Origin: Actinomycetota bacterium
Lineage (GTDB): Bacteria > Actinomycetota > Geothermincolia > Fen-727 > Anoxymicrobiaceae
DNA length: 64,000 bases
Reading direction: 5' to 3'
Assembly: GCA_018831265.1 (NCBI GenBank)
Contig: JAHJCO010000012.1
Coordinates: forward strand, 62,001-126,000
Numbering within the stretch: position 1 is the first letter of the stretch; each line of letters begins with the position of its first letter. The notes under the pieces were generated by a model. It searched no databases, had not been told where the DNA came from, and saw only the letters and a list, made by a program, of their open reading frames with translations. Position numbers and translations under genes: made by a program. This document shows, in pieces, positions 1 to 64,000 of the stretch.

Positions 1-204
1 GCGGGGGCGCTGGGAGCCGCGCTCTCGGTCCCGCTGGCGCTGGGCGTCTACCGCGACTACTCCGCGGTAAGGGCAGCGGTCAAGGTACGCCGCCGCTTCG
101 AGCCCGACCGTTCGAAGGCCCCGGTCTACGACGAGCTGTTCGAGCAGTTCAAGAGGCTCTACGACGGGCTGGCCCCTGTCTACCACGAGCTGAACCGCCT
201 TTAG
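1..204 (+). CDS. FGGY-family carbohydrate kinase, C-terminal fragment
   Basis: The window opens inside a reading frame that runs 67 codons to a TAG stop. The translated tail (AAVKVRRRFEPDRS, then YDELFEQFKRLYDGL and APVYHELNRL) has the pattern that closes xylulokinase/glycerokinase-type FGGY kinases: a short basic linker, an 'F.P.....Y' segment and a final amphipathic helix with repeated Tyr and Leu. These cytoplasmic enzymes phosphorylate sugars or polyols with ATP. The start and the catalytic domains lie outside the window, so the substrate cannot be named. It is not on the ORF list style of complete frames because its start is missing, but the codon usage is high-GC like its neighbours. 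The family call is fairly secure, the specificity unknown. Confidence 0.72.
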   Translation, partial: AGALGAALSVPLALGVYRDYSAVRAAVKVRRRFEPDRSKAPVYDELFEQFKRLYDGLAPVYHELNRL

Positions 205-235
205 AACCATCGGCCTGATCCCGCAGGTTTGAATC

Positions 236-380
236 GCAATAGGTAACAGTATTGTTCAATAATATGATGTACCATTCGTGAGTAACAGGTTAAACTGGCT
301 TTTCGCGAATATGCTGTGGTTAATCAATATTAAATAGCAATATTGTTAACGACACAGTATTGTTGTTATTCAAATCTGCG
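236..380. other. AT-rich intergenic stretch with three CARTATTGTT repeats
   Basis: This part of the 401-base gap between the kinase tail and radC is strikingly AT-rich in a GC-rich genome. It holds three same-strand copies of CARTATTGTT at 247-256, 338-347 and 355-364, the last two 17 bases apart. No open frame here looks coding. It could be a regulator-binding or curvature region, or a remnant of foreign DNA. Confidence 0.5.
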
Positions 381-422
381 GCACTGGCTTGCGGGCCTCC
401 CTTCTCACAACGTGGTCAGATC

Positions 423-463
423 CTTACCACACCGAGGTAAGATCCTTACCATGCCATGGTAAG
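423..463. promoter_or_regulatory. Tandem operators CTTACC-N7-GGTAAG upstream of radC
   Basis: Two identical-architecture inverted repeats, CTTACC-N7-GGTAAG, lie at 423-441 and 445-463. The second is a perfect 9-base-arm palindrome (CTTACCATG/CATGGTAAG around a central C). Their centres are 22 bases apart, about two helical turns, so two dimers could bind on the same face of the helix. They end 38 bases upstream of the -35 box at 502, a position more typical of activation or looping than of simple blocking. The protein that binds is unknown. Confidence 0.6.
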
Positions 464-501
464 ATCCCGTTCCTCACACTAAACCCCGACGATTGATTGT
501 A

Positions 502-530
502 TTGATTCGGGGATCCCGTTGTCGTATAAT
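502..530 (+). promoter_or_regulatory. Near-consensus sigma-70-type promoter for radC
   Basis: A -35 element TTGATT (502-507) and a perfect -10 TATAAT (525-530) are separated by exactly 17 bases. The predicted start of transcription near 537 leaves a leader of about 70 bases before the radC TTG codon. It is the best housekeeping-type promoter seen in the window. Confidence 0.7.
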
Positions 531-605
531 ATGCTTGTACTGCTTTGACCTCTCCGGGCACGCAGGCGCGGGGCATGTCCCGCCGAGACGACAGGAGGGG
601 TCCAC

Positions 606-1328
606 TTGTCATTCAACGGTAACGGCGATCGGAAGCGCTTCGACGAGATCCGGTCCAGGCTAGCGGGCGAGAGCCCGACCGTGCTGTCAGACGAGCAACT
701 GCTCACCATGCTCCTCGGGCCCGGTACCAGGGGCCTGGCCGCGGACGCCGTCGCGCGCGGGATAGTCAGCTCCTCGGGAGGAGCCAGGGGGCTGGTGGAC
801 CTGTCGCACCAGGAGCTCTGCGCCCTCGAGGGGGTCGGGCCCGCGAAGGCCGCGGCGATACAGGCCGCCATCGAGCTCGGGCGCCGGGCGCTCGCCGGCG
901 TGTACCCCGGGTCCAGGCTGGCGTGCAGCGCGGACGTCTACGACGCGATGTGGCCCATGATGGTGCGCGAGCACAGCGAGGTATTCGCCTGCGCCCTGTT
1001 GGACGCGAAGCTCAGGCTCATCCGAGCAGAGCTGGTATCGCGCGGCACGCTCACCGCCAGCATAGTCCACCCCAGGGAGGCGTTCCGCCCGGCCGTGCGC
1101 GGGGCGGCGTCCGGGGTCATATTCGCCCACAACCATCCCAGCGGCGACCCCTACCCCTCAGACGAGGACCGCAGGATCACCGCCAGGCTGGAGGAGGTCG
1201 GCCGGATCCTGGGGATACCCGTCCTGGACCACCTCATCCTGGGTACGCGGGGCGAGTATTTCAGCTTCGCCGACTCGGGGCAGCTCGAGCCTCAAACGTC
1301 CGGGTACCGTGGTATGGTATTGAGATAA
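606..1328 (+). CDS. radC: RadC family JAB1/MPN+ (JAMM) domain protein
   Basis: A 240-residue cytoplasmic protein of normal RadC length. The N-terminal third carries a helix-hairpin-helix-like segment (LEGVGPAKAAAIQAAIELGR, about residues 76-95), and the C-terminal part is a JAMM metalloprotease-like fold with the signature HNHPSGDPYPSDED starting near residue 175, which supplies the two His and the Asp that bind zinc in this family. Its true role is unsettled; the old link to recombinational repair has been disputed. The TTG start is chosen because AGGAGG at 593-598 lies seven bases upstream. A strong promoter and paired operators sit upstream, suggesting that this copy is regulated. An acyltransferase gene follows after 18 bases. 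Confidence 0.9.
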   Translation: MSFNGNGDRKRFDEIRSRLAGESPTVLSDEQLLTMLLGPGTRGLAADAVARGIVSSSGGARGLVDLSHQELCALEGVGPAKAAAIQAAIELGRRALAGVYPGSRLACSADVYDAMWPMMVREHSEVFACALLDAKLRLIRAELVSRGTLTASIVHPREAFRPAVRGAASGVIFAHNHPSGDPYPSDEDRRITARLEEVGRILGIPVLDHLILGTRGEYFSFADSGQLEPQTSGYRGMVLR

Positions 1329-1346
1329 TCTTGAGAGGAGACCTCC

Positions 1347-1970
1347 TTGAGCTTCGACAAGGTCAATGCGCTGGCTTTCGCCGCCCGCAACCCGCGGGTC
1401 CTCATCAACGCGTGGGACCTGAGGCGGAGGGGCGTAACGCTGAAGGGCAGGGCCTGGATCCCCGGCCGCGTCGAGCTCGCGCTGGCCGGCAGGGCGTCCG
1501 TCGAGCTCGGCGACGGGGTCTTCATCCCCAGGCGGATCGAGCTCATGGGCAACGACGACGGCCGCATCGTCACAGGGGACGGCGTCACCATAGACTCCGG
1601 CGCCAGGTTACACGTCGCGAACAGGGCCACCCTCCGTGTCGGCGACCGGGTGGGTATCGGTCCCTATAACATATTCAACGCCTTCGACGACCTGACCATC
1701 GGACACGACACGATGTTCGGGCCGTTCGTGAACGTGAACTGCGCCGACCACGGCATGGAGCGAGGGGTCCCGATGCGCGAGCAGTACGGCTGCTACGGCC
1801 CTGTCAGCATAGGCGCCGACTGCTGGCTCGGGGCGATGGTGGTGGTCACCAGGGGGGTCACCATCGGCGAGGGGGCGGTCATCGGAGCCGGCTCGGTGGT
1901 GTGCTGCGATATTCCAGAATACACCATCGCCGCCGGGTCCCCCGCGAGGGTCATCCGTGAGAGGTGCTGA
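1347..1970 (+). CDS. Left-handed beta-helix (hexapeptide repeat) acyltransferase
   Basis: A 207-residue protein made largely of hexapeptide turns, for example IGHDTMFGPFVNVNCADHG, VSIGADCWLGAMVVVTRGV and IGEGAVIGAGSVV, followed by the usual closing 'IPEYTIAAGSPARVI'. This is the pattern of WbbJ/maltose O-acetyltransferase-like enzymes, trimeric cytoplasmic transferases that move an acetyl group from acetyl-CoA to a sugar or small molecule. The NCADHG motif near residue 134 contains the expected catalytic His. The TTG start has GAGAGGAG six bases upstream. It lies 18 bases after radC and probably shares its transcript. The acceptor is unknown; a surface-polysaccharide sugar is the usual guess. 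Confidence 0.85.
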   Translation: MSFDKVNALAFAARNPRVLINAWDLRRRGVTLKGRAWIPGRVELALAGRASVELGDGVFIPRRIELMGNDDGRIVTGDGVTIDSGARLHVANRATLRVGDRVGIGPYNIFNAFDDLTIGHDTMFGPFVNVNCADHGMERGVPMREQYGCYGPVSIGADCWLGAMVVVTRGVTIGEGAVIGAGSVVCCDIPEYTIAAGSPARVIRERC

Positions 1971-2000
1971 ACTGAACCCGTGGAAGGTGAGCAGCGTCGG

Positions 2001-2348
2001 ATGCGGCTCCTGAATGTGACCCGTGGCACGGTCGTGGCCGCCTCGCTGAGCGTCGCGGAGAGCCGGCGCGAGAGGGCCAGGGGCCTGCTCGGCCGGTCGG
2101 GACTCGAGCCCGGCGAGGCGCTTCTCATCCCCCGGTGCCGCCAGGTGCACGCCATCGGGATGCGCTTTGCCATCGACGTGGTCTTCCTGGACGGGCACGG
2201 CGTCGTCCTCCGCGCCTGCTCGTTGTCTCCCGGGCGCATGTCTCCCATCGTGATACGGGGGCGGGACGTGGTCGAGCTGCGCGCAGGAGTGATCTCAAGC
2301 GGAGGAGTAAACGTCGGTGACATGCTGAGGCCCGAGCCCACGGGCTAA
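2001..2348 (+). CDS. DUF192 family protein
   Basis: A 115-residue protein with the core of DUF192: a 'R.RGLLGR..L..GEALLIPRC..VH..GM.F.IDVVFLD' block followed by 'SLSPGRMSP....G...VVELRAGVI'. The biochemical role of the family is not established. I chose ATG 2001 because GGAAGGTGAG (1981-1990) sits ten bases ahead of it; a GTG at 1980 would add seven residues. No signal peptide is seen, although many members are exported. It lies ten bases (30 at the preferred start) after the acyltransferase in the same direction, and is convergent with the ABC ATPase 13 bases on. Confidence 0.8.
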   Translation: MRLLNVTRGTVVAASLSVAESRRERARGLLGRSGLEPGEALLIPRCRQVHAIGMRFAIDVVFLDGHGVVLRACSLSPGRMSPIVIRGRDVVELRAGVISSGGVNVGDMLRPEPTG

Positions 2349-2361
2349 GCCCCTATGGTCC

Positions 2362-3078
2362 CTACCAGACCAGGTCCTCCGGGTTCTCCGGGTTCTCGTT
2401 GTGGTCAACCCTGGAGATCTCACCGCTGTGAAGGTGGACGACCTTGTCCGCGATCGCCGCGATGGCCGAGTTGTGTGTCACCATCAGGAAGTTACACTTC
2501 TCGGCGCGGGAGATATCGCGCATCAACCTCAGTATCCGGATGCCGGTGTCGTAGTCGAGCTCACCGGTCGGCTCGTCGCACAGCACCACCGGTGGCCGCT
2601 TGGCCAGCGCCCTGGCGATAGCCACCCTCTGCTGCTCGCCGCCGGAAAGCTGGCTCGGGAAGTGGTTCGCCCGGTCCCCCAGGCCCACCTGCTCGAGCAC
2701 TTCCAGGGCCGAGCCCCTCTTCTCCTTGGGCACGAGGTCCAGCGCGAACTCTACGTTCTCCCTCGCGGTCAGTGTCGGGATGAGATTGAAGAACTGGAAG
2801 ATGAAACCGACGGTCTCCCGGCGGAACCGGGTGAGCTCCTTCTCCGACAGCTCGGAGATATCGTGCCCGCCGACCACGATCCTGCCGCTGGTGGGTGAGT
2901 CTATCCCGCCCACGCAGTTGAGCATGGTGGTCTTCCCGGACCCGCTTGGCCCCAGAGCGACGAGGAACTCGCCCTTGCTCACGGTGAGGTCGACCTCCTT
3001 GAGGGCCTGCACCTCCACCTCTCCCATCTGGTAGGTCTTCGAGACCTTCTCCAGCAGCACAGTCGTGTCTTCGTCCAA
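2362..3078 (-). CDS. ABC transporter ATP-binding protein (MacB/LolD type)
   Basis: A 238-residue nucleotide-binding subunit with Walker [10 protein letters not shown] (about residues 43-51), a Q-loop in [14 protein letters not shown], the signature [16 protein letters not shown] and Walker [13 protein letters not shown], plus the switch His in VTHN. The 'F.F.NL.P.LTA.ENV' pattern is that of the MacB/LolD/FtsE-like group, which powers lipoprotein or peptide export by FtsX-type permeases. No permease gene is adjacent, so the partner must be elsewhere. The start is TTG with GGGAG upstream. The C-terminal ENPENPEDL tail is acidic. Its stop faces the DUF192 gene across 13 bases with no clear terminator between them. 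Confidence 0.88.
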
Positions 3079-3260
3079 GACGTCTCCCGGTATTTATGAT
3101 TCCAGCTTACTGGCCTATGCTAAGGGCGCGGTGGCGGGACGGTCAAGTACGAGGGACCGCCGGGCTTAACATTCAGGGAGCGGAAACCGACAATTCTAGT
3201 GTAGGTGCGAGTGTCACACGGGTGGGTGTCCGCCGCTCGTGCATGGGCCGGGAGGCGTGA

Positions 3261-6200
3261 ATGTCAGGTGATCGACCCCACATACTCGTCATAGAGGACA
3301 ACGACGATTTCGCGCACCTGCTCACCGGCATGCTCGAGCAGGAGTACTCGGCCGAAGTGGACACAGCCGGGACCCTGGACCAGGGGCGCGTCCTGCTCGG
3401 CTCGGGGAGATGGGACCTGGTTAGCCTCGACTACGGGGTCGGCGACGAGGACGGCCTGGTGCTCCTTCGCGAGATCGCGTCCTCCGGGGACGGACCCCCG
3501 GTCATCCTGGTCACCGGCCAGGGCCAGGAAAGGCTCGCCGCCCAGAGCGTGGAGCTGGGTGCCAGAGGCTACGTGATAAAAGACCTCAAGATGCGCGAGA
3601 CGTTCCTGGCCTCCGTGGGCAGGGTGCTGGCCGAGGAGGCGCAAAGGCGGGCCGAGAGGTCGCTCCTGGAGCAGGCCGACGAGCTCCGGGCGAGCGAGGA
3701 GCGCTACCGCATCCTGACCAGCAACATGAGCGATGTCATCTGGACGACCGACCTCGAGCTCAACTTCACCTACCTGAGCCCCCCGGTGTTCGGCCAGACT
3801 GGGTACACGGCCGAGGAGGTGATGAGCCTGGGCCTCGATGGAATCATCACCCCCGAGTCGAAGGAGGTGGTGATCCGCCGCTTCGCTACGGAGATGGCGC
3901 GCGCCGCGGAGACCGACTTGGACCCGCCGGTACCTACGGTGTTCGAGATCGAGCAGTACCGCCAGGACGGCACCACCTTCCCCGTCGAGGTCAGCGTGGG
4001 TTTCCTGCGCGAGCCGGACGGCACGCCGTACGGAATACTCGGTGTGACCCGTGACATCACCGAGCGCAAGAAGGCGCAGGAGAAGTTGCGCCTGACCCAG
4101 TTCACGGTGGACCACGCCGCCGACTCTGTGCTCTGGACCACGCTCGAAGGAGAGATTATCTACGCCAACGAGGAGGCCTGCCGGCGCCGCGGTTACACAC
4201 TCGAGGAGATGCTCTCATTGAGGGTGACCGACATAAACGCCGACATGCAGGCGGACCGGGGTCTATGGGAGGCCACCGTCGAACAGATGGAGAAATACGG
4301 CCATTTCACCAGGGAGTTCCGACATCGGACGAAGGCCGGGGAGGTCTTCCCCGTGGAGGCCACGGTCAACCGGTTCGATTTCGAGGGACGCGAGATCTTC
4401 GTCGCTCACCTGAGGGACATCACGGAGCGCAAACGCGACGAGGAGGAGATCCGCGCGCTGAACCGACGCCTTGAGGGGATCCTGGCCAGCGTAGCCGACG
4501 GGATCCTCACGCTGGGGGTCGACAGGATGATCGCCTCCGCGAACCCGGCGGCGGAGCGGATAACCGGTTACTCCAGCGGAGAGCTTGTAGGCAACAGCAC
4601 CAGGATGCTCTACGCATCGGATGCGGACTACGAGGAGGCCGGCGGACGGCTGTATCCCCAGGTCCTCGAGAAAGGGAACGCAACCGGGGAGATCCGGGCA
4701 CGGCGCGCGGACGGAGCGGTCGTCCCGGTCGAGCTGTCGATGGCTCTCATGGAGGAGGAGGGAGAGCCGGCCGGGGTCGTCATCGCCTTCCGCGACATCT
4801 CCGAGCGACGGGCCGCCGAGGAGGAGATCGCCTCCCTCACCCGGCGCCTCGAGAAGGTCCTGTCCAGCGTCAACGAAGGGATCATCACCCTGGACCTGGA
4901 CAGGACCATCAACTCGGTGAACCGGGCGGCCGCGGAGATGCTCGGGTACCGGGAGGACGAGCTGGTCGGCCGAGACGTCAAGATCCTGTATTACTCGGAT
5001 GACGAATACGAAACGGTCGGGAAACGGTACCCGGAGGTCATCCGCAATGGATATGCGGCGACGGAGATATCCCTGCAGCGACGGGACGGCACCGTCTTTC
5101 CCGTGGAGGCCTCGCTCTCGCCGATGCTGGAGGACGGCCATCCGACCGGCATGGTCGCGGTGTTCAGGGACAGAAGCGACCGTAAGCAGGCCGAGCGCCT
5201 CGCGTCTCTCCAGCGTGACCTGGCCGTGACGGCCGCCGAGACCGCCGACCCGGTGCGGGTCATACGTGCCGCGGTAGAGGCCGTCCCAGGGCTCACCGGG
5301 CTGGACGCCGCGGGTATCTACCTGGCGGACGAGAGGACGGGGGACATCGAGCTGGTCTACAGCGTTGGACTCTCCGACCGCTTCGTCGAGCAGGCCAGCC
5401 GTTTTCCCGCGGGCAGCAGGCACGCCCAGCTTGTGAACGAGGGGACCGTGATGTTCCTGGCCCCGGAACGCCTGGGCGAGATGGCCCCCGCCAACGTGGA
5501 GGAGTGCCTGAAAGCGGGCGCCGTTCTCCCGCTGCGCACCGCTGAGGGTGTGCTGGGTTGCCTCAACGTCGCCTCGCACGACGCGGAGACGATATCCAGC
5601 CAGACGCAGGACCTGCTGGAGACGCTTGCCGGCCAGGTCGCCCAGGCCATCGCCAGGGCCAGGCTGGCCGCTGCAGTCCGCGAGAGCGAGGCGAAGTTCA
5701 GGCTGATCTACGACAACGCCGGGGAGGCGATATATTCCTACGGTCTGGACCTCGTACTCACCGACGTTAACCCGAGGGCCTGCGAGCTGATCGGCTACTC
5801 GTGGGATGAGATGGTCGGCCGCAACGTGCTGGAGACGGGCACCCTGCACCCCGACGACGTCCAGCGCACTGCGGACAACATCTCCAACATCCTGTCGGGG
5901 CGCGAGCGGATCGTCACCGACGAGTACCGCCTCATCACCAGGGACGGCCGGGTGCTGGACGTCGAGGTCACCGGCGCGGCGGTCTTCGACGGCTCTGGCG
6001 ACCTCCTGGGTGTAACCAACATCGCCGCGGACATCACGGAACAGAAGCGCGCCCGGCGCGAGCTGGAGGCGCGGGAGCGGAGCCTGCGCGAGTCGGAGAG
6101 GCGATACCGGGAGATGCTGGAGACGGTTCACCTGGGGGCCGTGCTGCTGGATACAGAGGGCCGTATTACCTTCATCAATGAATACATGACGGGGATGAGC

Positions 6201-7163
6201 GGATGGACGCGAGAGGAGGCGCTGGGCAGGAACTGGTTCGAGACGTTTATCCCCCCGGAGGCCAGGGAGCTCGTAGCGCAGTACTTCAGGGATTCGATCG
6301 AAAACGGGAACTTCGAGCCGGCGACCGGTGAGAACGAGATCGTCACGCGCACCGGAGAGCGCAGGGTCATACGCTGGTACAACACCATCCTCCGCGACGA
6401 GGCCGGTGAGGCGTCGGGGGTGGCCAGCCTGGGCGAGGACGTGACCAGGCGGCGCGTGGCGCTGCAGGCGCTGGCCACCTCGCGGGAGCAGCTTCGCGCC
6501 CTGTCCAGGCATCTCACGGTGGTCAGGGAGGACGAGCGCGCGGATCTGGCGCGCGAGCTCCACGACGAGCTGGGGCAGAGCCTGACCGGGCTCAAGATGG
6601 ACACCGTATGGCTGGAACGCAACCTCATGGAGGAGAAACCGGACCTGACCCAGGTGACCGAGCGCCTGCGGTCCATGGCCGACATGATAGACTCGAACAT
6701 CGGTGTGGTGAGGAGGATCGCCTCGGGCCTGAGGCTCGGAATCCTGGACGACCTGGGGCTCGTGCCCGCGCTGGAGTGGACCGTGGAGGACTTCTCGTTC
6801 CGCACCGGGATCGCCGCTGAGTGCCACTCAGAGCTGGGGGACGTGGACCTCGACCAGTTCACGCGCACGCAGGTGTTCCGGATCGTACAGGAGGCGCTGA
6901 CGAACGTGGCGCGGCACTCCGGGGCCAGGCACGTCAAGGTGAGGGTCGGCCGGGACGACGTCCGTCTGACCGTGGAGGTCGCCGACGACGGGGTCGGCAT
7001 CAGCTCCGAGGCCGTTGCCGGCAGGGATTCCCTGGGTATCGTGGGGATGCACGAGAGGGCCAGGCTCATAGGCGGCGAGCTGAAGGTATCCGGTGAAAGG
7101 GAGGAGGGCACGAGCGTGGTGTTGAAGGTGCCCTCGTTCGAGGACGGTGGAGGTCCCGATTGA
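3261..7163 (+). CDS. Multi-PAS hybrid sensor histidine kinase (NarL/HisKA_3 type)
   Basis: A 1300-residue soluble kinase without membrane segments. In order: receiver domain (residues 1-125, acidic pocket E12/D13, phosphoacceptor D57), PAS domains at about 145-270, 275-390, 400-515 and 520-640, a GAF domain about 650-800, two further PAS domains about 810-935 and 945-1065, then a HisKA_3 dimerisation segment with RELHDELGQSL (H1101) and a HATPase with 'QEALTNVARHSGA' and 'DDGVGI'. The kinase class pairs with NarL/LuxR-type regulators, and such a regulator overlaps it by four bases. PAS3 and PAS4 are close copies, pointing to internal duplication. The signal is unknown; several PAS domains often bind haem, flavin or small ligands. 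The N-terminal receiver suggests that phosphorylation from another kinase feeds in. Confidence 0.93.
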   Translation: MSGDRPHILVIEDNDDFAHLLTGMLEQEYSAEVDTAGTLDQGRVLLGSGRWDLVSLDYGVGDEDGLVLLREIASSGDGPPVILVTGQGQERLAAQSVELGARGYVIKDLKMRETFLASVGRVLAEEAQRRAERSLLEQADELRASEERYRILTSNMSDVIWTTDLELNFTYLSPPVFGQTGYTAEEVMSLGLDGIITPESKEVVIRRFATEMARAAETDLDPPVPTVFEIEQYRQDGTTFPVEVSVGFLREPDGTPYGILGVTRDITERKKAQEKLRLTQFTVDHAADSVLWTTLEGEIIYANEEACRRRGYTLEEMLSLRVTDINADMQADRGLWEATVEQMEKYGHFTREFRHRTKAGEVFPVEATVNRFDFEGREIFVAHLRDITERKRDEEEIRALNRRLEGILASVADGILTLGVDRMIASANPAAERITGYSSGELVGNSTRMLYASDADYEEAGGRLYPQVLEKGNATGEIRARRADGAVVPVELSMALMEEEGEPAGVVIAFRDISERRAAEEEIASLTRRLEKVLSSVNEGIITLDLDRTINSVNRAAAEMLGYREDELVGRDVKILYYSDDEYETVGKRYPEVIRNGYAATEISLQRRDGTVFPVEASLSPMLEDGHPTGMVAVFRDRSDRKQAERLASLQRDLAVTAAETADPVRVIRAAVEAVPGLTGLDAAGIYLADERTGDIELVYSVGLSDRFVEQASRFPAGSRHAQLVNEGTVMFLAPERLGEMAPANVEECLKAGAVLPLRTAEGVLGCLNVASHDAETISSQTQDLLETLAGQVAQAIARARLAAAVRESEAKFRLIYDNAGEAIYSYGLDLVLTDVNPRACELIGYSWDEMVGRNVLETGTLHPDDVQRTADNISNILSGRERIVTDEYRLITRDGRVLDVEVTGAAVFDGSGDLLGVTNIAADITEQKRARRELEARERSLRESERRYREMLETVHLGAVLLDTEGRITFINEYMTGMSGWTREEALGRNWFETFIPPEARELVAQYFRDSIENGNFEPATGENEIVTRTGERRVIRWYNTILRDEAGEASGVASLGEDVTRRRVALQALATSREQLRALSRHLTVVREDERADLARELHDELGQSLTGLKMDTVWLERNLMEEKPDLTQVTERLRSMADMIDSNIGVVRRIASGLRLGILDDLGLVPALEWTVEDFSFRTGIAAECHSELGDVDLDQFTRTQVFRIVQEALTNVARHSGARHVKVRVGRDDVRLTVEVADDGVGISSEAVAGRDSLGIVGMHERARLIGGELKVSGEREEGTSVVLKVPSFEDGGGPD

Positions 7164-7792
7164 CGACGATAGTGATAGCCGATGATCACCCGGTGGTCAG
7201 GAAGGGCCTGATGGAGATACTCAAGGGCAGCCCCGACCTCGAGGTGGTGGGAGAGGCCGCGGACGCGCAGGAGGTCCTGGAGCGCCTCAAGGAGCTCAAC
7301 CCGGAACTACTGTTGCTGGACCTGTCCATGCCCGGGGCGACCGGGCTCGAGCTGTTAAAGGACGTCAGGCACGGCTACCCGGACATGTCGGTCCTGGTCA
7401 TATCCATTCACCCCGAGGATCAGTACGCCATCCGGGTGCTGAAAGCGGGGGCCGCCGGGTACATCGAGAAGGACAGCGCCCCGGATATCCTGGTGGAGGC
7501 GATCAGGGCGGTCGCCTCGGGGCACAAGTTCGTGAGCCCCACCCTTGCCGAGAGGCTCGCTGAGGAGCTCGTCGCCGGGCCCGCGAGGCAGCCCCACGAG
7601 CTGCTCTCCGACCGCGAGTACGAGGTCATGCTCATGATAGCCGTGGGCAGGACACCGTCCGACACGGCAAAGGAACTGAACCTGAGCGTGAAGACCATAA
7701 ACACCTACCGGGCGCGGGTCCTGGAGAAGATGCGGATGCGCTCCAACGCCGAGATAATCCGGTACGCGGTCGAGCGCAACCTGGTGGATTGA
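7160..7792 (+). CDS. NarL/LuxR-type response regulator
   Basis: A 210-residue two-domain regulator: receiver (D8/D9 acidic pair, phosphoacceptor D54 in LLLLDLSMPG, conserved Lys in IEKDS) followed by a LuxR-type helix-turn-helix with SDREYEVMLMIAVGRT and 'LNLSVKTINTYRARVLEKM'. Its TTG start overlaps the kinase stop (TTGA), so the two are translationally coupled and almost certainly cognate. It should bind DNA as a phosphorylated dimer. A perfect 10-base-arm hairpin follows 25 bases after its stop. Confidence 0.94.
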   Translation: MTTIVIADDHPVVRKGLMEILKGSPDLEVVGEAADAQEVLERLKELNPELLLLDLSMPGATGLELLKDVRHGYPDMSVLVISIHPEDQYAIRVLKAGAAGYIEKDSAPDILVEAIRAVASGHKFVSPTLAERLAEELVAGPARQPHELLSDREYEVMLMIAVGRTPSDTAKELNLSVKTINTYRARVLEKMRMRSNAEIIRYAVERNLVD

Positions 7793-7817
7793 CCGCGGGC
7801 CCGTCCCACCGCAGGCA

Positions 7818-7846
7818 TTCGCATCGGTGCCAGACGCCGATGCGAA
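7818..7846. terminator. Perfect inverted repeat after the kinase/regulator operon
   Basis: TTCGCATCGG (7818-7827) and CCGATGCGAA (7837-7846) are perfect 10-base arms around a nine-base loop, 25 bases after the regulator stop. There is no T-run on the plus strand, so it may be a transcript-stabilising hairpin or a binding site instead of an intrinsic terminator. Confidence 0.45.
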
Positions 7847-7960
7847 AACCGACTGGTACTCCCCATGCGAACCGGTACTCGACCTATGCCCGGTGCTCGG
7901 TTCCCTGATACAATACAAGTATGCGGTCCGTGGTGCGGCACGACCGGGGGCAGGGGCGTC

Positions 7961-8347
7961 ATGGCTGATAACGGTGAAGTCAGGACCATAAAGGTCGCAG
8001 TCATCGATGACGACCGCGAGATGATCAAGCTGGTCGAGATGATCCTGAAGCCCCAGGGGGTCGATATCCTTGCGGCATACGGCGGCCTGACCGGATACGC
8101 GCTCGTCAAGCGTGAGAAGCCCGATGTGGTCCTGCTGGACATCATGATGCCGGACATCGACGGCTACGAGGTCTGCCGGAAGATCAAGCTGGACCCGGTC
8201 ACCAGCGATATCCCGGTGATATTCATCTCCGCGCGCAGCGGGCAGCAGCATATCCAGCAGGGCCTCTCACTCGGTGCCCAGGGTTACCTTACCAAGCCGT
8301 TCAACCCCGTCGCACTCAGGCGCAAGGTGCTCGAGCTGGCAGGCTGA
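7961..8347 (+). CDS. Single-domain response regulator (receiver only)
   Basis: A 128-residue CheY-like receiver: acidic pocket D16-D18, phosphoacceptor D60 in VVLLDIMMPDIDG, conserved Ser/Thr in FISARSG and Lys in YLTKPF. No output domain follows, so it should act by protein contact or as a phosphorelay shuttle. The ATG at 7961 is used; an upstream in-frame start at 7865 would add an unrelated Gly/Pro/Arg-rich leader. It lies 168 bases after the NarL-type regulator and may work with the preceding kinase, whose own N-terminus is a receiver. The partner is not shown by the sequence. Confidence 0.88.
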   Translation: MADNGEVRTIKVAVIDDDREMIKLVEMILKPQGVDILAAYGGLTGYALVKREKPDVVLLDIMMPDIDGYEVCRKIKLDPVTSDIPVIFISARSGQQHIQQGLSLGAQGYLTKPFNPVALRRKVLELAG

Positions 8348-8371
8348 TCCCCGGGACTTCCCCCTCACCCT

Positions 8372-8397
8372 GCCCTCTCCCCCGGAGGGGAGAGGGC
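8372..8397. repeat. GC-rich palindrome between receiver gene and fdhD
   Basis: GCCCTCTCCCC (8372-8382) and GGGGAGAGGGC (8387-8397) form an 11-base stem with loop CGGA, 24 bases after the receiver stop. The 'CCTCACCCTGCCCTCTCCCC' type of palindrome is a common dispersed extragenic repeat in many bacteria. It probably ends or protects the upstream transcript. Confidence 0.55.
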
Positions 8398-8444
8398 TTG
8401 ATGGTCCCGGGCCCGATCATCGGGTAATGTTGTATATTCAGACC

Positions 8445-9275
8445 ATGAATGAGAACGACCCCGAGGAGAGTCCCACACTGGACGGTATCCGGATCACCCG
8501 GTTCCACGCCGGGGATTCCTACCCCGACGGGGACGTGGTCGCCCGCGAGGAGCCTCTGGAGATCCGTGTCAACGGGCAGGCCGTGGTCTACCTGATGAGG
8601 CTCCCGGGACACGACGTGCCCCTGGCCGCCGGCTTCTGCCTCAGCGAGGGTATCATCTCGGGCAGGAGCGACATCGACCTCATCCGTCACTGCACCGAGG
8701 GGGACGGTCCGGGCGAGGGCGAACGGGTGGGAGGCCTGGTGGAGATGACGACCGCCGCGGCGATCGGGATGGACCGGTTCGCCTCCGCGAGGGTCATCCG
8801 TACCGGCTGCGGCGGGGCCGACCTGAGCAAGGACGTGGACCTCGCCGGCATCTCGGTGGCCGTCGATACCGTGTTCGACCCCGAGGTGCTCCTTCGCATG
8901 CCCGATGCCATGCTGCAGGGGCAGGATGTCTTCCGCCGGACGGGAGGCACCCACGGCGCCGGCGTCTTCGACACGGAGGGGCGGCTCCTGGTGGTCATGG
9001 AGGACGTCGGGCGGCACAACGCGGTGGACAAGGCGCTGGGCTACCTGCTCCTTTCGGGGGAGAGCACCGCCGACAAGGGCCTGGTCCTCTCGGGGCGTCT
9101 CTCCTACGAGATGGTGCTGAAGACGGCCCGTGCGGGAATCCCGTTGATCTGCAGCGTATCGGCGCCGACGTCGCTGGGAGTCCAGGTCGGGGTGGCCACG
9201 GGCGTCACGCTGGTGGGCTTCCTCCGGGGAGCGGGATTCAACGTCTACTCCCACCCGGAGAGGGTGCGGGCATGA
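8445..9275 (+). CDS. fdhD: FdhD-like sulfurtransferase for molybdo/tungsto-enzyme maturation
   Basis: A 276-residue member of the FdhD family, which passes sulfur to the metal cofactor of formate dehydrogenase-type enzymes. Recognisable blocks are EEPLEIRVNG near the start, 'GFCLSEGII', 'RTGCGGADL', 'GGTHGAGVF', 'MEDVGRHNAVDKALGYLL' and 'SGRLSYEMVLKTARAGIP'. Only one Cys is seen in the TGCGG loop, where some family members have two. The open frame extends upstream, but the true start is probably ATG 8445 (or 8427). No Shine-Dalgarno is visible; a -10-like TATATT (8433-8438) lies six bases upstream, compatible with a leaderless message. mobA overlaps its stop by four bases. No formate dehydrogenase gene is in the window; the nearby aldehyde ferredoxin oxidoreductase is a possible client. 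Confidence 0.88.
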   Translation: MNENDPEESPTLDGIRITRFHAGDSYPDGDVVAREEPLEIRVNGQAVVYLMRLPGHDVPLAAGFCLSEGIISGRSDIDLIRHCTEGDGPGEGERVGGLVEMTTAAAIGMDRFASARVIRTGCGGADLSKDVDLAGISVAVDTVFDPEVLLRMPDAMLQGQDVFRRTGGTHGAGVFDTEGRLLVVMEDVGRHNAVDKALGYLLLSGESTADKGLVLSGRLSYEMVLKTARAGIPLICSVSAPTSLGVQVGVATGVTLVGFLRGAGFNVYSHPERVRA

Positions 9276-9895
9276 ACGACGCGACCTTGATAATACTCGC
9301 GGGCGGCCGGGGCAGGCGGATGCCGGGAGACAAGGCGCTCATGGAGGTCGGCGGCAGGACGGTCATCGACATCCAGCTGGAGGTGACGACGGGGCTCTTC
9401 AGGGAGACGTTGCTGGTGGTGAACCGGGGCCGGGTGGGGGCACTGGCCCGGTACGAGGAGCGCGGCGTGCGCGTCGTAGAGGAGACGGTGCGGGGTATGG
9501 GGCCGCTGGGCGGGATAGCCGGCGGCCTGGAGCTGTCGACGACGAGGGAGAACTTCGTCCTTGCGTGCGATATGCCGTTCATCAGGAGGAAAGCGGTCGC
9601 CTTCGTGCTGGGGTGTCTGCCCGGCTACCAGGTCGCCGTCCCCAGGACGAGTGCGGGTCTCGAGCCTCTCCACGCCGCCTACGACAGGGAGTGCCTGGGG
9701 GCCATACGAAGGCAGCTCGAGCTCGGCGACCTCCGGGTCACCGGCTTCTACCACGAGGTCCGGGTCCGGTTCGTCGAATGGGAGGAGATCGCTCCATTCG
9801 ATCCGACCTCAAGGTTCCTGCTGAACATGAACTCACCTGAAGACGTGAGAAGGGCCTCGGCTGTGTTCGAGGACGGGGAGGCGCTATCGGGATGA
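9272..9895 (+). CDS. mobA: Molybdenum cofactor guanylyltransferase (MobA-like)
   Basis: A 207-residue nucleotidyltransferase. The N-terminal LAGGRGRRMPGDKALMEVGG is the GTP-binding signature 'LAGG.S.RMG.DKA' of MobA, with the Lys of DKA conserved. GPLGGIAGGL and LACDMPFI are the next family blocks, the latter carrying the metal-binding Asp. It attaches GMP to molybdopterin to give the dinucleotide cofactor in the cytoplasm. It overlaps fdhD by ATGA and its own stop overlaps the next gene, so fdhD-mobA-hypothetical are one transcript. Tungsto-enzymes such as AOR usually use the mononucleotide form, so a second, guanine-dinucleotide enzyme is implied elsewhere. Confidence 0.87.
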   Translation: MNDATLIILAGGRGRRMPGDKALMEVGGRTVIDIQLEVTTGLFRETLLVVNRGRVGALARYEERGVRVVEETVRGMGPLGGIAGGLELSTTRENFVLACDMPFIRRKAVAFVLGCLPGYQVAVPRTSAGLEPLHAAYDRECLGAIRRQLELGDLRVTGFYHEVRVRFVEWEEIAPFDPTSRFLLNMNSPEDVRRASAVFEDGEALSG

Positions 9896-10554
9896 AAGCG
9901 ATAAGAGTGAGCGGAACGCCGGGGAGGAGCACGCTGGCGGAATTCCTGCACGAGAGGATCGAGGGCTCGGCGCTGATCACGGTGGAGCCCCAGGAGGAGG
10001 CGTTCGCGGCCGGCCCGATCGGCGACGAGGAGCGCAACTGGGTGGAGCCGGGCGGGGAGAGGCCGCCGGTCTTTGACCAGTCGAGCGCGTTCATCTTCGA
10101 CTCCAACGTCGATCTGAGAGGGACCAGGGAGATGGTCGTGTTCGTCTCGGACGTCCCACCGGGGGAGCTGACGCCGTTCCTGCGCGCCGCCGGATGGGAC
10201 GCCGAGGTGGCGCTCTTCGAGGTACCGCGAGAGCGCGCCGAGCACCTCGAGAGGGACGTAAAGGACACCATGCGGGCGCGCAAGGTACTGATATACGAGG
10301 GCACGGAAGGCAGGGAACGCGCGTTCGGCAAGGCGCTGGACATGGCGCTCGCTTACATGGGAGGTGCGGCAGTGGAAGGAGAGGTCCCCCCCGAGGTGAT
10401 GGAGGAGGTAAAGGCCGCGGCGGTCGACAACCGGATAACCTGCGAGCGCGCGCACGCGCTGGCGGGCGAGCTGGGGGTCGAAAAGGCGGTGATCGGAAGG
10501 GCGCTGGACCTGCTGGACATAAAGATCACCGAGTGCCAGCTCGGCTGCTTCTAG
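9892..10554 (+). CDS. Unrecognised protein with degenerate P-loop-like N-terminus and CQLGCF tail
   Basis: A 220-residue cytoplasmic protein I do not recognise as a named family. It starts MKAIRVSGTPGRSTLAEFL, which resembles a MobB-type beta-strand/P-loop/helix, but the invariant 'GK[ST]' Lys is replaced (GRST). The middle has a hydrophobic strand 'EMVVFVSDVPP' as in a Walker B region. The last 50 residues (VDNRITCERAHALAGELG, then IGRALDLLDIKITECQLGCF) look like a small helical, helix-turn-helix-like domain ending in two Cys. It is co-translated with mobA (ATGA overlap) and lies directly before the aldehyde ferredoxin oxidoreductase. A role in metal-cofactor delivery or in sensing it is inference from context only. 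Confidence 0.7.
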   Translation: MKAIRVSGTPGRSTLAEFLHERIEGSALITVEPQEEAFAAGPIGDEERNWVEPGGERPPVFDQSSAFIFDSNVDLRGTREMVVFVSDVPPGELTPFLRAAGWDAEVALFEVPRERAEHLERDVKDTMRARKVLIYEGTEGRERAFGKALDMALAYMGGAAVEGEVPPEVMEEVKAAAVDNRITCERAHALAGELGVEKAVIGRALDLLDIKITECQLGCF

Positions 10555-10562
10555 ACCTCTGA

Positions 10563-10568
10563 TATAAT
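10563..10568 (+). promoter_or_regulatory. -10-like TATAAT ahead of the aldehyde ferredoxin oxidoreductase
   Basis: A perfect TATAAT lies nine bases after the preceding stop, 64 bases before the AOR start codon. No good -35 box is found at 16-18 bases, so this would need an activator. GC-rich inverted segments in the 60-base leader could fold. Confidence 0.35.
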
Positions 10569-10632
10569 CACGCGGGGAGGCGCATCGGCACCGCCCCGTG
10601 AATCCGGCTGACTAGCCCAAGGAGCCGCGAAG

Positions 10633-12537
10633 ATGAGCAGCAGATACGGCGGATACATGGGCGCATTCCTCGACGTGGATCTCTCCTCGGGAGAGGTGCG
10701 CACGTTCGATGTCCCCGACTCCCTGAGGGAACTCTACCTCGGGAGCAAGGGACTGGCGATGCGCCTGCTCTACGACAACACGCCCAGGGGATGCGATCCA
10801 CTGGGGCCGGACAACGCCCTGATCGTCAACACCGGCCCGCTGGTCGGCTCCAACGCCCCGTGCTCGAGCCGTTTTAACGTGAGCACCAAATCGCCGCTCA
10901 CGGGGGCCGGCCTGTCGAGCAACTGCGGCGGGACCTTCGGCATCAACCTCAAGAAGGCCGGGTTCGACGGCGTGATCATCAGGGGGAAGGCCGAAAAGCC
11001 CACCTGGCTCCACATCGAGGACGGCAAGGCCGAGCTGCGCGACGCCGGAGAGCTCTGGGGGCTCGACACCGAGCAGACTCAGGAGAAGCTCCCCGGGAAG
11101 GCCGGCAAGATCGTCATAGGGCCCGCCGGCGAGAACCTGGTACTGTACGCCTGCATCATCTCCCAGGAGCGGGCGGCCGGCAGGGGCGGAGCGGGCGCGG
11201 TCATGGGCTCCAAGAACCTGAAGGCCGTCACCGCCGCGGGGTCGGCAAGGGCCCCCGTGGCGAGGCCCGAGAAGTTCAAGGCCGACGTCAAGAAATGGAT
11301 CGAGATCCTGAGGAAGCATCCGGCGACCGGCGAGATGATGCCCTCGTTCGGCACCGCGGTCTTCGTCAACCGCTGCAACGTGACCAACACGCTGCCCACC
11401 CGCAACTTCAGCCGGGGCACATTCGAGGAGGCGGACGCCGTCAGCGGGGAGACGCTCGCCGACACGCTGCTGACCGGCAACTTCGGATGCGCCTCATGCG
11501 TCATCAAGTGCGGCCGGCGGGTCGACCTCGGGGAGAAGAACATCAAGGGCCCGGAGTACGAGACACTGGGATTGCTGGGGCCCAACCTGGAGATCTCCGA
11601 CCTGGGTAAGATCTGCGAGTGGAACTACCAGGCCGATCTGGCCGGGATGGACACCATTTCGCTCGGCAACACCCTCGGCTTCGCCATGGAGCTGGGCGAG
11701 CGCGGCCTGATGGAGGTGCCGGTCCGCTTCGGGAGCACCGATGGCATAGCCGGGCTCATCGACGACATAGCAAACCGGCGCGGGATCGGGGACGAGCTGG
11801 CCGACGGGGTGAGGAAGCTCTCCGAGAAGTACGGAGGGGTCGAATACGCCATGCAGGTAAAGGGCATGGAGTTTGCCGCGTACGAGCCGCGCGGCGCGGT
11901 CGGGCACGGGCTCGGCTACGCCACCGCCAACAGGGGCGGCTGCCACATCGGGGGTGGCTACATGGTCTACCTGGAGTCGAACGGGCCGCTGACCATGGAC
12001 CCGCTCACCACCCGCTCGAAGCCACAGCTCACCGCGCTCATGCAGGTGCTGCTGGACGCGCTGTCCTGCGCGGGGTCGTGCCAGTTCACCGCCTTCACCG
12101 CCGTCCCGGCGCCGCTTCTGAAGCTCCGGCCGTACGGAACGCTCTACCGGATACTCGCGAAGTCGCTGGAGTTCCTGGGGCCCGCCGTCGAGCTGATGCT
12201 CAGGTACCCGAAGGCCCTGGCGGTCATCCCGCCCATGGACGCCATGCAGCACCCCAGGGCGCTGGCGGACCTGACCGGCATGAAGATGACCATGGGCCGC
12301 TACATAGAGGTCGGGGAGCGCAGCTACCTGATGGAGAGGCTGTACAACATCAGGGAGGGAGTGACCGGGGCTGAGGACAGGCTGCCGGCACGCGCCGTCG
12401 AGGAGGCGCAGACATCGGACCCGCGCTCCAGGGTCCCCCTGGCGGTGATGCTGCCGCGCTACTACCGCGTCCGCGGGCTCGACAGGTACGGAGCGCCCAG
12501 GAACGAGACCCTGCAAAAACTAGGAGTCTCCGTCTGA
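10633..12537 (+). CDS. Aldehyde ferredoxin oxidoreductase (tungsten/molybdenum enzyme)
   Basis: A 634-residue cytoplasmic enzyme of full AOR length, oxidising aldehydes to acids with ferredoxin as electron acceptor. The N-terminal domain has the family start 'YGGYMGAFLDVDLSSGEV' and the cofactor-binding 'SSRFNVSTKSPLTGAG' and 'AGRGGAGAVMGSKNLKAV' blocks. The [4Fe-4S] ligands C286, C289 and C293 are in CASCVIKC, and the fourth is probably in LSCAGSCQF. The 'GLGYATANRGGCHIGG' segment is also typical. ATG 10633 has AAGGAG ten bases upstream. It lies 78 bases after the cofactor gene set, suggesting a dedicated maturation cluster and an anaerobic or microaerobic host. Substrate cannot be told from sequence; subgroup could also be an uncharacterised AOR-like enzyme. 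Confidence 0.92.
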   Translation: MSSRYGGYMGAFLDVDLSSGEVRTFDVPDSLRELYLGSKGLAMRLLYDNTPRGCDPLGPDNALIVNTGPLVGSNAPCSSRFNVSTKSPLTGAGLSSNCGGTFGINLKKAGFDGVIIRGKAEKPTWLHIEDGKAELRDAGELWGLDTEQTQEKLPGKAGKIVIGPAGENLVLYACIISQERAAGRGGAGAVMGSKNLKAVTAAGSARAPVARPEKFKADVKKWIEILRKHPATGEMMPSFGTAVFVNRCNVTNTLPTRNFSRGTFEEADAVSGETLADTLLTGNFGCASCVIKCGRRVDLGEKNIKGPEYETLGLLGPNLEISDLGKICEWNYQADLAGMDTISLGNTLGFAMELGERGLMEVPVRFGSTDGIAGLIDDIANRRGIGDELADGVRKLSEKYGGVEYAMQVKGMEFAAYEPRGAVGHGLGYATANRGGCHIGGGYMVYLESNGPLTMDPLTTRSKPQLTALMQVLLDALSCAGSCQFTAFTAVPAPLLKLRPYGTLYRILAKSLEFLGPAVELMLRYPKALAVIPPMDAMQHPRALADLTGMKMTMGRYIEVGERSYLMERLYNIREGVTGAEDRLPARAVEEAQTSDPRSRVPLAVMLPRYYRVRGLDRYGAPRNETLQKLGVSV

Positions 12538-12582
12538 CCATGCGCCACATCCTTGCATCACCGCAACCAAACGTCTATGACC

Positions 12583-12718
12583 GTGGGGTCGGACAGGTAA
12601 CCATGGAGTCAACGGTCGATCAACCCATGGACGAACCGGGGGGTCCGACACTTGCAGTGCCGTTGGATTACGCCGATCTCGATAAGGACATTACGCAATG
12701 AAAGTGTCTGACGCCCCT
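12583..12718. repeat. Imperfect inverted repeats in the AOR-moaD gap
   Basis: The gap holds GGGTCGGAC (near 12585) and GGTCCGACACTT (near 12646), which pair imperfectly, and a further AAGTGTCTGACGCCCC near 12701 that is the inverse of the second. The core resembles the AAGTGCCTGACCC palindromes around purN, so these may be worn copies of one dispersed repeat family. Confidence 0.35.
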
Positions 12719-12732
12719 CATCATTCGAACAA

Positions 12733-12981
12733 ATGCCCAAGGTAAAGTTCTACGCGACTCTCATAAAGGCAGCCGGAGGCAGGGAGGCATCCGTCGAGGC
12801 CTCCAACGTCGGCGAGCTCATCAATCGCCTCCGGGATGGCTACGGAGGCAGGCTGGACCGCTACCTGAAGGTCAGCACGGTGCTGGTCAACGGGACCAAC
12901 GTCACCCAGCTCAAGGGCAGGAAGACGCGGCTGAAGCCCGACGACGTGGTATCGATATTCCCGCCGCTGGGCGGAGGATAG
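12733..12981 (+). CDS. MoaD/ThiS-family sulfur-carrier protein
   Basis: An 82-residue beta-grasp protein of the ubiquitin-like MoaD/ThiS family. It starts PKVKFYATLIKAAGGREA and ends VVSIFPPLGGG, the C-terminal Gly-Gly that is thiocarboxylated by a MoeB-like enzyme in molybdopterin synthesis. Given the AOR gene 195 bases upstream, a role as small subunit of molybdopterin synthase, or a tungsten-enzyme variant, is likely. Odd context: it ends four bases before purL and is placed where purS often sits, but it lacks PurS features. No clear Shine-Dalgarno precedes ATG 12733; a 15-codon frame (12698-12745) with AAGGA ahead overlaps its start and could couple translation. Confidence 0.83.
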   Translation: MPKVKFYATLIKAAGGREASVEASNVGELINRLRDGYGGRLDRYLKVSTVLVNGTNVTQLKGRKTRLKPDDVVSIFPPLGGG

Positions 12982-12985
12982 GAGG

Positions 12986-15187
12986 ATGGCTTTGGCGGAG
13001 CTGTACGAGGAGTTGGGCCTAACCGGGGAGGAGTACGAGAGGATCCGGGAGATCCTGGGCAGGGAACCCAACAACGTCGAGCTGGGCATGTTCTCGGTCA
13101 TGTGGTCCGAGCACTGCAGCTACAAGTCCAGCAAGGAGCAGTTGCGCAAGCTCCCCACCGAGGGGCCGCGGATCCTCATGGGCCCGGGCGAGAACGCGGG
13201 AGTAGTGGACATCGGCGACGGCCTGGCGGTCGTCTTCAAGCTGGAATCCCACAACCACCCCAGCGCCGTCGAGCCGTTCCAGGGCGCAGCGACCGGCGTC
13301 GGCGGCATCGTGCGTGACATCTTCACCATGGGAGCAAGGCCTATCGCCGGCCTGGACCCCCTGCGCTTCGGGTCGCTGGAGAGCCCCCGCACCCGGTACC
13401 TGTTCGACGGAGTGGTCGCGGGCATCGCCTCCTACGGCAACTGCCTGGGGATACCGACCGTGGCCGGGGACGTCTACTTCGAGGAGGCGTACGAGGAGAA
13501 CCCCCTCATCAACGTCATGTGCGCGGGCATCATGCCGAAGGATCGACTGATACTGGGGCGCGCCTCGGAACCGGGGAGCGTCGGTATCCTGATAGGCAGC
13601 AGCACGGGCCGCGACGGGATAGGAGGGGTCAGCGTACTGGCCAGCCAGGAGTTCGACGAGACCTCGGCGGCGAAGAGGCCCAGCGTCCAGGTGGGAGACC
13701 CTTTCACCGAGAAGCTGGAGATCGAGGCGTGCCTGGAGATGCTGGACAGGGGCCTGCTCCTGGGCCTGCAGGACCTCGGCGGGGCGGGGCTCACCTGTGC
13801 GACCTGCGAGACCGCCGAGCGGGGCGGCTGCGGGATGGACGTCGATATATCGAAGGTCCCGCAGCGCGAGCGTGGCATGGAGCCAATCGAGATAATGATG
13901 TCCGAGTCGCAGGAGCGCATGTTCGCCCTCTGCTCGGAGGCCGACCTCCCCGAGGTGCTGGGCATCTGCGAGAAGTGGGGCCTGGACGCCACGCCGCTGG
14001 CGAAGGTCACCGAGGGCGACACGCTCAGGCTCTTCTGGGAGGGGGAGGTCGTGGCCGAGGTCCCGGCCAGCGCGCTGGCGCAGGGACCCGAGTACCACAG
14101 GGACGCCGAGAGGCCATCCTACCTGGACGAGGTCGCCTCGTTCGACCCCGGTCGCCTGCCCCCCCCTGAGGACCTCGGGGGGGCCGTCCTGCGGATGCTG
14201 GGATCGGCGAACATCTGCAGCAGACGCTGGGTCTACGAGCAGTACGACCACATGGTCAGGGTCAACACGGTGGTCCTTCCCGGCAGTGACGCGGCCGTGC
14301 TCCGGGTGAAGGGGAGCCGGCGAGCCATCGCGCTTACCTGCGACTGTAACGGCCGCTACTGCTACCTGGACCCAAGGCTGGGGGCCGAGATAGCGGTCGC
14401 GGAGAGCGCCCGGAACGTCGCCTGCAGCGGCGCGGTGCCGATCGCCCTCACCAACTGCCTCAACTTCGGGAACCCGGAGAAGCCCGCCATCTTCTGGCAG
14501 TTCTGCGAGTCGGTCGAGGGGCTGGCCGAGGGTTGCCGGCAACTCGAGACCCCCGTGGTCGGGGGGAACGTGAGCTTCTACAACGAGTCGTTCGGCGAGG
14601 CCATCTATCCCACCCCGGTCATCGGGATGCTGGGCCTGCTCGAGGATGAGGACAACCGGGTGGTTTCGGCGTTCAAGCGCGAGGGGGACCACGTGGTCCT
14701 GCTCGGCGATACACGCGACGAGCTGGGCGGCAGCGAGTACCTCAAGGTATTTCACGCTGAAGTGGCCGGAAAGCCGCCCTCGCTGGACTGGGACTCGGAG
14801 AAGGCCCTCCAGAAGTGCCTGGTCCAGGCCGCGGCGAGGGGGCTCCTCACCTCGGCTCACGACCTGTCCGAGGGGGGCCTGGCGGTCGCCCTGGCCGAGG
14901 CCTGCATAATCGGGGGCACCGGGGCGCACGTGGACCTTGTGGGGGTGCTGCCGCCCCACGTGACACTGTTCAGCGAGAGCCAGTCGAGGGCGCTTGTAAG
15001 CGTGGCGCCTTCGATGCTGGCCGACCTCCAGGACGTCGCCGGAGACCTCGGGGTCCCGCTTCACGTGCTGGGGACGACCGGCGGGACGGCCCTGGAGGTC
15101 AAGGGGCTGTTCGAGATCGGCCTGGACGATATGCGGGACGTATACGAGACCTCCCTGGAGAAGATGATAGCCGGGGCGCATCATTAG
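12986..15187 (+). CDS. purL: Phosphoribosylformylglycinamidine synthase, PurL subunit
   Basis: A 733-residue small-type PurL, the ATP-dependent synthase subunit that converts FGAR to FGAM with ammonia from PurQ. Family blocks include MWSEHCSYKSSK near the N-terminus, 'VFKLESHNHPSAVEPFQGAATG', 'GLQDLGGAGLTCATCETA', 'NCLNFGNPEKPAIFWQF' and 'HDLSEGGLAVALAEA'. The His in ESHNHPS and nearby residues form the ATP site. Small PurL needs PurS and PurQ, neither of which is in the window. The ATG has GGAGGATAGGAGG just upstream, within the end of the MoaD-like gene. purF follows within 50 bases and the set purL-F-M-N-H runs in pathway-related order. Confidence 0.95.
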   Translation: MALAELYEELGLTGEEYERIREILGREPNNVELGMFSVMWSEHCSYKSSKEQLRKLPTEGPRILMGPGENAGVVDIGDGLAVVFKLESHNHPSAVEPFQGAATGVGGIVRDIFTMGARPIAGLDPLRFGSLESPRTRYLFDGVVAGIASYGNCLGIPTVAGDVYFEEAYEENPLINVMCAGIMPKDRLILGRASEPGSVGILIGSSTGRDGIGGVSVLASQEFDETSAAKRPSVQVGDPFTEKLEIEACLEMLDRGLLLGLQDLGGAGLTCATCETAERGGCGMDVDISKVPQRERGMEPIEIMMSESQERMFALCSEADLPEVLGICEKWGLDATPLAKVTEGDTLRLFWEGEVVAEVPASALAQGPEYHRDAERPSYLDEVASFDPGRLPPPEDLGGAVLRMLGSANICSRRWVYEQYDHMVRVNTVVLPGSDAAVLRVKGSRRAIALTCDCNGRYCYLDPRLGAEIAVAESARNVACSGAVPIALTNCLNFGNPEKPAIFWQFCESVEGLAEGCRQLETPVVGGNVSFYNESFGEAIYPTPVIGMLGLLEDEDNRVVSAFKREGDHVVLLGDTRDELGGSEYLKVFHAEVAGKPPSLDWDSEKALQKCLVQAAARGLLTSAHDLSEGGLAVALAEACIIGGTGAHVDLVGVLPPHVTLFSESQSRALVSVAPSMLADLQDVAGDLGVPLHVLGTTGGTALEVKGLFEIGLDDMRDVYETSLEKMIAGAHH

Positions 15188-15234
15188 TGCTGAATATCAA
15201 TCAATTCGTTACGCCGGTGGGGGATAATAGGGTC

Positions 15235-16671
15235 GTGGACGAATCAAACGGGATCTCCGAGGCCGATACGCTGCACGAGGAGTGCGGTGTCTTCGGGGTA
15301 TATGCGCCGGGCGAGGAGGTCGCGCGCGTCACATACTTCGGGCTGTACGCGCTGCAGCACCGGGGCCAGGAGAGCGCCGGAATAGCGGTCTGCTCTGATG
15401 ACGGCGTCCTGGTGGTCAAGGACATGGGACTGGTCTCCCAGGTCTTCAACGAGAACAGCTTCGTGACCCTGACCGGCGACTGTGCGATCGGGCACGTGCG
15501 CTACTCCACCACGGGATCCACCCACTGGGAGAACGCCCAGCCGATGTACGAGGTCAGCGGCAGGGGCCCCCTGGCGCTGGCCCACAACGGCAACCTGGTC
15601 AACACCGAGGACCTCCGCGACTGGCTCATCAGCCTGGGCGCCACCTTCAGCTCGACCACGGATACCGAGGTCATGACCGCCCTGCTGAACAACTCTCCGG
15701 CCGGAACCACCGCGGAGGCCATAGAAGAGTCGTTTCCCAGGCTGAGGGGCGTGTACTCCGCGGTCGTCCTGACCGAGGAGGGACTGTTCGGGGTTCGCGA
15801 CCCGCACGGGGTGCGGCCGCTGTGCATCGGGCGCAAGGAGGACGCCTGGTTCCTGGCCTCCGAGACCGCCGCCCTGGACGTGGTGGGCGCCTCGTTCATC
15901 CGGGAGGTGGAGCCCGGGGAGATAGTCCGGCTGGGGCCCGACGGGCTGACCTCACACGGCTACGTGGCGAAGTCGGCGCCTTCGCTGTGCATCTTCGAGT
16001 TCATCTACTTCGCCCGACCGGACTCGCGCCTCTACGACCGGGTGCTCTACGACGCCCGCAAGGAGATGGGCATGCACCTGGCCGAGGAGGCCCCGGTGGA
16101 GGCGGACATCGTGATCCCGGTGCCCGACTCCGGCATCCCCGCCGCCATCGGCTTCGCGGAGAAGTCGGGTATCCCCTACGGGGAGGGGCTCATCAAGAAC
16201 CGCTACATAGGCCGTACGTTCATCCAGCCCACCCAGTCCATCCGGCAACTTGGGGTCAGGCTCAAGCTGAACCCGCTGACGCCGGCGGTCGCGGGCAAGA
16301 GGCTGGTGGTGGTGGACGACTCCATAGTCCGGGGCACGACCAGCCGCAAGATCGTCGAGATATTGAAGGAGGCGGGGGCCAGCGAGGTGCACATGCGCGT
16401 GAGCTCGCCGCCGATCTGCTGGCCGTGCTTCTACGGCATCGACACAGCGGTGCGAAGCGAGCTGATCGCCTCGCGCCTCGAGGTGCCGGAGATACGGGAT
16501 TTCCTGGGGGCCGACTCGCTGCACTACCTCGGCATGGAAAACCTGGTGCGCTCCTGCAGGGCGCCCAAGGACAGGTTCTGCACCGCCTGCTTCGACGGCG
16601 AGTACAGGATAGACGTGCCCGACGAGATGAGGATGTCCAAGTTCCGGCTGGAGGAGAAGACCGGGGCTTAG
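15235..16671 (+). CDS. purF: Amidophosphoribosyltransferase
   Basis: A 478-residue enzyme that makes phosphoribosylamine from PRPP and glutamine, the first step of purine synthesis. After the propeptide MDESNGISEADTLHEE comes the nucleophile C17 in CGVFGVYAPG, exposed when the leader is cut off. 'ALQHRGQESAGIAV', 'GHVRYSTTGS' and 'LAHNGNLVNT' form the glutaminase; 'VVVDDSIVRGTTS' binds PRPP. ICWPCFYGID and the CxxC in FCTACFDG mark the [4Fe-4S] Bacillus-type enzyme. Start: the frame is open far upstream inside purL, and a GTG overlaps the purL stop (15187), but the codons there are AT-rich and unlike the gene; GTG 15235 has GGTGGGGGAT ten bases ahead. Confidence 0.94.
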   Translation: MDESNGISEADTLHEECGVFGVYAPGEEVARVTYFGLYALQHRGQESAGIAVCSDDGVLVVKDMGLVSQVFNENSFVTLTGDCAIGHVRYSTTGSTHWENAQPMYEVSGRGPLALAHNGNLVNTEDLRDWLISLGATFSSTTDTEVMTALLNNSPAGTTAEAIEESFPRLRGVYSAVVLTEEGLFGVRDPHGVRPLCIGRKEDAWFLASETAALDVVGASFIREVEPGEIVRLGPDGLTSHGYVAKSAPSLCIFEFIYFARPDSRLYDRVLYDARKEMGMHLAEEAPVEADIVIPVPDSGIPAAIGFAEKSGIPYGEGLIKNRYIGRTFIQPTQSIRQLGVRLKLNPLTPAVAGKRLVVVDDSIVRGTTSRKIVEILKEAGASEVHMRVSSPPICWPCFYGIDTAVRSELIASRLEVPEIRDFLGADSLHYLGMENLVRSCRAPKDRFCTACFDGEYRIDVPDEMRMSKFRLEEKTGA

Positions 16672-16692
16672 AAGCGGACAGGGGGGCGGCCC

Positions 16693-17760
16693 GTGGCCGA
16701 CGAGGACGAAGGCAGACCCGGCGGTGAGGGCCGGAAGAAGGACTATCGTTGGGCCGGCGTGGATATCGACGCCGCCGACCGCGCGGTCTCACTCATCAAG
16801 GACGCGGTTTCCTCCACCCTCAGGCCCGAGGTGCTGACCGACCTGGGGGGATTCTCTTCCCTCTTCAAACTGGACCTTTCACGCTACGACGAGCCCGTGC
16901 TCGCCTGCGGCACCGACGGGGTCGGGACCAAGCTGAAGCTGGCGCAGGTGCTGGACGTCCATGACACAGTGGGTATCGACCTGGTCGCGATGTGCGCCGA
17001 CGACGTGGTCTGCTGCGGCGCCGAACCGCTCTTCTTCCAGGATTACATAGCCTGCGGGCAGGTGGTCCCGGAGCGGATCGCGCAGATCGTGGGCGGTGTC
17101 GCGGAGGGGTGCCGCAAGGCCGGCTGCGCGCTCACCGGCGGCGAGATAGCCGAGCACCCGGGGGTCATGGACCCGGACGACTACGACATCTCCGGGTTCT
17201 GCGTGGGCGTGGTGGAGCGCTCTCGGATAATAGACGGCTCGCGGATCGTACCCGAGGACAGGATCGTCGGGATCGGGTCGTCCGGCCTTCACTCCAACGG
17301 GTTCTCGCTGGTGAGAAAGCTGTTCTTCGAGTCCGGGGAGTTCAACCTGGACGACTCCTACAAGGGATTCGCCAAACCGCTGGGGCTGGAGCTCCTGACT
17401 CCCTCGGCCATCTACGCGAAGGGGGTACTGGAGGTGGCGGCGCGCTGCGACCTCAAGGCCGTGGCGCACGTGACGGGCGGCGGGATCACCGAGAACCTGC
17501 CGAGGGTCATCCCGGAAGACATGGACGCGGTAATATACACAGGCTCGTGGCCGGTGGGCAACCTCTTCACCTTCATCCGCAACGCGGCGGGGCTGGACCT
17601 GCACGACATGATGCGCACGTTCAACATGGGCCTGGGTATGCTTCTGGTCGTCCCGCCCTCCGAGGTGCGAGAGGTCATCAGGATGCTCGACGCCGGCATG
17701 TACCGAGCCTGGGAGGTCGGCGAGGTCGTAAAGGGCCAGAACACGGTCGTCTACCAGTAA
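16693..17760 (+). CDS. purM: Phosphoribosylformylglycinamidine cyclo-ligase (AIR synthetase)
   Basis: A 355-residue cytoplasmic enzyme that closes FGAM to AIR with ATP. The typical start 'YRWAGVDIDAADRAV' is followed by 'LACGTDGVGTKLKLA', 'DLVAMCADDVVCCGAEPLFFQDYIA', 'CALTGGEIAEHPG', 'GIGSSGLHSNGFSL' and 'HVTGGGITENLPRV', all conserved in PurM. It begins at GTG 16693 with GGGGGGCGG ahead, 21 bases after purF. An additional 15-residue acidic/basic leader (ADEDEGRPGGEGRKK) precedes the usual N-terminus. Immediately after its stop a palindromic repeat separates it from purN. Confidence 0.95.
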   Translation: MADEDEGRPGGEGRKKDYRWAGVDIDAADRAVSLIKDAVSSTLRPEVLTDLGGFSSLFKLDLSRYDEPVLACGTDGVGTKLKLAQVLDVHDTVGIDLVAMCADDVVCCGAEPLFFQDYIACGQVVPERIAQIVGGVAEGCRKAGCALTGGEIAEHPGVMDPDDYDISGFCVGVVERSRIIDGSRIVPEDRIVGIGSSGLHSNGFSLVRKLFFESGEFNLDDSYKGFAKPLGLELLTPSAIYAKGVLEVAARCDLKAVAHVTGGGITENLPRVIPEDMDAVIYTGSWPVGNLFTFIRNAAGLDLHDMMRTFNMGLGMLLVVPPSEVREVIRMLDAGMYRAWEVGEVVKGQNTVVYQ

Positions 17761-17761
17761 T

Positions 17762-17790
17762 TGTGCAAAAGGGTCAGGCACTTTTGCACA
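17762..17790. repeat. Palindromic repeat between purM and purN
   Basis: Perfect 10-base arms TGTGCAAAAG (17762-17771) and CTTTTGCACA (17781-17790) enclose GGTCAGGCA. The element begins two bases after the purM stop and ends 13 bases before the likely purN start. An inverted-orientation relative lies just after purN at 18421-18451. Confidence 0.8.
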
Positions 17791-17803
17791 TCGGGGGTGC
17801 GTT

Positions 17804-18415
17804 ATCGCGGACAGACTCAAGATCGCAGTCCTCGCCAGCGGCTCCGGCACCAACCTGGAGGCGATCGCCGGGGCCATCGACCGCGGGGAGGTGCCCGCCC
17901 AGATCGTGCTCGTGCTGAGCGACAACCCCGATGCCTACGCCCTGGAGCGCGCGCGCGGTCGGGGAATACCGACGAAGGTCGTGCTGCCGGCGGACTACCC
18001 CGACCGGCCGGCATTCGACGCAGCGATCGTCGAGTCCCTGAAGGAGGCGGGCGTCGGGCTGGTGGTGCTCGCCGGGTACATGAAGCTGGTCGGGCCGGCG
18101 TTCGTGGAGGCGTTCCGGGGGCGCATAATGAACATCCACCCCGCGCTGCTGCCCGGCTTTCCGGGGGAGCACGGGGTGGAGGACGCGCTTGCGCACGGCG
18201 TCAAGGTCAGCGGGGTCACGGTGCACTTCGTGGACGACGGGCTGGACACCGGGCCGATAATCGTGCAGGCGGCGGTCCCCGTGCAGGAGGAGGACGACAA
18301 GGAGTCGTTGCACAACCGGATCCACGAGCAGGAGTACCGGGTCTATCCGGAGGCCATTAAGCTGTTCGCCGAGGGGCGCCTCCGAATCGAAGGGCGCCGG
18401 GTACGCATTGTCTGA
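17804..18415 (+). CDS. purN: Phosphoribosylglycinamide formyltransferase, start codon abnormal
   Basis: About 203 residues with all parts of PurN: phosphate-binding LASGSGTNLEAI at the N-terminus, catalytic 'IMNIHPALLPGFPG' with its Asn and His, and 'VHFVDDGLDTGPII' with the Asp. It transfers a formyl group from 10-formyl-THF to GAR. The frame has no ATG, GTG or TTG between a stop at 17729 and a GTG at 17891; starting at 17891 would remove the phosphate loop. The only plausible starts are ATC 17804 or GTT 17801, with GGGGGT at 17793-17798 ahead. Either a rare ATC start is used, or one base is in error (the nearby GTG 17797 is out of frame). A palindrome lies immediately upstream and may have replaced the original start region. 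The exact start is uncertain. Confidence 0.88.
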   Translation: MADRLKIAVLASGSGTNLEAIAGAIDRGEVPAQIVLVLSDNPDAYALERARGRGIPTKVVLPADYPDRPAFDAAIVESLKEAGVGLVVLAGYMKLVGPAFVEAFRGRIMNIHPALLPGFPGEHGVEDALAHGVKVSGVTVHFVDDGLDTGPIIVQAAVPVQEEDDKESLHNRIHEQEYRVYPEAIKLFAEGRLRIEGRRVRIV

Positions 18416-18420
18416 AGATG

Positions 18421-18451
18421 TGTAGCAAAAGTGCCTGACCCTTTTGCTACA
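18421..18451. repeat. Palindromic repeat between purN and purH
   Basis: Perfect 11-base arms TGTAGCAAAAG (18421-18431) and CTTTTGCTACA (18441-18451) enclose TGCCTGACC, which is the exact reverse complement of the loop of the element before purN. It starts five bases after the purN stop and ends 52 bases before purH. Confidence 0.8.
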
Positions 18452-18502
18452 CTGCGATAGACTGCCGCGGAGAAACCTGGCTCCCGTATGAAAGGGGAAG
18501 GC

Positions 18503-20056
18503 ATGCCGAAGGTCAAGAGGGCGCTGCTGAGCGTCTCCGATAAGGACAACATCGTGTGGCTGGCTCGCGAGCTGGAGGCCATGGGCGTGGAGCTCATCTC
18601 CACCGGCGGCACCTACAAGCTTCTTGCCGGGGAGGACGTGAAGGTGACCCCGGTCGCCGAGGTGACCGGCTTCCCCGAGATGCTGGACGGCAGGGTAAAG
18701 ACCCTCCACCCCAAGATCCACGGGGGCATCCTGGCCGACCGTTCCAAGCCGGAGCACATCCGGCAGCTCGAGTACCAGAAGATCCCCCGGATAGACCTGG
18801 TGGTGGTCAACCTGTATCCCTTCGCCGCGACAGTGGCAAGGCCCGGGGTGACCCGCGAGGAGGCCATCGAGCAGATAGACATAGGCGGCCCCACGATGGT
18901 GCGCGCCTCGGCCAAGAACAACGAGTTCGTCGCCATCGTCGTGAACCCCGCTCGCTACGTCTCCATCGTCGAAGAGATGAAGGCGTCGGGCGGAGAGATA
19001 AGCAGGGAGACGTGCGGCGAGCTGGCCCGCGAGGCGTTCGCCCACACCGCCGACTACGACGCGATGATCACGGCCTACCTGTCGGCGGAGGCGGGCGAGG
19101 AGGGCGAGTTTCCCCGGCTGCTCGGCCCGACCTTCAAGAAGGTCTCCACCCTGCGGTACGGCGAGAACCCGCACCAGTCCGGCGCGCTGTACGCCGAGTC
19201 CGGCGCGGTGGGGGCGTCGCTGGCCACAGCGCCCCAGATAGCCGGGCCCGCTCTCTCGTTCAACAACATCCTGGACGGGGAGGCGGCATGGCAGTGCTGC
19301 CTGGAGTTCGAGCGCCCCGCCTGCGTCATCATCAAGCACAACAACCCCTGTGGGGTGGCGGAGGCCACGGGCCCCGCCGAGGCGTACCGCAAGGCCCTGG
19401 ACTGCGACCCGGTCTCGGCGTTCGGCTCGGTGATCGCGTTCAACAGGCCCGTGGACGCCCCGTGCGCCCGGGCGATGAAGGGCAATTTCATCGAGCTGCT
19501 GCTGGCCCCGGCTTTCGATGACGAGGCCCTCGAGATCCTCAAGGTCAAGAAGGACCTGCGCATCCTGGGCATGGCCGACTCTACGGGTATGCAGGCCGCA
19601 GGCCTGGACATGAGGCGCGTCCATGGCGGGATGCTGGTACAGGAGTACGACACCGACCCGTACGACAGGGCCGCCTGGAAGGTCATGAGCACGGTCGAGC
19701 CCACCGAGGAGCAGTGGGCCGACCTGCTGTTCGCCTGGCGCGTCTGCAAGCACGTGAAGTCCAACGCCATCGTCCTGGCGAAGGACGGGGCCACCGTCGG
19801 CGTGGGCGCCGGGCAGATGAGCAGGGTGGACTCGGCCGGAATAGCGGTCGAGAAGGCCGGCGAGAAGGCTCAGGGGTGCGTGGTCGCCTCGGATGCCTTC
19901 TTCCCGTTCCCGGACGCCGTCGAGAAGGTCGTAGGCGCGGGAGCGAAGGCCATGATAGAGCCGGGCGGCTCCAAGCGCGACGACGAGGCCCTTGCCGTCT
20001 GCGAGGCGAACGGCGTGGCCATGGTCTTTACGGGACGCAGGCACTTCCGCCACTAG
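18503..20056 (+). CDS. purH: Bifunctional AICAR transformylase / IMP cyclohydrolase
   Basis: A 517-residue enzyme for the last two steps to IMP. The N-terminal MGS-like cyclohydrolase has '[20 protein letters not shown]', '[11 protein letters not shown]', '[19 protein letters not shown]' and '[14 protein letters not shown]'. The transformylase domain has '[14 protein letters not shown]', '[15 protein letters not shown]' (catalytic Lys-His), '[25 protein letters not shown]' and '[11 protein letters not shown]'. ATG 18503 is preferred, with AGGGGAAGG just ahead; an in-frame ATG at 18488 would add five residues. It closes the purine cluster; a 48-base tandem repeat follows. Confidence 0.95.
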
Positions 20057-20092
20057 GGTCAGGGGGGACTTCAATGTCAGCTATCTAGCCGC

Positions 20093-20202
20093 ATGACCTG
20101 CCTGGTGTGACTTGAATCCCGCCTGACCCCTACGCTAGTCAGCGATCTCGCCAAATGACCTGCCTGGTGTGACTTGAATCCCGCCTGACCCCCACGCTAG
20201 TC
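20093..20202. repeat. 48-base direct repeat, two copies
   Basis: Two near-identical 48-base copies (20093-20140 and 20155-20202) begin ATGACCTGCCTGGTGTGACT and end CGCTAGTC, differing at one base (CCCCTACG versus CCCCCACG), at a 62-base period. A partial inverted relative (GGGTCAGGGGGGACTTCAA) lies at 20056. The second copy supplies the TAG stop of the leftward gene that ends at 20197. Confidence 0.8.
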
Positions 20203-22446
20203 GACGTGGACGTTGCTCACGACCATGTTCAGCGGTACCTTCTCGAAGCCTGATACGTCCGGGAGCGGGGCGGCCGCGGCGTCGGTCTGGAGAACCAGGG
20301 AGTTCTCGCCGGGCCTCAGCGATGCGTTCTCGACGACCACCTCGACCGGCATCGCGCCCAGGCGCACTGTTCCGACCACCTTGCCGTTCAGACTTACCAC
20401 CAGCTCGCCGGAGCCGGCGGGCGCCACCGCCTTGAAGGAGATGGAGCGCTCGACCGGCTCGTCCAGGTGCGAATCCACGACCAGTTCTTCCCTCTGCAAC
20501 CCCGGGTGCCAGACCGCGCCGACGGGGTCGGTGAAAGGCTGCCAGGGCGCATCCAGGAACCGTGCCACGAAGTCCGCCTTCGGGGCTGTTACCCTGAACA
20601 CGTCGCAGGCGGGGAAAGACGCCACCTTCTCCAGCCCGGCGGGAAGCTTCAGGTCTGCATACGCCACAGGGAACTTATAGTTGGCAGAGGGCCCCTGCGG
20701 CAGCTCGTAGGAGGCCTTGAGGATCATCACGTAGTCCGCGCCCAGGAGCCTGAGTATGCCCGGGGTGTCGGGGTCCGTAATATCCAGCATCACCTGCCTG
20801 TACGACTCCCCGTCCCCCTCGGGACCATACCCGTCCAGCAGCGACTTCTCGTGGAGACGCTGGAAGAAGAGGTACCCGTAGGTGTTGAACTCGTCCCGCA
20901 TGTACATGGGGTAGATCGCGGCGGCCGGCTTGCCGGGCTGCTCGGCGAGCCAGTAGTAGTAGTCGGTGGTCTTGCTGGTATCCAGCGAGTAGAACGGAGG
21001 CACGATCGCGAACTCGGCCAGGACCAGCACGCACAGGACGGTGGTGACCAGCACCGCGTGCCTCGCCAGCCGGCGGTTCTCCAGCAGGAAGGAGACGCCG
21101 CAGGCGGCCAGCGCCGCAACGCAGAACATCACCAGCACCCCGAACCGCGAGTACGCCCTGAACTGCGGGACCACCTTGTACAGGAGCCAGGACGGGAAGT
21201 AGAGCTTTATCCGCAGCACCGTGGCGGTCGGCGGCATGGATACCACGAAGGCGACGGCGCCCGTGGCGAGGAGTCCCACGACGTACGGCAGGGATCCCGC
21301 CCTCCTGTCGAAACCCCCGATGCCGTTGCCTTGGCCATCTTCAGCGCCCTCGATCCTCTCCGTGTCCCCGCCTTCCCCGGCGTGAGGTTCCTCATCACCG
21401 GGTGGCCCGTTCGCGCGCCTCTTCTTCCCCGCCGCCGCTGCCCCCCACAGAGCCACACCCGAGAGCAGCAGGGGTACGTACCCCAGGAAGAGGCTGCTCT
21501 CACCCGTGTAGGAGCCGTGCATGTTCCCGGTCAGGAACCCCCGGGTGCGCCCGCCGAAGAGCGTGCTCTCGGCGCTCGGCAGGACGTACTCCCAGGGCCG
21601 GGCCGAGTACTGGTAGAGCGCCGACATCTCCCTGCGCTCCACCCTCGGCATCCTGAGGGCGACCAGCGCCAGTCCGGCGAGCGCGACCAGGACCAGGCAT
21701 ACCACCGCGACTGTGACGAGACGGCCGCGCCCGCCCTCACGGCGACCGCTCCGAGCGCGTCTCACCAGCAGCACTACGGGCACGAAGACGATCGCGAACA
21801 GCGCCGCCATCATCCCGTACTGCAGGTTGTAAAGCCAGGTGAGGACCAGTATCGCGGCGCACCAGACCACGGGACGCAGGCCGGGCTTCTCCAGCGCCTT
21901 CACCAGGAAGAGAGCGAAGAGCGGCAGCCAGAACGCGGACAGCAACCCGATATGCTCCTTGCCCTGCGCCAGCATGAACGGGCAGAACGCGAAGGCGAAC
22001 CCCGCGAACGCCGCGGCCGCCCTGCTCCCCGTGAGCCTGCGAGCGAAGAAGTACATCGCCACCGCGGTCAGGAAGAAGGACAGCAGCAGGATCACGTTGT
22101 AGGCGACGGTCTCGCCGGCGACGATGGACAGTGGGACGGTGATCAGGCTGGTGAGGGGGTTGGTGCCGAAGATGGTCTGCTTCCACCCGAACGGCACCGC
22201 CACCATCGTGCAGTTGGAGAGCGGCAGGCCATGGCCGAACGCGTACCGGAACCACCAGAACGACCACAGGGCGCCCAGCGGGTCGCGTTTCTCGGCGTAG
22301 GTACGGTGCAGGAGGGTGATCGCGGGGTAGGTGAAGACGATTGTCACAAGGCCGTAGAGCGCGAATACGGCGGACTCCGGCCGGAGGAATACCCTGGTTA
22401 TCCGCCTCTTCAGTCGGCCTTTGTTCTTCATCATGCTGGCTGCCAT
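20197..22446 (-). CDS. Large GT-C-like multi-pass membrane protein (YfhO-like)
   Basis: A 749-residue integral membrane protein with roughly ten to twelve hydrophobic segments in the N-terminal 470 residues (for example SAVFALYGLVTIVFTYPAI, 'YNVILLLSFFLTAVAMYFFA' and 'AAAAFAGFAFAFCPFMLA') and a C-terminal outer domain of beta-rich character. The first loop 'EKRDPLGALWSFWWFRYA' contains the acidic residue usually catalytic in GT-C enzymes. This layout is that of YfhO-like and related lipid-linked-sugar glycosyltransferases; donor and acceptor unknown. An Arg/Glu/Gly-rich low-complexity cytoplasmic stretch sits near residues 335-370. Its stop lies inside a repeat copy. The start codon is 46 bases from the divergent PMT-like gene; no ribosome site is visible. 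Confidence 0.75.
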   Translation of the reverse strand: MAASMMKNKGRLKRRITRVFLRPESAVFALYGLVTIVFTYPAITLLHRTYAEKRDPLGALWSFWWFRYAFGHGLPLSNCTMVAVPFGWKQTIFGTNPLTSLITVPLSIVAGETVAYNVILLLSFFLTAVAMYFFARRLTGSRAAAAFAGFAFAFCPFMLAQGKEHIGLLSAFWLPLFALFLVKALEKPGLRPVVWCAAILVLTWLYNLQYGMMAALFAIVFVPVVLLVRRARSGRREGGRGRLVTVAVVCLVLVALAGLALVALRMPRVERREMSALYQYSARPWEYVLPSAESTLFGGRTRGFLTGNMHGSYTGESSLFLGYVPLLLSGVALWGAAAAGKKRRANGPPGDEEPHAGEGGDTERIEGAEDGQGNGIGGFDRRAGSLPYVVGLLATGAVAFVVSMPPTATVLRIKLYFPSWLLYKVVPQFRAYSRFGVLVMFCVAALAACGVSFLLENRRLARHAVLVTTVLCVLVLAEFAIVPPFYSLDTSKTTDYYYWLAEQPGKPAAAIYPMYMRDEFNTYGYLFFQRLHEKSLLDGYGPEGDGESYRQVMLDITDPDTPGILRLLGADYVMILKASYELPQGPSANYKFPVAYADLKLPAGLEKVASFPACDVFRVTAPKADFVARFLDAPWQPFTDPVGAVWHPGLQREELVVDSHLDEPVERSISFKAVAPAGSGELVVSLNGKVVGTVRLGAMPVEVVVENASLRPGENSLVLQTDAAAAPLPDVSGFEKVPLNMVVSNVHVD

Positions 22447-22456
22447 TTTGGACGGT

Positions 22457-22462
22457 TATAAT
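22457..22462 (+). promoter_or_regulatory. -10-like TATAAT in a divergent gap
   Basis: TATAAT on the plus strand (its complement also gives TATTAT one base on for the minus strand) lies in the gap between the GT-C gene (start 22446, leftward) and the PMT-like gene (start 22493, rightward). No matching -35 boxes are obvious. For the leftward gene the spacing would give an almost leaderless message. Confidence 0.35.
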
Positions 22463-22492
22463 ATCACAAGGGTTCGTGCCCCCTTCGGGTGC

Positions 22493-24121
22493 ATGAACAC
22501 GCAAGGACCCCGGGCCGTCGATCTCCATGTGAACGGACGTAACAGAACGGGAGACAAGGGCAGCTTGGCCGATGATTCCTCGCATAAGACCTCGATCCGC
22601 GCGGAGAGGTTGCAGGACCTGCTCGTGGTCGCGGTCCTCACCCTCGCGGGGGCCGGCACCCGCCTCCTGTACCTGTTCCAGCCGGTAAGGCTCGACGAGA
22701 TCCAGACTTTCTTCGCGTACGTCCAGCGCCCGCTCTTCATCGCGCTCACCAAGAACAACCCCCCCAACAACCAGTTCTTCCATACCCTGCTGGTGAAGGC
22801 GTCCATCGGGGTGTTCGGCCCGCACGACTGGGCGATGCGGCTGCCCGCCTACATCGCAGGCATAGCGATGATCCCGCTCACCTACCTGGTCGTGCGCAGG
22901 CTGTTCGACCGGGGCGCCGTGTCGCCCCACCGCTGGGCGGCGATCCTGGCGGCCGGCCTGGTCGCGGGTTCCAGCCACCTCGTCGACTACTCCACCAGTG
23001 CCAGGGGATATACCATCCAGGCGGTCCTGGTCATCGGGCTGGTCCTGCTCGGCCTGAGACTGGAGCGCAGGCGCGCAACGTGGTCGTGGGCCGCTTTCGC
23101 GCTGCTGGCGATCCTCACCCTGTACACGATCCCGACCTCCGTCTACTTCGTAGGGGCAGTGGTGGTGTGGCTCGGCATCGCGGGCCTGCGCCGCTACACG
23201 GTGGAGAACAGGGCGCCGTTCCTCTTGAAGCTGGCCGCCTCCGGCGCGGCGGCGGGTCTGGTCACCGTCCTGCTCTACGTCCCGGTCATCACCACCTCGG
23301 GGCTCGCCAGCGTCACCAGCAACCCGATGGTCCAGCCCATGCCGTTCGGATACTTCCTCCAGGGGACCGTCAAGCTGGCGTGGGACACGTTCCGGTCGTG
23401 GAACGTAGCCATCGGCCCGGTCCTGGGGATCCTGCTGCTGATCTGCTTCGTCGCGGGCCTGGTGTTCTTCCGGAGGCTCTCCACCGAGAGGGTGGACCCG
23501 GTCCTGATCATGCTGGTCTTCAGCGTCGTGGCGCTGCTGGTCCAGAGGTCCGTACCCTTCACCAGGACCTGGATACCGTTGCTGCCGTTCTACTTCGGCA
23601 CCGCGGCGGCGGGCGGTCTCCACCTCGGCTCGTCCATTGTCGCCTTCGCCAGGGAGAAGGGCCTGAAGGCCAGGCCGAGCGCGGGCTTCGCGCTGGTGGC
23701 CGTCGTGGTGCTCTCCTGCTTCCTCTGCGCCCTGGTGATCGCGCAGGACACACCCTACCAGGCCAACTCGCTCGGCGTGCCGGCTCCCGAGAGCTCGTTC
23801 AAGGACGCCAGGGCAGTGGCTGACTACCTGAAGGACAACCTGCGGCCCGGCGACATCGTCTATATCGATCACTTCGCCGAGCCCACGCTGGAATTCTACC
23901 TGACACAGGAGGGGGTTCCGCCCGGATACCTTTTCGCCAACAACCAGGGCGCCGACACCGCTGCCGAGCCCCGCCGGGTCATCGTGGTGCTGGCAGGGAG
24001 TGAGGGGCACGGGTATGAGCCGGCGGTCTTCGACTGGGCAACGGCCGCGGACCTGCAGAACGCGGAGATACTCAAGATGCTCCCCTGCACGGTTATTATG
24101 GCCACGGAGGTTAAGAGGTGA
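22493..24121 (+). CDS. PMT-like glycosyltransferase (GT-C, family 39/83 type), cassette 1
   Basis: A 542-residue membrane protein. After a short cytoplasmic leader it shows 'LLYLFQPVRLDEIQTFFA', where the Asp-Glu pair after the first membrane segment is the hallmark of protein-O-mannosyl- or ArnT-like transferases (PMT_2 domain), and later 'DYSTSARGYTIQAVLV', also typical. About ten membrane segments follow, then a C-terminal domain outside the membrane with 'ESSFKDARAVADYLKDNLRPGD'. Such enzymes move a sugar from a polyprenyl carrier to a protein or glycan on the outer face. ATG 22493 is used in preference to an upstream in-frame ATG whose leader overlaps the divergent promoter. The next gene overlaps its stop by GTGA; the paralogue at 52.9 kb has the same partners. 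Confidence 0.82.
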   Translation: MNTQGPRAVDLHVNGRNRTGDKGSLADDSSHKTSIRAERLQDLLVVAVLTLAGAGTRLLYLFQPVRLDEIQTFFAYVQRPLFIALTKNNPPNNQFFHTLLVKASIGVFGPHDWAMRLPAYIAGIAMIPLTYLVVRRLFDRGAVSPHRWAAILAAGLVAGSSHLVDYSTSARGYTIQAVLVIGLVLLGLRLERRRATWSWAAFALLAILTLYTIPTSVYFVGAVVVWLGIAGLRRYTVENRAPFLLKLAASGAAAGLVTVLLYVPVITTSGLASVTSNPMVQPMPFGYFLQGTVKLAWDTFRSWNVAIGPVLGILLLICFVAGLVFFRRLSTERVDPVLIMLVFSVVALLVQRSVPFTRTWIPLLPFYFGTAAAGGLHLGSSIVAFAREKGLKARPSAGFALVAVVVLSCFLCALVIAQDTPYQANSLGVPAPESSFKDARAVADYLKDNLRPGDIVYIDHFAEPTLEFYLTQEGVPPGYLFANNQGADTAAEPRRVIVVLAGSEGHGYEPAVFDWATAADLQNAEILKMLPCTVIMATEVKR

Positions 24122-25029
24122 GGCGCTTCTTCGCCTTCGCCATGGCACTGACCGCCGCAGCCCTGCTCGCCGCCGCGGGCTGCGGCGGCCCGACGACGCT
24201 CAGGGTGGCGCTCAGGTCCGACACCCGCTTCAGCCTCAGCGGCATCTCTGCTCTGGAGGACGGGTCCGCATTTGCGGTCGGAGAGGACGGCGTCGTGTTG
24301 CGTATGGAGCCGGGTGGCGCGTGGCGTGAAGAGCCTGCCGCGACCTCTCACGACCTGGTGGGGGTGTTCGCGCTCGACGCGGCGCACGTGTGGGCCGTCG
24401 GCTCGGCGGGTACGATTCTCTTCTACGACGGGACCTCCTGGATGCCGCAGGACAGTGGGACCGAGGTCGAGCTGACGGGGGTCACGGCCACGGACCCGGA
24501 CCACGCCTGGGCCTGCGGCTGGGGCGAGGAGGTGCTTTTCTTCGACGGGGAGCGCTGGACCCGGCAGCACCAGGGAATGGCTTCGCTCAGGGGGATCGCG
24601 GCGGCGGACCCGGATCACGTGTGGGCGGTCGGGTCCAACGGGACCATCCTCTTCTACGACGGCGGGTCATGGTCGAGACAGGACTCAGAGACAACGGTCG
24701 AGCTTACCGGCGTCTGTGTCGGCGACGGCGGGGCCTGGGCGTGCGGGCTGGCCGGCCGCCTGCTCGAGTTCAGGGGCGCCTGGAGGACGGTGCGAAGCGG
24801 GGACGAGATGTTCAGGGGCATCGCCCGCTCTGGCGACGGTACGCTCTGGGTGGTCGGCTACCAGGACTTCACGTTCTCGACCGACCCGGGATCCGTGGTG
24901 CTGCGCCTGGACGGAGGCTGGATGGGCCTGGAGGTCCCGGAAGGGCTCTATCCCACGGGGGTGTCGACCTCGGGCGGAGGCGTCTGGGTCTGCGGGCTTG
25001 GGGGCGTCGTGTGGGGTGAGGCGCTGTGA
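24118..25029 (+). CDS. Secreted WAVG-repeat beta-propeller lipoprotein, cassette 1 (first)
   Basis: A 303-residue predicted lipoprotein: signal peptide ending ALLAAAGC (lipobox Cys near residue 22). The mature part is a run of about six ~40-residue units of the form 'L.GV.A.DP.HVWAVGS.GTILFYDG.SW..QDSGT', which I read as blades of a YCF48/HYR-like beta-propeller. No catalytic motif is seen. It would sit on the outside of the membrane, close to the product of the upstream PMT-like gene, with which its frame overlaps by GTGA. It in turn overlaps a second propeller gene. A role as sugar acceptor, sensor or scaffold is inference. Confidence 0.75.
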   Translation: MRRFFAFAMALTAAALLAAAGCGGPTTLRVALRSDTRFSLSGISALEDGSAFAVGEDGVVLRMEPGGAWREEPAATSHDLVGVFALDAAHVWAVGSAGTILFYDGTSWMPQDSGTEVELTGVTATDPDHAWACGWGEEVLFFDGERWTRQHQGMASLRGIAAADPDHVWAVGSNGTILFYDGGSWSRQDSETTVELTGVCVGDGGAWACGLAGRLLEFRGAWRTVRSGDEMFRGIARSGDGTLWVVGYQDFTFSTDPGSVVLRLDGGWMGLEVPEGLYPTGVSTSGGGVWVCGLGGVVWGEAL

Positions 25030-26015
25030 AGCGGCTGGTGCCGCTCGCGGCGGCCGTCCTCATCGCGGCGCTCTCCCTGGCTGGTTGCAACACCATCGAG
25101 GACACGCTCAGGGAGCATACCTACGGCCTGCTCGATGTCTTTGCCCTTGACCAGGAGAACGTGTGGGCCGTCGGTACCCGGGGGATGATCCTGCGCTGGG
25201 ACGGAGGCCGGTTCGTGCCGCAGGAGAGCGGCACCGCGGTGGACCTCCACGGGGTCTCGGCGGCCTCCCCCCGGGACGTATGGGCCGTCGGGGATGGTGG
25301 GACCGTCCTTCACTGCGACGGCACGGCGTGGAAACCGGTGCTCAGCCCCACCGACAGGGACCTCGCGGACGTCACAGCCGTGGCCGGGGCCTCGGGGACC
25401 GACCTCTGGGCGGTGGGGGGCGGCGGGACCGTGGTCCGCTACTCGTCGGGCTCGTGGACGGTGGAGAACCCGGTGGACTGGGAACTCTCCAGCATCGCGG
25501 CGGCGGGCGGCCGGGTCCTGGCCGGCGGGGAGAGGGGCGTCCTCGCGTACACAGGGACCTGGGGACTGGAGCTGGAGACACCCGAGCCCGTGAGTGCCGT
25601 TGCCGCCTCCGGCGACGGGCGGGCCTGGGCCGCGAGTCACCCGCTCGGGACATACCCGGTGATGGTATCCACGATCTTCGCCTGCGACCCGGCGGCCGGT
25701 TGGGGTCCCGTCTACCGGGTCGCCGACACGGCGGTCCGGGGGCTGGCGGCGGTCGGCCCCCGCGACGTCTACGCCTCATGCGACCACGGCGTGGTGGTGA
25801 GGTTCGACGGGGCCTCCTGGAGTCGAGAGAGCGTCTCCGTCTACGAGACCTACGCGGCTGTCTCCGGAGCGTCCCCCGAGCGGGTCTGGGTCGTCGGGAT
25901 GGAGGTCGGTACCCGGTGGGTCAGCCTCCCCGTGGCGCGCGAGTCGGCGGGGGGCTGGCACAGGGTGGACACGCCGATGTTTGTCTCCGGCGTCCTGCGC
26001 AGGGAACCCGAGTAG
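25026..26015 (+). CDS. Secreted WAVG-repeat beta-propeller lipoprotein, cassette 1 (second)
   Basis: A 329-residue paralogue of the preceding gene. Its signal peptide ends LSLAGC, so it is also a predicted lipoprotein. Repeats include 'DVFALDQENVWAVGTRGMIL', 'SPRDVWAVGDGGTVLHCDG' and 'PRDVYASCDHGVVVRFDG'. Fewer units are well conserved than in the first propeller, and the C-terminal units are more divergent. The start GTG overlaps the first propeller's stop by GTGA, so all three cassette genes are translationally coupled. A terminator-like hairpin with a T-run lies 107 bases downstream. Confidence 0.74.
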   Translation: MKRLVPLAAAVLIAALSLAGCNTIEDTLREHTYGLLDVFALDQENVWAVGTRGMILRWDGGRFVPQESGTAVDLHGVSAASPRDVWAVGDGGTVLHCDGTAWKPVLSPTDRDLADVTAVAGASGTDLWAVGGGGTVVRYSSGSWTVENPVDWELSSIAAAGGRVLAGGERGVLAYTGTWGLELETPEPVSAVAASGDGRAWAASHPLGTYPVMVSTIFACDPAAGWGPVYRVADTAVRGLAAVGPRDVYASCDHGVVVRFDGASWSRESVSVYETYAAVSGASPERVWVVGMEVGTRWVSLPVARESAGGWHRVDTPMFVSGVLRREPE

Positions 26016-26195
26016 GGTACCGGCTTTCGCCCGTGCCGCTGTAGAGGGTGCGCGCCGGCACGCCCGGGTTCAGGGAAACCCTGCCCCCGGTCAAGCAGGA
26101 GCAAGCCCCTTCGTTCCCTCCAGGACCCTACCGGTGTCCTTTTTGACCCCGTTTGTTACTCTGGCAGGCAGGACACGCCTGTTATGAGGAGAATT
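26016..26195 (+). other. Gap with small hairpins between cassette 1 and the giant gene
   Basis: This segment holds no coding frame I believe in. It contains a short hairpin CAGGG-AAA-CCCTG (26071-26083) and the terminator-like hairpin at 26122-26144. I looked for a GEMM-type riboswitch core and did not find one. The remaining part of the 308-base gap is the small leader frame given separately. Confidence 0.4.
26122..26144 (+). terminator. Probable intrinsic terminator after cassette 1
   Basis: AGGAC (26122-26126) pairs with GTCCT (26136-26140) around a nine-base loop and is followed by a run of five T. The stem is short, so termination may be partial. Confidence 0.5.
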
Positions 26196-26300
26196 ATGGA
26201 CCTCTGGAGCCATTACTGTTCTAATGTTCATGCGTTCGAGGCGGATGCAGGTGTGATGCTGCATGCAGGCTGGGCCGTAGCGACCGCAGGCGATTTGTGA
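26196..26300 (+). CDS. Possible 34-residue leader peptide before the giant gene
   Basis: ATG 26196 is preceded by GAGGAG with a four-base gap, the best ribosome site in this gap. The frame codes MDLWSHYCSNVHAFEADAG and ends in AGDL, with TGA at 26298-26300, 23 bases before the giant gene's ATG. It has no recognisable domain. It may be a regulatory leader or chance; the strong ribosome site is the main support. Confidence 0.35.
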   Translation: MDLWSHYCSNVHAFEADAGVMLHAGWAVATAGDL

Positions 26301-26323
26301 CCTATGGCCCAGGGGGTAGACGC

Positions 26324-29300
26324 ATGAGAACCTCATTCCTGCACGCGGACTCGGCAAGGACCCGCCTCGTACTATCGGCGCTCCTGCTGGTGTCGCTGGT
26401 GGCGGCCACCGTGCTGCTCTGGGGCGGTGCGGCCAGCGCGGCGCCGAACCTCTCCGTGTCGACCGGCGGGAGCAATGTGCTCCTGGGCGCCGACGCGACG
26501 GTGAACATCGACGTCACCAACAACGGCGACTCGCGGGGCTACAACCTCTCCCTGACCGACGAGTTCACCTCGAATCCCTTGAGGGGTGACGGGAAGAACA
26601 AGACCATCCAGTTCGTCTCCGCGAGCGGCCCGGACGGACCGCTCACCCCCACGTCGGTGGTCACCGACCCCGTCACCAACTCCCTGACCGTCAGGTTCGA
26701 CGATATCAGGGACCTGGTGCCCACCGAGAGTGCCCGGATAAGCATCGTGATACGCCCGTCCGACCCCACCTGGGCGGTGGGGGACCACATCGAGGACGAT
26801 GTCACCGCACGGGTCAACACGCAGCCCGACGGCGGCGGCTCGTGGATAGAGGGCACGGATACCGGCTCGCTGCAGATAGTCCCCATCAAGCTGGTCTCCA
26901 AGAGCGCGAACCAGTCCACCGGCGTAGAGCAGGCCACCGGGTGCGGCGAGCTCATCGGAGGCCGCTGGCCCTACACCTACACCATCCTGGTCCAGAACAA
27001 CTACGTGAACACCACCAACGCGGTGACGGTGCGGGACGTGATACCCGACGGCGTCGAGTACCTGGGGATCGCGGCGGGCCCCGCCCCCGACAACGTCTCG
27101 CGCGACAACGCCACTGGAATGACCACCCTTACATGGAACGTAGGGGACATGGCCGCATCCGCGACCTTCACCGTCACATACAACGCAGCCATCCGCTACG
27201 ACTTCTTCGGGACCGACAACGGGGGTACCAACAGGGCTTACGACGACTACGACGGCACGCCGCCGCTGGGCACCCCGATACCAAACAAGACCAACTTCAC
27301 CAACAACGCGGACCTCTCGGCGACGTACCTGGGGGTCCCCGTATCGGACGCGGACGACGCCTCGGTGACCGGCGCCTACGCCACGATAGCCAAGGGGGTC
27401 AACCCGGGCACCGCGGGCAATGGCGCGACGGTGCACTACACCCTTACCTACTCCGCGTCCGAGTACTACGACACGAGCAACCTGGTGGTGACCGACGTCC
27501 TGGGCGACGGGCTGACCTACACGGGGGGGAGCGCTGTCCCGGCCCCCGACTCGTTGGTGCACGATCCCGGCACCGGGGAGACCACTCTGACCTGGGACAC
27601 CCTGGCCGACCTGCCCGCGGGGGGCCAGGCGGCCATAACGTTCGACGCGACCGTCGACGACACCTGGGAGGACCCGCCGGACGCCGATCACACCTGGGTG
27701 GTCGCTGGCGACTCGCTGGACAACGACGTGACCTTCGCCGCCGATTGGGACGATACCCTCAGCGCGAGGACCGGCACCACCTCCACTGACACCTCCGCGG
27801 GCGTCACCGTCGGGCCGAAGCCCCCGGTGATGAAGGAGGCGGCGCTCGACAGCGGCGGGTCTCCGGGCACCTACGGCGATTCCGTCGACGCGGCGGTGGG
27901 GGACACCATCTGGTTCCGCGTTCGGGTCAACACCTCGGACGGCGCGAATCCCACCGTGAACACGGTGCAGTGGGGAAACCTGGACGCGGTCGACTGGATC
28001 CCGCGCGGGACGGCGTACGTGAACGGCTCCTCCACCATGAGCTACTCCGCGGCGGGTGACTTCAACTACGACCCGCCGGCGGGTAAGTACACCGCCCGCT
28101 ACGCAGACCAGCCCCAGCACATCAACTCGGGGTACCTGGACGGCTATGCGTGGTCTCTGGGTAACGTCGACGAGGGCGGCTGGTGGCAGGTCGAGTTCAA
28201 GGTCGTGGTGCAGGACTCGGCAGACGTGGTCGACGGTGCGACCTTCGACGACTACGGCAAGACCTCCTGGGAGAACTCCCATTCCAGCCAGTTCTCGGAC
28301 CGCGACCTGGCCACCGTGCACTACATCGAGCCCGACCTCTCCGCGGCCAAGGCGGTGACGGGCGGTGCAACGCCGCGCGGGGCCGGCAGCAGCGTGGACT
28401 ACAGGGTCACCCTGACGAACACCAGCGGCGCGACAGCCAACAACGTACTGGTGACCGACACCCTGCCGGTGGGGATGTGGGACTACGACCCGACATCGGG
28501 GGTAGTGACGGTGACGAGGGGCGTGACCGTCCTGAGCGAGGGCACCGACTACACGCTCTCCTACACGCCCGCCACCGGGGTGTTCCTGATCGATTTCGAC
28601 GACGGGGCATCCATACACACGGGGATACCCGCGCCTCCCTCCGCGGACAGCGTCGTAACCATCGATTACTCCGCGCGGGTGGACTCCGATACCGGGGCGG
28701 GGGCGAGCCTCACCAACAACGTGAGCACGACCTGGAGCGCCCAGAACGCGGGGACCAGCCCCAACCGGGACTACGGACCCGCCACCGCGAACTCGAACAT
28801 CCCCCTGGCCGCCATAACCGCGAGCAAGGCGATAGTGGGCGGGGACACCGTCCCCATCGGCAACGGCGCCGGCAGCGAGGTGACCTACCGGATAACCGTC
28901 ACCGTCCCGGCCGGCCAGGTCGCCAACTTCGGCAGCAACCGGCTCCAGGACACGCTCTACCAGGACGGCATGGAGTACATCACGGGGAGCACGCTGCTCT
29001 CGGACGTCAGCGGCACGCCGAACACGCCGGCGAGGTTCACCGGTGGCTCCACCACCGCGGACCCGACGATCCAGTGGACGACCCCCAACCCGGGGTGCAC
29101 CCTGTCCTGGAACCTGGACAACAACATAGACAACTCCGGCCAGGCAGCCGCATACGTCTTCCAGGTCGAGTTCAGGAAGGTGGCCACGGGCCTCATCACG
29201 CCGGTCAGCCAGGGCGGCAGCGCGACCAACCCCACCAACTGGAGGTTCTGGCCGAACACAGGGGGTAACCCCACGGCCGACAACCAGGTACGCGACAGGG

Positions 29301-32300
29301 GCAACTTCCGCTGGAGCGACAGCATCACGACGCGCACGGCGAACACCGGCGACCAGTACACCCACGTCTGGCAGCCGTACGACGTCCTGACCAAGACCAA
29401 CAACAAGGAGGGCCCGCCACCTATTCCCGTGAAGGCGGGCGACACGGTCCGCTACACGGACAGTATAGTGAACACCGGTCTAACCACCTCCTACGGCAAC
29501 CTGGTGGTGGACACCCTGCCCGTGGGCATGCGGGACACCACCCCGACCACGGTGAGCGTGACCCTCGGGGTCACCCCGCTTGTGGAGGGCACCGATTACT
29601 CCCGCTCCTACAACAGCGGCACCGGAGCCCTCACATACGACTTCGACGGGGGGGCCAGCGACACCGACATCGCGACGGGCCAGACGCTGGCGATAGTCTA
29701 CGACGCGCAGCTGGACAGCGACGTCGGCTCGGGGGCGGTGCTGACCAACACCGCCTACGTGGAGTACTACTCCGAGGACGGCGCCTCCGGCCGCCACGTG
29801 CAGAACGGCTCGGACTCCAACAACCAGAACAGGGACACCTCCAGCGTGCAGACCGCGCTTGCCACCATGGTCAAGTTCCTGGACGGACCCGACCCGGCCG
29901 TGATCGGTGAGGAGTCCGTCTACCGGCTGCGGGTAACCGTCCCCGAGGGGACCGACCTCTACAACCCCTCCATCGAGGACGTCCTCACCTCGAACGGGGT
30001 CGACTACGTTGCCGGCAGCTCCAGCCTCATCGACATCTCGGGCACGCCCGCCACGCCCGCGAGCTTCGAGAGCGGCTCCGATCCCGCTACGGACTACAAC
30101 ACGCCGAACCCGGGAGCGACCTTCGAATGGCAGCTGAACGACGTCATCAACACGGGCGGGGGATCCAGCGGCGACTACGTGTTCGACCTGCAGTTCTCAT
30201 GCGAGGTCAGCGGCCTCATCGACCCGGCCGGCGACCCGGCAGACCCCCTCAACTGGAACTGGTGGTGGGACACCGGCGGCAACCCGACCGCGGACAACAC
30301 CGCCCTCGACGGCGGCACGGTCTACTGGAACGACGGTTCGGTCGACCGCAGCGCCTCCAGCGGAAGCCAGACGCTCAACTGCCACCAGCCGCACCTGGTG
30401 CTCACCAAGGGCAACGACGGCGGAGGGGGAGTGGCCGGCGGCAGCACGGTCGGCTACACACTGAGCATCCTGAACAACGGGCGCTCCACCTCGCACAGGA
30501 ACTACGTGGTCGACACGCTCGATGCCGGCATGAGGGACACCGACCCGAGCGGGACGGTAGCCGCCACGCTGAACGGTGTGCCTCTGACCCCGGGGGACGA
30601 CTTCACGACCTCCTGGAACGGAGGCACCGGCAAGCTGACGGTGGACTTCCGGAACGGCTCCGGGGGCCCGGTGAGCATCCCGGCAGGCCAGACCCTGGTC
30701 GTCACCTACGACGGGGTGGTGGATGACGACGTCGGCGCGGGGGCAACCCTGACCAACATCGCCTCGGTATCGTACTGCTCGATGGCGGACGGCTCGGGGC
30801 GCACGGTCCCCGAGAACATGGACGTGGGCAGGTACAACACCGACTCATCCAGCGTGACAGTGCCGGAGGCCGGCCTGGCCAAGTCGCAGGACACGATCGG
30901 CAACGTATCCAACATCGGGCAGCAGTTCAGCTACACGCTGGACGCGACGGTGCCCGCTCATACCAGCCTCTACGAAGCGCTGGTGGGAGACACCATCGCG
31001 GACGGCCTGGCGGTCGATGCCACCTCCACCTACCTCGACGGCAGCCCGCAGGCGATCGGCACGGTAACGGTCACGCCCCAGGGCGACGGCACGACCGACG
31101 TCGACTGGGACATCGGCAACTACCAGAACGATACGGGCGTCACGCAGACCCTGTCGCTCAAGATAGTCGTTCACGTGAAGGACAAGTTCAACGACAACAG
31201 CGACGTCAGGGGCCTTCCGCCGCAGTCCGTGTTCTCCAACGGCGCGCTGCTGACCTGGAACGATCACCCGGGGGCCGGGGGGCACCTGAAAGCGGCCGCG
31301 GCGGCCGACGTCACCGCGACCGAGCCTTACCTGGACCTCACGGAGGCCAACGACGCCGCCGGCCCGGTCCCCGGAGGGCAGGCCGTCCACTACACGGTTG
31401 ACGTCCGCAACAACGGGACCGGCACCTCTTACCAGAACGTGATGGTGACAACGCTGCCCGTCGGCATGAGGGTGGGTGCGCCGGCGGTCACCTCCGTGAC
31501 CCTGGCCGGGGTCACCCTGACCGAGGGAGTCGACTACACGGTCGGCTGGAACTCCGGCACCGGTGAGCTGACCGTGGACCTGACCGCGGGCTCGGGCGGC
31601 GCGAAGCAGATACTGACCGGGATCGGCAACAGGCTCATGGTCTACTTCACCGCGACGCCCGACGAGGGTGTGGGAGCGGGCGCGACGCTCACCGACGTCT
31701 CCTCCATCGCTTACAACTCCTGGACTGACGCCAACGGCAGGGCCACGGCGCGCACCCTCAACCCCGCCGACCACAACACCGACGACTCGTCCGTGACCAT
31801 CGCACCCGCGGCGGTAACCAAGTCGCAGGACGTGGCGGGCGACCTGGCGAGCATCGGCCGGCCGTTTACCTATACGGCCTCGATCGCCGTGCCCGCTCAC
31901 ACCACCATCTTCAACGCGCAGGGGACCGACACGCTTCCCGACGGCATCTCGGTGGATGCCACCGCCACCTACCTGGACGGAAGCCCGCAGGTCATCGGGG
32001 TCGTCACCGTGACGCCGCAGGGAGACGGGACCACCGACGTCACCTGGGACCTTGGTGACTACGCCAACAGTACAGGCTCGACCCAGAACCTGCAGCTCAC
32101 GATGGACGTGCACATAAAGACCCAGTTCAACGACAGCTCTCCCGTGCGGGGACTGCCCCCGCAGTCGGTCTTCGGGAACACCTTCGACCTGGGATGGGAC
32201 GACGCGGAGTCCGGCGGAGGCCACCACACGGACTCGGACGCGGCTTCCGACGTCACCGCCATCGAGCCGCACCTGGTGCTGACCGAGGTCAACGACGCGG

Positions 32301-35300
32301 TGGGCCCGGTGGTCGGGAACCAGCCGGTCGGCTACACGGTCGAGGTGGTTAACACCGGCACCGGCACCTCGTATCAGAACGTCTTCGTCGACACCTTCCC
32401 GGTCGGAATGAGGGGCAACACGCCCACGGTAACGACCGTCACACTGGCCGGAGCCCCGCTGGCGGAGGGAACGGACTACACGGTCAACTGGAACCCGTCG
32501 ACCGGTGAGCTGACCGTGGACCTCACGGCGGGCTCCGGCGGCCCGAGGGACATCGCGACCGGCGATGTCAACAAGCTGGTCATAGGCTACACGCACAGCG
32601 CGTCGCAGGACGCGGGCTCGGCGGCCACGCTCACGGACATCGCCTCGATCGCATACAACTCCTGGACCAACGCCGACGGCCGGGCCACGCCCAGGACCTC
32701 CAACCCCGCCGACGACAACACCGACGACACCTCCATCACCGTCGTCTCCGCGACGGCCGCCAAGACGCAGAACGCGCCGGGCAACAACGTGACCATAGGC
32801 AGCACCTTCCTCTACACGGTGGCGGCCACGGTGCCCGCCCGTACCAGCCTCTACAACGCGAGCGCCGCGGACACCGTGCCGGACGGCCTCACCGTTACCG
32901 GGGTGTCCGTCACCCAGGGCTCCGCCGACTTCACCGAGAACCCCGACGGTACCACGGACGTGACCTGGACCATCGGCGATTACACCAACGCGAGCGACAG
33001 CCCCACCGACGTCTACCTGTACGTGGGCATACGCGTGGATAAGCAGTACAGCGGCGGCGCGGACGTCACCAGCGGTGACGACTTCGGCAACACGGCCGAC
33101 CTCACCTGGGAGGACGCAGAGAGCGGCGGCGGAAGCCACCTGACCTCGGGCGTCGCCGACATCGTGACGGTGAGGGAGCCGGCCGTCACGGTGACCAAGA
33201 GCGCGGACGATCTCACACCGGCCCCGGGCGACACGGTCACCTACACCATCGAGGTCGAGAACACGGGGGACTGGCCGGCCTACAACATCATGGTCGATGA
33301 CCAGGTGGACGGCGACATGACCTACGTGCCGGGCTCCATCACCGGCCCGGGCGCGAGCGTCACCGCACCCGATCTGTCCTGGGACTTCCAGGCCGGCATA
33401 CCGGGTCCGCTGAACCCGGGAATCACCGAGACCCTGACCTACCAGGCGACCGTCAACGGCGGCGTCGCGCAGGGCACGGTCATCCCGAACACCGCGCAGG
33501 TCCCCGCCTACTACAGCCTGACGCAGCCGAACACCTACGCCAGGCAGTACACCCCGGTGTCGGGGAGCAGGGACGTAACGACCCGGGCGCCGGTCCTGGC
33601 GGTCTCCAAGGAGGTCGTCTCGGGGGGCAACCCCGACTGGGGCGACATCGTGACGTACCGGGTGACGGTGACCAATAACGGGGACGCCGACGCCTACGAG
33701 GTCGGTGTGAGGGATACCATCCCCGACCCGTACTTCAGCTACGTGCCGGGGAGCACCAGCGCCACCTGGCCGGGCGGGTCATCGACCGCGGACCCGGCGG
33801 GGACGGCGCCCACCTACACCTGGAGCCTCGACGCCGACCTGGCCCCCACCGCGCAACTGGTCCTGGACTTCCAGATGAGCGTGGACCAGTGGGCCGCCTG
33901 GGGTAACCGGACGAACATCGGGACCGGGTTCGGTGAGGACGGCGGAGGAGCGGAGCTGCCCGAGGCCTCCGACACGGCGGACATCGACGTGCAGCAGCAC
34001 CCGGCCCTGCAGGTAACCAAGACGCTGGACGACCCCGACCACTACGTACCGGTAGGCGAGCAGTTCAGCTACACCATCCGCGTGACGGACGCCGGGAACA
34101 CCGGCATCCCGCTCGTGCCGACGGCCGATACCTACGACCCGGCCTACATGCAGTTCGTGAGCGCCACCATCACACCGGACACGAGCACCCCCGGCAACCT
34201 CGCCTGGAACGACCTGAGCCAGGGGACCGGGCTCGCCCCGCAATTGTTCGCGGAAGTGACCGTGACGTTCCAGGCCCTGCAGGCGGGTCTTACGCCCAAC
34301 ACGGATAACACCGCCTCGGTTACCACCGTGGACGACCAGAGCAACCCGGTGACGGGCACCGCCACCAACACGGAGCTGATCATCACCAACCCGGGGATCG
34401 CGGTGGGTAAGGTCCTGGACCACCCGGGCGGCTTCATCCCGGTGGGCGCGACCGCGACTTACACGATTCACGTGGAGAACAAGGGAGACACCGCCCTGGT
34501 CGCGCCCGTTCGGCTGACCGACACCTGTGACCCGGCGTTCCTGGAGTACCAGGGCGCCATCCCCGCGCCCGACACGGTGGTCGCCGGGACGCTCGTATGG
34601 AACGACGTCAGCGGTGGGGCCGGGCTGATCGTGGGCGGCTCGGTGGACGTAGCGGTGTCCTTCACCGCGCGCGCGGCGGGTACCACCCCCGGAACCGATG
34701 ATACCGCCAGCGTGGTGGCGACGGACGAGCACGGGGTCCCGGTCTCGGGACAGGAGACCAACACCGAGCTCATCATCACCGACCCGCGGTTGACGGTAGA
34801 CAAGGTTGTCAAGCCCGGGCAGAAGAGCCCGGTGAACGTCGGCGGCGACACGGTGTTCGTAATAACCGTGACCAACAGCGGTGACACGGTGATACCGGCT
34901 CCCGTTCCGATGAGCGACACCTACAACGCGGCGTACATGGCCTACAGGAGCGCGACCCTGGAACCCTCCAGCACCGGCTCGGGACGGGTGTCGTGGGACG
35001 ACATCACGGAAGGCTCCGGTCTCGCCGTCGGAGCGCACATCACCATCGAGCTCACCTGCGAGGCGCTCAAGCAGGGGTCGTCTCCCAACACCACGGACAC
35101 GGCCCGGATAACCGGTGTCGTGGACGAGCACGGCGACCCCGTCCCGCCCGCGCAGGACAGCGCCGCGGTCACAGTGGGAAAGGTACTGGGCTTCAAGCAC
35201 TGGTTCCTGGCCGAGGGCTCCACCGGCGGCGGCTTCGATACCTGGATACTGCTGCAGAACCCGGGTGAGGAGATCGCCAACACCCAGGTCACCTTCGCCA

Positions 35301-36589
35301 CCGCAACCGGGCCGCGGGAACCCATCCCGGTCACCCTCGAGCCGAAGACCAGGACGACCCTGCGCATCCTGGACTACGTGCCCGATGACTTCCACGTCTC
35401 CACGTTCGTGGACTCCGACGTCGAGGTCGTGGCCGAGCGCTCCATGTACTGGGACCGGCGGTTCTGGGGCACCACAGGAGTGCCGGGCAACCCGCAGCCT
35501 TACGAGATGAAGGCGGGGCACTCCAACATGGGCGTAGCCCTCGACGAGAGCGGGGGCAACGGCGGCCCGGGTGCGACGGGCGGGAGCTACGGCACCAACC
35601 TGTACTTCCCCGAGGGCTCCACGGCGCCCGGTTACGATACCTGGATCCTGATCTGCAACCCGGGTACCACGGACGCGACGGTGCAGATAAAGCTGCATAC
35701 GCCTGAGGGACAGAGAGACGGCGGCTCGGTCGAGGTGGCGGCCAGGAGCCGCCAGACCGTGCACGTCAACAGTATCCTGCCCGGCATGCCCGAGGTCTCG
35801 ACCCAGCTCACATCGAACGTGCCGGTGGTCGGAGAACGCTCGATGTACTGGGACCCCGACGCGAGTGCCCTGCAGCCCTACCAGATGAAGGGCGGGCACT
35901 CCAGCCCGGGCTCCTCGGTGCTGAACGCGGACTGGGACATCGCCGAGGGCTCGACAGCGGTAGGGTTCACCACCTTCGTCCTGGTGCAGAATCCCAACAC
36001 CCAGCCGGCGGACGTCAAGGCGACGTTCATGACCGCAGACGGTGTCGCGGCGCAGACCGAGGTCACCATGCCGGCCGGATCCAGGCACACCTTCAAGGTG
36101 GATGACTTCGTCGACGGCGACTTCCACGTGGCCACCCGCCTGACCGCGGACCGGCCCGTCGTGGCCGAGAGGGCCATGTACTGGGACAAGAGGATAGCTT
36201 CCGACGTGCCGCACATGAAGGAAGGCCACTCCGCGGCGGGCGTTACCAGGGCCGGCACGAAGTGGACCGTGCCGGAGGGCTCGACCGGCGGGGGCTTCGA
36301 CTCCTGGGTGCTCATCGAGAACCCGACCTCGCAGGACACTCCCGCGAGTGTGACCTTCATGACCGCCTCGGGACCCAGGGAACCGGTTCAGATAGACGTC
36401 CCGGCGAACTCGAGGTACACCATCCGTGTCAGCGACTTCGTGCCCGACGACTTCCACGTCTCGACGCTGGTCGAGACGGACGGGCAGCTCGTCGTGGAGC
36501 GTGCCATGTACTGGGACAGGAGGGTCGCGCCGGACCTGCAGCCCTACGAGATGATGGGCGGCCACTCGACCACGGGCCTTGACCCCTAA
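26324..36589 (+). CDS. Giant secreted repeat protein (DUF11-type modules and four C-terminal EGST repeats)
   Basis: A 3421-residue exported protein. The signal peptide 'LVLSALLLVSLVAATVLLWG' ends near ASAAP. The main body (to about residue 2950) is a chain of ~120-180-residue immunoglobulin-like DUF11 modules, seen as 'DTLPVGM', 'YTV.V.NTG', 'LTVDFRNGSG'. Two module types alternate in the middle: one beginning 'KSQD...IG..F.Y' and one beginning 'L.LTE.NDA.GPV'. The last ~460 residues are four ~110-residue repeats beginning FLAEGSTGGGFDTWILLQNP (from about residues 2960, 3093, 3204 and 3313), each with an SMYWD and QPYEMK..GHS-like end. No LPxTG or membrane tail is present, so attachment is by other means or the protein is released. 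ATG 26324 follows AGGGGGTAG. An adhesin or S-layer-like role is inference. Confidence 0.85.
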   Translation: MRTSFLHADSARTRLVLSALLLVSLVAATVLLWGGAASAAPNLSVSTGGSNVLLGADATVNIDVTNNGDSRGYNLSLTDEFTSNPLRGDGKNKTIQFVSASGPDGPLTPTSVVTDPVTNSLTVRFDDIRDLVPTESARISIVIRPSDPTWAVGDHIEDDVTARVNTQPDGGGSWIEGTDTGSLQIVPIKLVSKSANQSTGVEQATGCGELIGGRWPYTYTILVQNNYVNTTNAVTVRDVIPDGVEYLGIAAGPAPDNVSRDNATGMTTLTWNVGDMAASATFTVTYNAAIRYDFFGTDNGGTNRAYDDYDGTPPLGTPIPNKTNFTNNADLSATYLGVPVSDADDASVTGAYATIAKGVNPGTAGNGATVHYTLTYSASEYYDTSNLVVTDVLGDGLTYTGGSAVPAPDSLVHDPGTGETTLTWDTLADLPAGGQAAITFDATVDDTWEDPPDADHTWVVAGDSLDNDVTFAADWDDTLSARTGTTSTDTSAGVTVGPKPPVMKEAALDSGGSPGTYGDSVDAAVGDTIWFRVRVNTSDGANPTVNTVQWGNLDAVDWIPRGTAYVNGSSTMSYSAAGDFNYDPPAGKYTARYADQPQHINSGYLDGYAWSLGNVDEGGWWQVEFKVVVQDSADVVDGATFDDYGKTSWENSHSSQFSDRDLATVHYIEPDLSAAKAVTGGATPRGAGSSVDYRVTLTNTSGATANNVLVTDTLPVGMWDYDPTSGVVTVTRGVTVLSEGTDYTLSYTPATGVFLIDFDDGASIHTGIPAPPSADSVVTIDYSARVDSDTGAGASLTNNVSTTWSAQNAGTSPNRDYGPATANSNIPLAAITASKAIVGGDTVPIGNGAGSEVTYRITVTVPAGQVANFGSNRLQDTLYQDGMEYITGSTLLSDVSGTPNTPARFTGGSTTADPTIQWTTPNPGCTLSWNLDNNIDNSGQAAAYVFQVEFRKVATGLITPVSQGGSATNPTNWRFWPNTGGNPTADNQVRDRGNFRWSDSITTRTANTGDQYTHVWQPYDVLTKTNNKEGPPPIPVKAGDTVRYTDSIVNTGLTTSYGNLVVDTLPVGMRDTTPTTVSVTLGVTPLVEGTDYSRSYNSGTGALTYDFDGGASDTDIATGQTLAIVYDAQLDSDVGSGAVLTNTAYVEYYSEDGASGRHVQNGSDSNNQNRDTSSVQTALATMVKFLDGPDPAVIGEESVYRLRVTVPEGTDLYNPSIEDVLTSNGVDYVAGSSSLIDISGTPATPASFESGSDPATDYNTPNPGATFEWQLNDVINTGGGSSGDYVFDLQFSCEVSGLIDPAGDPADPLNWNWWWDTGGNPTADNTALDGGTVYWNDGSVDRSASSGSQTLNCHQPHLVLTKGNDGGGGVAGGSTVGYTLSILNNGRSTSHRNYVVDTLDAGMRDTDPSGTVAATLNGVPLTPGDDFTTSWNGGTGKLTVDFRNGSGGPVSIPAGQTLVVTYDGVVDDDVGAGATLTNIASVSYCSMADGSGRTVPENMDVGRYNTDSSSVTVPEAGLAKSQDTIGNVSNIGQQFSYTLDATVPAHTSLYEALVGDTIADGLAVDATSTYLDGSPQAIGTVTVTPQGDGTTDVDWDIGNYQNDTGVTQTLSLKIVVHVKDKFNDNSDVRGLPPQSVFSNGALLTWNDHPGAGGHLKAAAAADVTATEPYLDLTEANDAAGPVPGGQAVHYTVDVRNNGTGTSYQNVMVTTLPVGMRVGAPAVTSVTLAGVTLTEGVDYTVGWNSGTGELTVDLTAGSGGAKQILTGIGNRLMVYFTATPDEGVGAGATLTDVSSIAYNSWTDANGRATARTLNPADHNTDDSSVTIAPAAVTKSQDVAGDLASIGRPFTYTASIAVPAHTTIFNAQGTDTLPDGISVDATATYLDGSPQVIGVVTVTPQGDGTTDVTWDLGDYANSTGSTQNLQLTMDVHIKTQFNDSSPVRGLPPQSVFGNTFDLGWDDAESGGGHHTDSDAASDVTAIEPHLVLTEVNDAVGPVVGNQPVGYTVEVVNTGTGTSYQNVFVDTFPVGMRGNTPTVTTVTLAGAPLAEGTDYTVNWNPSTGELTVDLTAGSGGPRDIATGDVNKLVIGYTHSASQDAGSAATLTDIASIAYNSWTNADGRATPRTSNPADDNTDDTSITVVSATAAKTQNAPGNNVTIGSTFLYTVAATVPARTSLYNASAADTVPDGLTVTGVSVTQGSADFTENPDGTTDVTWTIGDYTNASDSPTDVYLYVGIRVDKQYSGGADVTSGDDFGNTADLTWEDAESGGGSHLTSGVADIVTVREPAVTVTKSADDLTPAPGDTVTYTIEVENTGDWPAYNIMVDDQVDGDMTYVPGSITGPGASVTAPDLSWDFQAGIPGPLNPGITETLTYQATVNGGVAQGTVIPNTAQVPAYYSLTQPNTYARQYTPVSGSRDVTTRAPVLAVSKEVVSGGNPDWGDIVTYRVTVTNNGDADAYEVGVRDTIPDPYFSYVPGSTSATWPGGSSTADPAGTAPTYTWSLDADLAPTAQLVLDFQMSVDQWAAWGNRTNIGTGFGEDGGGAELPEASDTADIDVQQHPALQVTKTLDDPDHYVPVGEQFSYTIRVTDAGNTGIPLVPTADTYDPAYMQFVSATITPDTSTPGNLAWNDLSQGTGLAPQLFAEVTVTFQALQAGLTPNTDNTASVTTVDDQSNPVTGTATNTELIITNPGIAVGKVLDHPGGFIPVGATATYTIHVENKGDTALVAPVRLTDTCDPAFLEYQGAIPAPDTVVAGTLVWNDVSGGAGLIVGGSVDVAVSFTARAAGTTPGTDDTASVVATDEHGVPVSGQETNTELIITDPRLTVDKVVKPGQKSPVNVGGDTVFVITVTNSGDTVIPAPVPMSDTYNAAYMAYRSATLEPSSTGSGRVSWDDITEGSGLAVGAHITIELTCEALKQGSSPNTTDTARITGVVDEHGDPVPPAQDSAAVTVGKVLGFKHWFLAEGSTGGGFDTWILLQNPGEEIANTQVTFATATGPREPIPVTLEPKTRTTLRILDYVPDDFHVSTFVDSDVEVVAERSMYWDRRFWGTTGVPGNPQPYEMKAGHSNMGVALDESGGNGGPGATGGSYGTNLYFPEGSTAPGYDTWILICNPGTTDATVQIKLHTPEGQRDGGSVEVAARSRQTVHVNSILPGMPEVSTQLTSNVPVVGERSMYWDPDASALQPYQMKGGHSSPGSSVLNADWDIAEGSTAVGFTTFVLVQNPNTQPADVKATFMTADGVAAQTEVTMPAGSRHTFKVDDFVDGDFHVATRLTADRPVVAERAMYWDKRIASDVPHMKEGHSAAGVTRAGTKWTVPEGSTGGGFDSWVLIENPTSQDTPASVTFMTASGPREPVQIDVPANSRYTIRVSDFVPDDFHVSTLVETDGQLVVERAMYWDRRVAPDLQPYEMMGGHSTTGLDP

Positions 36590-36774
36590 TACCGGTGCCA
36601 GGCACATTAGTCCGAAAGTATTAGTCCGGCACCCGTGTTTCAAGGGGGGGCCTGACCGTTCCGCAACCTCGATAAGTAGGGCGCGGGGCACATAAGCCCG
36701 GTGTTTTCACAGTTTTCTCATGCCGGAGACGACAGGCTAATACTTATCCGCTAATGTGCCTGGCACCGTATTAG
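36586..36774. repeat. 189-base inverted-repeat element containing the giant gene's stop
   Basis: The outer arms, 36586-36610 and 36751-36774, are inverted copies differing by one inserted C (core GGTGCCAGGCACATTAG). A second matched block, AAGTATTAG near 36617 and CTAATACTT near 36737, lies inside. The left end supplies the TAA of the upstream gene. It can fold as one long hairpin between two converging genes. No transposase is present. Confidence 0.7.
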
Positions 36775-36796
36775 TGCGGTGGACCTCAATAGAAGA

Positions 36797-36820
36797 GGCG
36801 GGCACCTCGCGGTGCCCGCC
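36797..36820 (-). terminator. Terminator-like hairpin for the leftward envelope operon
   Basis: Perfect 10-base arms GGCGGGCACC (36797-36806) and GGTGCCCGCC (36811-36820) with loop TCGC lie 25 bases past the stop at 36845 in the leftward direction. On that strand a pyrimidine-rich TCTTCTATT follows. Confidence 0.65.
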
Positions 36821-36844
36821 GCGTCACTCTATCCGATCGCGTGT

Positions 36845-37831
36845 CTAGGCCCTGGGCGGGCGCAGGAACAGGATCAACCCCGGCACGAACAGCACGATGC
36901 CCAGGATCAGCAGTATCAGGGGCACCCACAGTTGCGCGAGGTCCAGCAGGCCGAAGTTCTTGGCGTTGTTGTCTATGTTCCAGGCCACGCTCTCCGGGGT
37001 CTGCTTGTAGTTCAGCGTGGCCAGCTTGATGTTGGGGATCCCCAGTGTCGAGGTGTCGACGGAGTAGGTCTCCTTCAGGTCGACATCGTTGATCGTGCCC
37101 GTGCGGGGCTCGATCGCGACGAGGGCCTCCGCTCCCTTGAGGAAGGTAATCGGGTACTCCTCGGTGTCGTTGAGGTTGAGCGGCGGCACGCCCGGCATCC
37201 CCGCCACCAGCGCCTTAATCTGGGACCCCGGAAGCTTGTCCGGAAGGCCGAACGGGGGCTCGACCATCGGGTCTTCACCGCTGCCCTCGAATATGAAGAC
37301 CTTGACGTCCTTGCTCTTGAAGCCGTCCCGGGTCTCCTCTTCGACGAAGTTGATGTCGCTGGCCCTGCCGACGTCATCGTCCCAGTAGGGGTAGGACTTC
37401 TTCTCGGTGCCGAAGGGAAGCAGCACGCTGTAGCCGGTACGGTCCACGTCGCTTCCGTGCCCCGCGACGTTCTCGTTGGTGCTGCGGTCCAGCGCGAAGA
37501 ACTTGTCGGAGGTGAGGAACGACTTGCCGGCCGGGCCCTTGGCGTCGACGGTCTCCTCGACCACCGCGATGCTGCTGGTGTACTTGGCCTTGTCGCTCGT
37601 GTCCAACCTGTTGATCGTCAGCGGGATCTTGACCGCCATGTCCGCGGGCAGCAACGTCAGGGTGTTGGGGTCTACGAAGAGCGTGAGGGTGCCCTCGTAT
37701 ACCGATGGCGAGTTGATATTGTCGGGGAGCTTGACCAGCATCGGCGATAAAGCCCATTTCCAGATCGGGGTCAGGATCAGGAAGACAAGACCGATGATCA
37801 GCAATACCAGGCCACCCTTAGACCGCTTCAC
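36845..37831 (-). CDS. PorA/DUF3068 family membrane-anchored protein
   Basis: A 328-residue protein with one membrane segment at each end ('LVLLIIGLVFLILTPIW' near the start and 'LWVPLILLILGIVLFVPGLI' near the end) and a large outer domain between them. The layout and 'LPDNINSPSVYEGTLTLFVD' type of start match the actinobacterial DUF3068 (PorA) family, whose role is unknown. GTG 37831 is selected because AAAGGAGG lies five bases ahead; the longer frame to 37954 is a shadow of the upstream gene's end. It overlaps the preceding gene by GTGA and is the last gene of the leftward operon. Confidence 0.78.
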   Translation of the reverse strand: MKRSKGGLVLLIIGLVFLILTPIWKWALSPMLVKLPDNINSPSVYEGTLTLFVDPNTLTLLPADMAVKIPLTINRLDTSDKAKYTSSIAVVEETVDAKGPAGKSFLTSDKFFALDRSTNENVAGHGSDVDRTGYSVLLPFGTEKKSYPYWDDDVGRASDINFVEEETRDGFKSKDVKVFIFEGSGEDPMVEPPFGLPDKLPGSQIKALVAGMPGVPPLNLNDTEEYPITFLKGAEALVAIEPRTGTINDVDLKETYSVDTSTLGIPNIKLATLNYKQTPESVAWNIDNNAKNFGLLDLAQLWVPLILLILGIVLFVPGLILFLRPPRA

Positions 37832-40800
37832 TTGGACCTCCTTTGGCCACAACCCGTCCCCGCCTTCCAGGCGAGGCCCATTCTGTCTGCGATCGCCGCT
37901 CGAGCGGACCGGGTCCGGACTATGCCGGATCGCGCCACCACGCGGCTGAGACACTTGCAGGTCTGTACCGCTTGTTCCTGCGAATCGATTATATCACGGG
38001 CACGGGGCTCCACCTCAAGGTTTTCCCCACCGGGAGGCGGGCGCGAAGCCGACAGGTGCCGGGCGAAGAGGGCGAGCACCCCCAGGGCCAGCAGGTAGTA
38101 AGCCGCTATCGCCAGGGTCTCGGCGGTCGAGGTCCGGTCGAACAGGATCGCCACCGGGCAGAGTAGCAGGACGGCGAGGGAGACCCCCAGGGGCAGTCGG
38201 GGGGGCAGGGAGAGCAGCACCGCCGCGGGGAAGGAGGCGACCACGAGGGCCGATAGAAGCCCCCACCAGACGGCCACAACAACGAAGACGGCGGCCACGC
38301 CCAGCCACCAGAGCCGGCGGGACAGGCGCCCGGTGCGCTCCAGTACGCTCCGGCCGGCCGGTCCTTCGCCCTCACAGGTGTCCCCGGCCGGTCCGCGAGC
38401 CGGTCCGCGGCGGCGTTTGAGCAGACAGAACGAGATGAACAGCAGCGAGGCGATCAGCGCGGCCAGCGCTATGACGAGCCCGAGGGTGAACCAGTCCTGA
38501 GGGAGGTACTCGACCGTGAGATCGAGCCCGCCGCCCTCCACCGGGAAGCCGTTTATCGTCGAGTAGAGCCGGGTCGGCTCGACCCGGCCGCCCGACTCCA
38601 GCCCGACCTGCCAGAACGGGTCGTAGGCCTCGCCGAACACCATGACGAAGGGCGCGGTGGCGCCTTCCACCGTGACCTCGTACTTCTCCGGGCTCAGCTT
38701 CCGGTAGTCGACCGCGGGCGCGGGCGGCCGTTCGGCTATCGCCTGGAACATCGTCTCGTCCACGCGGGAGATGCTCAGATCGTCGAACCAGCTTATGCCC
38801 GGCCCCCTCGCCGTGTTCTCCGTCCATCCCCCCACAGCGACGGGCCTTATCCTGCTGATGCCCGGCGGCATCCAGAACGAGCACCGGGCTTCCAGCCAGT
38901 CGGACGTGCCCTGCTGGTCGGGAGGGAATCGGACCAGGGTGACCCACCGGCCGGACTCATCCATGTACCCCTCGACGCTCGCCGAGGTCCACACGGAGTT
39001 CAGCGCCCTGATCCTGCTCTCCAGCACGTATACCGCGCCGGGCTCGACGGCCACCTCCGGCCCGTCGACACAGGAGAGGGCGAACTCCTCCGCCGAGTTG
39101 TTGACCACCCTCAGGGAGTTCCCGGTCGAGCCCGGGACGCCGCTCTGGACAGACGCCTGGGCGCGCGCGCCGGGGGTCCTCGGCAGCCACCGGGAAGGGA
39201 GCCCGTCGGGCCCCAGCTGCTCGAACCCGGGGTCAACGGAGACCGGACGCTCGTAGTCGTTGATGTCCAGGACTCCGAAGCGCTCGTCCAGCGGGCGGCC
39301 GCGCTCGATGAAGGCTATCTCCTTCATATCGTCCGCCGTCATCCGCTGGGCCACGGCCAGCATGTCATAGTAGTTATCGATGCGCACCGTGCGCGTCGCC
39401 GGGCGCAGCAGGCGCGGGTGCTCGTCCAGGCCGTAGACGTCCAGTATGTCCGTCCGGTACTCCAGGTCCATGCTGCGGTCGGAGGCGAAGGAGCCCCCGA
39501 AGCGGTAGCCGGGCACGGACCGGTCGTAGATCATGTACCCGGCGGCGAACGGCATGAAGAGCCGGGAGGCCAGGTCCTGCTGCAGCATCACCTCCTCGTT
39601 GAGCGCCTGGGGAGGTGAGACCGATGCGTAGGAGAAGACAGACTCCAGCCAGTAGTAGAAGCTGTCGGGGGCGAAGAGGTCCTGCAGGTTGTTGAGGTTC
39701 GCGTTGGACGAGTACACGTTGAAGGCGCCGACGCGTTTGTCGCGGGCCCAGCGATAGTTGAAGCCGGACCGGGCGAACGGGATCCACATCACCCTGGAGG
39801 CTCCACCCTCCCGCGTGATGAACTCGTTGACCGAGGCGTAGTCCCCGGGCACCGGGGCAGGATCGTACACGTGGTCGGCGTAGGGAACGGCTATCGGCAG
39901 GAAAGAGACCAGGACCGTCGCAGCCAGCCCGACAGCGAGCAGCCTGCCCCACACCCGCGGCTCTCCCGCCAGCCTCGCCGCCAGCAGGCCCAGCAGCAAC
40001 GCGTAGAACAGCGGCGCGTAGAAGAGCCAGCGGTCCGGCGCCCGCAGCATCCACCCCAGGGAGGACGAACCCGGGCCCCTTAGCGCGAACCAGGAGTAGG
40101 GGCGTCGCAGTATCCAGTGTGATCCCGTCGCCAGCAGCACAGACAGCACGAACAGGAGGGACACGAAGACCACGACCCGGTCCTTTACCAGCCTCCTGCC
40201 CAGCACCAGGAGCGCCGCCAGAGAGAGGGCGGGCAGGGCGAAGCTCATAACCACCCAGACCGTGCCGTGCACCTGGGGATCCACCGGCATGCCCCACCCC
40301 GAGGCGAAGCGCAGGCTGTTCAGTACGCTGTTGGTCCCCGAGAGCAGGTCCAGCATGCCCTGGGACATGGTCGGGGAATAGGCGGGCACGAACGGCTTGC
40401 TGGAGGCGGTGGAGTAGAGGTAGGGGAGGATCCACATGGCGTTGAGCACGAGATAGAGCCCCGCCAGCGGAAACAGGACCTTCGCGGCATCCCGGAGCCC
40501 GGCGGCGCTGAACCGCCTGCGCGCGAGGTGGAAGAGGAGGTAGGCGACCACCAGCAGCCACAACCAGGGAACCGTGATGGGTCCCGTGCTGGCGACCGAC
40601 ATGAGCACCGCCAGGCCGACGACGAGGACGGGCCGTGGTCGGTCCACCGCCTTGATCAGCAGGATCAGCACCAGAGGTGCCACCGCGTAGGCCGGGTAGC
40701 CGAAGTAGGGCCACAGGTGAGAGAGGGACCAGGGGTTGTACATGAACACCAGGCCCGCGAAGACGGCTCCCACGTAGGGGGCGAAGCGGCCGGAGCCTGC

Positions 40801-41211
40801 CACCCGCGAGCGCTCGATGATCCCGAAGGCGGCCGCGTACATGGAGATCCCCGCCAGGCTGAACGTCCCGATGAAGAGGACCAGGACATAGGTGCCGGTG
40901 GAAAGGCCGAGCACCTTCGCGACGGCCAGCAGGGGGTAGGCCCAGAAGACGCGCTGCGTGTTCCAGATGTTCTGGACGCTGCCGTACTGCCACCAGGTGT
41001 TCGAGTACAGGGCCATGTTGCGGTCGATGCCGAACGGGAAAGTCATGTCCACATGCATCATGGTCCCGCTGCTCGTGAAGTTCCTGGCGAAGATGAGCAG
41101 CGAGCAGGCCACGATGAAGAGAACGGCCAGCCCGTGCCAGAGAGGCCGGTACTCCCTGGCCGCCAGCCAGGCCTTGAGCCGGGAGACCGTCTTTATCAGG
41201 CTCTCCTTCAT
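37828..41211 (-). CDS. Very large GT-C-like membrane glycosyltransferase with CBM-like domain
   Basis: A 1127-residue membrane protein. The N-terminal ~430 residues hold about a dozen membrane segments, and the first outer loop 'TSSGTMMHVDMTFPFG' contains the acidic residue expected of GT-C enzymes. A beta-sandwich domain resembling a carbohydrate-binding module follows at about residues 650-820 ('DPGFEQLGPDGLPSRW', 'GISWFDDLSISRV'). Further membrane segments close the chain ('FTLGLVIALAALIASLLFIS' and a cluster near the C-terminus). Size and layout recall actinobacterial arabinofuranosyltransferases such as AftD, but I see no signature strong enough to assign one. It is flanked by two soluble glycosyltransferases and other membrane enzymes in one operon. 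Confidence 0.75.
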   Translation of the reverse strand: MKESLIKTVSRLKAWLAAREYRPLWHGLAVLFIVACSLLIFARNFTSSGTMMHVDMTFPFGIDRNMALYSNTWWQYGSVQNIWNTQRVFWAYPLLAVAKVLGLSTGTYVLVLFIGTFSLAGISMYAAAFGIIERSRVAGSGRFAPYVGAVFAGLVFMYNPWSLSHLWPYFGYPAYAVAPLVLILLIKAVDRPRPVLVVGLAVLMSVASTGPITVPWLWLLVVAYLLFHLARRRFSAAGLRDAAKVLFPLAGLYLVLNAMWILPYLYSTASSKPFVPAYSPTMSQGMLDLLSGTNSVLNSLRFASGWGMPVDPQVHGTVWVVMSFALPALSLAALLVLGRRLVKDRVVVFVSLLFVLSVLLATGSHWILRRPYSWFALRGPGSSSLGWMLRAPDRWLFYAPLFYALLLGLLAARLAGEPRVWGRLLAVGLAATVLVSFLPIAVPYADHVYDPAPVPGDYASVNEFITREGGASRVMWIPFARSGFNYRWARDKRVGAFNVYSSNANLNNLQDLFAPDSFYYWLESVFSYASVSPPQALNEEVMLQQDLASRLFMPFAAGYMIYDRSVPGYRFGGSFASDRSMDLEYRTDILDVYGLDEHPRLLRPATRTVRIDNYYDMLAVAQRMTADDMKEIAFIERGRPLDERFGVLDINDYERPVSVDPGFEQLGPDGLPSRWLPRTPGARAQASVQSGVPGSTGNSLRVVNNSAEEFALSCVDGPEVAVEPGAVYVLESRIRALNSVWTSASVEGYMDESGRWVTLVRFPPDQQGTSDWLEARCSFWMPPGISRIRPVAVGGWTENTARGPGISWFDDLSISRVDETMFQAIAERPPAPAVDYRKLSPEKYEVTVEGATAPFVMVFGEAYDPFWQVGLESGGRVEPTRLYSTINGFPVEGGGLDLTVEYLPQDWFTLGLVIALAALIASLLFISFCLLKRRRGPARGPAGDTCEGEGPAGRSVLERTGRLSRRLWWLGVAAVFVVVAVWWGLLSALVVASFPAAVLLSLPPRLPLGVSLAVLLLCPVAILFDRTSTAETLAIAAYYLLALGVLALFARHLSASRPPPGGENLEVEPRARDIIDSQEQAVQTCKCLSRVVARSGIVRTRSARAAIADRMGLAWKAGTGCGQRRSK

Positions 41212-42380
41212 GTCGGGCCTGCACCGGCCAGTATCTCGAACTCGACCTCGGCCACCCCGTCCCAGCCGAACCGGCTCACGAACTCGGGGCCCGTTTGGGA
41301 GAAACGCTCGAGGTCCTCCTCGCCCAGGAGCTCCACCATCTTGCGGGTCATGCCCTCGAGGTCACCCACGGGGAGCGTGAAGACCCCGGGGCACCCGCTG
41401 ATGTTCTCGCGGTAGGCGGGAAGGTCGAAGGCTACCACCGGCAGGCCGCAGGCGAGGGCCTCCTGCGGGACTATCCCCCACTCCTCGACCCGGGAGGGGA
41501 ACAGGCAGACCCTGCTCGCGCTCATCATCTCGAACTTCTCCTGGTCCGGGACGGTGCCCGCGAGCACCACGTTCCCGCCGATGCCGAGGCGCAGAATCGC
41601 CGACTCGAGCCTCGCGCGGACGGCCGGGGCGCAGGCCCCGATCATCAGGAGTGTGGCCCCCTCCCGCTCGGAGACTACGCTCCCCCATATGTCCAGAAGC
41701 TCGAACACGCCCTTGGTCCGGTCGTGCCTGCCCACGAACACGGCGTCGTACCTCTTCTCCGGCACTCCGCACCCGCGGGCGCGGCCGATGCCTCCGACGT
41801 CCAGCCCCACACCGTTCACCACTATCGGGGCGCGGGTGCCGTAGGCCTTCAGCTCACCGGCCAGGTGCTCGGAGATCGCGATAACTCGGTCGGCGGTATT
41901 GTGCATACGGGCCACCAGCCTCCTGGCGTGCCCCGGGAAGATGTCGATGTTGGTGTTGCAGGCGACCAGCCTCGCGGAGAAGAGCCACCCGGCCAGGATC
42001 CCGGCGATGAGCGCCGGGAGCTGCTCGCTCGATGGCACGTAGACAACCTCGAACCTCTCTCCCCGCAGCCTCATGACGAGGACGTGCCAGGACATGGCCA
42101 GCGTAGCGACCACCCACTCCAGCAGGCGCTCGAACGTGAAGAGGCGGGCCTCGAGGGCTCGCAGGAGTCGGGGGATGCCGAACTCCAGCACTCGCACGCG
42201 GTCGGTCCCCAGCCCGCCGAGGAACGTGGGCCGGTCGTCCAGCGCTACCACCTCGAACCCTTCCGGGGTCCTGGCCAGTACCTCGAAGGCTCTCCGGAAG
42301 CCACCCGCCGCGATGACCTGCTGGGGGGCGTGCCACAACAGCGCCAGCACCCTGGTCCTCGCTTCGCCCCGCCCTTCCAT
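41208..42380 (-). CDS. Glycosyltransferase family 4-like (GT-B)
   Basis: A 390-residue cytoplasmic glycosyltransferase. The N-terminal half begins 'RVLALLWHAPQQVIAAGGFR', with a Rossmann-like acceptor domain; the C-terminal half has the donor-binding 'KRYDAVFVGRHDRTKGVFEL' and 'PSRVEEWGIVPQEALACGLP', where the E-x7-E motif is conserved. It should add a hexose or similar sugar from a nucleotide donor to a lipid-linked or surface glycan. ATG 42380 has AAGGGA five bases ahead. It overlaps the gene below by ATGA. Confidence 0.85.
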   Translation of the reverse strand: MEGRGEARTRVLALLWHAPQQVIAAGGFRRAFEVLARTPEGFEVVALDDRPTFLGGLGTDRVRVLEFGIPRLLRALEARLFTFERLLEWVVATLAMSWHVLVMRLRGERFEVVYVPSSEQLPALIAGILAGWLFSARLVACNTNIDIFPGHARRLVARMHNTADRVIAISEHLAGELKAYGTRAPIVVNGVGLDVGGIGRARGCGVPEKRYDAVFVGRHDRTKGVFELLDIWGSVVSEREGATLLMIGACAPAVRARLESAILRLGIGGNVVLAGTVPDQEKFEMMSASRVCLFPSRVEEWGIVPQEALACGLPVVAFDLPAYRENISGCPGVFTLPVGDLEGMTRKMVELLGEEDLERFSQTGPEFVSRFGWDGVAEVEFEILAGAGPT

Positions 42381-42395
42381 CGTCGTCCCTTCGGT

Positions 42396-44522
42396 CTAGG
42401 TGTCCCTGCCCGGCTTCCGGGAGCGTCTGCTCCCGATGCCCACCAGCACCAAACATATTACGAGTCCGGCCGCGGTCACGGAATAGCCGATGACAATGAC
42501 CGGGTCCAGGAAGCGCAGGGTCATGCGTCCACCCCGGTCGCCGACTTCGAAGGCACAGGTGAGCCCGATCTGCTCCGCCGGCGCCTCCCCGTCGAGCCGC
42601 CATCCCTCGTCGTACTGCTCGGCGAAGAGGAGCGTACCCGGCTCCGCGTCCACCGGGACCGTCGCCGTGACGGTCCCGAACGCCCGCTCTGTGTGCACGA
42701 CGGGTGTCCCGGTGAGGTCCGGTATCCGGGTCCGCGACCCTCCGGAGATCCAGGACCCGACCAGGTTGCCCCCGCGGGCGCCGGCACCGAGGACGTCCCA
42801 GTCGCGGTATGTACCCTCGCCCTCGCACAGGACAAGCCTGCCGACGCGGCTGGTGTTCCTGAGCACGACGATGTCACCCCAGTCCCTGACAACCTCGAGG
42901 TCGCGTTGCCGCAGGACGAAGTCGAAGCCCGCGCCGGCCGGGTTGCGGGCGAACACGATGTACTTGACGTCAAGGGGGGTCAGCATCGCCCCGAGGTTGC
43001 CCCGCTCACGGCCCGACTCCAGGGCGGCCCGCACGTAGCGGTCGACCGGCGCGGCGTTGAGCTCGACCCCCCCCACGACCAGGGCGTTGAGCTTCACGTA
43101 GTCGCAGGTGAAGTAGAAAGGCATCGGAGAGGTGATGGTGTAGTCACTGTCGGCGAAGTCGAACCGCATGTACCAGTACGGCGGCAGGTAGAGAGCCTTC
43201 CAGTCCCCGGCGTCCTCCTCCAGCAGCGATTGAGCCTCCGACCACGACCGGGGGTAGGAGACGGCCTTCGCCTGTCCCCACAATCCTCCGAGCATACGGA
43301 AGCCGTAGAGGAGCACCAGGACCAGGAGTCCCGCACCCACGAACCTCATGATGCGCGCGTGTCGCTGAGGATCGGCCGACCTGCGCGTGGCAAGCCGCTC
43401 GACACCCAGCGAGCCCAGCCCGGCGAACGCCAGCACCAGCAGGCCGGAGAACTTCTGCGGCTCCCTGAACAGGGCGAAGCCCCCCACGTTTCTGAACAGC
43501 CATGAGAAGGCCGGGCCCGTGACCGGGGCTCTCGAGCCCAGCGCCAGGAGGAAGCCCGTGAGCCCGAGCAGCCCCAGCGCACAGGCTTCCCCGCCCACCC
43601 GGGGCCTGGACCGGGAGGTCCACAGGCCGCAGGCGGCCAGGGCAAGGAAGCCCAGGCCGAACAGTGGCCACAGCGGCACGTACTTCCTGGGCATCAGCCC
43701 GTCGAGCTGGGTCTTCCAGAACCCGTACATCCCGAGGACCGACAGCCCCAGCCCCGCGTCCGAGGTCGTGCGCGTCCGGAACGCCTCCAGGTCGGCGGCG
43801 CCGATGCCGGGCGACTCGCCGGACTCGAAGGCCGGCAGCAGCCAGAACCCCGCCAGCAGGATAAACAGCCCCAGCACCGCGGCCAGGGCCGCCAGGCGCC
43901 TCCTGCCCGCGGCCGTGCGCCGCAACTGGAAGAGGCCGGCGACCGCGCAGACCAGCACGGCGATCGCTCCCGCGTGCAGGCTCAGCAAGGAGGTGAGGGC
44001 GAGCCACAACGCCGTCCGCGCGCACCGCGCGGCCGATGGCTCCCGCGCCGTCTTCAGCGTCGACGCCAGGACGACCGGCAGCAGCGCGTAGCCGAGCACG
44101 AACCCCCACTGTCCCATCAGTATCCTGGTGTAGATGAAGGGGTTGACCGCGTACAGGGTTCCGGCGAAGAAGCGCCCCCAGGCGTTCTTCGAGGGCGCGT
44201 TGCGATACATCAGGTAGCCCGGCAGGAAACCAAGGAGGAACAGGACAACTTTCTCCAGCAGCACGGAGCCGATCAGCCTGGAGACCAGCCAGGCCAGCCA
44301 GTAGACGACTGTCACGTTCATGGTGCCGCGCGCGGGCCCGAGCAGGCCTTCGGTGGGGTGCATAGCCGGCGTGAAGACCATGTCCCCCAGCAGGACGTAC
44401 CCGCCCGAGAACAGCGCCGGGCCCCAGACGGCGATCGAGAGCACCGCGAAGTAACCGGGTGGTACCAGGGTCTCCGCGCGGAAAGCACTGTCACGGGCCA
44501 GTCGCCCGGGCGGACTCAGCAT
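42396..44522 (-). CDS. GT-C-like multi-pass membrane protein
   Basis: A 708-residue membrane protein with about 11 membrane segments in its first 480 residues, after 'PPGYFAVLSIAVWGPALFSG', followed by an outer C-terminal domain and a final membrane segment 'IVIGYSVTAAGLVICLVLVG'. The pattern matches the other GT-C-like proteins in this window. ATG 44522 is used, overlapping the upstream gene's stop by seven bases; a longer frame to 44783 only shadows that gene. Substrate unknown. Confidence 0.78.
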   Translation of the reverse strand: MLSPPGRLARDSAFRAETLVPPGYFAVLSIAVWGPALFSGGYVLLGDMVFTPAMHPTEGLLGPARGTMNVTVVYWLAWLVSRLIGSVLLEKVVLFLLGFLPGYLMYRNAPSKNAWGRFFAGTLYAVNPFIYTRILMGQWGFVLGYALLPVVLASTLKTAREPSAARCARTALWLALTSLLSLHAGAIAVLVCAVAGLFQLRRTAAGRRRLAALAAVLGLFILLAGFWLLPAFESGESPGIGAADLEAFRTRTTSDAGLGLSVLGMYGFWKTQLDGLMPRKYVPLWPLFGLGFLALAACGLWTSRSRPRVGGEACALGLLGLTGFLLALGSRAPVTGPAFSWLFRNVGGFALFREPQKFSGLLVLAFAGLGSLGVERLATRRSADPQRHARIMRFVGAGLLVLVLLYGFRMLGGLWGQAKAVSYPRSWSEAQSLLEEDAGDWKALYLPPYWYMRFDFADSDYTITSPMPFYFTCDYVKLNALVVGGVELNAAPVDRYVRAALESGRERGNLGAMLTPLDVKYIVFARNPAGAGFDFVLRQRDLEVVRDWGDIVVLRNTSRVGRLVLCEGEGTYRDWDVLGAGARGGNLVGSWISGGSRTRIPDLTGTPVVHTERAFGTVTATVPVDAEPGTLLFAEQYDEGWRLDGEAPAEQIGLTCAFEVGDRGGRMTLRFLDPVIVIGYSVTAAGLVICLVLVGIGSRRSRKPGRDT

Positions 44523-45619
44523 CCGGCTTCCTCGAGGATCTCGAGGGTCCGGCGTGCCGCCTCCTCCCAGCTGAAGCGGCCGGCCCATTCCACGGCGTTC
44601 GCCGACAGGCGCTCTCGCAGTTCCCGGTCGGAGAGGATATCGACCAGGCCCTCCACGAACTGCCGGTCGTCGGAGGCCAGCACCCCGGTGACTCCGTCCT
44701 CGATCGACTCGTTCAGGCCGGGCACGTCGAACGCGACCGCCGGCGTCCCGCACGCGTTGGCCTCGATGACGGTGAGTCCCCAACCCTCGGTGCCCGAGGA
44801 GGTGGCGGTCACCCAGGCCTGCCTGTAGAGCCGGACTTTCTCGTCTCGCCCCACGTAGCCCAGCAGGCGGACGAAGCCGCCGGCTTCCATTCGGGCGACC
44901 TGCTCCTCGATCGCGGGGGCGTCCTCACCGTCTCCCGCGATGATCAACTCGGCGTCGGGCACCCTCTCGCGGACGAGGGGCATGAGCCCGATCAGGTGTG
45001 GCACCTTCTTGTAGTGCTTCAGCCTCCCCAGGTACAGCACGGTGGGCTCGGGGAGCTTCACCGAGTCGCCAGGGGCGAAGTGACCGTGGTCTATCCCGTT
45101 GTAGACCACCCTGATATCCATGGACGAGCCCCGCCAGAGAAGCCCCGTGATGGAGTCCCTGGTGGACCCGGATACGCAGATGAAGGGGACGCGCATGTAT
45201 ACGAGTGGTATCAGGTACCGTTCGATGGCGATTCCCACGCGACCCAGCACCGGGCCCAGCTCAGGGATGAACATGTCCCTGTGCACGTGGTGCATCAGCG
45301 CGGCGGCGGGCTTCCTGCAGAAGAGCGGCGAGCAGAACGGTATCCCGTTGATGATGTCGAGCACCACGTCGCACCGCCTGCGCAGGAAGAGCAGGTAGGC
45401 GAGCGGCGCGAACAGGAACGTACCCACGCGCCACCCGGCACGGTAGACCTTCACGCCGTCTATGTCGTCGCGGAACCGGGAGCCCCTGGGCCGGGAGGTG
45501 AACATGGTCACCTGGTGACCCGACTCCAGCCAGCGCCTGGCCTGCTCGTGCAGGTTCACCTCCGAGCCACCCGCCCAGGGGTGTCGCAGGTCCTTCCAGC
45601 TGAAAACCAGTATCCGCAA
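44516..45619 (-). CDS. Glycosyltransferase family 4 protein
   Basis: A 367-residue GT-B enzyme. The start 'RILVFSWKDLRHPWAGGSEV' with a Gly-rich acceptor loop, 'VVYNGIDHGHF', 'VLYLGRLKHYKKVPHL' and 'ATSSGTEGWGLTVIEANACG' are all typical; the last holds the E-x7-E donor motif. TTG 45619 is preferred, since GGAGG lies five bases ahead; a GTG at 45643 would add eight residues. It is the first gene of the five-gene leftward operon. Confidence 0.87.
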   Translation of the reverse strand: MRILVFSWKDLRHPWAGGSEVNLHEQARRWLESGHQVTMFTSRPRGSRFRDDIDGVKVYRAGWRVGTFLFAPLAYLLFLRRRCDVVLDIINGIPFCSPLFCRKPAAALMHHVHRDMFIPELGPVLGRVGIAIERYLIPLVYMRVPFICVSGSTRDSITGLLWRGSSMDIRVVYNGIDHGHFAPGDSVKLPEPTVLYLGRLKHYKKVPHLIGLMPLVRERVPDAELIIAGDGEDAPAIEEQVARMEAGGFVRLLGYVGRDEKVRLYRQAWVTATSSGTEGWGLTVIEANACGTPAVAFDVPGLNESIEDGVTGVLASDDRQFVEGLVDILSDRELRERLSANAVEWAGRFSWEEAARRTLEILEEAGC

Positions 45620-45730
45620 TCGAACCTCCGGATCGCCCCGCACCGCGCCTCCCGGGCTCCGATGAGGCGACCCGCCGGAACGGCCGGGCAGGCATGAGAG
45701 CGTGCGGGATGAGAATCAGGTCAATGATTC

Positions 45731-45736
45731 ATTATA
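45731..45736 (-). promoter_or_regulatory. -10-like TATAAT for the leftward envelope operon
   Basis: On the minus strand TATAAT lies about 112 bases ahead of the TTG start at 45619. No good -35 box is found at the normal distance. It is the only promoter-like element in the gap to the next gene. Confidence 0.35.
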
Positions 45737-45779
45737 CGGCACGCGGCGCGCGGCCGGGGCCCCGGGTTCGCCGTGCCTG

Positions 45780-46244
45780 CTAGTAGCTGAACGGCGCGGG
45801 CAGGACTATGTCCTCCGCCCTGATGAGCCGGCCCCTGACCGTGAAGCCCACGATCTGCACCCAGTCGCCGGTGTTGATGTTCTCAACCTGCGTCTCGGAG
45901 CAGAGGATGGTGACTATGTCGCCGGGCTTGATACCGAGGTCGAGCACGACCTGGCTGCAGGCCGAGACCCAGAGGTGGATGGACCCGACGTTCTTGGACT
46001 GGACGTAGCCTGTCACGGCGTAAGGTGCGCAGTTGTACACATCGCCGGCCGCGCCGCCGGGCGTAGTACCCCCTCCGGATGCTCCGGTCACGATGCCGAA
46101 GGTGAAACTCGGACCCTCCAGGCCCGGTATCCCCGAGTTGTTCTCGGCGCCCGCGGTCGGGATGAAAACGATCAGCAGCAGCCCGGCCAGCATGGCCAGC
46201 ACCACCCCTGCCGCTATGACCTGGTTCTTCCTGGTGCGCAACAT
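45780..46244 (-). CDS. Small exported or membrane-anchored protein, unrecognised
   Basis: A 154-residue protein with an N-terminal hydrophobic segment ('VIAAGVVLAMLAGLLLIVFI') and an exported domain. The sequence 'LDLGIKPGDIVTILCSETQV' followed by 'GDWVQIVGFTVRGRLIRAED' has alternate strands that suggest a small beta-barrel (OB-like), but I cannot assign a family. Three Cys residues occur in the exported part. ATG 46244 has GAGGGGAG five bases ahead. It is 33 bases after the lipoprotein gene and probably shares its transcript. Confidence 0.65.
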   Translation of the reverse strand: MLRTRKNQVIAAGVVLAMLAGLLLIVFIPTAGAENNSGIPGLEGPSFTFGIVTGASGGGTTPGGAAGDVYNCAPYAVTGYVQSKNVGSIHLWVSACSQVVLDLGIKPGDIVTILCSETQVENINTGDWVQIVGFTVRGRLIRAEDIVLPAPFSY

Positions 46245-46277
46245 CTTCGCTCCCCTCACTGAAAGGGTCCTTCAGCC

Positions 46278-46799
46278 TTATTCGATACCCGCCGCCGAGG
46301 CTATATTGATCTCGGTCTCTCCCTTGTCGCCTGCTTCGCTGGCGTTCACCGTGATGGACTTTATGACTCCGTCCGCCTTGAACGAGAAAAGCCCTACGGC
46401 CTGTCCGTCGAGCACTGTAGATGTATCGGAAAGGCCGGGCAGATCCTTGAACTCCGACTTGTACCAGTCGATCACTTTCTGGACGCCGTCCGGTGAGGTG
46501 AACGAAGCGCCGGCCCACTCCTCGTCGCCCTTGCTGCCGGCGACCACGATGGCGGTCCCCTCCACGAGGTCGGCGTTGTCGGGCACCGGAACTCCCAGGG
46601 CCTTCTCGCTCCCGGTATCGGCCGTCCAGATAACCTCTTCGGTCTCACCGGTGACTATGATCTGGTTCTTCTCGGCGTCATACCTGAGTTCTCCCTCGGG
46701 TGTCACGATGGCCTCCTCGCCACCGCCACCACAGCCCGCCACTGCCAGGACTCCACCGACCAGCACCACCAGCAGCAACAACCCCACGAGCCTTCTCAT
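46278..46799 (-). CDS. Small lipoprotein, unrecognised
   Basis: A 173-residue predicted lipoprotein: MRRLVGLLLLVVLVGGVLAV followed by AGC, the lipobox. The mature part begins GGGGEEAIVTPEGELRYD and contains 'GVQKVIDWYKSEFKDLPGL', which resembles a small alpha/beta domain. No named family recognised. GGAGG lies six bases before ATG. A promoter with well-spaced boxes is found upstream at 46883-46911. It faces away from the 7TM kinase across a 220-base gap. Confidence 0.7.
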   Translation of the reverse strand: MRRLVGLLLLVVLVGGVLAVAGCGGGGEEAIVTPEGELRYDAEKNQIIVTGETEEVIWTADTGSEKALGVPVPDNADLVEGTAIVVAGSKGDEEWAGASFTSPDGVQKVIDWYKSEFKDLPGLSDTSTVLDGQAVGLFSFKADGVIKSITVNASEAGDKGETEINIASAAGIE

Positions 46800-46882
46800 G
46801 CCCGACCTCCTTGCACCAGAAAAGCAACGGTACGATCCGCCGTTCCTCTTCCGGACAGCATCGACGGTTTCCGCTCACATAA

Positions 46883-46911
46883 ATACTATCCCGATTCGGC
46901 CGCGGACGCAA
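46883..46911 (-). promoter_or_regulatory. Promoter for the small lipoprotein gene
   Basis: On the minus strand TTGCGT (46906-46911) and TAGTAT (46883-46888) are 17 bases apart. The predicted leader is about 77 bases long. Confidence 0.45.
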
Positions 46912-47019
46912 TCATTCTATAGTCTTATTCGACACTCATACCCCCCCGCCGTTTGCGGGCGGTCCCTCCATGATTTAGGCTGGTCGGGGTACCCGGACGG
47001 CAGTAGCGGGGGGAGCGGC

Positions 47020-49050
47020 TTGGGCTCACTGCAGGCTCGCAACGTAATAGCCTTTCTGTCCTTCGCCGCGACCGCGCTGAACATAGCCCTGGCGGCATAC
47101 GTACTCTACAAGAATCCCCGCCGGGCGGAGAACGTCCTGTTCGCCCTGATGGCCCTAGCGCTGGCGGTCTGGGCCTTCGGGGACGCCATGTACAACGTCT
47201 CCGACTCCTTCGGCGCGCGGGCGTTCTGGGTGCGGTTCCAGGCGCCCGGGGAGATACTGTTCCCGGTGCTGTTCGGGCACCTGGCGCTGGTGTTCACGCG
47301 CGCGCTCGGGGGCCTGAGGGAATGGGTGAGACACCTGCTGGAGGTCTCCCTGTACCTGCCCGCGCTCTTCGCGCTGGTATCGTTCTACAGCACCGAGTGG
47401 GTGTTCCACTTCAGGTCAGCGGCGGGGACGGGCGCGCTGACCACCAGGGGGTGGCTCTACTGGGGGTACGCCTTCTTTTCCTACGCGCTGCTGCTGGGCG
47501 CGCTCGCCCTGTACATCCGGGATTACTACCACTCCCGGCGCCTGCGGGAGAAGCGGATAGCCCAGGTGATGGTGCTCGCCGTGGCGGTCCCGCTGGTGGT
47601 CAACGTCCTGGAGAACGCCAGGCTGTACCGGCTTTCCTCGACCCCCTGCTTCTTCACCCTCGCCGCGGCCGCCTTCGCCTATGGAATCCTCAGGCTGCAG
47701 ATGTTCAGCGAGGTGGAGCAGGTCCTCAAGCGCAGCATCGTGTACTTCGTCCTCGCCGTGCTCATCTCCACGGCCTACGTGCTGACCATAGTGATCGCCG
47801 AACGCTTCATCAGCAGCTACTTCAGCGCGCGTGGCTACATGGTCACCGCGCTGTTCATCCTCCTGCTGGTGCTCGTGTTCGAGCCCCTGCGGGGCCTGGT
47901 CATGAAGGGTGTGGACCGGCTGTTCTACCGCCGTGACTACGAGGTCGGGCGTGTGCTGTCCACGCTGGCCAGGAGCCTGGCCGAGCTCTCAGGCCTGGAC
48001 CAGATCACGCGCAGGATCACCGAGACCCTCACCGGGACGATGGGGCTCACCGGCGCGGCGCTGCTCTACGAGCCGGCCGGCGACGGCGAATGGATGAAGA
48101 GCACGGTCAGCGGCTTCGGCGCCGATGCGGGCGAGACCCCCGGGCTCGCGCTGGAGGGGAGCGATCTCACGGTCGAGCGCACCGGAGGCCGCAGGGAGTC
48201 GTACCCGGTGCTCGAGATACCGCTGGTGTTCGAGCGGGAGCGGGTGGGGACGCTGCTGCTGGGGGACAAGCTCTCCGGGCTGGACCTGTCGTTCAACGAC
48301 CGGGCACTGCTTTCCGCGATGGCCCCCCAGATGGCGGTGGCGCTGGAGAACGGCGCGCTGTTCGAGGAGGTGCTCGCCAGGCAGGAGCGGGTGAACGAGC
48401 TGATGGAGAGGCTGGCGGCCGCGCACGAGGAGGAGCGCCGGCGCATCGCCCGCGAGCTCCACGACGGGGTGGCGCAGAGCTTCCTGGGCGTCGTATACCT
48501 CTCGGAGTTCACGCTGGACGGGCTGGAGCGCGACCTTGCCGCGGCGAAGGCGGACCTCCAGAGGCTGAGGGACCGGGCGCGGGCGGGGCTGGAGGAGCTC
48601 CGGGCTGTCATCGACGACCTGAGGCCGATACCTCTGGAGGTCCTCGGGCTGGCCGGGGCCGCCCGCAAGCTGGTGGGGGAGATCGCCGCCGAGGGACGGA
48701 TGGGCGCGACCCTTCAGACGGACCTGGATGAGGGCGAGAGGCTCCCCCCGCTGGTGGAGGGCAACTGCTACCGCATACTCCAGGAGGCGCTGAACAACGC
48801 GCGCAAGCACTCCGGCGCCCGGAACGTCACAGTGCGGCTGCTGTGGGACGGCCCCCGCCTGGTGATGTCGGTCACCGACGACGGGGCCGGGATGCCCGGG
48901 CCGGGCTCTGTGGAGGGGGGCGGCCTGGGGATGTCCAGCATGCGGGAGCGGGCCGGCGAGATGGGAGGAGAGCTCATCGTGCGGAGCGAAGTGAAGGGCG
49001 GCACCACGGTGGAGGTGGTGGTTCCTCTTACTGGAGGCGGCGATGCCTGA
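47020..49050 (+). CDS. Membrane sensor histidine kinase, 7TM-type N-terminus
   Basis: A 676-residue kinase. Residues 1-230 hold seven membrane segments of the HisKA_7TM kind; two more ('IVYFVLAVLISTAYVLTIVI' and 'YMVTALFILLLVLVFEPLRG') lead into a GAF domain (about 320-460). Then come HisKA_3 with RELHDGVAQSFLG (H481) and a HATPase with 'ILQEALNNARKHSGARNV' and 'DDGAGMPG'. It should pass a membrane or extracellular signal to the NarL-type regulator that overlaps it. TTG 47020 has GGGGGGAG ahead; the open frame reaches back to 46033, but that part overlaps two leftward genes and does not look like protein. Confidence 0.88.
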   Translation: MGSLQARNVIAFLSFAATALNIALAAYVLYKNPRRAENVLFALMALALAVWAFGDAMYNVSDSFGARAFWVRFQAPGEILFPVLFGHLALVFTRALGGLREWVRHLLEVSLYLPALFALVSFYSTEWVFHFRSAAGTGALTTRGWLYWGYAFFSYALLLGALALYIRDYYHSRRLREKRIAQVMVLAVAVPLVVNVLENARLYRLSSTPCFFTLAAAAFAYGILRLQMFSEVEQVLKRSIVYFVLAVLISTAYVLTIVIAERFISSYFSARGYMVTALFILLLVLVFEPLRGLVMKGVDRLFYRRDYEVGRVLSTLARSLAELSGLDQITRRITETLTGTMGLTGAALLYEPAGDGEWMKSTVSGFGADAGETPGLALEGSDLTVERTGGRRESYPVLEIPLVFERERVGTLLLGDKLSGLDLSFNDRALLSAMAPQMAVALENGALFEEVLARQERVNELMERLAAAHEEERRRIARELHDGVAQSFLGVVYLSEFTLDGLERDLAAAKADLQRLRDRARAGLEELRAVIDDLRPIPLEVLGLAGAARKLVGEIAAEGRMGATLQTDLDEGERLPPLVEGNCYRILQEALNNARKHSGARNVTVRLLWDGPRLVMSVTDDGAGMPGPGSVEGGGLGMSSMRERAGEMGGELIVRSEVKGGTTVEVVVPLTGGGDA

Positions 49051-49714
49051 AAAAACCATCAAGGTCATCATCGTGGACGACCACGACATCGTGCGCGAGG
49101 GCCTGAGGCGCATCCTGGAGAAGCGCGAGGACATAGAGGTGGTGGCCGAGGCGGCGAGCGCCGAGGACGCGGTTGACATGCTCAAGAAGCACAACCCCGA
49201 CGTCTGCCTGTTCGACATACAGCTCCCCGGGATGAGCGGCATCGAGCTGACCGAGCGGGCGCGCGAGATAAACCCGGATTGCGAGGTGGTGGTGCTCACC
49301 ATGTTCGACGACCGGGAGCTGGCCACGCGTGCGATAAAGGCGGGGGCGATTGGTTACGTCCTCAAGGCGAACGCCAACCAGCAGTTGCTCGACGCCATCG
49401 ACGCGGCCTACCGCGGGGAGTCCCTCATTTCCCCGTCGGTGGCGCGGAAGCTTCTTGACGTGCTGGCCGGCCTGCCCGAGCCGAAGGAGCCTCCGGGCGA
49501 CGTCGCCCTGGCCGAGCCGTACAACCAGCTCACCAACCGCGAGCTGGAGGTCCTGAAGCTGATCGCGGAGAACAAGTCGAACCGGCAGATAGCCGACGAG
49601 CTCTACATTAGCGAGCACACGGTCAAGGCCCACGTGAAGGCGATATTCCGCAAGCTGCAGATAGACGACCGCACCCAGGCGGTCATGATGGCCATAAAGG
49701 ACGGCCTGGTCTAG
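49043..49714 (+). CDS. NarL/LuxR-type response regulator
   Basis: A 223-residue regulator: receiver with D12/D13 and phosphoacceptor D58 (CLFDIQLPG), then a LuxR helix-turn-helix with 'LTNRELEVLKLIAENKSNRQ' and 'LYISEHTVKAHVKAIFRKL'. Its ATG overlaps the kinase stop by eight bases, so it is the cognate partner. It carries a 25-residue linker with 'PEPKEPPGDVALAEP'. A block of dispersed repeats follows its stop. Confidence 0.93.
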   Translation: MPEKTIKVIIVDDHDIVREGLRRILEKREDIEVVAEAASAEDAVDMLKKHNPDVCLFDIQLPGMSGIELTERAREINPDCEVVVLTMFDDRELATRAIKAGAIGYVLKANANQQLLDAIDAAYRGESLISPSVARKLLDVLAGLPEPKEPPGDVALAEPYNQLTNRELEVLKLIAENKSNRQIADELYISEHTVKAHVKAIFRKLQIDDRTQAVMMAIKDGLV

Positions 49715-49725
49715 GACTTTGCATT

Positions 49726-49831
49726 AAGGGTCAAACCTGGAATTTTGCGTTTCTTGCATCTGGGGTCAAACCTGACGATTTTGTCGTTTCTTTCTTCCAT
49801 AAGAAATGCAAAATCTCAGGTTTGACCCCTT
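49726..49831. repeat. Three copies of a GGGTCAAACCTG repeat (two direct, one inverted)
   Basis: Copies A (49726-49755) and B (49760-49796) share the form GGGTCAAACCTG...ATTTTG...GTTTCTT; copy C (49801-49831) is inverted (AAGAAATGCAAAATC...CAGGTTTGACCCC). B and C can pair in a long hairpin. A weaker relative lies near 51814. Confidence 0.7.
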
Positions 49832-49860
49832 TACCCTCTCCGATCATGACCCGGGCAGAA

Positions 49861-50035
49861 GTGTCAAAGACTTGAATCCCAATAGTTAACTATAATTCAC
49901 TTATATTATATCTTACTTATATAAATAACAGCCAAGGTGGGGGGTAACCGGTTTCTAAGCGGTTTCCGTGCTATTTCCGTTGTTTCTGATTCACCTGATG
50001 ACTGTAGTTGAGGATGTGATTCAAGTCTTTGACAC
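49861..50035. mobile_element. 175-base AT-rich element with perfect 18-base inverted ends (MITE-like)
   Basis: GTGTCAAAGACTTGAATC (49861-49878) and its exact reverse complement (50018-50035) bound an interior that is strongly AT-rich (for example TAGTTAACTA and TTATATTATATCTTACTTAT), unlike the GC-rich surroundings. No coding frame or target-site duplication is clear. It is compatible with a small non-autonomous element. Confidence 0.6.
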
Positions 50036-50046
50036 CATACGCCGGT

Positions 50047-50709
50047 TCAGGGGTTCGAGCCCTCCGGCGCGGTTGGGATGGTCAGGTCCATCGGGGAACC
50101 GAAGTCCTCCGGCGTCTGGTTGGTCCAGAGCCCGCCGTTGATGACGACCCAGTCCAGGCCCTGCCTCGCGAGCAGGAAGTAGTAGGTGTCCTCTCCCTGC
50201 GAGGCGTCCATCTTCCACAGCTCCCAGTTGGCGTCCTGGGCGCTGGTCTCGACCAGGGCGACGCTGCGGACCTGGCCTTCCTTGACCACCGGGTCGTCGA
50301 AGTAGAGGTTGTGCTCGGTGGCGTACTTCTCGATAGCCTGGACCTGGGTGACCGGCTGCTGCGGCTGTGGGCTGGGCGGCGCGGCCTCGACGTCGAAGCT
50401 CTTGCCGGGGCTGGTCCCGGCGTCGGTCACCACCGTGACTACGTAGCCCCCGGCCTTCATATCGGACGGGACGGTCGCGATGATCTTCGTGTCCGACCAG
50501 GTCTTCACCCCGATCGCGTCGCCGCTGAACTGCACCACGCTCTTGCCCTTATCCGCACCGAAGCCGGTGCCGGTTATCGTTATCTGTGTGCCCGGCGCGC
50601 CCGTGGAAGGCGCGATGGACGAGACCGCGGGCGCCTTTGCACCGCAGCCCGCCCCGAGCACCGAGGCCAGCAGGACGGCGACGACCGCCGCGAGCATAGT
50701 TCTCCTCAT
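50047..50709 (-). CDS. IPT/TIG-domain lipoprotein
   Basis: A 220-residue predicted lipoprotein: signal peptide 'LAAVVAVLLASVLGAGC' with lipobox, then a TIG/IPT domain ('SIAPSTGAPGTQITITGTGF' onward) of about 80 residues, a Pro/Gln-rich linker, and a C-terminal domain 'AIEKYATEHNLYFDDPVVKE' that ends in a solvent-exposed beta segment. ATG 50709 has GGAGG seven bases ahead. The final codons are adjacent to the AT-rich element. Its upstream TATAAT (50744-50749, minus strand) is a possible -10. Confidence 0.75.
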   Translation of the reverse strand: MRRTMLAAVVAVLLASVLGAGCGAKAPAVSSIAPSTGAPGTQITITGTGFGADKGKSVVQFSGDAIGVKTWSDTKIIATVPSDMKAGGYVVTVVTDAGTSPGKSFDVEAAPPSPQPQQPVTQVQAIEKYATEHNLYFDDPVVKEGQVRSVALVETSAQDANWELWKMDASQGEDTYYFLLARQGLDWVVINGGLWTNQTPEDFGSPMDLTIPTAPEGSNP

Positions 50710-50743
50710 CACAACACCTCCTGTGCCGAGAGCCACGTGCCCG

Positions 50744-50749
50744 ATTATA
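50744..50749 (-). promoter_or_regulatory. -10-like TATAAT ahead of the TIG lipoprotein
   Basis: TATAAT on the minus strand lies 35 bases before the start codon; no convincing -35 is seen. Confidence 0.35.
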
Positions 50750-50773
50750 TCAGGACGAAATCCGCGGTCGTGA

Positions 50774-51724
50774 TCACGTCTCCCCGGCGGATCCCGGACC
50801 GTTGCTCCCGGACCCGGCGCGGTCCCGGTCGGTCACATCCCTCACGGTGGCAACCACGGTGGTGACCCTGCCGTCCTCCCCGGGTATGGGGGTGAGGATG
50901 TACTCGAAGTCACGTATCCCCCTGACCGTCGGGAAAGCGGTCTCGTACATGACCGCTTCACCGGTGTTCTTCGCCTTCTCCCTCTGAATATCGACCTTTT
51001 CCATGACCTCGGCCGGCATCCCCAGGTCCCACCAGTACCGGCCGGCCATCCGCTCCTGGGTCATCCCCAGGGCCTCGGCCGCCGGCCGGCTCGCGTAGAT
51101 GAACTTCCCCCTCTCATCCAGCAGGTAGAACTGGTCCGGGCTGGTGGACAGGATCTGGTCCAGGGTCTCGGCCTGCCGCTGGATCTGCTCGGAGATGACT
51201 CCCAGCGCCTCCTCCGCGCGTCGCCTTTCGTCTACCTCCGTCCTCAGTTCCTCGTTCGCCCGGGCCAGCTCCTCGGTGCGCTCGCGGACCTTGTGCTCCA
51301 GCTCTTCGTTTGCCCTGGCCAGCGCCTCCCGCGCCTTGCCCAGCTCGACATCGGATATGGCCGTCCTGGCCACCTCGGGCAGCCTCGCCACCAGGCTCTC
51401 GTCCTTGACCAGGTAACCCGACGCGCGCAGGCGGAACGCCTCAGCCGCCACCTGCTCGTCTCCCCGGCCCGTGACAATGATCACCGGAGGGTGATCATCC
51501 GTGGAGGTGATCCAGGAGAGCAGGTCCAGCCCGTTGCCGTTCGGCAGGTCGTAGTCGAGTATCACGATGTCGAAGGCGTCCTCGGCGAGCAGCCGCCTCG
51601 CCGCGTTGCCGTCGGGTGCACTCAGCACCGAGGCAGCCAGCCTCCGGGTCATGAGCTTGCCCATGACCTCGGCGGTCTGGGGGTCGTCCTCGACTATCAG
51701 TATCCTGGTCGGACTATCCGGCAA
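50774..51724 (-). CDS. Receiver-coiled coil-PAS protein without kinase or DNA-binding domain
   Basis: A 316-residue protein: receiver at about 1-125 (D13/D14 pocket, phosphoacceptor in IVILDYDLP), an acidic coiled coil (about 128-185, with repeated 'ARANEELE' and 'RTEELARANEELRTE') and one PAS domain (about 190-305) closing at 'VVATVRDVTDRDRAG'. There is no His kinase, GGDEF or helix-turn-helix, so it is probably an adaptor or an input platform for a separate kinase. The start is TTG; the ribosome site is weak. Confidence 0.8.
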   Translation of the reverse strand: MPDSPTRILIVEDDPQTAEVMGKLMTRRLAASVLSAPDGNAARRLLAEDAFDIVILDYDLPNGNGLDLLSWITSTDDHPPVIIVTGRGDEQVAAEAFRLRASGYLVKDESLVARLPEVARTAISDVELGKAREALARANEELEHKVRERTEELARANEELRTEVDERRRAEEALGVISEQIQRQAETLDQILSTSPDQFYLLDERGKFIYASRPAAEALGMTQERMAGRYWWDLGMPAEVMEKVDIQREKAKNTGEAVMYETAFPTVRGIRDFEYILTPIPGEDGRVTTVVATVRDVTDRDRAGSGSNGPGSAGET

Positions 51725-51939
51725 ATAACCTGCCTCGAGTCAGTGAGAGCGCTGTCAACGGTCCTATCACGATGGATTCTCCATGCCCTGCCGCGACCCT
51801 GCCCCGCACCGGAACGCAAAATCGCAGGAAAGGCGCACGACCCCTTTTTTTTGCGTCTTTTTCACCTGGCCGCTGCGTTCGCGCCCCGGGTATTCACACA
51901 CGCTTGTTTCTGCTACAATCGCCTCGTATTCGAGCGAAG
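51725..51939 (+). other. Gap with a hairpin-forming repeat relative and promoter-like site
   Basis: No coding frame is supported here. ACGCAAAA (51814-51821) and TTTTGCGT (51849-51856) could close a hairpin; its inner part resembles the GGGTC/CAAAATC repeat family near 49.8 kb. A run of eight T lies inside the right arm. A possible -10, TACAAT at 51914-51919, would start the RRM gene transcript; the best -35 fit is poor. Confidence 0.4.
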
Positions 51940-52017
51940 ATGGCGTGCAGGAGGCAATCCCTGTCCCGGGGTGCGATCCCCGGGACTTTGTTTGTGCGGG
52001 GGAGGTGCAAGGACTAG
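51940..52017 (+). CDS. Possible 25-residue leader peptide overlapping the RRM gene start
   Basis: ATG 51940 opens MACRRQSLSRGAIPGTLFVR and ends in GRCKD, with TAG at 52015-52017 sharing its last base with the RRM gene's GTG (TAGTG). The frame runs through a terminator-like hairpin at 51963-51993. It looks like a regulatory leader; the ribosome site is weak. Confidence 0.4.
   Translation: MACRRQSLSRGAIPGTLFVRGRCKD
51963..51993 (+). promoter_or_regulatory. Terminator-like hairpin in the RRM gene leader
   Basis: Perfect nine-base arms GTCCCGGGG (51963-51971) and CCCCGGGAC (51978-51986) enclose TGCGAT and are followed by TTTGTTT (51987-51993). It ends 23 bases before the GTG start, so it could act as an attenuator or RNA-binding site. 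Confidence 0.6.
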
Positions 52018-52292
52018 TGAAGATATACGTCGGTAACCTCAGTTACTCGGTCAACGAGGACGAGCTCAGGACGGCTTTCGGGCCGTTCGGCACGGTGGAC
52101 TCGGTGGATGTCATCATCGACCGCAACACGGGCCGTTCCAAGGGCTTCGGCTTCGTAGAGATGAGCAACGACGAGGAGGCGAAGGCTGCCATAGCGGGTC
52201 TCAACGGCAAGGACCTGGCCGGGCGCAGCATGAACGTGAACGAGGCGAGGCCGAGGACGGACCGCCCGCCACGCTCCAACTACCGCTACTAG
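52017..52292 (+). CDS. RRM-domain RNA-binding protein
   Basis: A 91-residue protein consisting of one RNA recognition motif. RNP2 is IYVGNLS at residues 3-9, and RNP1 is SKGFGFVEM near residues 41-49. The tail is short and basic (ARPRTDRPPRSNYRY). Bacterial RRM proteins of this type are often cold-induced and act in RNA metabolism. GTG 52017 is used because AAGGA and a longer GGGGGAGG lie just ahead, and translation of the leader frame ends on it. Regulation through the leader hairpin is likely but unproven. Confidence 0.88.
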   Translation: MKIYVGNLSYSVNEDELRTAFGPFGTVDSVDVIIDRNTGRSKGFGFVEMSNDEEAKAAIAGLNGKDLAGRSMNVNEARPRTDRPPRSNYRY

Positions 52293-52386
52293 GATCCGCG
52301 TGCGGGGGGGTCCGGTGGTCCTGCTCCGGCCGTCGGCCCGCCGCAACGTATTCCGCATACGTGGTCGTTCCATCCCGGCGAGGACG

Positions 52387-52404
52387 TACCCGTGGCCACG
52401 GGTA
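52387..52404. promoter_or_regulatory. Perfect 18-base palindrome
   Basis: TACCCGTGGCCACGGGTA is its own reverse complement and lies between the RRM and receiver genes. It could be an operator for a dimeric regulator. A possible -10 (TAGTAT, 52465-52470) lies 61 bases further on. Confidence 0.4.
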
Positions 52405-52497
52405 TGACAGGCCTGCCGGGCGGGCGCACCTGCCGGTTGCCGCTCCGGCGCCGGACTGCGAGAATAGTATTGCCCTGACGGCGATGGAAGGTTGGCG

Positions 52498-52875
52498 ATG
52501 AGCGGCACATGCATTGCCCTGGTGGTCGACGACGACGAGTCGATAGTCAGGATGCTGAGGGTCCGCCTGGAGGCCGAGGGATATGAGGCCGTCCTCGCGC
52601 TGGACGGGGTCGCCGCCGTCGAGCTGGCCGTTGAGCGCCACCCCGACGTGATCCTCCTGGACATCGCCATGCCGTCCGTCACTGGCGTGGACGTCCTGGA
52701 CAGGCTCGAGGCCTCGGATGCGACCCGCGGCATCCCGGTGCTGGTAATAACCGCTTACACCCAGATGATCGACTCGGTCAAGGGATACGACGCCGTCAAG
52801 GAATGCTTCGTAAAGCCGTTCGACATGCCGAGTCTGATGAGCAGGATCAGAGAGGTAACCTCGCGGTGCGCGTAA
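52498..52875 (+). CDS. Single-domain response regulator (receiver only)
   Basis: A 125-residue receiver with D11-D13, phosphoacceptor D55 (ILLDIAMPS) and Lys in CFVKPFD. There is no output domain. ATG 52498 has GGAAGG seven bases ahead. It ends 34 bases before the second PMT-like cassette and might be co-transcribed with it, a possible link between signalling and the cassette. Confidence 0.86.
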   Translation: MSGTCIALVVDDDESIVRMLRVRLEAEGYEAVLALDGVAAVELAVERHPDVILLDIAMPSVTGVDVLDRLEASDATRGIPVLVITAYTQMIDSVKGYDAVKECFVKPFDMPSLMSRIREVTSRCA

Positions 52876-52909
52876 CGCGCGCATCGAGGGTGATGCGGAG
52901 CACCAGGGG

Positions 52910-54481
52910 GTGAAGGCGGAGCACGAGGAGCCCCCCGCCCGAACCGCCGGTAGAGCGTCCCGCTACAGTGCTTACACCCTGGGCGCGCTGGTCCTCACGG
53001 GGGCCGTCGCCCGTCTTGTCTTCCTGTTTCAGCCCATACGCTACGACGAGGTCACCACCTTCTACGACTTCGCCATACAGCCCTTCGCCGTCGGCCTCAC
53101 CCACTACCCTTACCCCAACAACCACCTGCTCCTGACGTTCCTGGACAGGCTCATCATCCGGTACGTCTCCGACGCGGCCTGGGCGATCAGGCTCCCGGAT
53201 TTCCTGGCGGGGGTCCTCCTGGTACCCGCCCTCTACCTGCTGTTCAGGAGGCTCTACGGCGATCGTGCGGGCCTGTTCGCGGCGGCGCTCGCGGCGATCA
53301 ACCCGCTGCTGGTGTCGCAGTCCGTGCAGGCCCGCGGGTACTCCCTGCAGGCTCTGATAGTGGTGCTGCTGGTCATCGCGGCCGTCGGCCTGAAGCGAAG
53401 ACCGAGCGCCGGGGGCTGGGCCTGGTTCGTGGTGTTGACCGTCCTGGGTTTCTACGACATGCCGACCATGATCTACTTCATAGGACCGGTGGCAGCCTGG
53501 CTTCTCATCTCCGCGCTCGTGGGGGATGTCCCCCGGAAAGGGCTCCGGTTCGTCGCAGTGCTGGCGGGGTCCCTGGCCGCGGCGGGGCTGCTGACCTTCC
53601 TCCTGTACCTGCCGGTGATCTCGAAGGTCGGGGTCGGGTACCTGGTCAACAACCCGCAGACCAGGGCGTTCCCGCTCTCCTGGATACCCAGGATGATGCC
53701 GGGCATCGGGGTGAGTTCCTGGCGGGCCGTCAACCTCGACCTGGGGCCGCTGCTTCCCGCGGTGGTGCTCTTCGGCTTCGTAGTGGCCCTGGTCCTGCAC
53801 GGGCGGCTGTCGAGCGACCGGGTGAACCTGCCGCTCATCGCCGTCGCGTGGTACCTGCTGGTGGTGCTTGCCATGCGCGTGCCCCCGCCGCTCAGGGCCG
53901 TACTGCCGCTGGTGGCCCTGTACCTGGGGTTCGCCGGTGCCGGCCTGGACTACGCGGCGAGAAGGGCCGGCATGGCATACCGGCGGCTCTCGTTCCGGCG
54001 CAGGCGGTGGAGCCCGGGCACCGTGTGTGTGCTGGTGGTCGCGGTGACACTGTTCTTCGCATCACTGGTGGTCGCGGGGGCGAGCCCGTACGCCACACTG
54101 GAGGACGGCACCAGGGACCCTTCGCTCTTCAGGGTGGGCCCGGAGGTGGCCGGGGCACTGGATGACCTGCTGCTACCTGGCGACCTGGTCTACACGCCCC
54201 CGATAAGCATCTGGCCGCTGGAGTACAACTTCGCACTGAACGGCGTCCCGTTCGACTACCTGTACGGGAATATGCACGCGGCTCAGCCCGTGAGCCTGGC
54301 CTCGGTGAACAGGGTGATCGTGGTGGAGTCCTTCACCGAGCGGCACACCCTCGACTGGGCGGTCAGGGGGACGCCGGCCGAGGTGCTGGACTTCAGCGAG
54401 CCGTCGGAGGCGATCACCACCGACGAGTACCGGATACTGGTGTTCGACCTGCGCGAGGGGGGTGGCAAGGGTGGGCCGTAA
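52910..54481 (+). CDS. PMT-like glycosyltransferase (GT-C), cassette 2
   Basis: A 523-residue paralogue of the PMT-like gene at 22.5 kb. It shares the first-loop 'LVFLFQPIRYDEVTTFYDF' with its Asp-Glu pair, 'YPNNHLLLTFLDRLI', and 'QSVQARGYSLQALIVVLLVI'. About ten membrane segments follow, then an outer C-terminal domain of some 120 residues. It is expected to use a polyprenyl-linked sugar on the outer membrane face. GTG 52910 is the assigned start, with GGAG a little upstream. The next gene starts 20 bases before its end. Confidence 0.82.
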   Translation: MKAEHEEPPARTAGRASRYSAYTLGALVLTGAVARLVFLFQPIRYDEVTTFYDFAIQPFAVGLTHYPYPNNHLLLTFLDRLIIRYVSDAAWAIRLPDFLAGVLLVPALYLLFRRLYGDRAGLFAAALAAINPLLVSQSVQARGYSLQALIVVLLVIAAVGLKRRPSAGGWAWFVVLTVLGFYDMPTMIYFIGPVAAWLLISALVGDVPRKGLRFVAVLAGSLAAAGLLTFLLYLPVISKVGVGYLVNNPQTRAFPLSWIPRMMPGIGVSSWRAVNLDLGPLLPAVVLFGFVVALVLHGRLSSDRVNLPLIAVAWYLLVVLAMRVPPPLRAVLPLVALYLGFAGAGLDYAARRAGMAYRRLSFRRRRWSPGTVCVLVVAVTLFFASLVVAGASPYATLEDGTRDPSLFRVGPEVAGALDDLLLPGDLVYTPPISIWPLEYNFALNGVPFDYLYGNMHAAQPVSLASVNRVIVVESFTERHTLDWAVRGTPAEVLDFSEPSEAITTDEYRILVFDLREGGGKGGP

Positions 54482-55415
54482 GCGGAGCGTGTTGTCGGCG
54501 TGCCTGCTCCTGCTGGTGGTGCTCGTCATCGGCGCCGCCGTCATCTGGAACGCGCCCACTCCATACAGGTCCGGCGGGAGCCTCCCCGGTCTCGCGCGCA
54601 TCGACCCCCCGTTTGGCGTCCGGTTCTACGGGGTCAGCGCGCTGGGCCGCGACTCGGCCTGGGTGGTGGGCGACGCCGGGGTGGTGCTGCATTACGACGG
54701 AACCGGTTGGAGCAGACACGACGCGGGCACCACGCTGCAGCTCAACGCGGTGTGCGCCGTCGACCCCTCACACGTTTGGGTCGTCGGGTCCCGGGGTTTC
54801 GCGGCCCTGTTCGACGGCCGGTCCTGGCGGGCGGTCCCGACAGGCGTAGACCGGGAGCTGACCGCGGTCAGTGCCCTCGATCCGGAGCACGTATGGGCGG
54901 TTGGCTGGGGAGGCATTGTCCTCTTCTTCGACGGGGAGCGGTGGTCGACGGAGCGGCTGGACGTGGCGGTCCTCAGGGGAGTGCACGTGGTGGACCGGAC
55001 GGAGGTGTGGGCCGTCGGCGACTCCGGGTTGCTCTACCGCTACGACGGCGATCGGTGGGCGCGCAGGCCTTCGGGTACGGACATGGAGCTTACCGCTGTC
55101 GCGGCCGCGCCCGGCGCCCCGCAGGCGGTGGGCCTCGAGGGGACCATCCTGACCGTCGACGGCACATCCGCCCGGGTGACCCGTGACGGCAACACCACCT
55201 TCCGGGGAGTCGCGCGCAGGGGTGACTCCCGATGGGCGGTGGGGTTCTCCAAACCGCTGTGGATGCACAGGGAGAGCCTGGTGCTGAAAGCCTCGGGGGA
55301 CGGTCCGTGGCTGACCGTTCCCGCGCCCGAGGGGCTCTACCCGACCGCGATATCGGTCGCGGATGACGGCTCGGTCTTCGTCGCGGGCCTGGGGGGTGTG
55401 TGCGTTGCGCGGTGA
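54462..55415 (+). CDS. WAVG-repeat beta-propeller, cassette 2 (first)
   Basis: A 317-residue protein with an uncleaved-looking N-terminal membrane anchor ('SVLSACLLLLVVLVIGAAVI', about residues 9-28) and no lipobox. The outer part has about six propeller units: 'DSAWVVGDAGVVLHYDGTGW', 'PSHVWVVGSRGFAALFDG', 'PEHVWAVGWGGIVLFFDGER', 'RTEVWAVGDSGLLYRYDG'. It closely resembles the first propeller of cassette 1, down to the closing 'PEGLYPT' block. GTG 54462 overlaps the upstream gene by 20 bases (GTG 54471 is an alternative). Confidence 0.75.
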   Translation: MARVGRKRSVLSACLLLLVVLVIGAAVIWNAPTPYRSGGSLPGLARIDPPFGVRFYGVSALGRDSAWVVGDAGVVLHYDGTGWSRHDAGTTLQLNAVCAVDPSHVWVVGSRGFAALFDGRSWRAVPTGVDRELTAVSALDPEHVWAVGWGGIVLFFDGERWSTERLDVAVLRGVHVVDRTEVWAVGDSGLLYRYDGDRWARRPSGTDMELTAVAAAPGAPQAVGLEGTILTVDGTSARVTRDGNTTFRGVARRGDSRWAVGFSKPLWMHRESLVLKASGDGPWLTVPAPEGLYPTAISVADDGSVFVAGLGGVCVAR

Positions 55416-56436
55416 CAGGGCGCACAGGCCCTCGGCGCTCCCCTGGTTGCTCGTAGCACTGGTATCCGTCATGGTACTGGTCTTCGTCTACCCGATGGGC
55501 GGGCGGATAGTGGACTGGTCGGCCGGGCTTGCCGAGCGGGGGAGCTCCTTCGGTAGTGTGGCCGCCCTCGACGACGGCCACGCCTGGGTTGTGGGCACGG
55601 ACGGCTCTATCTACTTCCGGGACGGGAGGTCGTGGGAGAAGCAGGACAGCGGCACGGAAAGGTCACTGATCGCCGCCGCCGCCGCCGACCCGGACCACGT
55701 TTGGGCGATCTACGACAACGGGGTCCTGAGGTTCGACGGCAAGTCCTGGAGCGCCGAAGCCGGCCTGAGAGGGGCATCCGGGCTGCGCGCGATCTGCGCC
55801 GCCGACGCCTCGCACGTGTGGGTGGTGGGCGCCTCCGGCCTCGTCCTCTTCTTCGACGGCGAGAGCTGGAGCAGGCAGGAAAGCGGCGTGGACTGGGGGC
55901 TGGCTTCCGTGTGCTCGGCGGGACCGGACCGCGCCTGGGCGGTCGGTGAGGGCGGCATCCTCGCCTTCGACGGGCAGTCCTGGCGAACGGAGTGGAGCAG
56001 CGGGGACTCCGGCGTGAGCGCCCGCCTGACCGGCGTGGCCACCTCCGGCGGTGGGGACGCCTGGGCGGTGGGCTTCTCGGCGGATACGACATACCTGCCG
56101 GTGTCGGTCTTCCTGCGGCGGCAGGGCGGTTCATGGTCGGTCGCCCACCGGGAACCGGACCTGCGTTTCACCTTGATACATGTAGACGCCGAGTCCCGCC
56201 TCTGGGCCGCGGGCAGCGGCTACGCCCTGGTCACATACCAGGACGGCGCCTGGAGCAGGCCGCTGCGGAGCTCCGAGGAGCTCGACTACTTCACGACCTA
56301 CGGGATCGACTCCGGCGGAGGGACGCTCTTCATGGCGGGCAACCTCGCGGCGACGGGCGGGATGACCTTCGCCTCGGTATTCGAGATGGAGGACGGGGTC
56401 TGGAACATGACCGGCTTCCCCGGGGCGGGCAAGTGA
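55405..56436 (+). CDS. WAVG-repeat beta-propeller, cassette 2 (second)
   Basis: A 343-residue protein with an N-terminal membrane anchor ('ALPWLLVALVSVMVLVFVYP') and about seven propeller units such as 'DGHAWVVGTDGSIYFRDG', 'PDHVWAIYDNGVLRFDGKSW' and 'ASHVWVVGASGLVLFFDGES'. TTG 55405 is preferred, being eight bases after GGGGGG; it overlaps the first propeller's end by 11 bases. The longer frame from 55363 is a shadow. A terminator follows at 56472-56491. Confidence 0.74.
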   Translation: MRGDRAHRPSALPWLLVALVSVMVLVFVYPMGGRIVDWSAGLAERGSSFGSVAALDDGHAWVVGTDGSIYFRDGRSWEKQDSGTERSLIAAAAADPDHVWAIYDNGVLRFDGKSWSAEAGLRGASGLRAICAADASHVWVVGASGLVLFFDGESWSRQESGVDWGLASVCSAGPDRAWAVGEGGILAFDGQSWRTEWSSGDSGVSARLTGVATSGGGDAWAVGFSADTTYLPVSVFLRRQGGSWSVAHREPDLRFTLIHVDAESRLWAAGSGYALVTYQDGAWSRPLRSSEELDYFTTYGIDSGGGTLFMAGNLAATGGMTFASVFEMEDGVWNMTGFPGAGK

Positions 56437-56471
56437 GAATTCACCTCAACCATCTTTTCTCAGGTGAGAAT

Positions 56472-56491
56472 AGACCTCTGAGGTCTTTTTT
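56472..56491 (+). terminator. Intrinsic terminator after cassette 2
   Basis: AGACC (56472-56476) pairs with GGTCT (56482-56486) around TCTGA, followed by a run of six T. A second inverted pair TCACCT/AGGTGA (56441-56446 and 56462-56467) precedes it. Confidence 0.65.
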
Positions 56492-56613
56492 CACTATACC
56501 GTGGGAGCCGGGAGTGCGTTAATGACTCTTTGCCGGATGGCGTTATATCCCGTGGACGTGGCGACCCCGGGGAGCGCGGCGTAATCAGGGGCGCGGGCGA
56601 CCGTATACCAGAC

Positions 56614-57195
56614 ATGCAAGAGCAACAGCTCAACAGGATAATCGAGCAGGCGCGGACCAGCCCGGAGGCGTTCGGGGTGCTGTACGACACGTTCCAGCCG
56701 ATGATGTTCAGCTACGTTGCCCGGCGGGTATCCAACACCGCGGACGCCGAGGACGTGTGCGCGCAGGTCTTCGAGAAGCTGCTGATCGGCCTCGGCCGCT
56801 TCGACCCGGAGCGGGCGTCATTCAAGACCTGGCTCTACAAGGTGGCGAACAACACGGTGATCGACTACTACCGCGAAAGGGGCAAGACCCGCCACCTGAG
56901 CCTGGACGAGGCCATGGAGACCTACCGGTACGAAGGCCGGGTGGAGGTGGACTACACGCGGAAGTACCTGCAGGTGATGTCGCTGATCTCCGAGCTGCCG
57001 AGCGCCCACCAGGAGGTGCTGTCTCTTCGGTTTATTGAAGACATGGAGAACGACGAGATCGCCAGGGTGCTGGGTTGCAGCAAGCGCCACGCCGCCGTGA
57101 AGCTTTTCAGGGCCCTCAAGGCGCTGAGGAAGCTGGCGGCCGACAGTGGTGTGCTTGACGAGATCGAGGAAGGCGTTTCCGGTGGCCGGGGTTAA
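56614..57195 (+). CDS. ECF-type RNA polymerase sigma factor
   Basis: A 193-residue sigma-70-family protein. Region 2 is seen as 'DTFQPMMFSYVARRVSNTAD', 'AEDVCAQVFEKLLIGLGRFD' and 'FKTWLYKVANNTVIDYYRER'; region 4 as 'LPSAHQEVLSLRFIEDMEND' then 'EIARVLGCSKRHAAVKLFRA'. Regions 1.1 and 3 are absent, as in ECF factors. ATG 56614 is chosen; no ribosome site is visible, and an upstream TTG at 56530 would add 28 residues of non-conserved sequence. The next gene, a membrane protein with FecR-like domain, overlaps its end by 14 bases and could serve as its anti-sigma factor. Confidence 0.85.
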   Translation: MQEQQLNRIIEQARTSPEAFGVLYDTFQPMMFSYVARRVSNTADAEDVCAQVFEKLLIGLGRFDPERASFKTWLYKVANNTVIDYYRERGKTRHLSLDEAMETYRYEGRVEVDYTRKYLQVMSLISELPSAHQEVLSLRFIEDMENDEIARVLGCSKRHAAVKLFRALKALRKLAADSGVLDEIEEGVSGGRG

Positions 57196-58567
57196 CGGCG
57201 AGAGGGAGAAGAGGATACAGAGGTACCTGCGCTTCTTCGCGGACGCGGGGATCCGCCGCGGCGGGCGCAGCGCCCAGGACGCTGCGCGGATGGCCGCGAC
57301 GCTGGAGGCGCTCGAGCCGGATGCCCCCGAGCAGGACCCGGCGTCGGTCGCCCGTACCCGGGATTCCCTGATGCGGGCACACATCCGCATGCGGGTTGAA
57401 GGCCGCGGGAAAGCGCGGATCGCGCCACCGCCGTGGTTGTCGGCCCGCAGGGTGGCGTTGGCGGGAGTGGCCGCGGCGCTCCTGGCGATCGCGGTGGCAC
57501 TGGCGCTCACCCTCACCGGCGGCAGGGGGGAGGAGGTCGCCCTGCTCAGGATCTACCGGGGGGGCGTCACGGTGTACCCGGGTGGCGGGGGAGAGCCGAC
57601 AACGGTCACCGGTGAGACGCGGATCAGGGTGAACGACCGGGTCGAGACCGGCGGGGACGGCCTGGCCGAGATAGACCTGGACAACGGCGGGGTGGCGCGG
57701 CTCGACGGCGCAAGCGCGCTCTCGATCGAGGGCTCCGGTGAGGACGGTACCACGATGACGGGGGTGGAGGGGAACGTCTTCAGTAACGCCTCGGGGCTCA
57801 CGACGTATGCTCTGACCTTTGACGAGGTAACCATCAACGGCGGCGGAGCGGTGTTCAACACGGATGCTGTCCCCGGCGGGGTCAGGCTTCGGGTGATAGA
57901 CGGCGACACGAGGATCTCGAACCGCGGGGTGACCGAGAGTGTCAGCGGCGGGGAGGAAGCCGTCGCCGGCGAACAGGACGGGGAGCCGGTCGTGTCCATC
58001 GCCGAGACCGATCCCGAGGTCATACAGGAGCCCTGGTATGCCTGGAACCTCGCCCTCGACCGATCCGGCACCAGGCAGGGCGGACCCATAACGACCGCTC
58101 CTGGAGGCGACGTGATCGAGCTGCCACCTCCGGGGCCCACGGACACGACGCTCCCGGACGAGACCACCGCCGACGATACCACCCCGACCGATACGGCTCC
58201 GTCCGACTCGAGCACACTGTCTTCGACACCCGGACCAGATCAGAGCCTTACAGTCGCTCTCACCGCGACCGCGACATCCGACCGCGTGATACTGAGGTGG
58301 TCGGTGGGCGGCTCCGGCTCATTCCACTCCGTTGCGATCCTCAGGACCGCATCCAACGCCGTCCCGGTCGATCCATCGAACCGGCGCGCGCAGGTGGCAT
58401 CCACGGTCACCGGCTACCGGGATACCGAGGTGACCCATGGCGAAAGATATACGTACAGGGTCTGCCTCCTGAAGTGGGGAAAGGTCCAGGTCTACAGCAA
58501 CACGGTCTCGGTCCAGGTCCCTCTTGAAAACACGACCGAAAGGAATCAGACACCGCTCACCCAGTGA
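57182..58567 (+). CDS. Membrane-anchored FecR-like protein with C-terminal Fn3-like domain
   Basis: A 461-residue protein: a ~95-residue cytoplasmic part (RRGGRSAQDAARMAATLEAL, with Arg/Glu-rich helices), one membrane segment ('VALAGVAAALLAIAVALALT') and an outer FecR-like beta domain ('RIYRGGVTVYPGGG', 'VETGGDGLAEIDLDNGGVAR'). A Pro/Thr-rich stretch (about 320-365) leads to a fibronectin-III-like domain ('TATSDRVILRWSVGGSG', 'YTYRVCLLKWG'). Being co-translated with a sigma factor, its cytoplasmic part may bind that factor, but no classical zinc anti-sigma (HxxxCxxC) motif is seen. GTG 57182 has GAGGAAGG eight bases ahead. Confidence 0.75.
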   Translation: MAGVNGEREKRIQRYLRFFADAGIRRGGRSAQDAARMAATLEALEPDAPEQDPASVARTRDSLMRAHIRMRVEGRGKARIAPPPWLSARRVALAGVAAALLAIAVALALTLTGGRGEEVALLRIYRGGVTVYPGGGGEPTTVTGETRIRVNDRVETGGDGLAEIDLDNGGVARLDGASALSIEGSGEDGTTMTGVEGNVFSNASGLTTYALTFDEVTINGGGAVFNTDAVPGGVRLRVIDGDTRISNRGVTESVSGGEEAVAGEQDGEPVVSIAETDPEVIQEPWYAWNLALDRSGTRQGGPITTAPGGDVIELPPPGPTDTTLPDETTADDTTPTDTAPSDSSTLSSTPGPDQSLTVALTATATSDRVILRWSVGGSGSFHSVAILRTASNAVPVDPSNRRAQVASTVTGYRDTEVTHGERYTYRVCLLKWGKVQVYSNTVSVQVPLENTTERNQTPLTQ

Positions 58568-58714
58568 GTACGATCCGGGGCTGCAGGCCTGCCCGGCCGG
58601 AGCCATGCCGTCCCGCCAGCCGATCTCTCCGTTTGCCCCGGTAATATCCCTCCCCGGTTTCCGTATTCATTCGAAGCAGCAGAGAGCTGCAGCAGCGATG
58701 AAGGGGGCGGGAAG

Positions 58715-59152
58715 ATGAAGAAACCGGGAGCGACGGCTCTACCTGCTACTCGCAAGAGGGTGCTGGTTGCAGACGATGATCACATGCTGGTGGAGGCCCT
58801 GTGCCTCTTCCTTGGGCTGGAGGGCTTCGAGGTCATCTCAGCCCAGAGCGGCATGGGGGCACTGAACGAGATCGAGATGTCTTCCCCGGATGCTGTGATA
58901 CTGGATATCAGCATGCCGGTACTGGACGGGGCACAGGTATGCCGCCATCTCAGGAACGTCATGGGCGACCGGAATACTCCTGTCATCGTGCTAACCGGGC
59001 TGGTCGATCAGCGATGGCGCAAGTTGATGTCGGAAGCGGGCGCGGACGAGTTCGTGCCGAAGCCGTGCGACTTCAAGGAGCTGTCCTCGCTGGTCAGTCG
59101 CCTGACCGGTGACGGAGTCGAGGCAGAGGTGAGCGAGACCGGGCGGGATTGA
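58715..59152 (+). CDS. Single-domain response regulator (receiver only)
   Basis: A 145-residue receiver with a 15-residue basic N-terminal extension, acidic pocket D20-D22, phosphoacceptor D64 (VILDISMPVLDG) and conserved Lys in FVPKPCD. No output domain. ATG 58715 has GGGGGCGGGAAG ahead. It sits between the sigma/FecR pair and the pilin-like genes and may belong to either. Partner kinase unknown. Confidence 0.85.
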   Translation: MKKPGATALPATRKRVLVADDDHMLVEALCLFLGLEGFEVISAQSGMGALNEIEMSSPDAVILDISMPVLDGAQVCRHLRNVMGDRNTPVIVLTGLVDQRWRKLMSEAGADEFVPKPCDFKELSSLVSRLTGDGVEAEVSETGRD

Positions 59153-59170
59153 CGGTCCGCAATCGACGCT

Positions 59171-59253
59171 ATCCGCGTATGCATCCAGCTTCCAATATCA
59201 ATCCGCGTGTGAAGACGGCCCACCCGCGTAATCCGACACCTCCATCTCCGTAT
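59171..59253. repeat. Four CCGCGTRT-like direct repeats ahead of the prepilin gene
   Basis: ATCCGCGTAT (59171-59180), ATCCGCGTGT (59201-59210), ACCCGCGTAA (59222-59231) and ATCTCCGTAT (59244-59253) are arranged with start-to-start spacings of 30, 21 and 22 bases, close to whole turns of the helix. They end 35 bases before the prepilin start and could bind a regulator. Confidence 0.5.
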
Positions 59254-59288
59254 GTACTGAGCGACGGCACTACCCGGGAGGAGTGACG

Positions 59289-61757
59289 ATGATCGGCTCC
59301 AGTCGCGTCAGAAGGCAGCAGGGCTTCTCCATGGCGGAGGTAGTCGCCGCAACCATCATCTTCATTGCGTCCGTGACGGGGATCTCATCCATGATGCTCA
59401 GCGGTGGAGCCCATGTGAACAGGGGCGCGCGCGAATCGCTGGCGGCGCAGCTCGCCACGGAGCAGGTGGAGGCGGTCAAGAGCCTTCGCTTCTACCGGGC
59501 CTACGACCCCGACGAGGGCCCCATCGACATGGATGACCTCTACTTCAACGCTGCCCGGCCGAACGGGATAGAGGGCGACGAGGGCGCTCACCCGCAGCTG
59601 GACACACCCGCCGTGATCGAGGACTACGGGGATATTCCCGGGCAGCCGGAGTACAGAAGGACCACGGCCGTCGAGTACCAGTTCGTCAGTGAGGCGGGTG
59701 GGATCCAGCACCTGGCTCCTGCCGTCATGCATGACGGGTGGGTCCCTTCGGACACCGGGGGTACGGGCCAGGACCGCCCTGTGGGAGGGGCCTCCGCTGA
59801 CGCGGACGAGGACCTTCACGCGATCCTCATCGAGGTCTGTGTCTTCTACAGGTACGAGGATCGCGAGGTGTCGTGCAAGGAGCAGGCTCTGGCCGGAGAC
59901 GTCCTCGTGACCGGTGGGATAGGGACCCCGATCCTGAAGGTCAACAAGATCGAGCCGACCTCCGGACTGAAGACCGACAACCACCTCGAGGTGGAGATCT
60001 CGGTTGAAGCGCCGGGGCTGGCTCCCGGGGCGCTCCTGGACGTGCGGCTGTGGCGCCCAGGGAGCGCCGACGTGGTGGCCTCCTCGCCGGTCCCGAATCC
60101 CGGCGGTACCGTAATAAGCTGCTGGTTTGACCTGACCCCCACCGAGGTGGCGCCGGGGACGTACAGCCTCGCGGTCTACTGGAAGGACGAGGGATGGATC
60201 GACAAGTCCTACCGGAACTGCTTCACGGTCGTCACCCCCGCCCCGGTGATAGACAGCATAGACAACGCCGACTGGGGCTACCGGCAACAGCCGGCGCGGC
60301 GGGTGACCATCCACGGCGATAACCTGGAGTACGCAAGTCTCGTGCGGCTGGTAGGACCATGCGGGGGTGGTCCGCAGCTGGTCGTCCCGGGCTCGGTCTT
60401 CGCGTCCTCGCCGCACGAGGTGGCAGCCGACTTCAACTTGACGGCCGTCCCTTCCGACCCCGAATACCAGAACACGCTCTGGGATGTCGAACTGACGACT
60501 CCGGGCGGAACCGGCGTATCGACGGATGACGGCGCCCGGATGCTGATCAACCCGAAGCCTGCGCTCACCGCCGTTCAGGACTGTGAGGGTGGGGGGCAAG
60601 ACCCCGACGTCTACCGCAAGAAGGCATACCAGGGGATCACTCTCTACGGGTCCTATTTCCAGGGATCGGGAACCCTACCCACCGTTACCCTGACCAGGGC
60701 CGGGTGCCCGGACATCGTGGCTCCGCATTGCGAGGCCACCGGGGTTACCGAGGTCGGCGACGCTGAGACGCACATAGATCTCGATCTCGACCTGGGTCTC
60801 ACGCAGGCAGGCGGACCGTTCACGTGGGGCAATGCGGGATCGGAGAACGGCGACTGGAGCGTAACAGTGAAGAACCAGGACGGCCAGCAGACCTCCGAGA
60901 CAGTGGCAGTCAACGTGGCGAACGCTCCCATGGCTGTAACCACGCCCGGTACCGACGAGGCGGGCTACAACTACTTCAACTGCGCCTACCACCCGCTGAC
61001 GCTCGGCACGATCACGGGAGACCATTTCCAGCCCGGCGGCACGACCGTGACCTTCTGGAACGGCTCGGACTGCTACGACCCCTTCGAGGGAGTGCCCACG
61101 ATCGAGGGGACGCCGGTAGTGGCCGGGGCCTACGGGGCGGGCCAGACCATCACGGGCAACACCCTCAACATGATAAAGGTGCCGGCGGGGTGGGGCTGGA
61201 TAAAGATCACAGACGAGGAGAACGGTCAGGATTGCGGCTACTCGTTCGAGGTACGCTACTTGAGACCATTGCTTGCCACGCAGACGAGCGACCCCGCGAC
61301 CCGGGGCGTGAGTATCGAGGAGCGCTGCAACCAGGCGGACCCGCATACTCCCCTGTGCACGTGGAGCGGTTCCTATACCATGCCCTGGTCGGACGACTGC
61401 TGGTCGCACCTGTTCGGCCACACGCATCACTATTACCACAGGTTCCGCCTGCGTGGCATGGGCATGTGGGGAAACGTGAGCATCCAGACCAGCGGCCGCG
61501 ATTACTGGAATAACCTCTGTTGGCCCGACGACTACTACGCGGGGCAGACCTGGAGCGGTGTGGCAACGTGCATAGACAGGCCGACGAAGACGATTTACGT
61601 CGACCAGACCACAGAGTTCCACGACTGTGCCCCGTACCCCAAAGACGGCGGCTTTTTCTGGTGCGTCACCGACAACGCGGTACGGGTGAGGAACAACGCC
61701 GGCGACACGGGCTGGACGCAGACCGCCGACGATTTCTGGCGACTCTACCCGCACTGA
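59289..61757 (+). CDS. Very large prepilin-like protein with TIG-like domains
   Basis: An 822-residue protein with a class III/type IV prepilin N-terminus: basic leader, then QGFSMAEVVAATIIFIASVT, with Gly12 at -1, Phe13 at +1 and Glu17 at +5, the usual features for PilD cleavage. After the hydrophobic helix comes a large outer region with tandem TIG/IPT-like units ('KVNKIEPTSGLKTDNHLEVE', 'RRVTIHGDNLEYASLVRLVG', 'YQGITLYGSYFQGSGTLPTV'). The C-terminal part is Cys- and Trp-rich. Typical pilins are 120-200 residues, so this is unusual and more like a minor, tip-located adhesin. ATG 59289 has GGGAGGAG ahead; the GTG at 59283 is too close to it. Confidence 0.78.
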   Translation: MIGSSRVRRQQGFSMAEVVAATIIFIASVTGISSMMLSGGAHVNRGARESLAAQLATEQVEAVKSLRFYRAYDPDEGPIDMDDLYFNAARPNGIEGDEGAHPQLDTPAVIEDYGDIPGQPEYRRTTAVEYQFVSEAGGIQHLAPAVMHDGWVPSDTGGTGQDRPVGGASADADEDLHAILIEVCVFYRYEDREVSCKEQALAGDVLVTGGIGTPILKVNKIEPTSGLKTDNHLEVEISVEAPGLAPGALLDVRLWRPGSADVVASSPVPNPGGTVISCWFDLTPTEVAPGTYSLAVYWKDEGWIDKSYRNCFTVVTPAPVIDSIDNADWGYRQQPARRVTIHGDNLEYASLVRLVGPCGGGPQLVVPGSVFASSPHEVAADFNLTAVPSDPEYQNTLWDVELTTPGGTGVSTDDGARMLINPKPALTAVQDCEGGGQDPDVYRKKAYQGITLYGSYFQGSGTLPTVTLTRAGCPDIVAPHCEATGVTEVGDAETHIDLDLDLGLTQAGGPFTWGNAGSENGDWSVTVKNQDGQQTSETVAVNVANAPMAVTTPGTDEAGYNYFNCAYHPLTLGTITGDHFQPGGTTVTFWNGSDCYDPFEGVPTIEGTPVVAGAYGAGQTITGNTLNMIKVPAGWGWIKITDEENGQDCGYSFEVRYLRPLLATQTSDPATRGVSIEERCNQADPHTPLCTWSGSYTMPWSDDCWSHLFGHTHHYYHRFRLRGMGMWGNVSIQTSGRDYWNNLCWPDDYYAGQTWSGVATCIDRPTKTIYVDQTTEFHDCAPYPKDGGFFWCVTDNAVRVRNNAGDTGWTQTADDFWRLYPH

Positions 61758-61778
61758 TCCCCGCCGAAGGAGGCTCGG

Positions 61779-64000
61779 ATGACACACGGTTCACGATCCG
61801 GTACCGGCCTCGGCTCCGGGGCCGGAGACATTCGAACGATGTCGAGAGGACTGGCCGTCGGGCAGGGGGGCTACGTGCTCATGATGACCCTGCTGGTCAT
61901 GGTCCTTTCGATCCTGATCGGGGTAGCGCTCATAATCGTCGGTATCCAGGAGTTCTCACTGTCGGCGAGAACGAAGCTCATGGACCAGGCATACCTGATC
62001 GCGGACGCGGGCGTGAACAGGGCAACGGTCCAGTTGAAGACCGATCCCACTCTCGTCTCGGGGATCCCGGACGGGACCCACGATTTCGGGGAACCGGGAG
62101 ATACCCCGCAGTGGACGACCCCGGCGCCCGAGCAGTTCGGTGAGGGAAGCTACACCGTGAGCATCTGGCAGAGCGAGGTCAATCCAACCGATCCAACCAG
62201 CAAGGTGATCGTCTCTACGGGGTCAGCCAGCGGTGGTGAAAGGCAGGTCGAGCGTTCGATCGAGGCAAGGCTGGTCGTCAGCCCGCCCGACGAGCAGTAC
62301 GACGCCTCCTTCGACTACTGCTTCTACAACGGGTTTCAACTGGAGGGAGCCGGCGCCACGTGGCCCGACGTTGATTACCTTGTTGGTCGTTTCGGGATAG
62401 ACGGGGCGACACCGTCGGAAGGGCATACGCCCAAGGGTGCTGTGTATGCCAACGGTAACATAGACCTTCCGGTCAGGCTTGCCGCCGACCTGGACGTGCT
62501 CGGCAACGTGGTGGCTACGGGTGACATCACGCTCTCCAACGCGTACGAGATCCACGTCGCGGACCCGGGGATAGAGATAAAGAAGGGTAACGTCGTCGCC
62601 GGGCTGGATGGTACCGGCTCTGCGCTGGTAGAGACCCGCTGGACCGCTTCGCTCTTCCAGGAGTCACTGCAGGTCCTGGCGGACGGCGTAGCCGGAAAGG
62701 GGAACGTCGTTGCGGCCGAGGATATTACCGTGAGTTCCGAGGAAACAGTCGGGTTCGACAACCCCGTGGTGCTCGACGGCCTGATGGCGGGCCGGGACGT
62801 CACCGTGGAGGGGACGGCGGACATAAGCGCCGAGCTCAAGATAGGCCCGATCGTCTCCGGGAGGAGTACCGCTGTCAGGAGCCGCTGGCTCACGGGCATC
62901 ACCGTGGGGAGCATCATGGCGGGCCGGCACCCGGACGGCACCGGTGTGGATATCTACAGCCTGGCCGCCTCCCGCGTCTCGACAGGATCGATCAGGAGCC
63001 GGGGGCAGGTAAAGGCGGACGCGGAGGTCGCCGAGATATCGCTCGGCGACGTCGTCTGCGGAAACGAGCTATCGGGCGACGCTACCGGCGGGACCGGGCT
63101 CCATTACTACACCCACGGCCCCGCTATCGCCGGGATCGGTGACGTTTCCTCGGTGGGCGCGGTCGAGTTCGTCGCCAGTGATTGGCCGGCGGCCTGCGAC
63201 GTGTTCATCGGCGACGTGACCTCCGCCTCGAACGTGAGCATCCAGCTGCTTGCCTGGTACTACGACGGCTCGGGCTGGGCGAATATGGACATCGGTAACA
63301 TATGGTCCGGGGAGGACGTGGACGTGAAGCTGCGGCAGGATTTCCCCGTGATCCAGGAGCGGCTGAACGTCGGTGATGTCCAGGCGGTCGGGGACGTCAG
63401 CGTCCAGGGACAGGACTCGATCGACGTGGGTGACGTCACAGCGAACGGGAACGTCGGCGTCTGCGACTCGATGGCCTGGCTCGGCAGCCACGCAGTGATC
63501 GAGGTGGGGAACATACGCTCGGGCGGGAACGACGGTCCCGGGTACGTTCGGGAGTACCTGGGCGGTGTCGGCACGTTCCCGGGCGCCATCCCGGGTGACA
63601 CCCTGCCGGATCCCGGAGACCCGGACTACAACGATGCGCTTTCGTACGAGACGACATACAACGTCTACGTCTTCACACACTCGGACTCCATAGTCGATGA
63701 CAGCATCGATTTGGGGACCGTAGAGTCGGCGGGTGACGTGCTCGCGTTCTGCCACGACCCCATCGAGACCGACAAGATCCAGGCCGCGGGGAACGTGCGG
63801 ATAGAATCGGTCAAGAGCAACCTCATCGGGAGCATCGGTGCGCGCGTCCGCGTGAGCGGCACGGTCGAGGCGCAGGGAAGCGTCTACTGCAGGGGGTGCG
63901 CGGTCGCTTTCCAGGGCGACTCGTACCTCTCGGGTGGCGTCTGGGCCGGGAACTACATCCCGCATGACCCGCTGGCGCAGCCGGATCCCGGGCACTCTGT
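61779..64000 (+). CDS. PilX_N-like membrane-anchored repeat protein, 3' end beyond the window
   Basis: An open frame of at least 740 codons that leaves the window without a stop. After a Gly/Ser-rich leader it shows 'GQGGYVLMMTLLVMVLSILI', the PilX_N pattern, and 'LMDQAYLIADAGVNRATV', where the Ala/Asp-Ala-Gly end of the helix is as in minor pilins. The outer part is a long series of short beta units with 'GDV', 'GNV', 'GDI' at regular spacing (e.g. 'LDVLGNVVATGDI', 'LNVGDVQAVGDVSV'), suggesting a right-handed beta-helix. GAAGGAGG lies five bases before ATG. It follows the large prepilin by 21 bases and probably forms one complex with it. Confidence 0.8.
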   Translation, partial: MTHGSRSGTGLGSGAGDIRTMSRGLAVGQGGYVLMMTLLVMVLSILIGVALIIVGIQEFSLSARTKLMDQAYLIADAGVNRATVQLKTDPTLVSGIPDGTHDFGEPGDTPQWTTPAPEQFGEGSYTVSIWQSEVNPTDPTSKVIVSTGSASGGERQVERSIEARLVVSPPDEQYDASFDYCFYNGFQLEGAGATWPDVDYLVGRFGIDGATPSEGHTPKGAVYANGNIDLPVRLAADLDVLGNVVATGDITLSNAYEIHVADPGIEIKKGNVVAGLDGTGSALVETRWTASLFQESLQVLADGVAGKGNVVAAEDITVSSEETVGFDNPVVLDGLMAGRDVTVEGTADISAELKIGPIVSGRSTAVRSRWLTGITVGSIMAGRHPDGTGVDIYSLAASRVSTGSIRSRGQVKADAEVAEISLGDVVCGNELSGDATGGTGLHYYTHGPAIAGIGDVSSVGAVEFVASDWPAACDVFIGDVTSASNVSIQLLAWYYDGSGWANMDIGNIWSGEDVDVKLRQDFPVIQERLNVGDVQAVGDVSVQGQDSIDVGDVTANGNVGVCDSMAWLGSHAVIEVGNIRSGGNDGPGYVREYLGGVGTFPGAIPGDTLPDPGDPDYNDALSYETTYNVYVFTHSDSIVDDSIDLGTVESAGDVLAFCHDPIETDKIQAAGNVRIESVKSNLIGSIGARVRVSGTVEAQGSVYCRGCAVAFQGDSYLSGGVWAGNYIPHDPLAQPDPGHS

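Follow-up and report, generated by a model that had tools for sequence, protein, structure and literature searches.

A probable AUC start codon for purN beside a dispersed palindromic repeat in an actinobacterial genome

Introduction

Few bacterial genes with near-cognate start codons have been documented, and infC, the gene of initiation factor 3 (IF3), is the textbook one. The start of infC is given as ATT in E. coli and ATC in Streptomyces (PMC5472188) and as AUA in S. aureus (PMC13009471). Beyond infC, the Streptomyces gene sigR has been shown experimentally to start with GTC and to be repressed by IF3 (PMC5472188), and ribosome profiling in S. aureus has mapped near-cognate starts at cvfC1 (AUU), ccpN (AUA) and citZ (AUA), those of cvfC1 and ccpN being conserved and that of citZ being conserved within one strain lineage (PMC13009471). 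A fusion construct carrying an AUC start-codon mutation has also been described (PMC10303841). A title search of a partial library of the literature turned up no bacterial purN with an AUC/ATC or otherwise noncanonical start. Gene finders that are limited to ATG, GTG and TTG miss genes of this kind or shorten them.

The purN gene described here, from an uncultured actinobacterium, most likely belongs with infC, sigR and S. aureus citZ among the genes with near-cognate starts, its putative start being AUC. It resembles infC in having a near-cognate codon behind a strong Shine-Dalgarno (SD) sequence, and ATC also occupies this place in the infC of its own genome. In contrast to infC, which autoregulates IF3, purN encodes an enzyme of purine synthesis with no known role in initiation, and whereas near-cognate infC starts appear to be common in the class, that of purN has been seen in one genome only. 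Like sigR, purN would be a case outside infC of an actinobacterial gene that begins with a near-cognate codon, but sigR has GTC rather than ATC, is regulatory, and has had its start demonstrated by experiment (PMC5472188). The S. aureus genes share with purN a near-cognate codon behind an extended SD, and citZ is likewise an enzyme gene, of central metabolism; their starts, however, were mapped by ribosome profiling and are conserved (that of citZ within one strain lineage), whereas the purN start is known from the sequence of one genome (PMC13009471).

Results

An intact purN gene lacks a canonical start codon

The features of the locus are collected in Table 1, with positions counted in the window, which is the whole 64,000-nucleotide stretch of DNA that was analysed. 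From stop to stop, the PurN frame in the open-reading-frame reading of the window runs over 17732-18415 (227 codons). An earlier note on this DNA had claimed that purN has no ATG, GTG or TTG start, and this was confirmed: the first such codon in the frame is GTG 17891, which lies 23 codons past the start of the conserved phosphate-loop motif IAVLASGSGTN at 17822. The positions given in that note were also right, with GTT 17801 and ATC 17804 in frame and GTG 17797 out of frame. A further near-cognate codon in the frame, ATC 17822, with which the motif itself begins, was absent from the note.

Table 1. Positions of the features of the purM-purN-purH region in the window
Feature	Position	Strand	Remarks
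purM (AIR synthetase)	16693..17760	+	GTG start; Pfam AIRS, AIRS_C
Palindromic repeat copy TTGTGCAAAAGGGTCAGGCACTTTTGCACA	17761..17790	+	30 bases; predicted hairpin with 10-bp stem
SD-like GGGGGTG	17793..17799	+	seven contiguous pairs with the anti-SD consensus, one of them G-U
Proposed purN start codon ATC (AUC)	17804..17806	+	coding-score peak, SD spacing, ATC at the aligned place in infC
purN (phosphoribosylglycinamide formyltransferase)	17804..18415	+	203 codons plus stop; TIGR00639, Formyl_trans_N
Second repeat copy, inverted (GTGTAGCAAAAGTGCCTGACCCTTTTGCTACAC on the + strand)	18420..18452	-	directly after purN
purH (bifunctional AICAR transformylase / IMP cyclohydrolase)	18488..20056	+	next gene of the operon; Pfam AICARFT_IMPCHas, MGS

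As read from the sequence, the body of purN is intact and complete. Its product matches the equivalog model TIGR00639 over model positions 2-191 of 192, with 252.1 bits against a cut-off of 150.1 (E 2.7e-75). PurT, the alternative enzyme (TIGR01142), gave only weak matches far under the cut-off in a search of the genome. Since no PurT above the cut-off was found, the cell probably needs purN, a conclusion qualified by the 94.77% completeness of the genome.

Of 104 PurN loci, all but the window's own have a canonical start in the 20 codons that precede the motif. These loci comprise the window's own (L001), 29 from relatives with whole genomes, and 74 of 80 from genome contigs, the six that were omitted (L003-L008) apparently lying on the same contigs as rows among the 29 relatives. 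When a stricter motif pattern was used, 73 of the 104 loci were readable and the outcome was unchanged. A canonical codon was found near the motif in all 29 relatives read, each of which stands at genus distance or more from the window's genome. The genomes searched contained no second sequence of the same species or genus; among named records, the nearest are metagenome assemblies of actinobacteria, including Candidatus Geothermincola secundus and Candidatus Geohydrothermomicrobium.

Within the genome, the missing start is unusual too. On the 194,656-base contig that carries it, purN came top of 120 genes ranked by the coding score that accumulates ahead of the first canonical start, with 12.15 vs 5.68 for the next gene. 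It was also the only strong no-start case in a census of 400 genes (594,656 bases), where just three others scored above 5 (5.2, 6.6 and 6.8); the gene with 5.68 is not among them because open reading frames running off a contig end were left out of the census. One of the three encodes a response-regulator/PAS-domain protein in which the first canonical codon precedes the first domain, the other two match no Pfam family, and none of the three is a clear second case.

Coding signal and SD spacing favor ATC 17804

We consider it likely that purN is translated from AUC at ATC 17804, and this is the best reading of the signals in the locus. When codon scores in the PurN frame were summed upstream from GTG 17891, the sum reached its maximum of 12.15 at ATC 17804, dropped above that codon, and was below zero at 17732. 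The five codons between ATC 17804 and the motif contribute +1.19, a weakly favorable coding score that includes one rare codon (AGA). ATC 17804 stands 6 codons ahead of the motif, and -6 is also where the first canonical codon, sought within 20 codons of the motif, most often lies in the 73 readable PurN rows; the nearest sister genera mostly start PurN at -9.

The spacing from the end of GGGGG is six bases to ATC 17804 and three to GTT 17801. In our own scoring scheme, the SD score at ATC 17804 is 17.5, a value that 0.8% of 3000 random positions attain, as do 16.7% of the starts chosen for genes. Across the contig, spacings of 4 to 8 between GGAGG and the start form the commonest block, with further peaks at 2 and 11. 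The strong, well-spaced SD that is expected of the near-cognate class is present at purN (GGGGGTG, spacing 6). In the predicted fold of the mRNA, the SD bases are mostly paired, with unpaired probabilities of 0.02 to 0.53, and the first two bases of ATC 17804 are mostly free; the fold of the region is slightly better than that of shuffled sequences (z -2.14, with 7 of 200 shuffles equally good). The predicted pairing of the SD would make for weak initiation, and it is somewhat contrary to a start at AUC.

The earlier note had held ATC 17804 and GTT 17801 to be the only plausible choices and had listed a rare start among its options. The rare start is the option best supported here, and it is ATC 17804 that the coding peak, the SD and the parallel with infC point to. 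GTT 17801 is unlikely, as it lies three bases from the SD core and has a lower coding score than ATC 17804. Other candidates were rejected as well. ATC 17822 would leave the protein without an N-terminal extension and has no SD that is apparent by eye; a start at GTG 17891 would cost the protein its phosphate loop; and the PurN frame includes neither TTG 17761 nor GTG 17763, which lie at the repeat's edge.

infC starts in the same genome and its relatives

The infC gene of the same genome (L142, G000:C23) reads GAAGGAGGGGTTGCC-ATC-ATA-GGT, and no canonical start was found between its SD and the conserved N-terminus. Its start region can be read as AAGGAGGGGTTGCC-ATC-ATA or near, so that on sequence the start could be ATC or the adjacent ATA, and the aligned codon in a sister genus (G001) is ATA. 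We found infC in 27 of 30 genomes, its own included. The start place is occupied by ATA in 20 of 22 relatives and by ATT in the remaining 2 (loci within L161-L186). Four further infC loci were read by position: CTG stands there in two of them, a third has ATA as well as an ATG near the SD, and the last has an in-frame ATG two codons ahead of ATC. In some relatives a GTG directly precedes the conserved RVN of infC, which is a possible canonical alternative. Taken together, near-cognate infC starts look to be general in this actinobacterial class. Their presence in the same genome and in most relatives suggests that the translation machinery accepts such codons, and an infC with ATC, or the ATA beside it, as its apparent start lends credibility to AUC initiation at purN, short of proof.

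The parallel with infC also bears on the explanation that competes best with an AUC start, which is that the codon is really ATG or some other canonical start and that ATC reflects either a single-base substitution in the assembly or a rare start allele of this strain that lowers expression. The assembly is of metagenome type, in 60 contigs, and is 94.77% complete, and a single rare base error could also account for one strong case in 400 genes. Against this, the infC of the same genome is near-cognate too, as it mostly is in the relatives, and there is no sign of poor assembly, the only other no-start candidates in the 400 genes being three weak ones. We regard a substitution or a rare allele as unlikely, if still worth keeping in mind.

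A different kind of error, which the earlier note had raised, is an insertion or deletion that brings GTG 17797 into frame. The start would then be GTG 17797, with one spurious base (or a real frameshift) within 17800-17821, and its distance of about 8 codons before the motif would be close to the -9 that prevails in the nearest sister genera. However, the SD score upstream of GTG 17797 is 0, the codons of 17800-17820 score a clearly unfavorable -5.44 when read in its frame, and 17800-17821 contains no homopolymer of 3 bases or more. These observations make an indel improbable.

A dispersed repeat occupies half of the purM-purN spacer

The stop codon of purM, TAA 17758-17760, abuts the first repeat copy, which ends 13 bases before ATC 17804 and just ahead of the SD-like run. 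From the purM stop to the motif there are 61 bases in the window, and 30 of them (about half of the spacer) belong to the repeat. We measured 12 relatives, in one of which no purM open reading frame was found; in the other 11, with the upstream frame of L088 and L090 presumed to be purM, the distance is 55 to 189 bases. Without the repeat, the spacer of the window would be 31 bases, which is below all 11 relatives, and a replacement that removed the old leader thus looks likelier than a simple insertion. The codon at -9, where the sister genera usually start, is in the window a GGG inside the SD-like run. The suggestion in the earlier note that a palindromic insert displaced the start is borne out insofar as the insert is real and is a dispersed repeat beside the start; that it removed the start is plausible from the spacing. 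By the same comparison, the repeat plausibly replaced the ancestral purN leader along with the start codon.

A separate observation is that the purM-purN spacer of a relative in another genus of the family (L089, G006) holds a different palindrome with a GTGCCTGACCCC core, and that this relative has kept its ATG.

It could be supposed that purN was recently broken, its start having been lost after insertion of the repeat, and that the purine pathway is completed in some other way. The absence of a canonical start and the adjoining repeat would fit such a loss, but the intact gene body, the TIGR00639 score far over the cut-off and the lack of any PurT above its cut-off leave it very improbable. 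Eukaryotes fuse the PurM and PurN enzymes, and here the open PurN frame begins at 17732, within the last purM codons; a PurM-PurN fusion that arises when ribosomes shift +1 out of purM and read on through the repeat is nevertheless hardly credible, given that the coding score declines upstream of ATC 17804 to negative values by 17732, that no slippery site is evident by eye, and that relatives have open upstream stretches of similar length.

The repeat resembles those associated with REP-type transposases

The window contains two copies of the repeat. In the genome, the 19-base core of the repeat was matched 152 times (76 + 76) with at most 3 mismatches, and a reversed-pattern control gave 0 matches; the two sets of 76 were counted as separate places because in neither window copy is the core palindromic at that tolerance. 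Thirty exact copies share the palindrome. A GTAG tag common to the palindrome ends, which marks the GTAG REP class, was not found in the 30 copies, and some copies carry gtag within the outer stem. The spread of the core across 29 relatives is patchy: two genomes of the same class and other families have 39 (G018) and 127 (G019) matches, two relatives within the family have 16 and 10 matches, and all others have 0 to 5.

There are 13 matches to Y1_Tnp in the genome. One of the six transposase loci that were read (L149:1405-2212, G000:C43) is flanked on both sides by inverted copies of the repeat, and its product scores 62.3 bits (E 4.5e-17) against the NCBI model REP_Tyr_transpos, below the cut-off of 80. 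This transposase is a possible source of the 152 copies. The repeat has several likenesses to the REP and TIR repeats of the RAYT and TIRYT tyrosine transposases (PMC3733652): a short palindrome, a copy number above 100, inverted copies flanking a transposase gene of the REP-associated type (as at L149), and a loop close to the published GGGGWSAS, which is AGGGTCAG at purN and GGGGTCAG in other copies. The repeat differs from those described in that the L149 transposase falls below the NCBI cut-off and its copies have no shared GTAG end tag. From its sequence, the repeat appears to be of a mobile type and fits the REP/TIR class.

The purN gene itself lies between two inverted repeat copies 660 bases apart, a layout similar to that of the L149 transposase gene. 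The idea that purN and the two flanking repeats moved together as a cassette was considered and set aside. In 11 of the 12 relatives measured, a long open reading frame ends shortly before purN. In most of these relatives the upstream frames have purM-like ends (for L088 and L090 the identity is presumed). By a rough estimate, a pair of copies 660 bases apart is unremarkable in a genome with 152 of them.

Discussion

We propose that translation of the intact purN gene begins at the near-cognate AUC at 17804, where a strong extended SD, GGGGGUG, six bases upstream would position the start codon, and that the protein would begin (f)M-ADRLKIAVLASGSGTN. Initiation at this AUC may be weak and limited by IF3, as it is at other near-cognate starts. 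By analogy with infC and sigR, purN is probably sensitive to IF3, whose own gene apparently uses the same codon in this genome. The dispersed palindromic repeat probably replaced the ancestral leader and start of purN. The sequence itself shows the lack of a canonical start, the intact gene body, a coding signal that ends at ATC, the SD with its spacing, ATC beside ATA at infC, and the repeat family; initiation at AUC, sensitivity to IF3 and the repeat as the cause are inferred. The most specific form of this proposal, in which a transposase-linked repeat removed the start and rescue by AUC placed purN under the level of IF3 together with infC, is tentative, and we think it doubtful that all of its parts hold.

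With gene finders restricted to canonical codons, PurN would begin at GTG 17891 and so lose its phosphate loop. The apparent near-cognate infC starts across the class (ATA, ATT, CTG and ATC) could provide a base for a survey of codon use. If the AUC start of purN is real, purine synthesis would be tied to the level of IF3, and the locus would illustrate concretely how a start site can be reshaped by a dispersed repeat. If the role proposed for the repeat is true, a mobile repeat would have made a housekeeping gene sensitive to IF3.

Follow-up and report, generated by a model that had tools for sequence, protein, structure and literature searches.

Operons of a GT-C_A membrane glycosyltransferase and surface-anchored propeller proteins in two genera of Actinomycetota

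Operon units in the window and in the genome

The stretch of DNA analysed, hereafter the window, comprises 64,000 nucleotides of contig JAHJCO010000012.1 from an Actinomycetota bacterium of the family Anoxymicrobiaceae (assembly GCA_018831265.1). It contains two operons, at 22493-26015 and 52910-56436, in each of which a glycosyltransferase gene (T) is followed by two propeller genes (P). All six open reading frames are present at these coordinates, in the same order in both units:

22493..24121, + strand: T1, GT-C_A membrane glycosyltransferase of the PMT_2 family, PNN-motif group; ATG 22493 is the likely start
24118..25029, + strand: P1a, seven-bladed WAVG propeller lipoprotein; 4-nt GTGA overlap with T1
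25026..26015, + strand: P1b, WAVG propeller lipoprotein; 4-nt GTGA overlap with P1a
52910..54481, + strand: T2, paralogue of T1 with 34% identity; PMT_2 score 43.9 bits
54462..55415, + strand: P2a, WAVG propeller with an N-terminal transmembrane anchor and without a lipobox; 45% identity to P1a
55363..56436, + strand: P2b, WAVG propeller with an N-terminal transmembrane anchor and without a lipobox; start uncertain (55363, 55396 or 55405)

A sequence-only reading of this DNA had described the first three genes as a unit that recurs with paralogous proteins at 52.9 kb, which is borne out gene for gene: the E-value is 2e-70 between T1 and T2, 8e-64 between the first propellers, and 3e-25 between the second propellers, P1b and P2b, which share 32% identity. 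P1b is also homologous to P1a (E 4e-28). The GTGA overlaps reported in that reading are exact in the first unit, spanning 24118-24121 (T1/P1a) and 25026-25029 (P1a/P1b), but the overlaps of the second unit are longer, with 20 nt between T2 and P2a and up to 53 nt between P2a and P2b. If P2b begins at one of the nearer in-frame starts, 55396 or 55405, the latter overlap is only 20 or 11 nt.

The whole genome (3.87 Mb in 60 contigs) was searched with a profile built from T1 and T2, and the T group was found to consist of exactly three genes: T1, T2, and one on contig C57. In this third unit, T is followed after a 1-nt gap by a single propeller lipoprotein. The start-stop overlaps, or the 1-nt gap, suggest that T and P are co-translated. 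PMT_2 matches 18 places in the genome, and by coordinates no propeller lies near any of the 15 that are outside the T group.

Some genes next to the two units were also noted. A gene for a 749-residue multi-pass membrane protein (20197-22446, - strand) is transcribed away from T1, the two starts lying 46 bp apart; the protein has a weak DUF6541 match below the cut-off and may be another membrane glycosyltransferase expressed from a shared promoter region. Directly 3' of the first unit, 26297-36589 encodes a secreted protein of 3430 residues with many DUF11 repeats, whose repeats near the C terminus, each about 110 residues long, are found again, by eye, in other secreted proteins of the genome (e.g., L031 7453-9735). 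Directly 3' of the second unit, at 56530-58567, sequence reading gives a sigma factor of the ECF type and, after it, a protein that is FecR-like or an anti-sigma factor, and a similar sigma-factor-like gene (L040 3110-3685) adjoins a propeller protein of 2888 residues.

The transferase and the propellers

Both transferases of the window pass the Pfam family PMT_2, T1 scoring 34.9 bits and T2 43.9 bits against a cut-off of 26.1. The predicted structure of T1, a protein of about 540 residues, has a GT-C_A fold (pLDDT 87), and its best solved match in Foldseek is ArnT (5ezm/5f15; TM 0.55, E 1e-7), followed by OST subunits, AftA, DPY19, ALG9 and Pmt4. When the genome was scanned for PF02366, the PMT family (GT39), four other places matched, none of which is one of the three T, and "PMT" should therefore be read as "GT-C_A". 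Hence, the label of PMT-like transferase given in the sequence-only reading is not retained: T belongs to the GT-C_A enzymes, with ArnT as its closest fold, and lies outside the PMT (GT39) family. No solved GT-C was retrieved in a sequence-profile search with T, and no ArnT-specific family match was found in Pfam or NCBIfam.

Three groups of residues are invariant across 30 T homologues: D48/E49, P71-N72-N73 and R151-G152-Y153 (T1 numbering, counted from 22553). The acidic pair D48/E49 sits in the first extracytoplasmic loop. This invariance argues for T being an active enzyme, and the T group probably attaches sugars outside the cell. For the widespread bacterial PNN-motif GT-C group, no characterised acceptor was found.

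Among the propellers, P1a was modelled (pLDDT 88, pTM 0.84), yielding a propeller closed by the N-terminal strand, with seven blades as counted by eye from the strand list. The top solved folds for this model in Foldseek are Ycf48 structures (E 2e-10, TM 0.70), with designed and WD40 propellers close behind, and the best PDB sequence match of the P profile is the Ycf48 lipoprotein. P1b presents a weak PSII_BNR/Ycf48 match in Pfam. The Ycf48 equivalog (PRK13684) has a cut-off of 326 bits, which is not reached: P1b and P2a score only 15.9-17.9 bits, and P1a and P2b are without any listed match. The best P scores against Tectonin (PF19193), 25.6 and 23.9 bits (E 1e-5 to 3e-5), are below the gathering cut-off of 30, a weak DUF346 match in Pfam (E 0.04) is below the curated cut-off, and tectonin 2 and fishelectin appear among the fold and sequence matches. 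The LpqB propeller domain is absent from the Pfam matches of P up to E 1.

That the propellers are lipoproteins, as the sequence-only reading proposed, holds for the first unit and not for the second. P1a has the lipobox TAAALLAAAGC (Cys22) and P1b a lipobox with Cys21, and a lipobox with its cysteine is likewise present in the P of the C57 unit and in all three P of fen_727, the second genome described below. P2a and P2b gave no lipobox pattern match under the starts tried and have strongly hydrophobic N-terminal transmembrane stretches; judging by these N termini, both are membrane-anchored and not lipoproteins. A PMT-type Ser/Thr/Pro-rich linker after the lipobox was found in none of the P, which contain 12-17% Ser+Thr, 2-5% Pro, and few sequons.

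Conservation and linkage of the units

Among the 31 genomes of the class that were searched, only Actinomycetota bacterium fen_727 (G004) carries, besides the source genome, T-group genes followed by propellers; its two units have the orders T+P+P and T+P. Its T+P+P unit presents identities to the first unit of the window of 50% for T, 52% for the first propeller and 38% for the second, and its T+P unit identities to the C57 unit of 38% for T and 33% for P. T and P have thus diverged in step between the two genera. Upstream of the first fen_727 unit lies a gene of the URO-D family, and the frames downstream of it resemble, by eye, pdxS and phytoene dehydrogenase genes, whereas the first unit of the window is flanked, by eye, by purH upstream and the giant DUF11 protein downstream. 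Given that the flanking genes differ between the genera and the units are kept, it is the block that is conserved, and not the region. A conserved working unit with probable co-translation, as initially suggested from the sequence, is hence supported, with three occurrences in this genome and two in another genus, in different surroundings.

In the two linked genomes, P lies directly downstream of five of five T-group genes, three in the source genome and two in fen_727. Near the more distant actinobacterial T homologues, no propeller was found on the available sequence (0/11 in L065-L075 and 0/2 in L076), the downstream stretch being short for a few of them, e.g., 451 nt in L072. Scanning a collection of 84,980 species for T yielded 76 loci, two of which are the fen_727 units; since the scan uses short peptide patterns, relatives can be missed. 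The other 74, from many phyla, present no propeller in any of the six frames, and for 63 of these the sequence continues for 1 kb or more beyond T. They include the Chloroflexota, where the sequence-only reading had proposed to look for transferase and propellers together: T homologues do exist there, but not with a propeller neighbour.

In the phylogenetic tree, the five unit T form one supported clade (100/98) with the T of two further genomes (G008 and G003), all in the same GTDB family. The T of G008 and G003 have no propeller, which indicates the enzyme can work without P, and the same lack of a propeller applies to a T fragment at a contig edge in G003, which the tree does not include. 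The linkage of T and P is therefore strong but lineage-bound, and it is not obligatory for the enzyme. Both one gain and several gains of P are compatible with the positions of the five unit T. No plasmid match was found for the unit, which leaves spread by plasmids unsupported.

Two other accounts of the linkage were considered and rejected. Chance neighbourhood is set aside by the 5/5 linkage, against 0/15 for the other PMT_2 places near a propeller. Replacement by P of a lost N-terminal two-helix extension of T is rejected because the P-less T of G008, G003 and other actinobacteria also lack this extension.

Of the 31 genomes of the class, 28 contain propellers of this type, most of which have no GT-C beside them. 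The propeller is strongly expanded in the source genome, in which about ten further loci, likewise without a GT-C neighbour, encode it, many as large secreted proteins of 400-2900 residues; the same lack of a GT-C neighbour applies to stand-alone relatives in other genomes. The sequence-only reading had held that propellers occurring mostly without a GT-C neighbour would speak against a working unit. This is how the propeller family as a whole occurs, but not the operon propellers, with their 5/5 linkage.

Two of the secreted proteins, of 2888 residues (L040 4249-12915) and 1621 residues (L035 6999-11864), contain many WAVG propeller repeats. A WAVG propeller gene is also found directly upstream of a GAF/PAS histidine kinase gene in four genera of the family, three of which have a divergent MMPL/Patched-like transporter too:

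L033, 3995-7286 and 7781-10255: propeller-kinase locus
L166, 4027-7250: propeller-kinase locus
L169, 1886-8801: propeller-kinase locus
L173, 1939-7939: propeller-kinase locus

This pairing occurs in more genera than the GT-C unit does and resembles LpqB-MtrB. Its presence in four genera suggests that propellers of this type may tend to be paired with membrane proteins.

Interpretation and comparison with known systems

Each unit may be an operon for an extracytoplasmic sugar-transfer machine. The integral-membrane GT-C_A enzyme T would use a sugar carried on polyprenyl phosphate, transferring it to an acceptor on the outward-facing side of the membrane, and one or two P, attached to this side through a lipid or a transmembrane helix, would assemble or stabilise T, or dock its acceptor, as Ycf48 serves a membrane complex. 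What the analysis shows directly is the make-up of the operons, their recurrence and conservation, both predicted folds, the conserved acidic residues of the GT-C, and how the P are anchored. Catalysis, the sugar, the acceptor and a physical contact between T and P are what we infer.

That the P are dedicated extracytoplasmic partners of T, as assembly or acceptor-docking subunits, is the explanation we tentatively prefer, our confidence in it falling slightly short of even. It is favoured by the 5/5 linkage, the different flanks, the in-step divergence, the overlaps or 1-nt gap, the likeness to Ycf48, the propeller-kinase pairing in four genera of the family, and the GT-C_A fold with D48/E49. 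Against it, only two genomes present the linkage, propeller number and anchoring vary, Ycf48-like folds are generic, with designed and WD40 propellers scoring close behind, and the G008 and G003 T of the same clade do without a propeller. Whether these genes encode a transferase holoenzyme of a new kind is more doubtful. Such an enzyme would have a catalytic GT-C subunit and one or two propeller subunits, anchored at the surface, for its assembly or for the choice of its acceptor, and several paralogous versions per cell would differ in propeller number and anchor.

The P could instead be acceptors, surface adhesins or sensors that need a sugar which T attaches to them. Genes of enzymes and their substrates are often neighbours, and the P are exported and held on the side of the membrane towards which the GT-C active site is turned. 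Actinobacteria are known to glycosylate proteins with membrane transferases (PMC5882110). Yet we regard this explanation as unlikely, considering that the P have no Ser/Thr/Pro-rich linker and few sequons, that T is not a PMT family member, and that the genome has about ten further propeller loci without T. Similarly improbable is an operon of surface genes with shared expression only, duplicated and inherited as a block with no direct functional link. The abundance of propellers in the class and the confinement of the linkage to two genera agree with it, although a 5/5 linkage that persists through about 50% or more divergence, in different surroundings and mostly with overlapping frames, does not. 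Less probable still is that the P are lectins binding a glycan made by T, on their own envelope or on neighbours, and holding it at the surface. Seven-bladed propeller lectins are known from Photorhabdus (PMC12203525), and the weak Tectonin and DUF346 matches, along with tectonin 2 and fishelectin, point this way; however, none of these family matches reaches its curated cut-off, Ycf48 and plain propellers are the better matches, and no sugar-binding residues were identified in P.

No operon of a GT-C and a propeller was found in the open-access literature searched. The operon type is real, conserved and apparently undescribed, with known folds newly combined, and so far limited to two genera; it is not evidence of a new principle. 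A lineage that pairs the enzyme with one or two surface proteins probably dedicated to it offers a handle for finding the acceptor of the PNN-group GT-C, and for testing whether propellers serve a transferase in assembly or docking. Together with the propeller-kinase pairing in the same family, the units suggest that some of the numerous propellers are outside partners of membrane proteins.

Among known systems, LpqB has a propeller domain and acts as a modulator of MtrB. The two are an actinobacterial lipoprotein and its membrane kinase (PMC10714768), and resemble the unit in that a surface lipoprotein is encoded beside a membrane protein, but P has no LpqB family match and its partner is a transferase instead of a kinase. 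The actinobacterial Ppm1-Pmt system performs extracytoplasmic O-mannosylation of exported proteins with a polyprenyl-phosphate sugar (PMC5882110). It is similar to the proposed T as an extracytoplasmic membrane transferase using such a sugar, and dissimilar given the missing PF02366 match of T and the missing PMT-type linkers of P. ArnT and the GT-C_A enzymes of the PMT_2 clan share with T the fold, the multi-pass topology and the invariant acidic pair in the first loop, although T lacks an ArnT-specific family match and retrieves no solved GT-C by profile. In cyanobacteria, Ycf48 is a lipidated seven-bladed propeller acting as an assembly factor of photosystem II (PMC8038367). P scores far below the 326-bit equivalog cut-off of Ycf48/HCF136 and neighbours a GT-C instead of a photosystem. 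Nevertheless, Ycf48 is the best sequence and fold match, the modelled P1a has the same seven-bladed propeller, and the P of the first unit, the C57 unit and fen_727 have a similar lipid anchor. By analogy, Ycf48 shows that a partner role is possible for a lipidated propeller.
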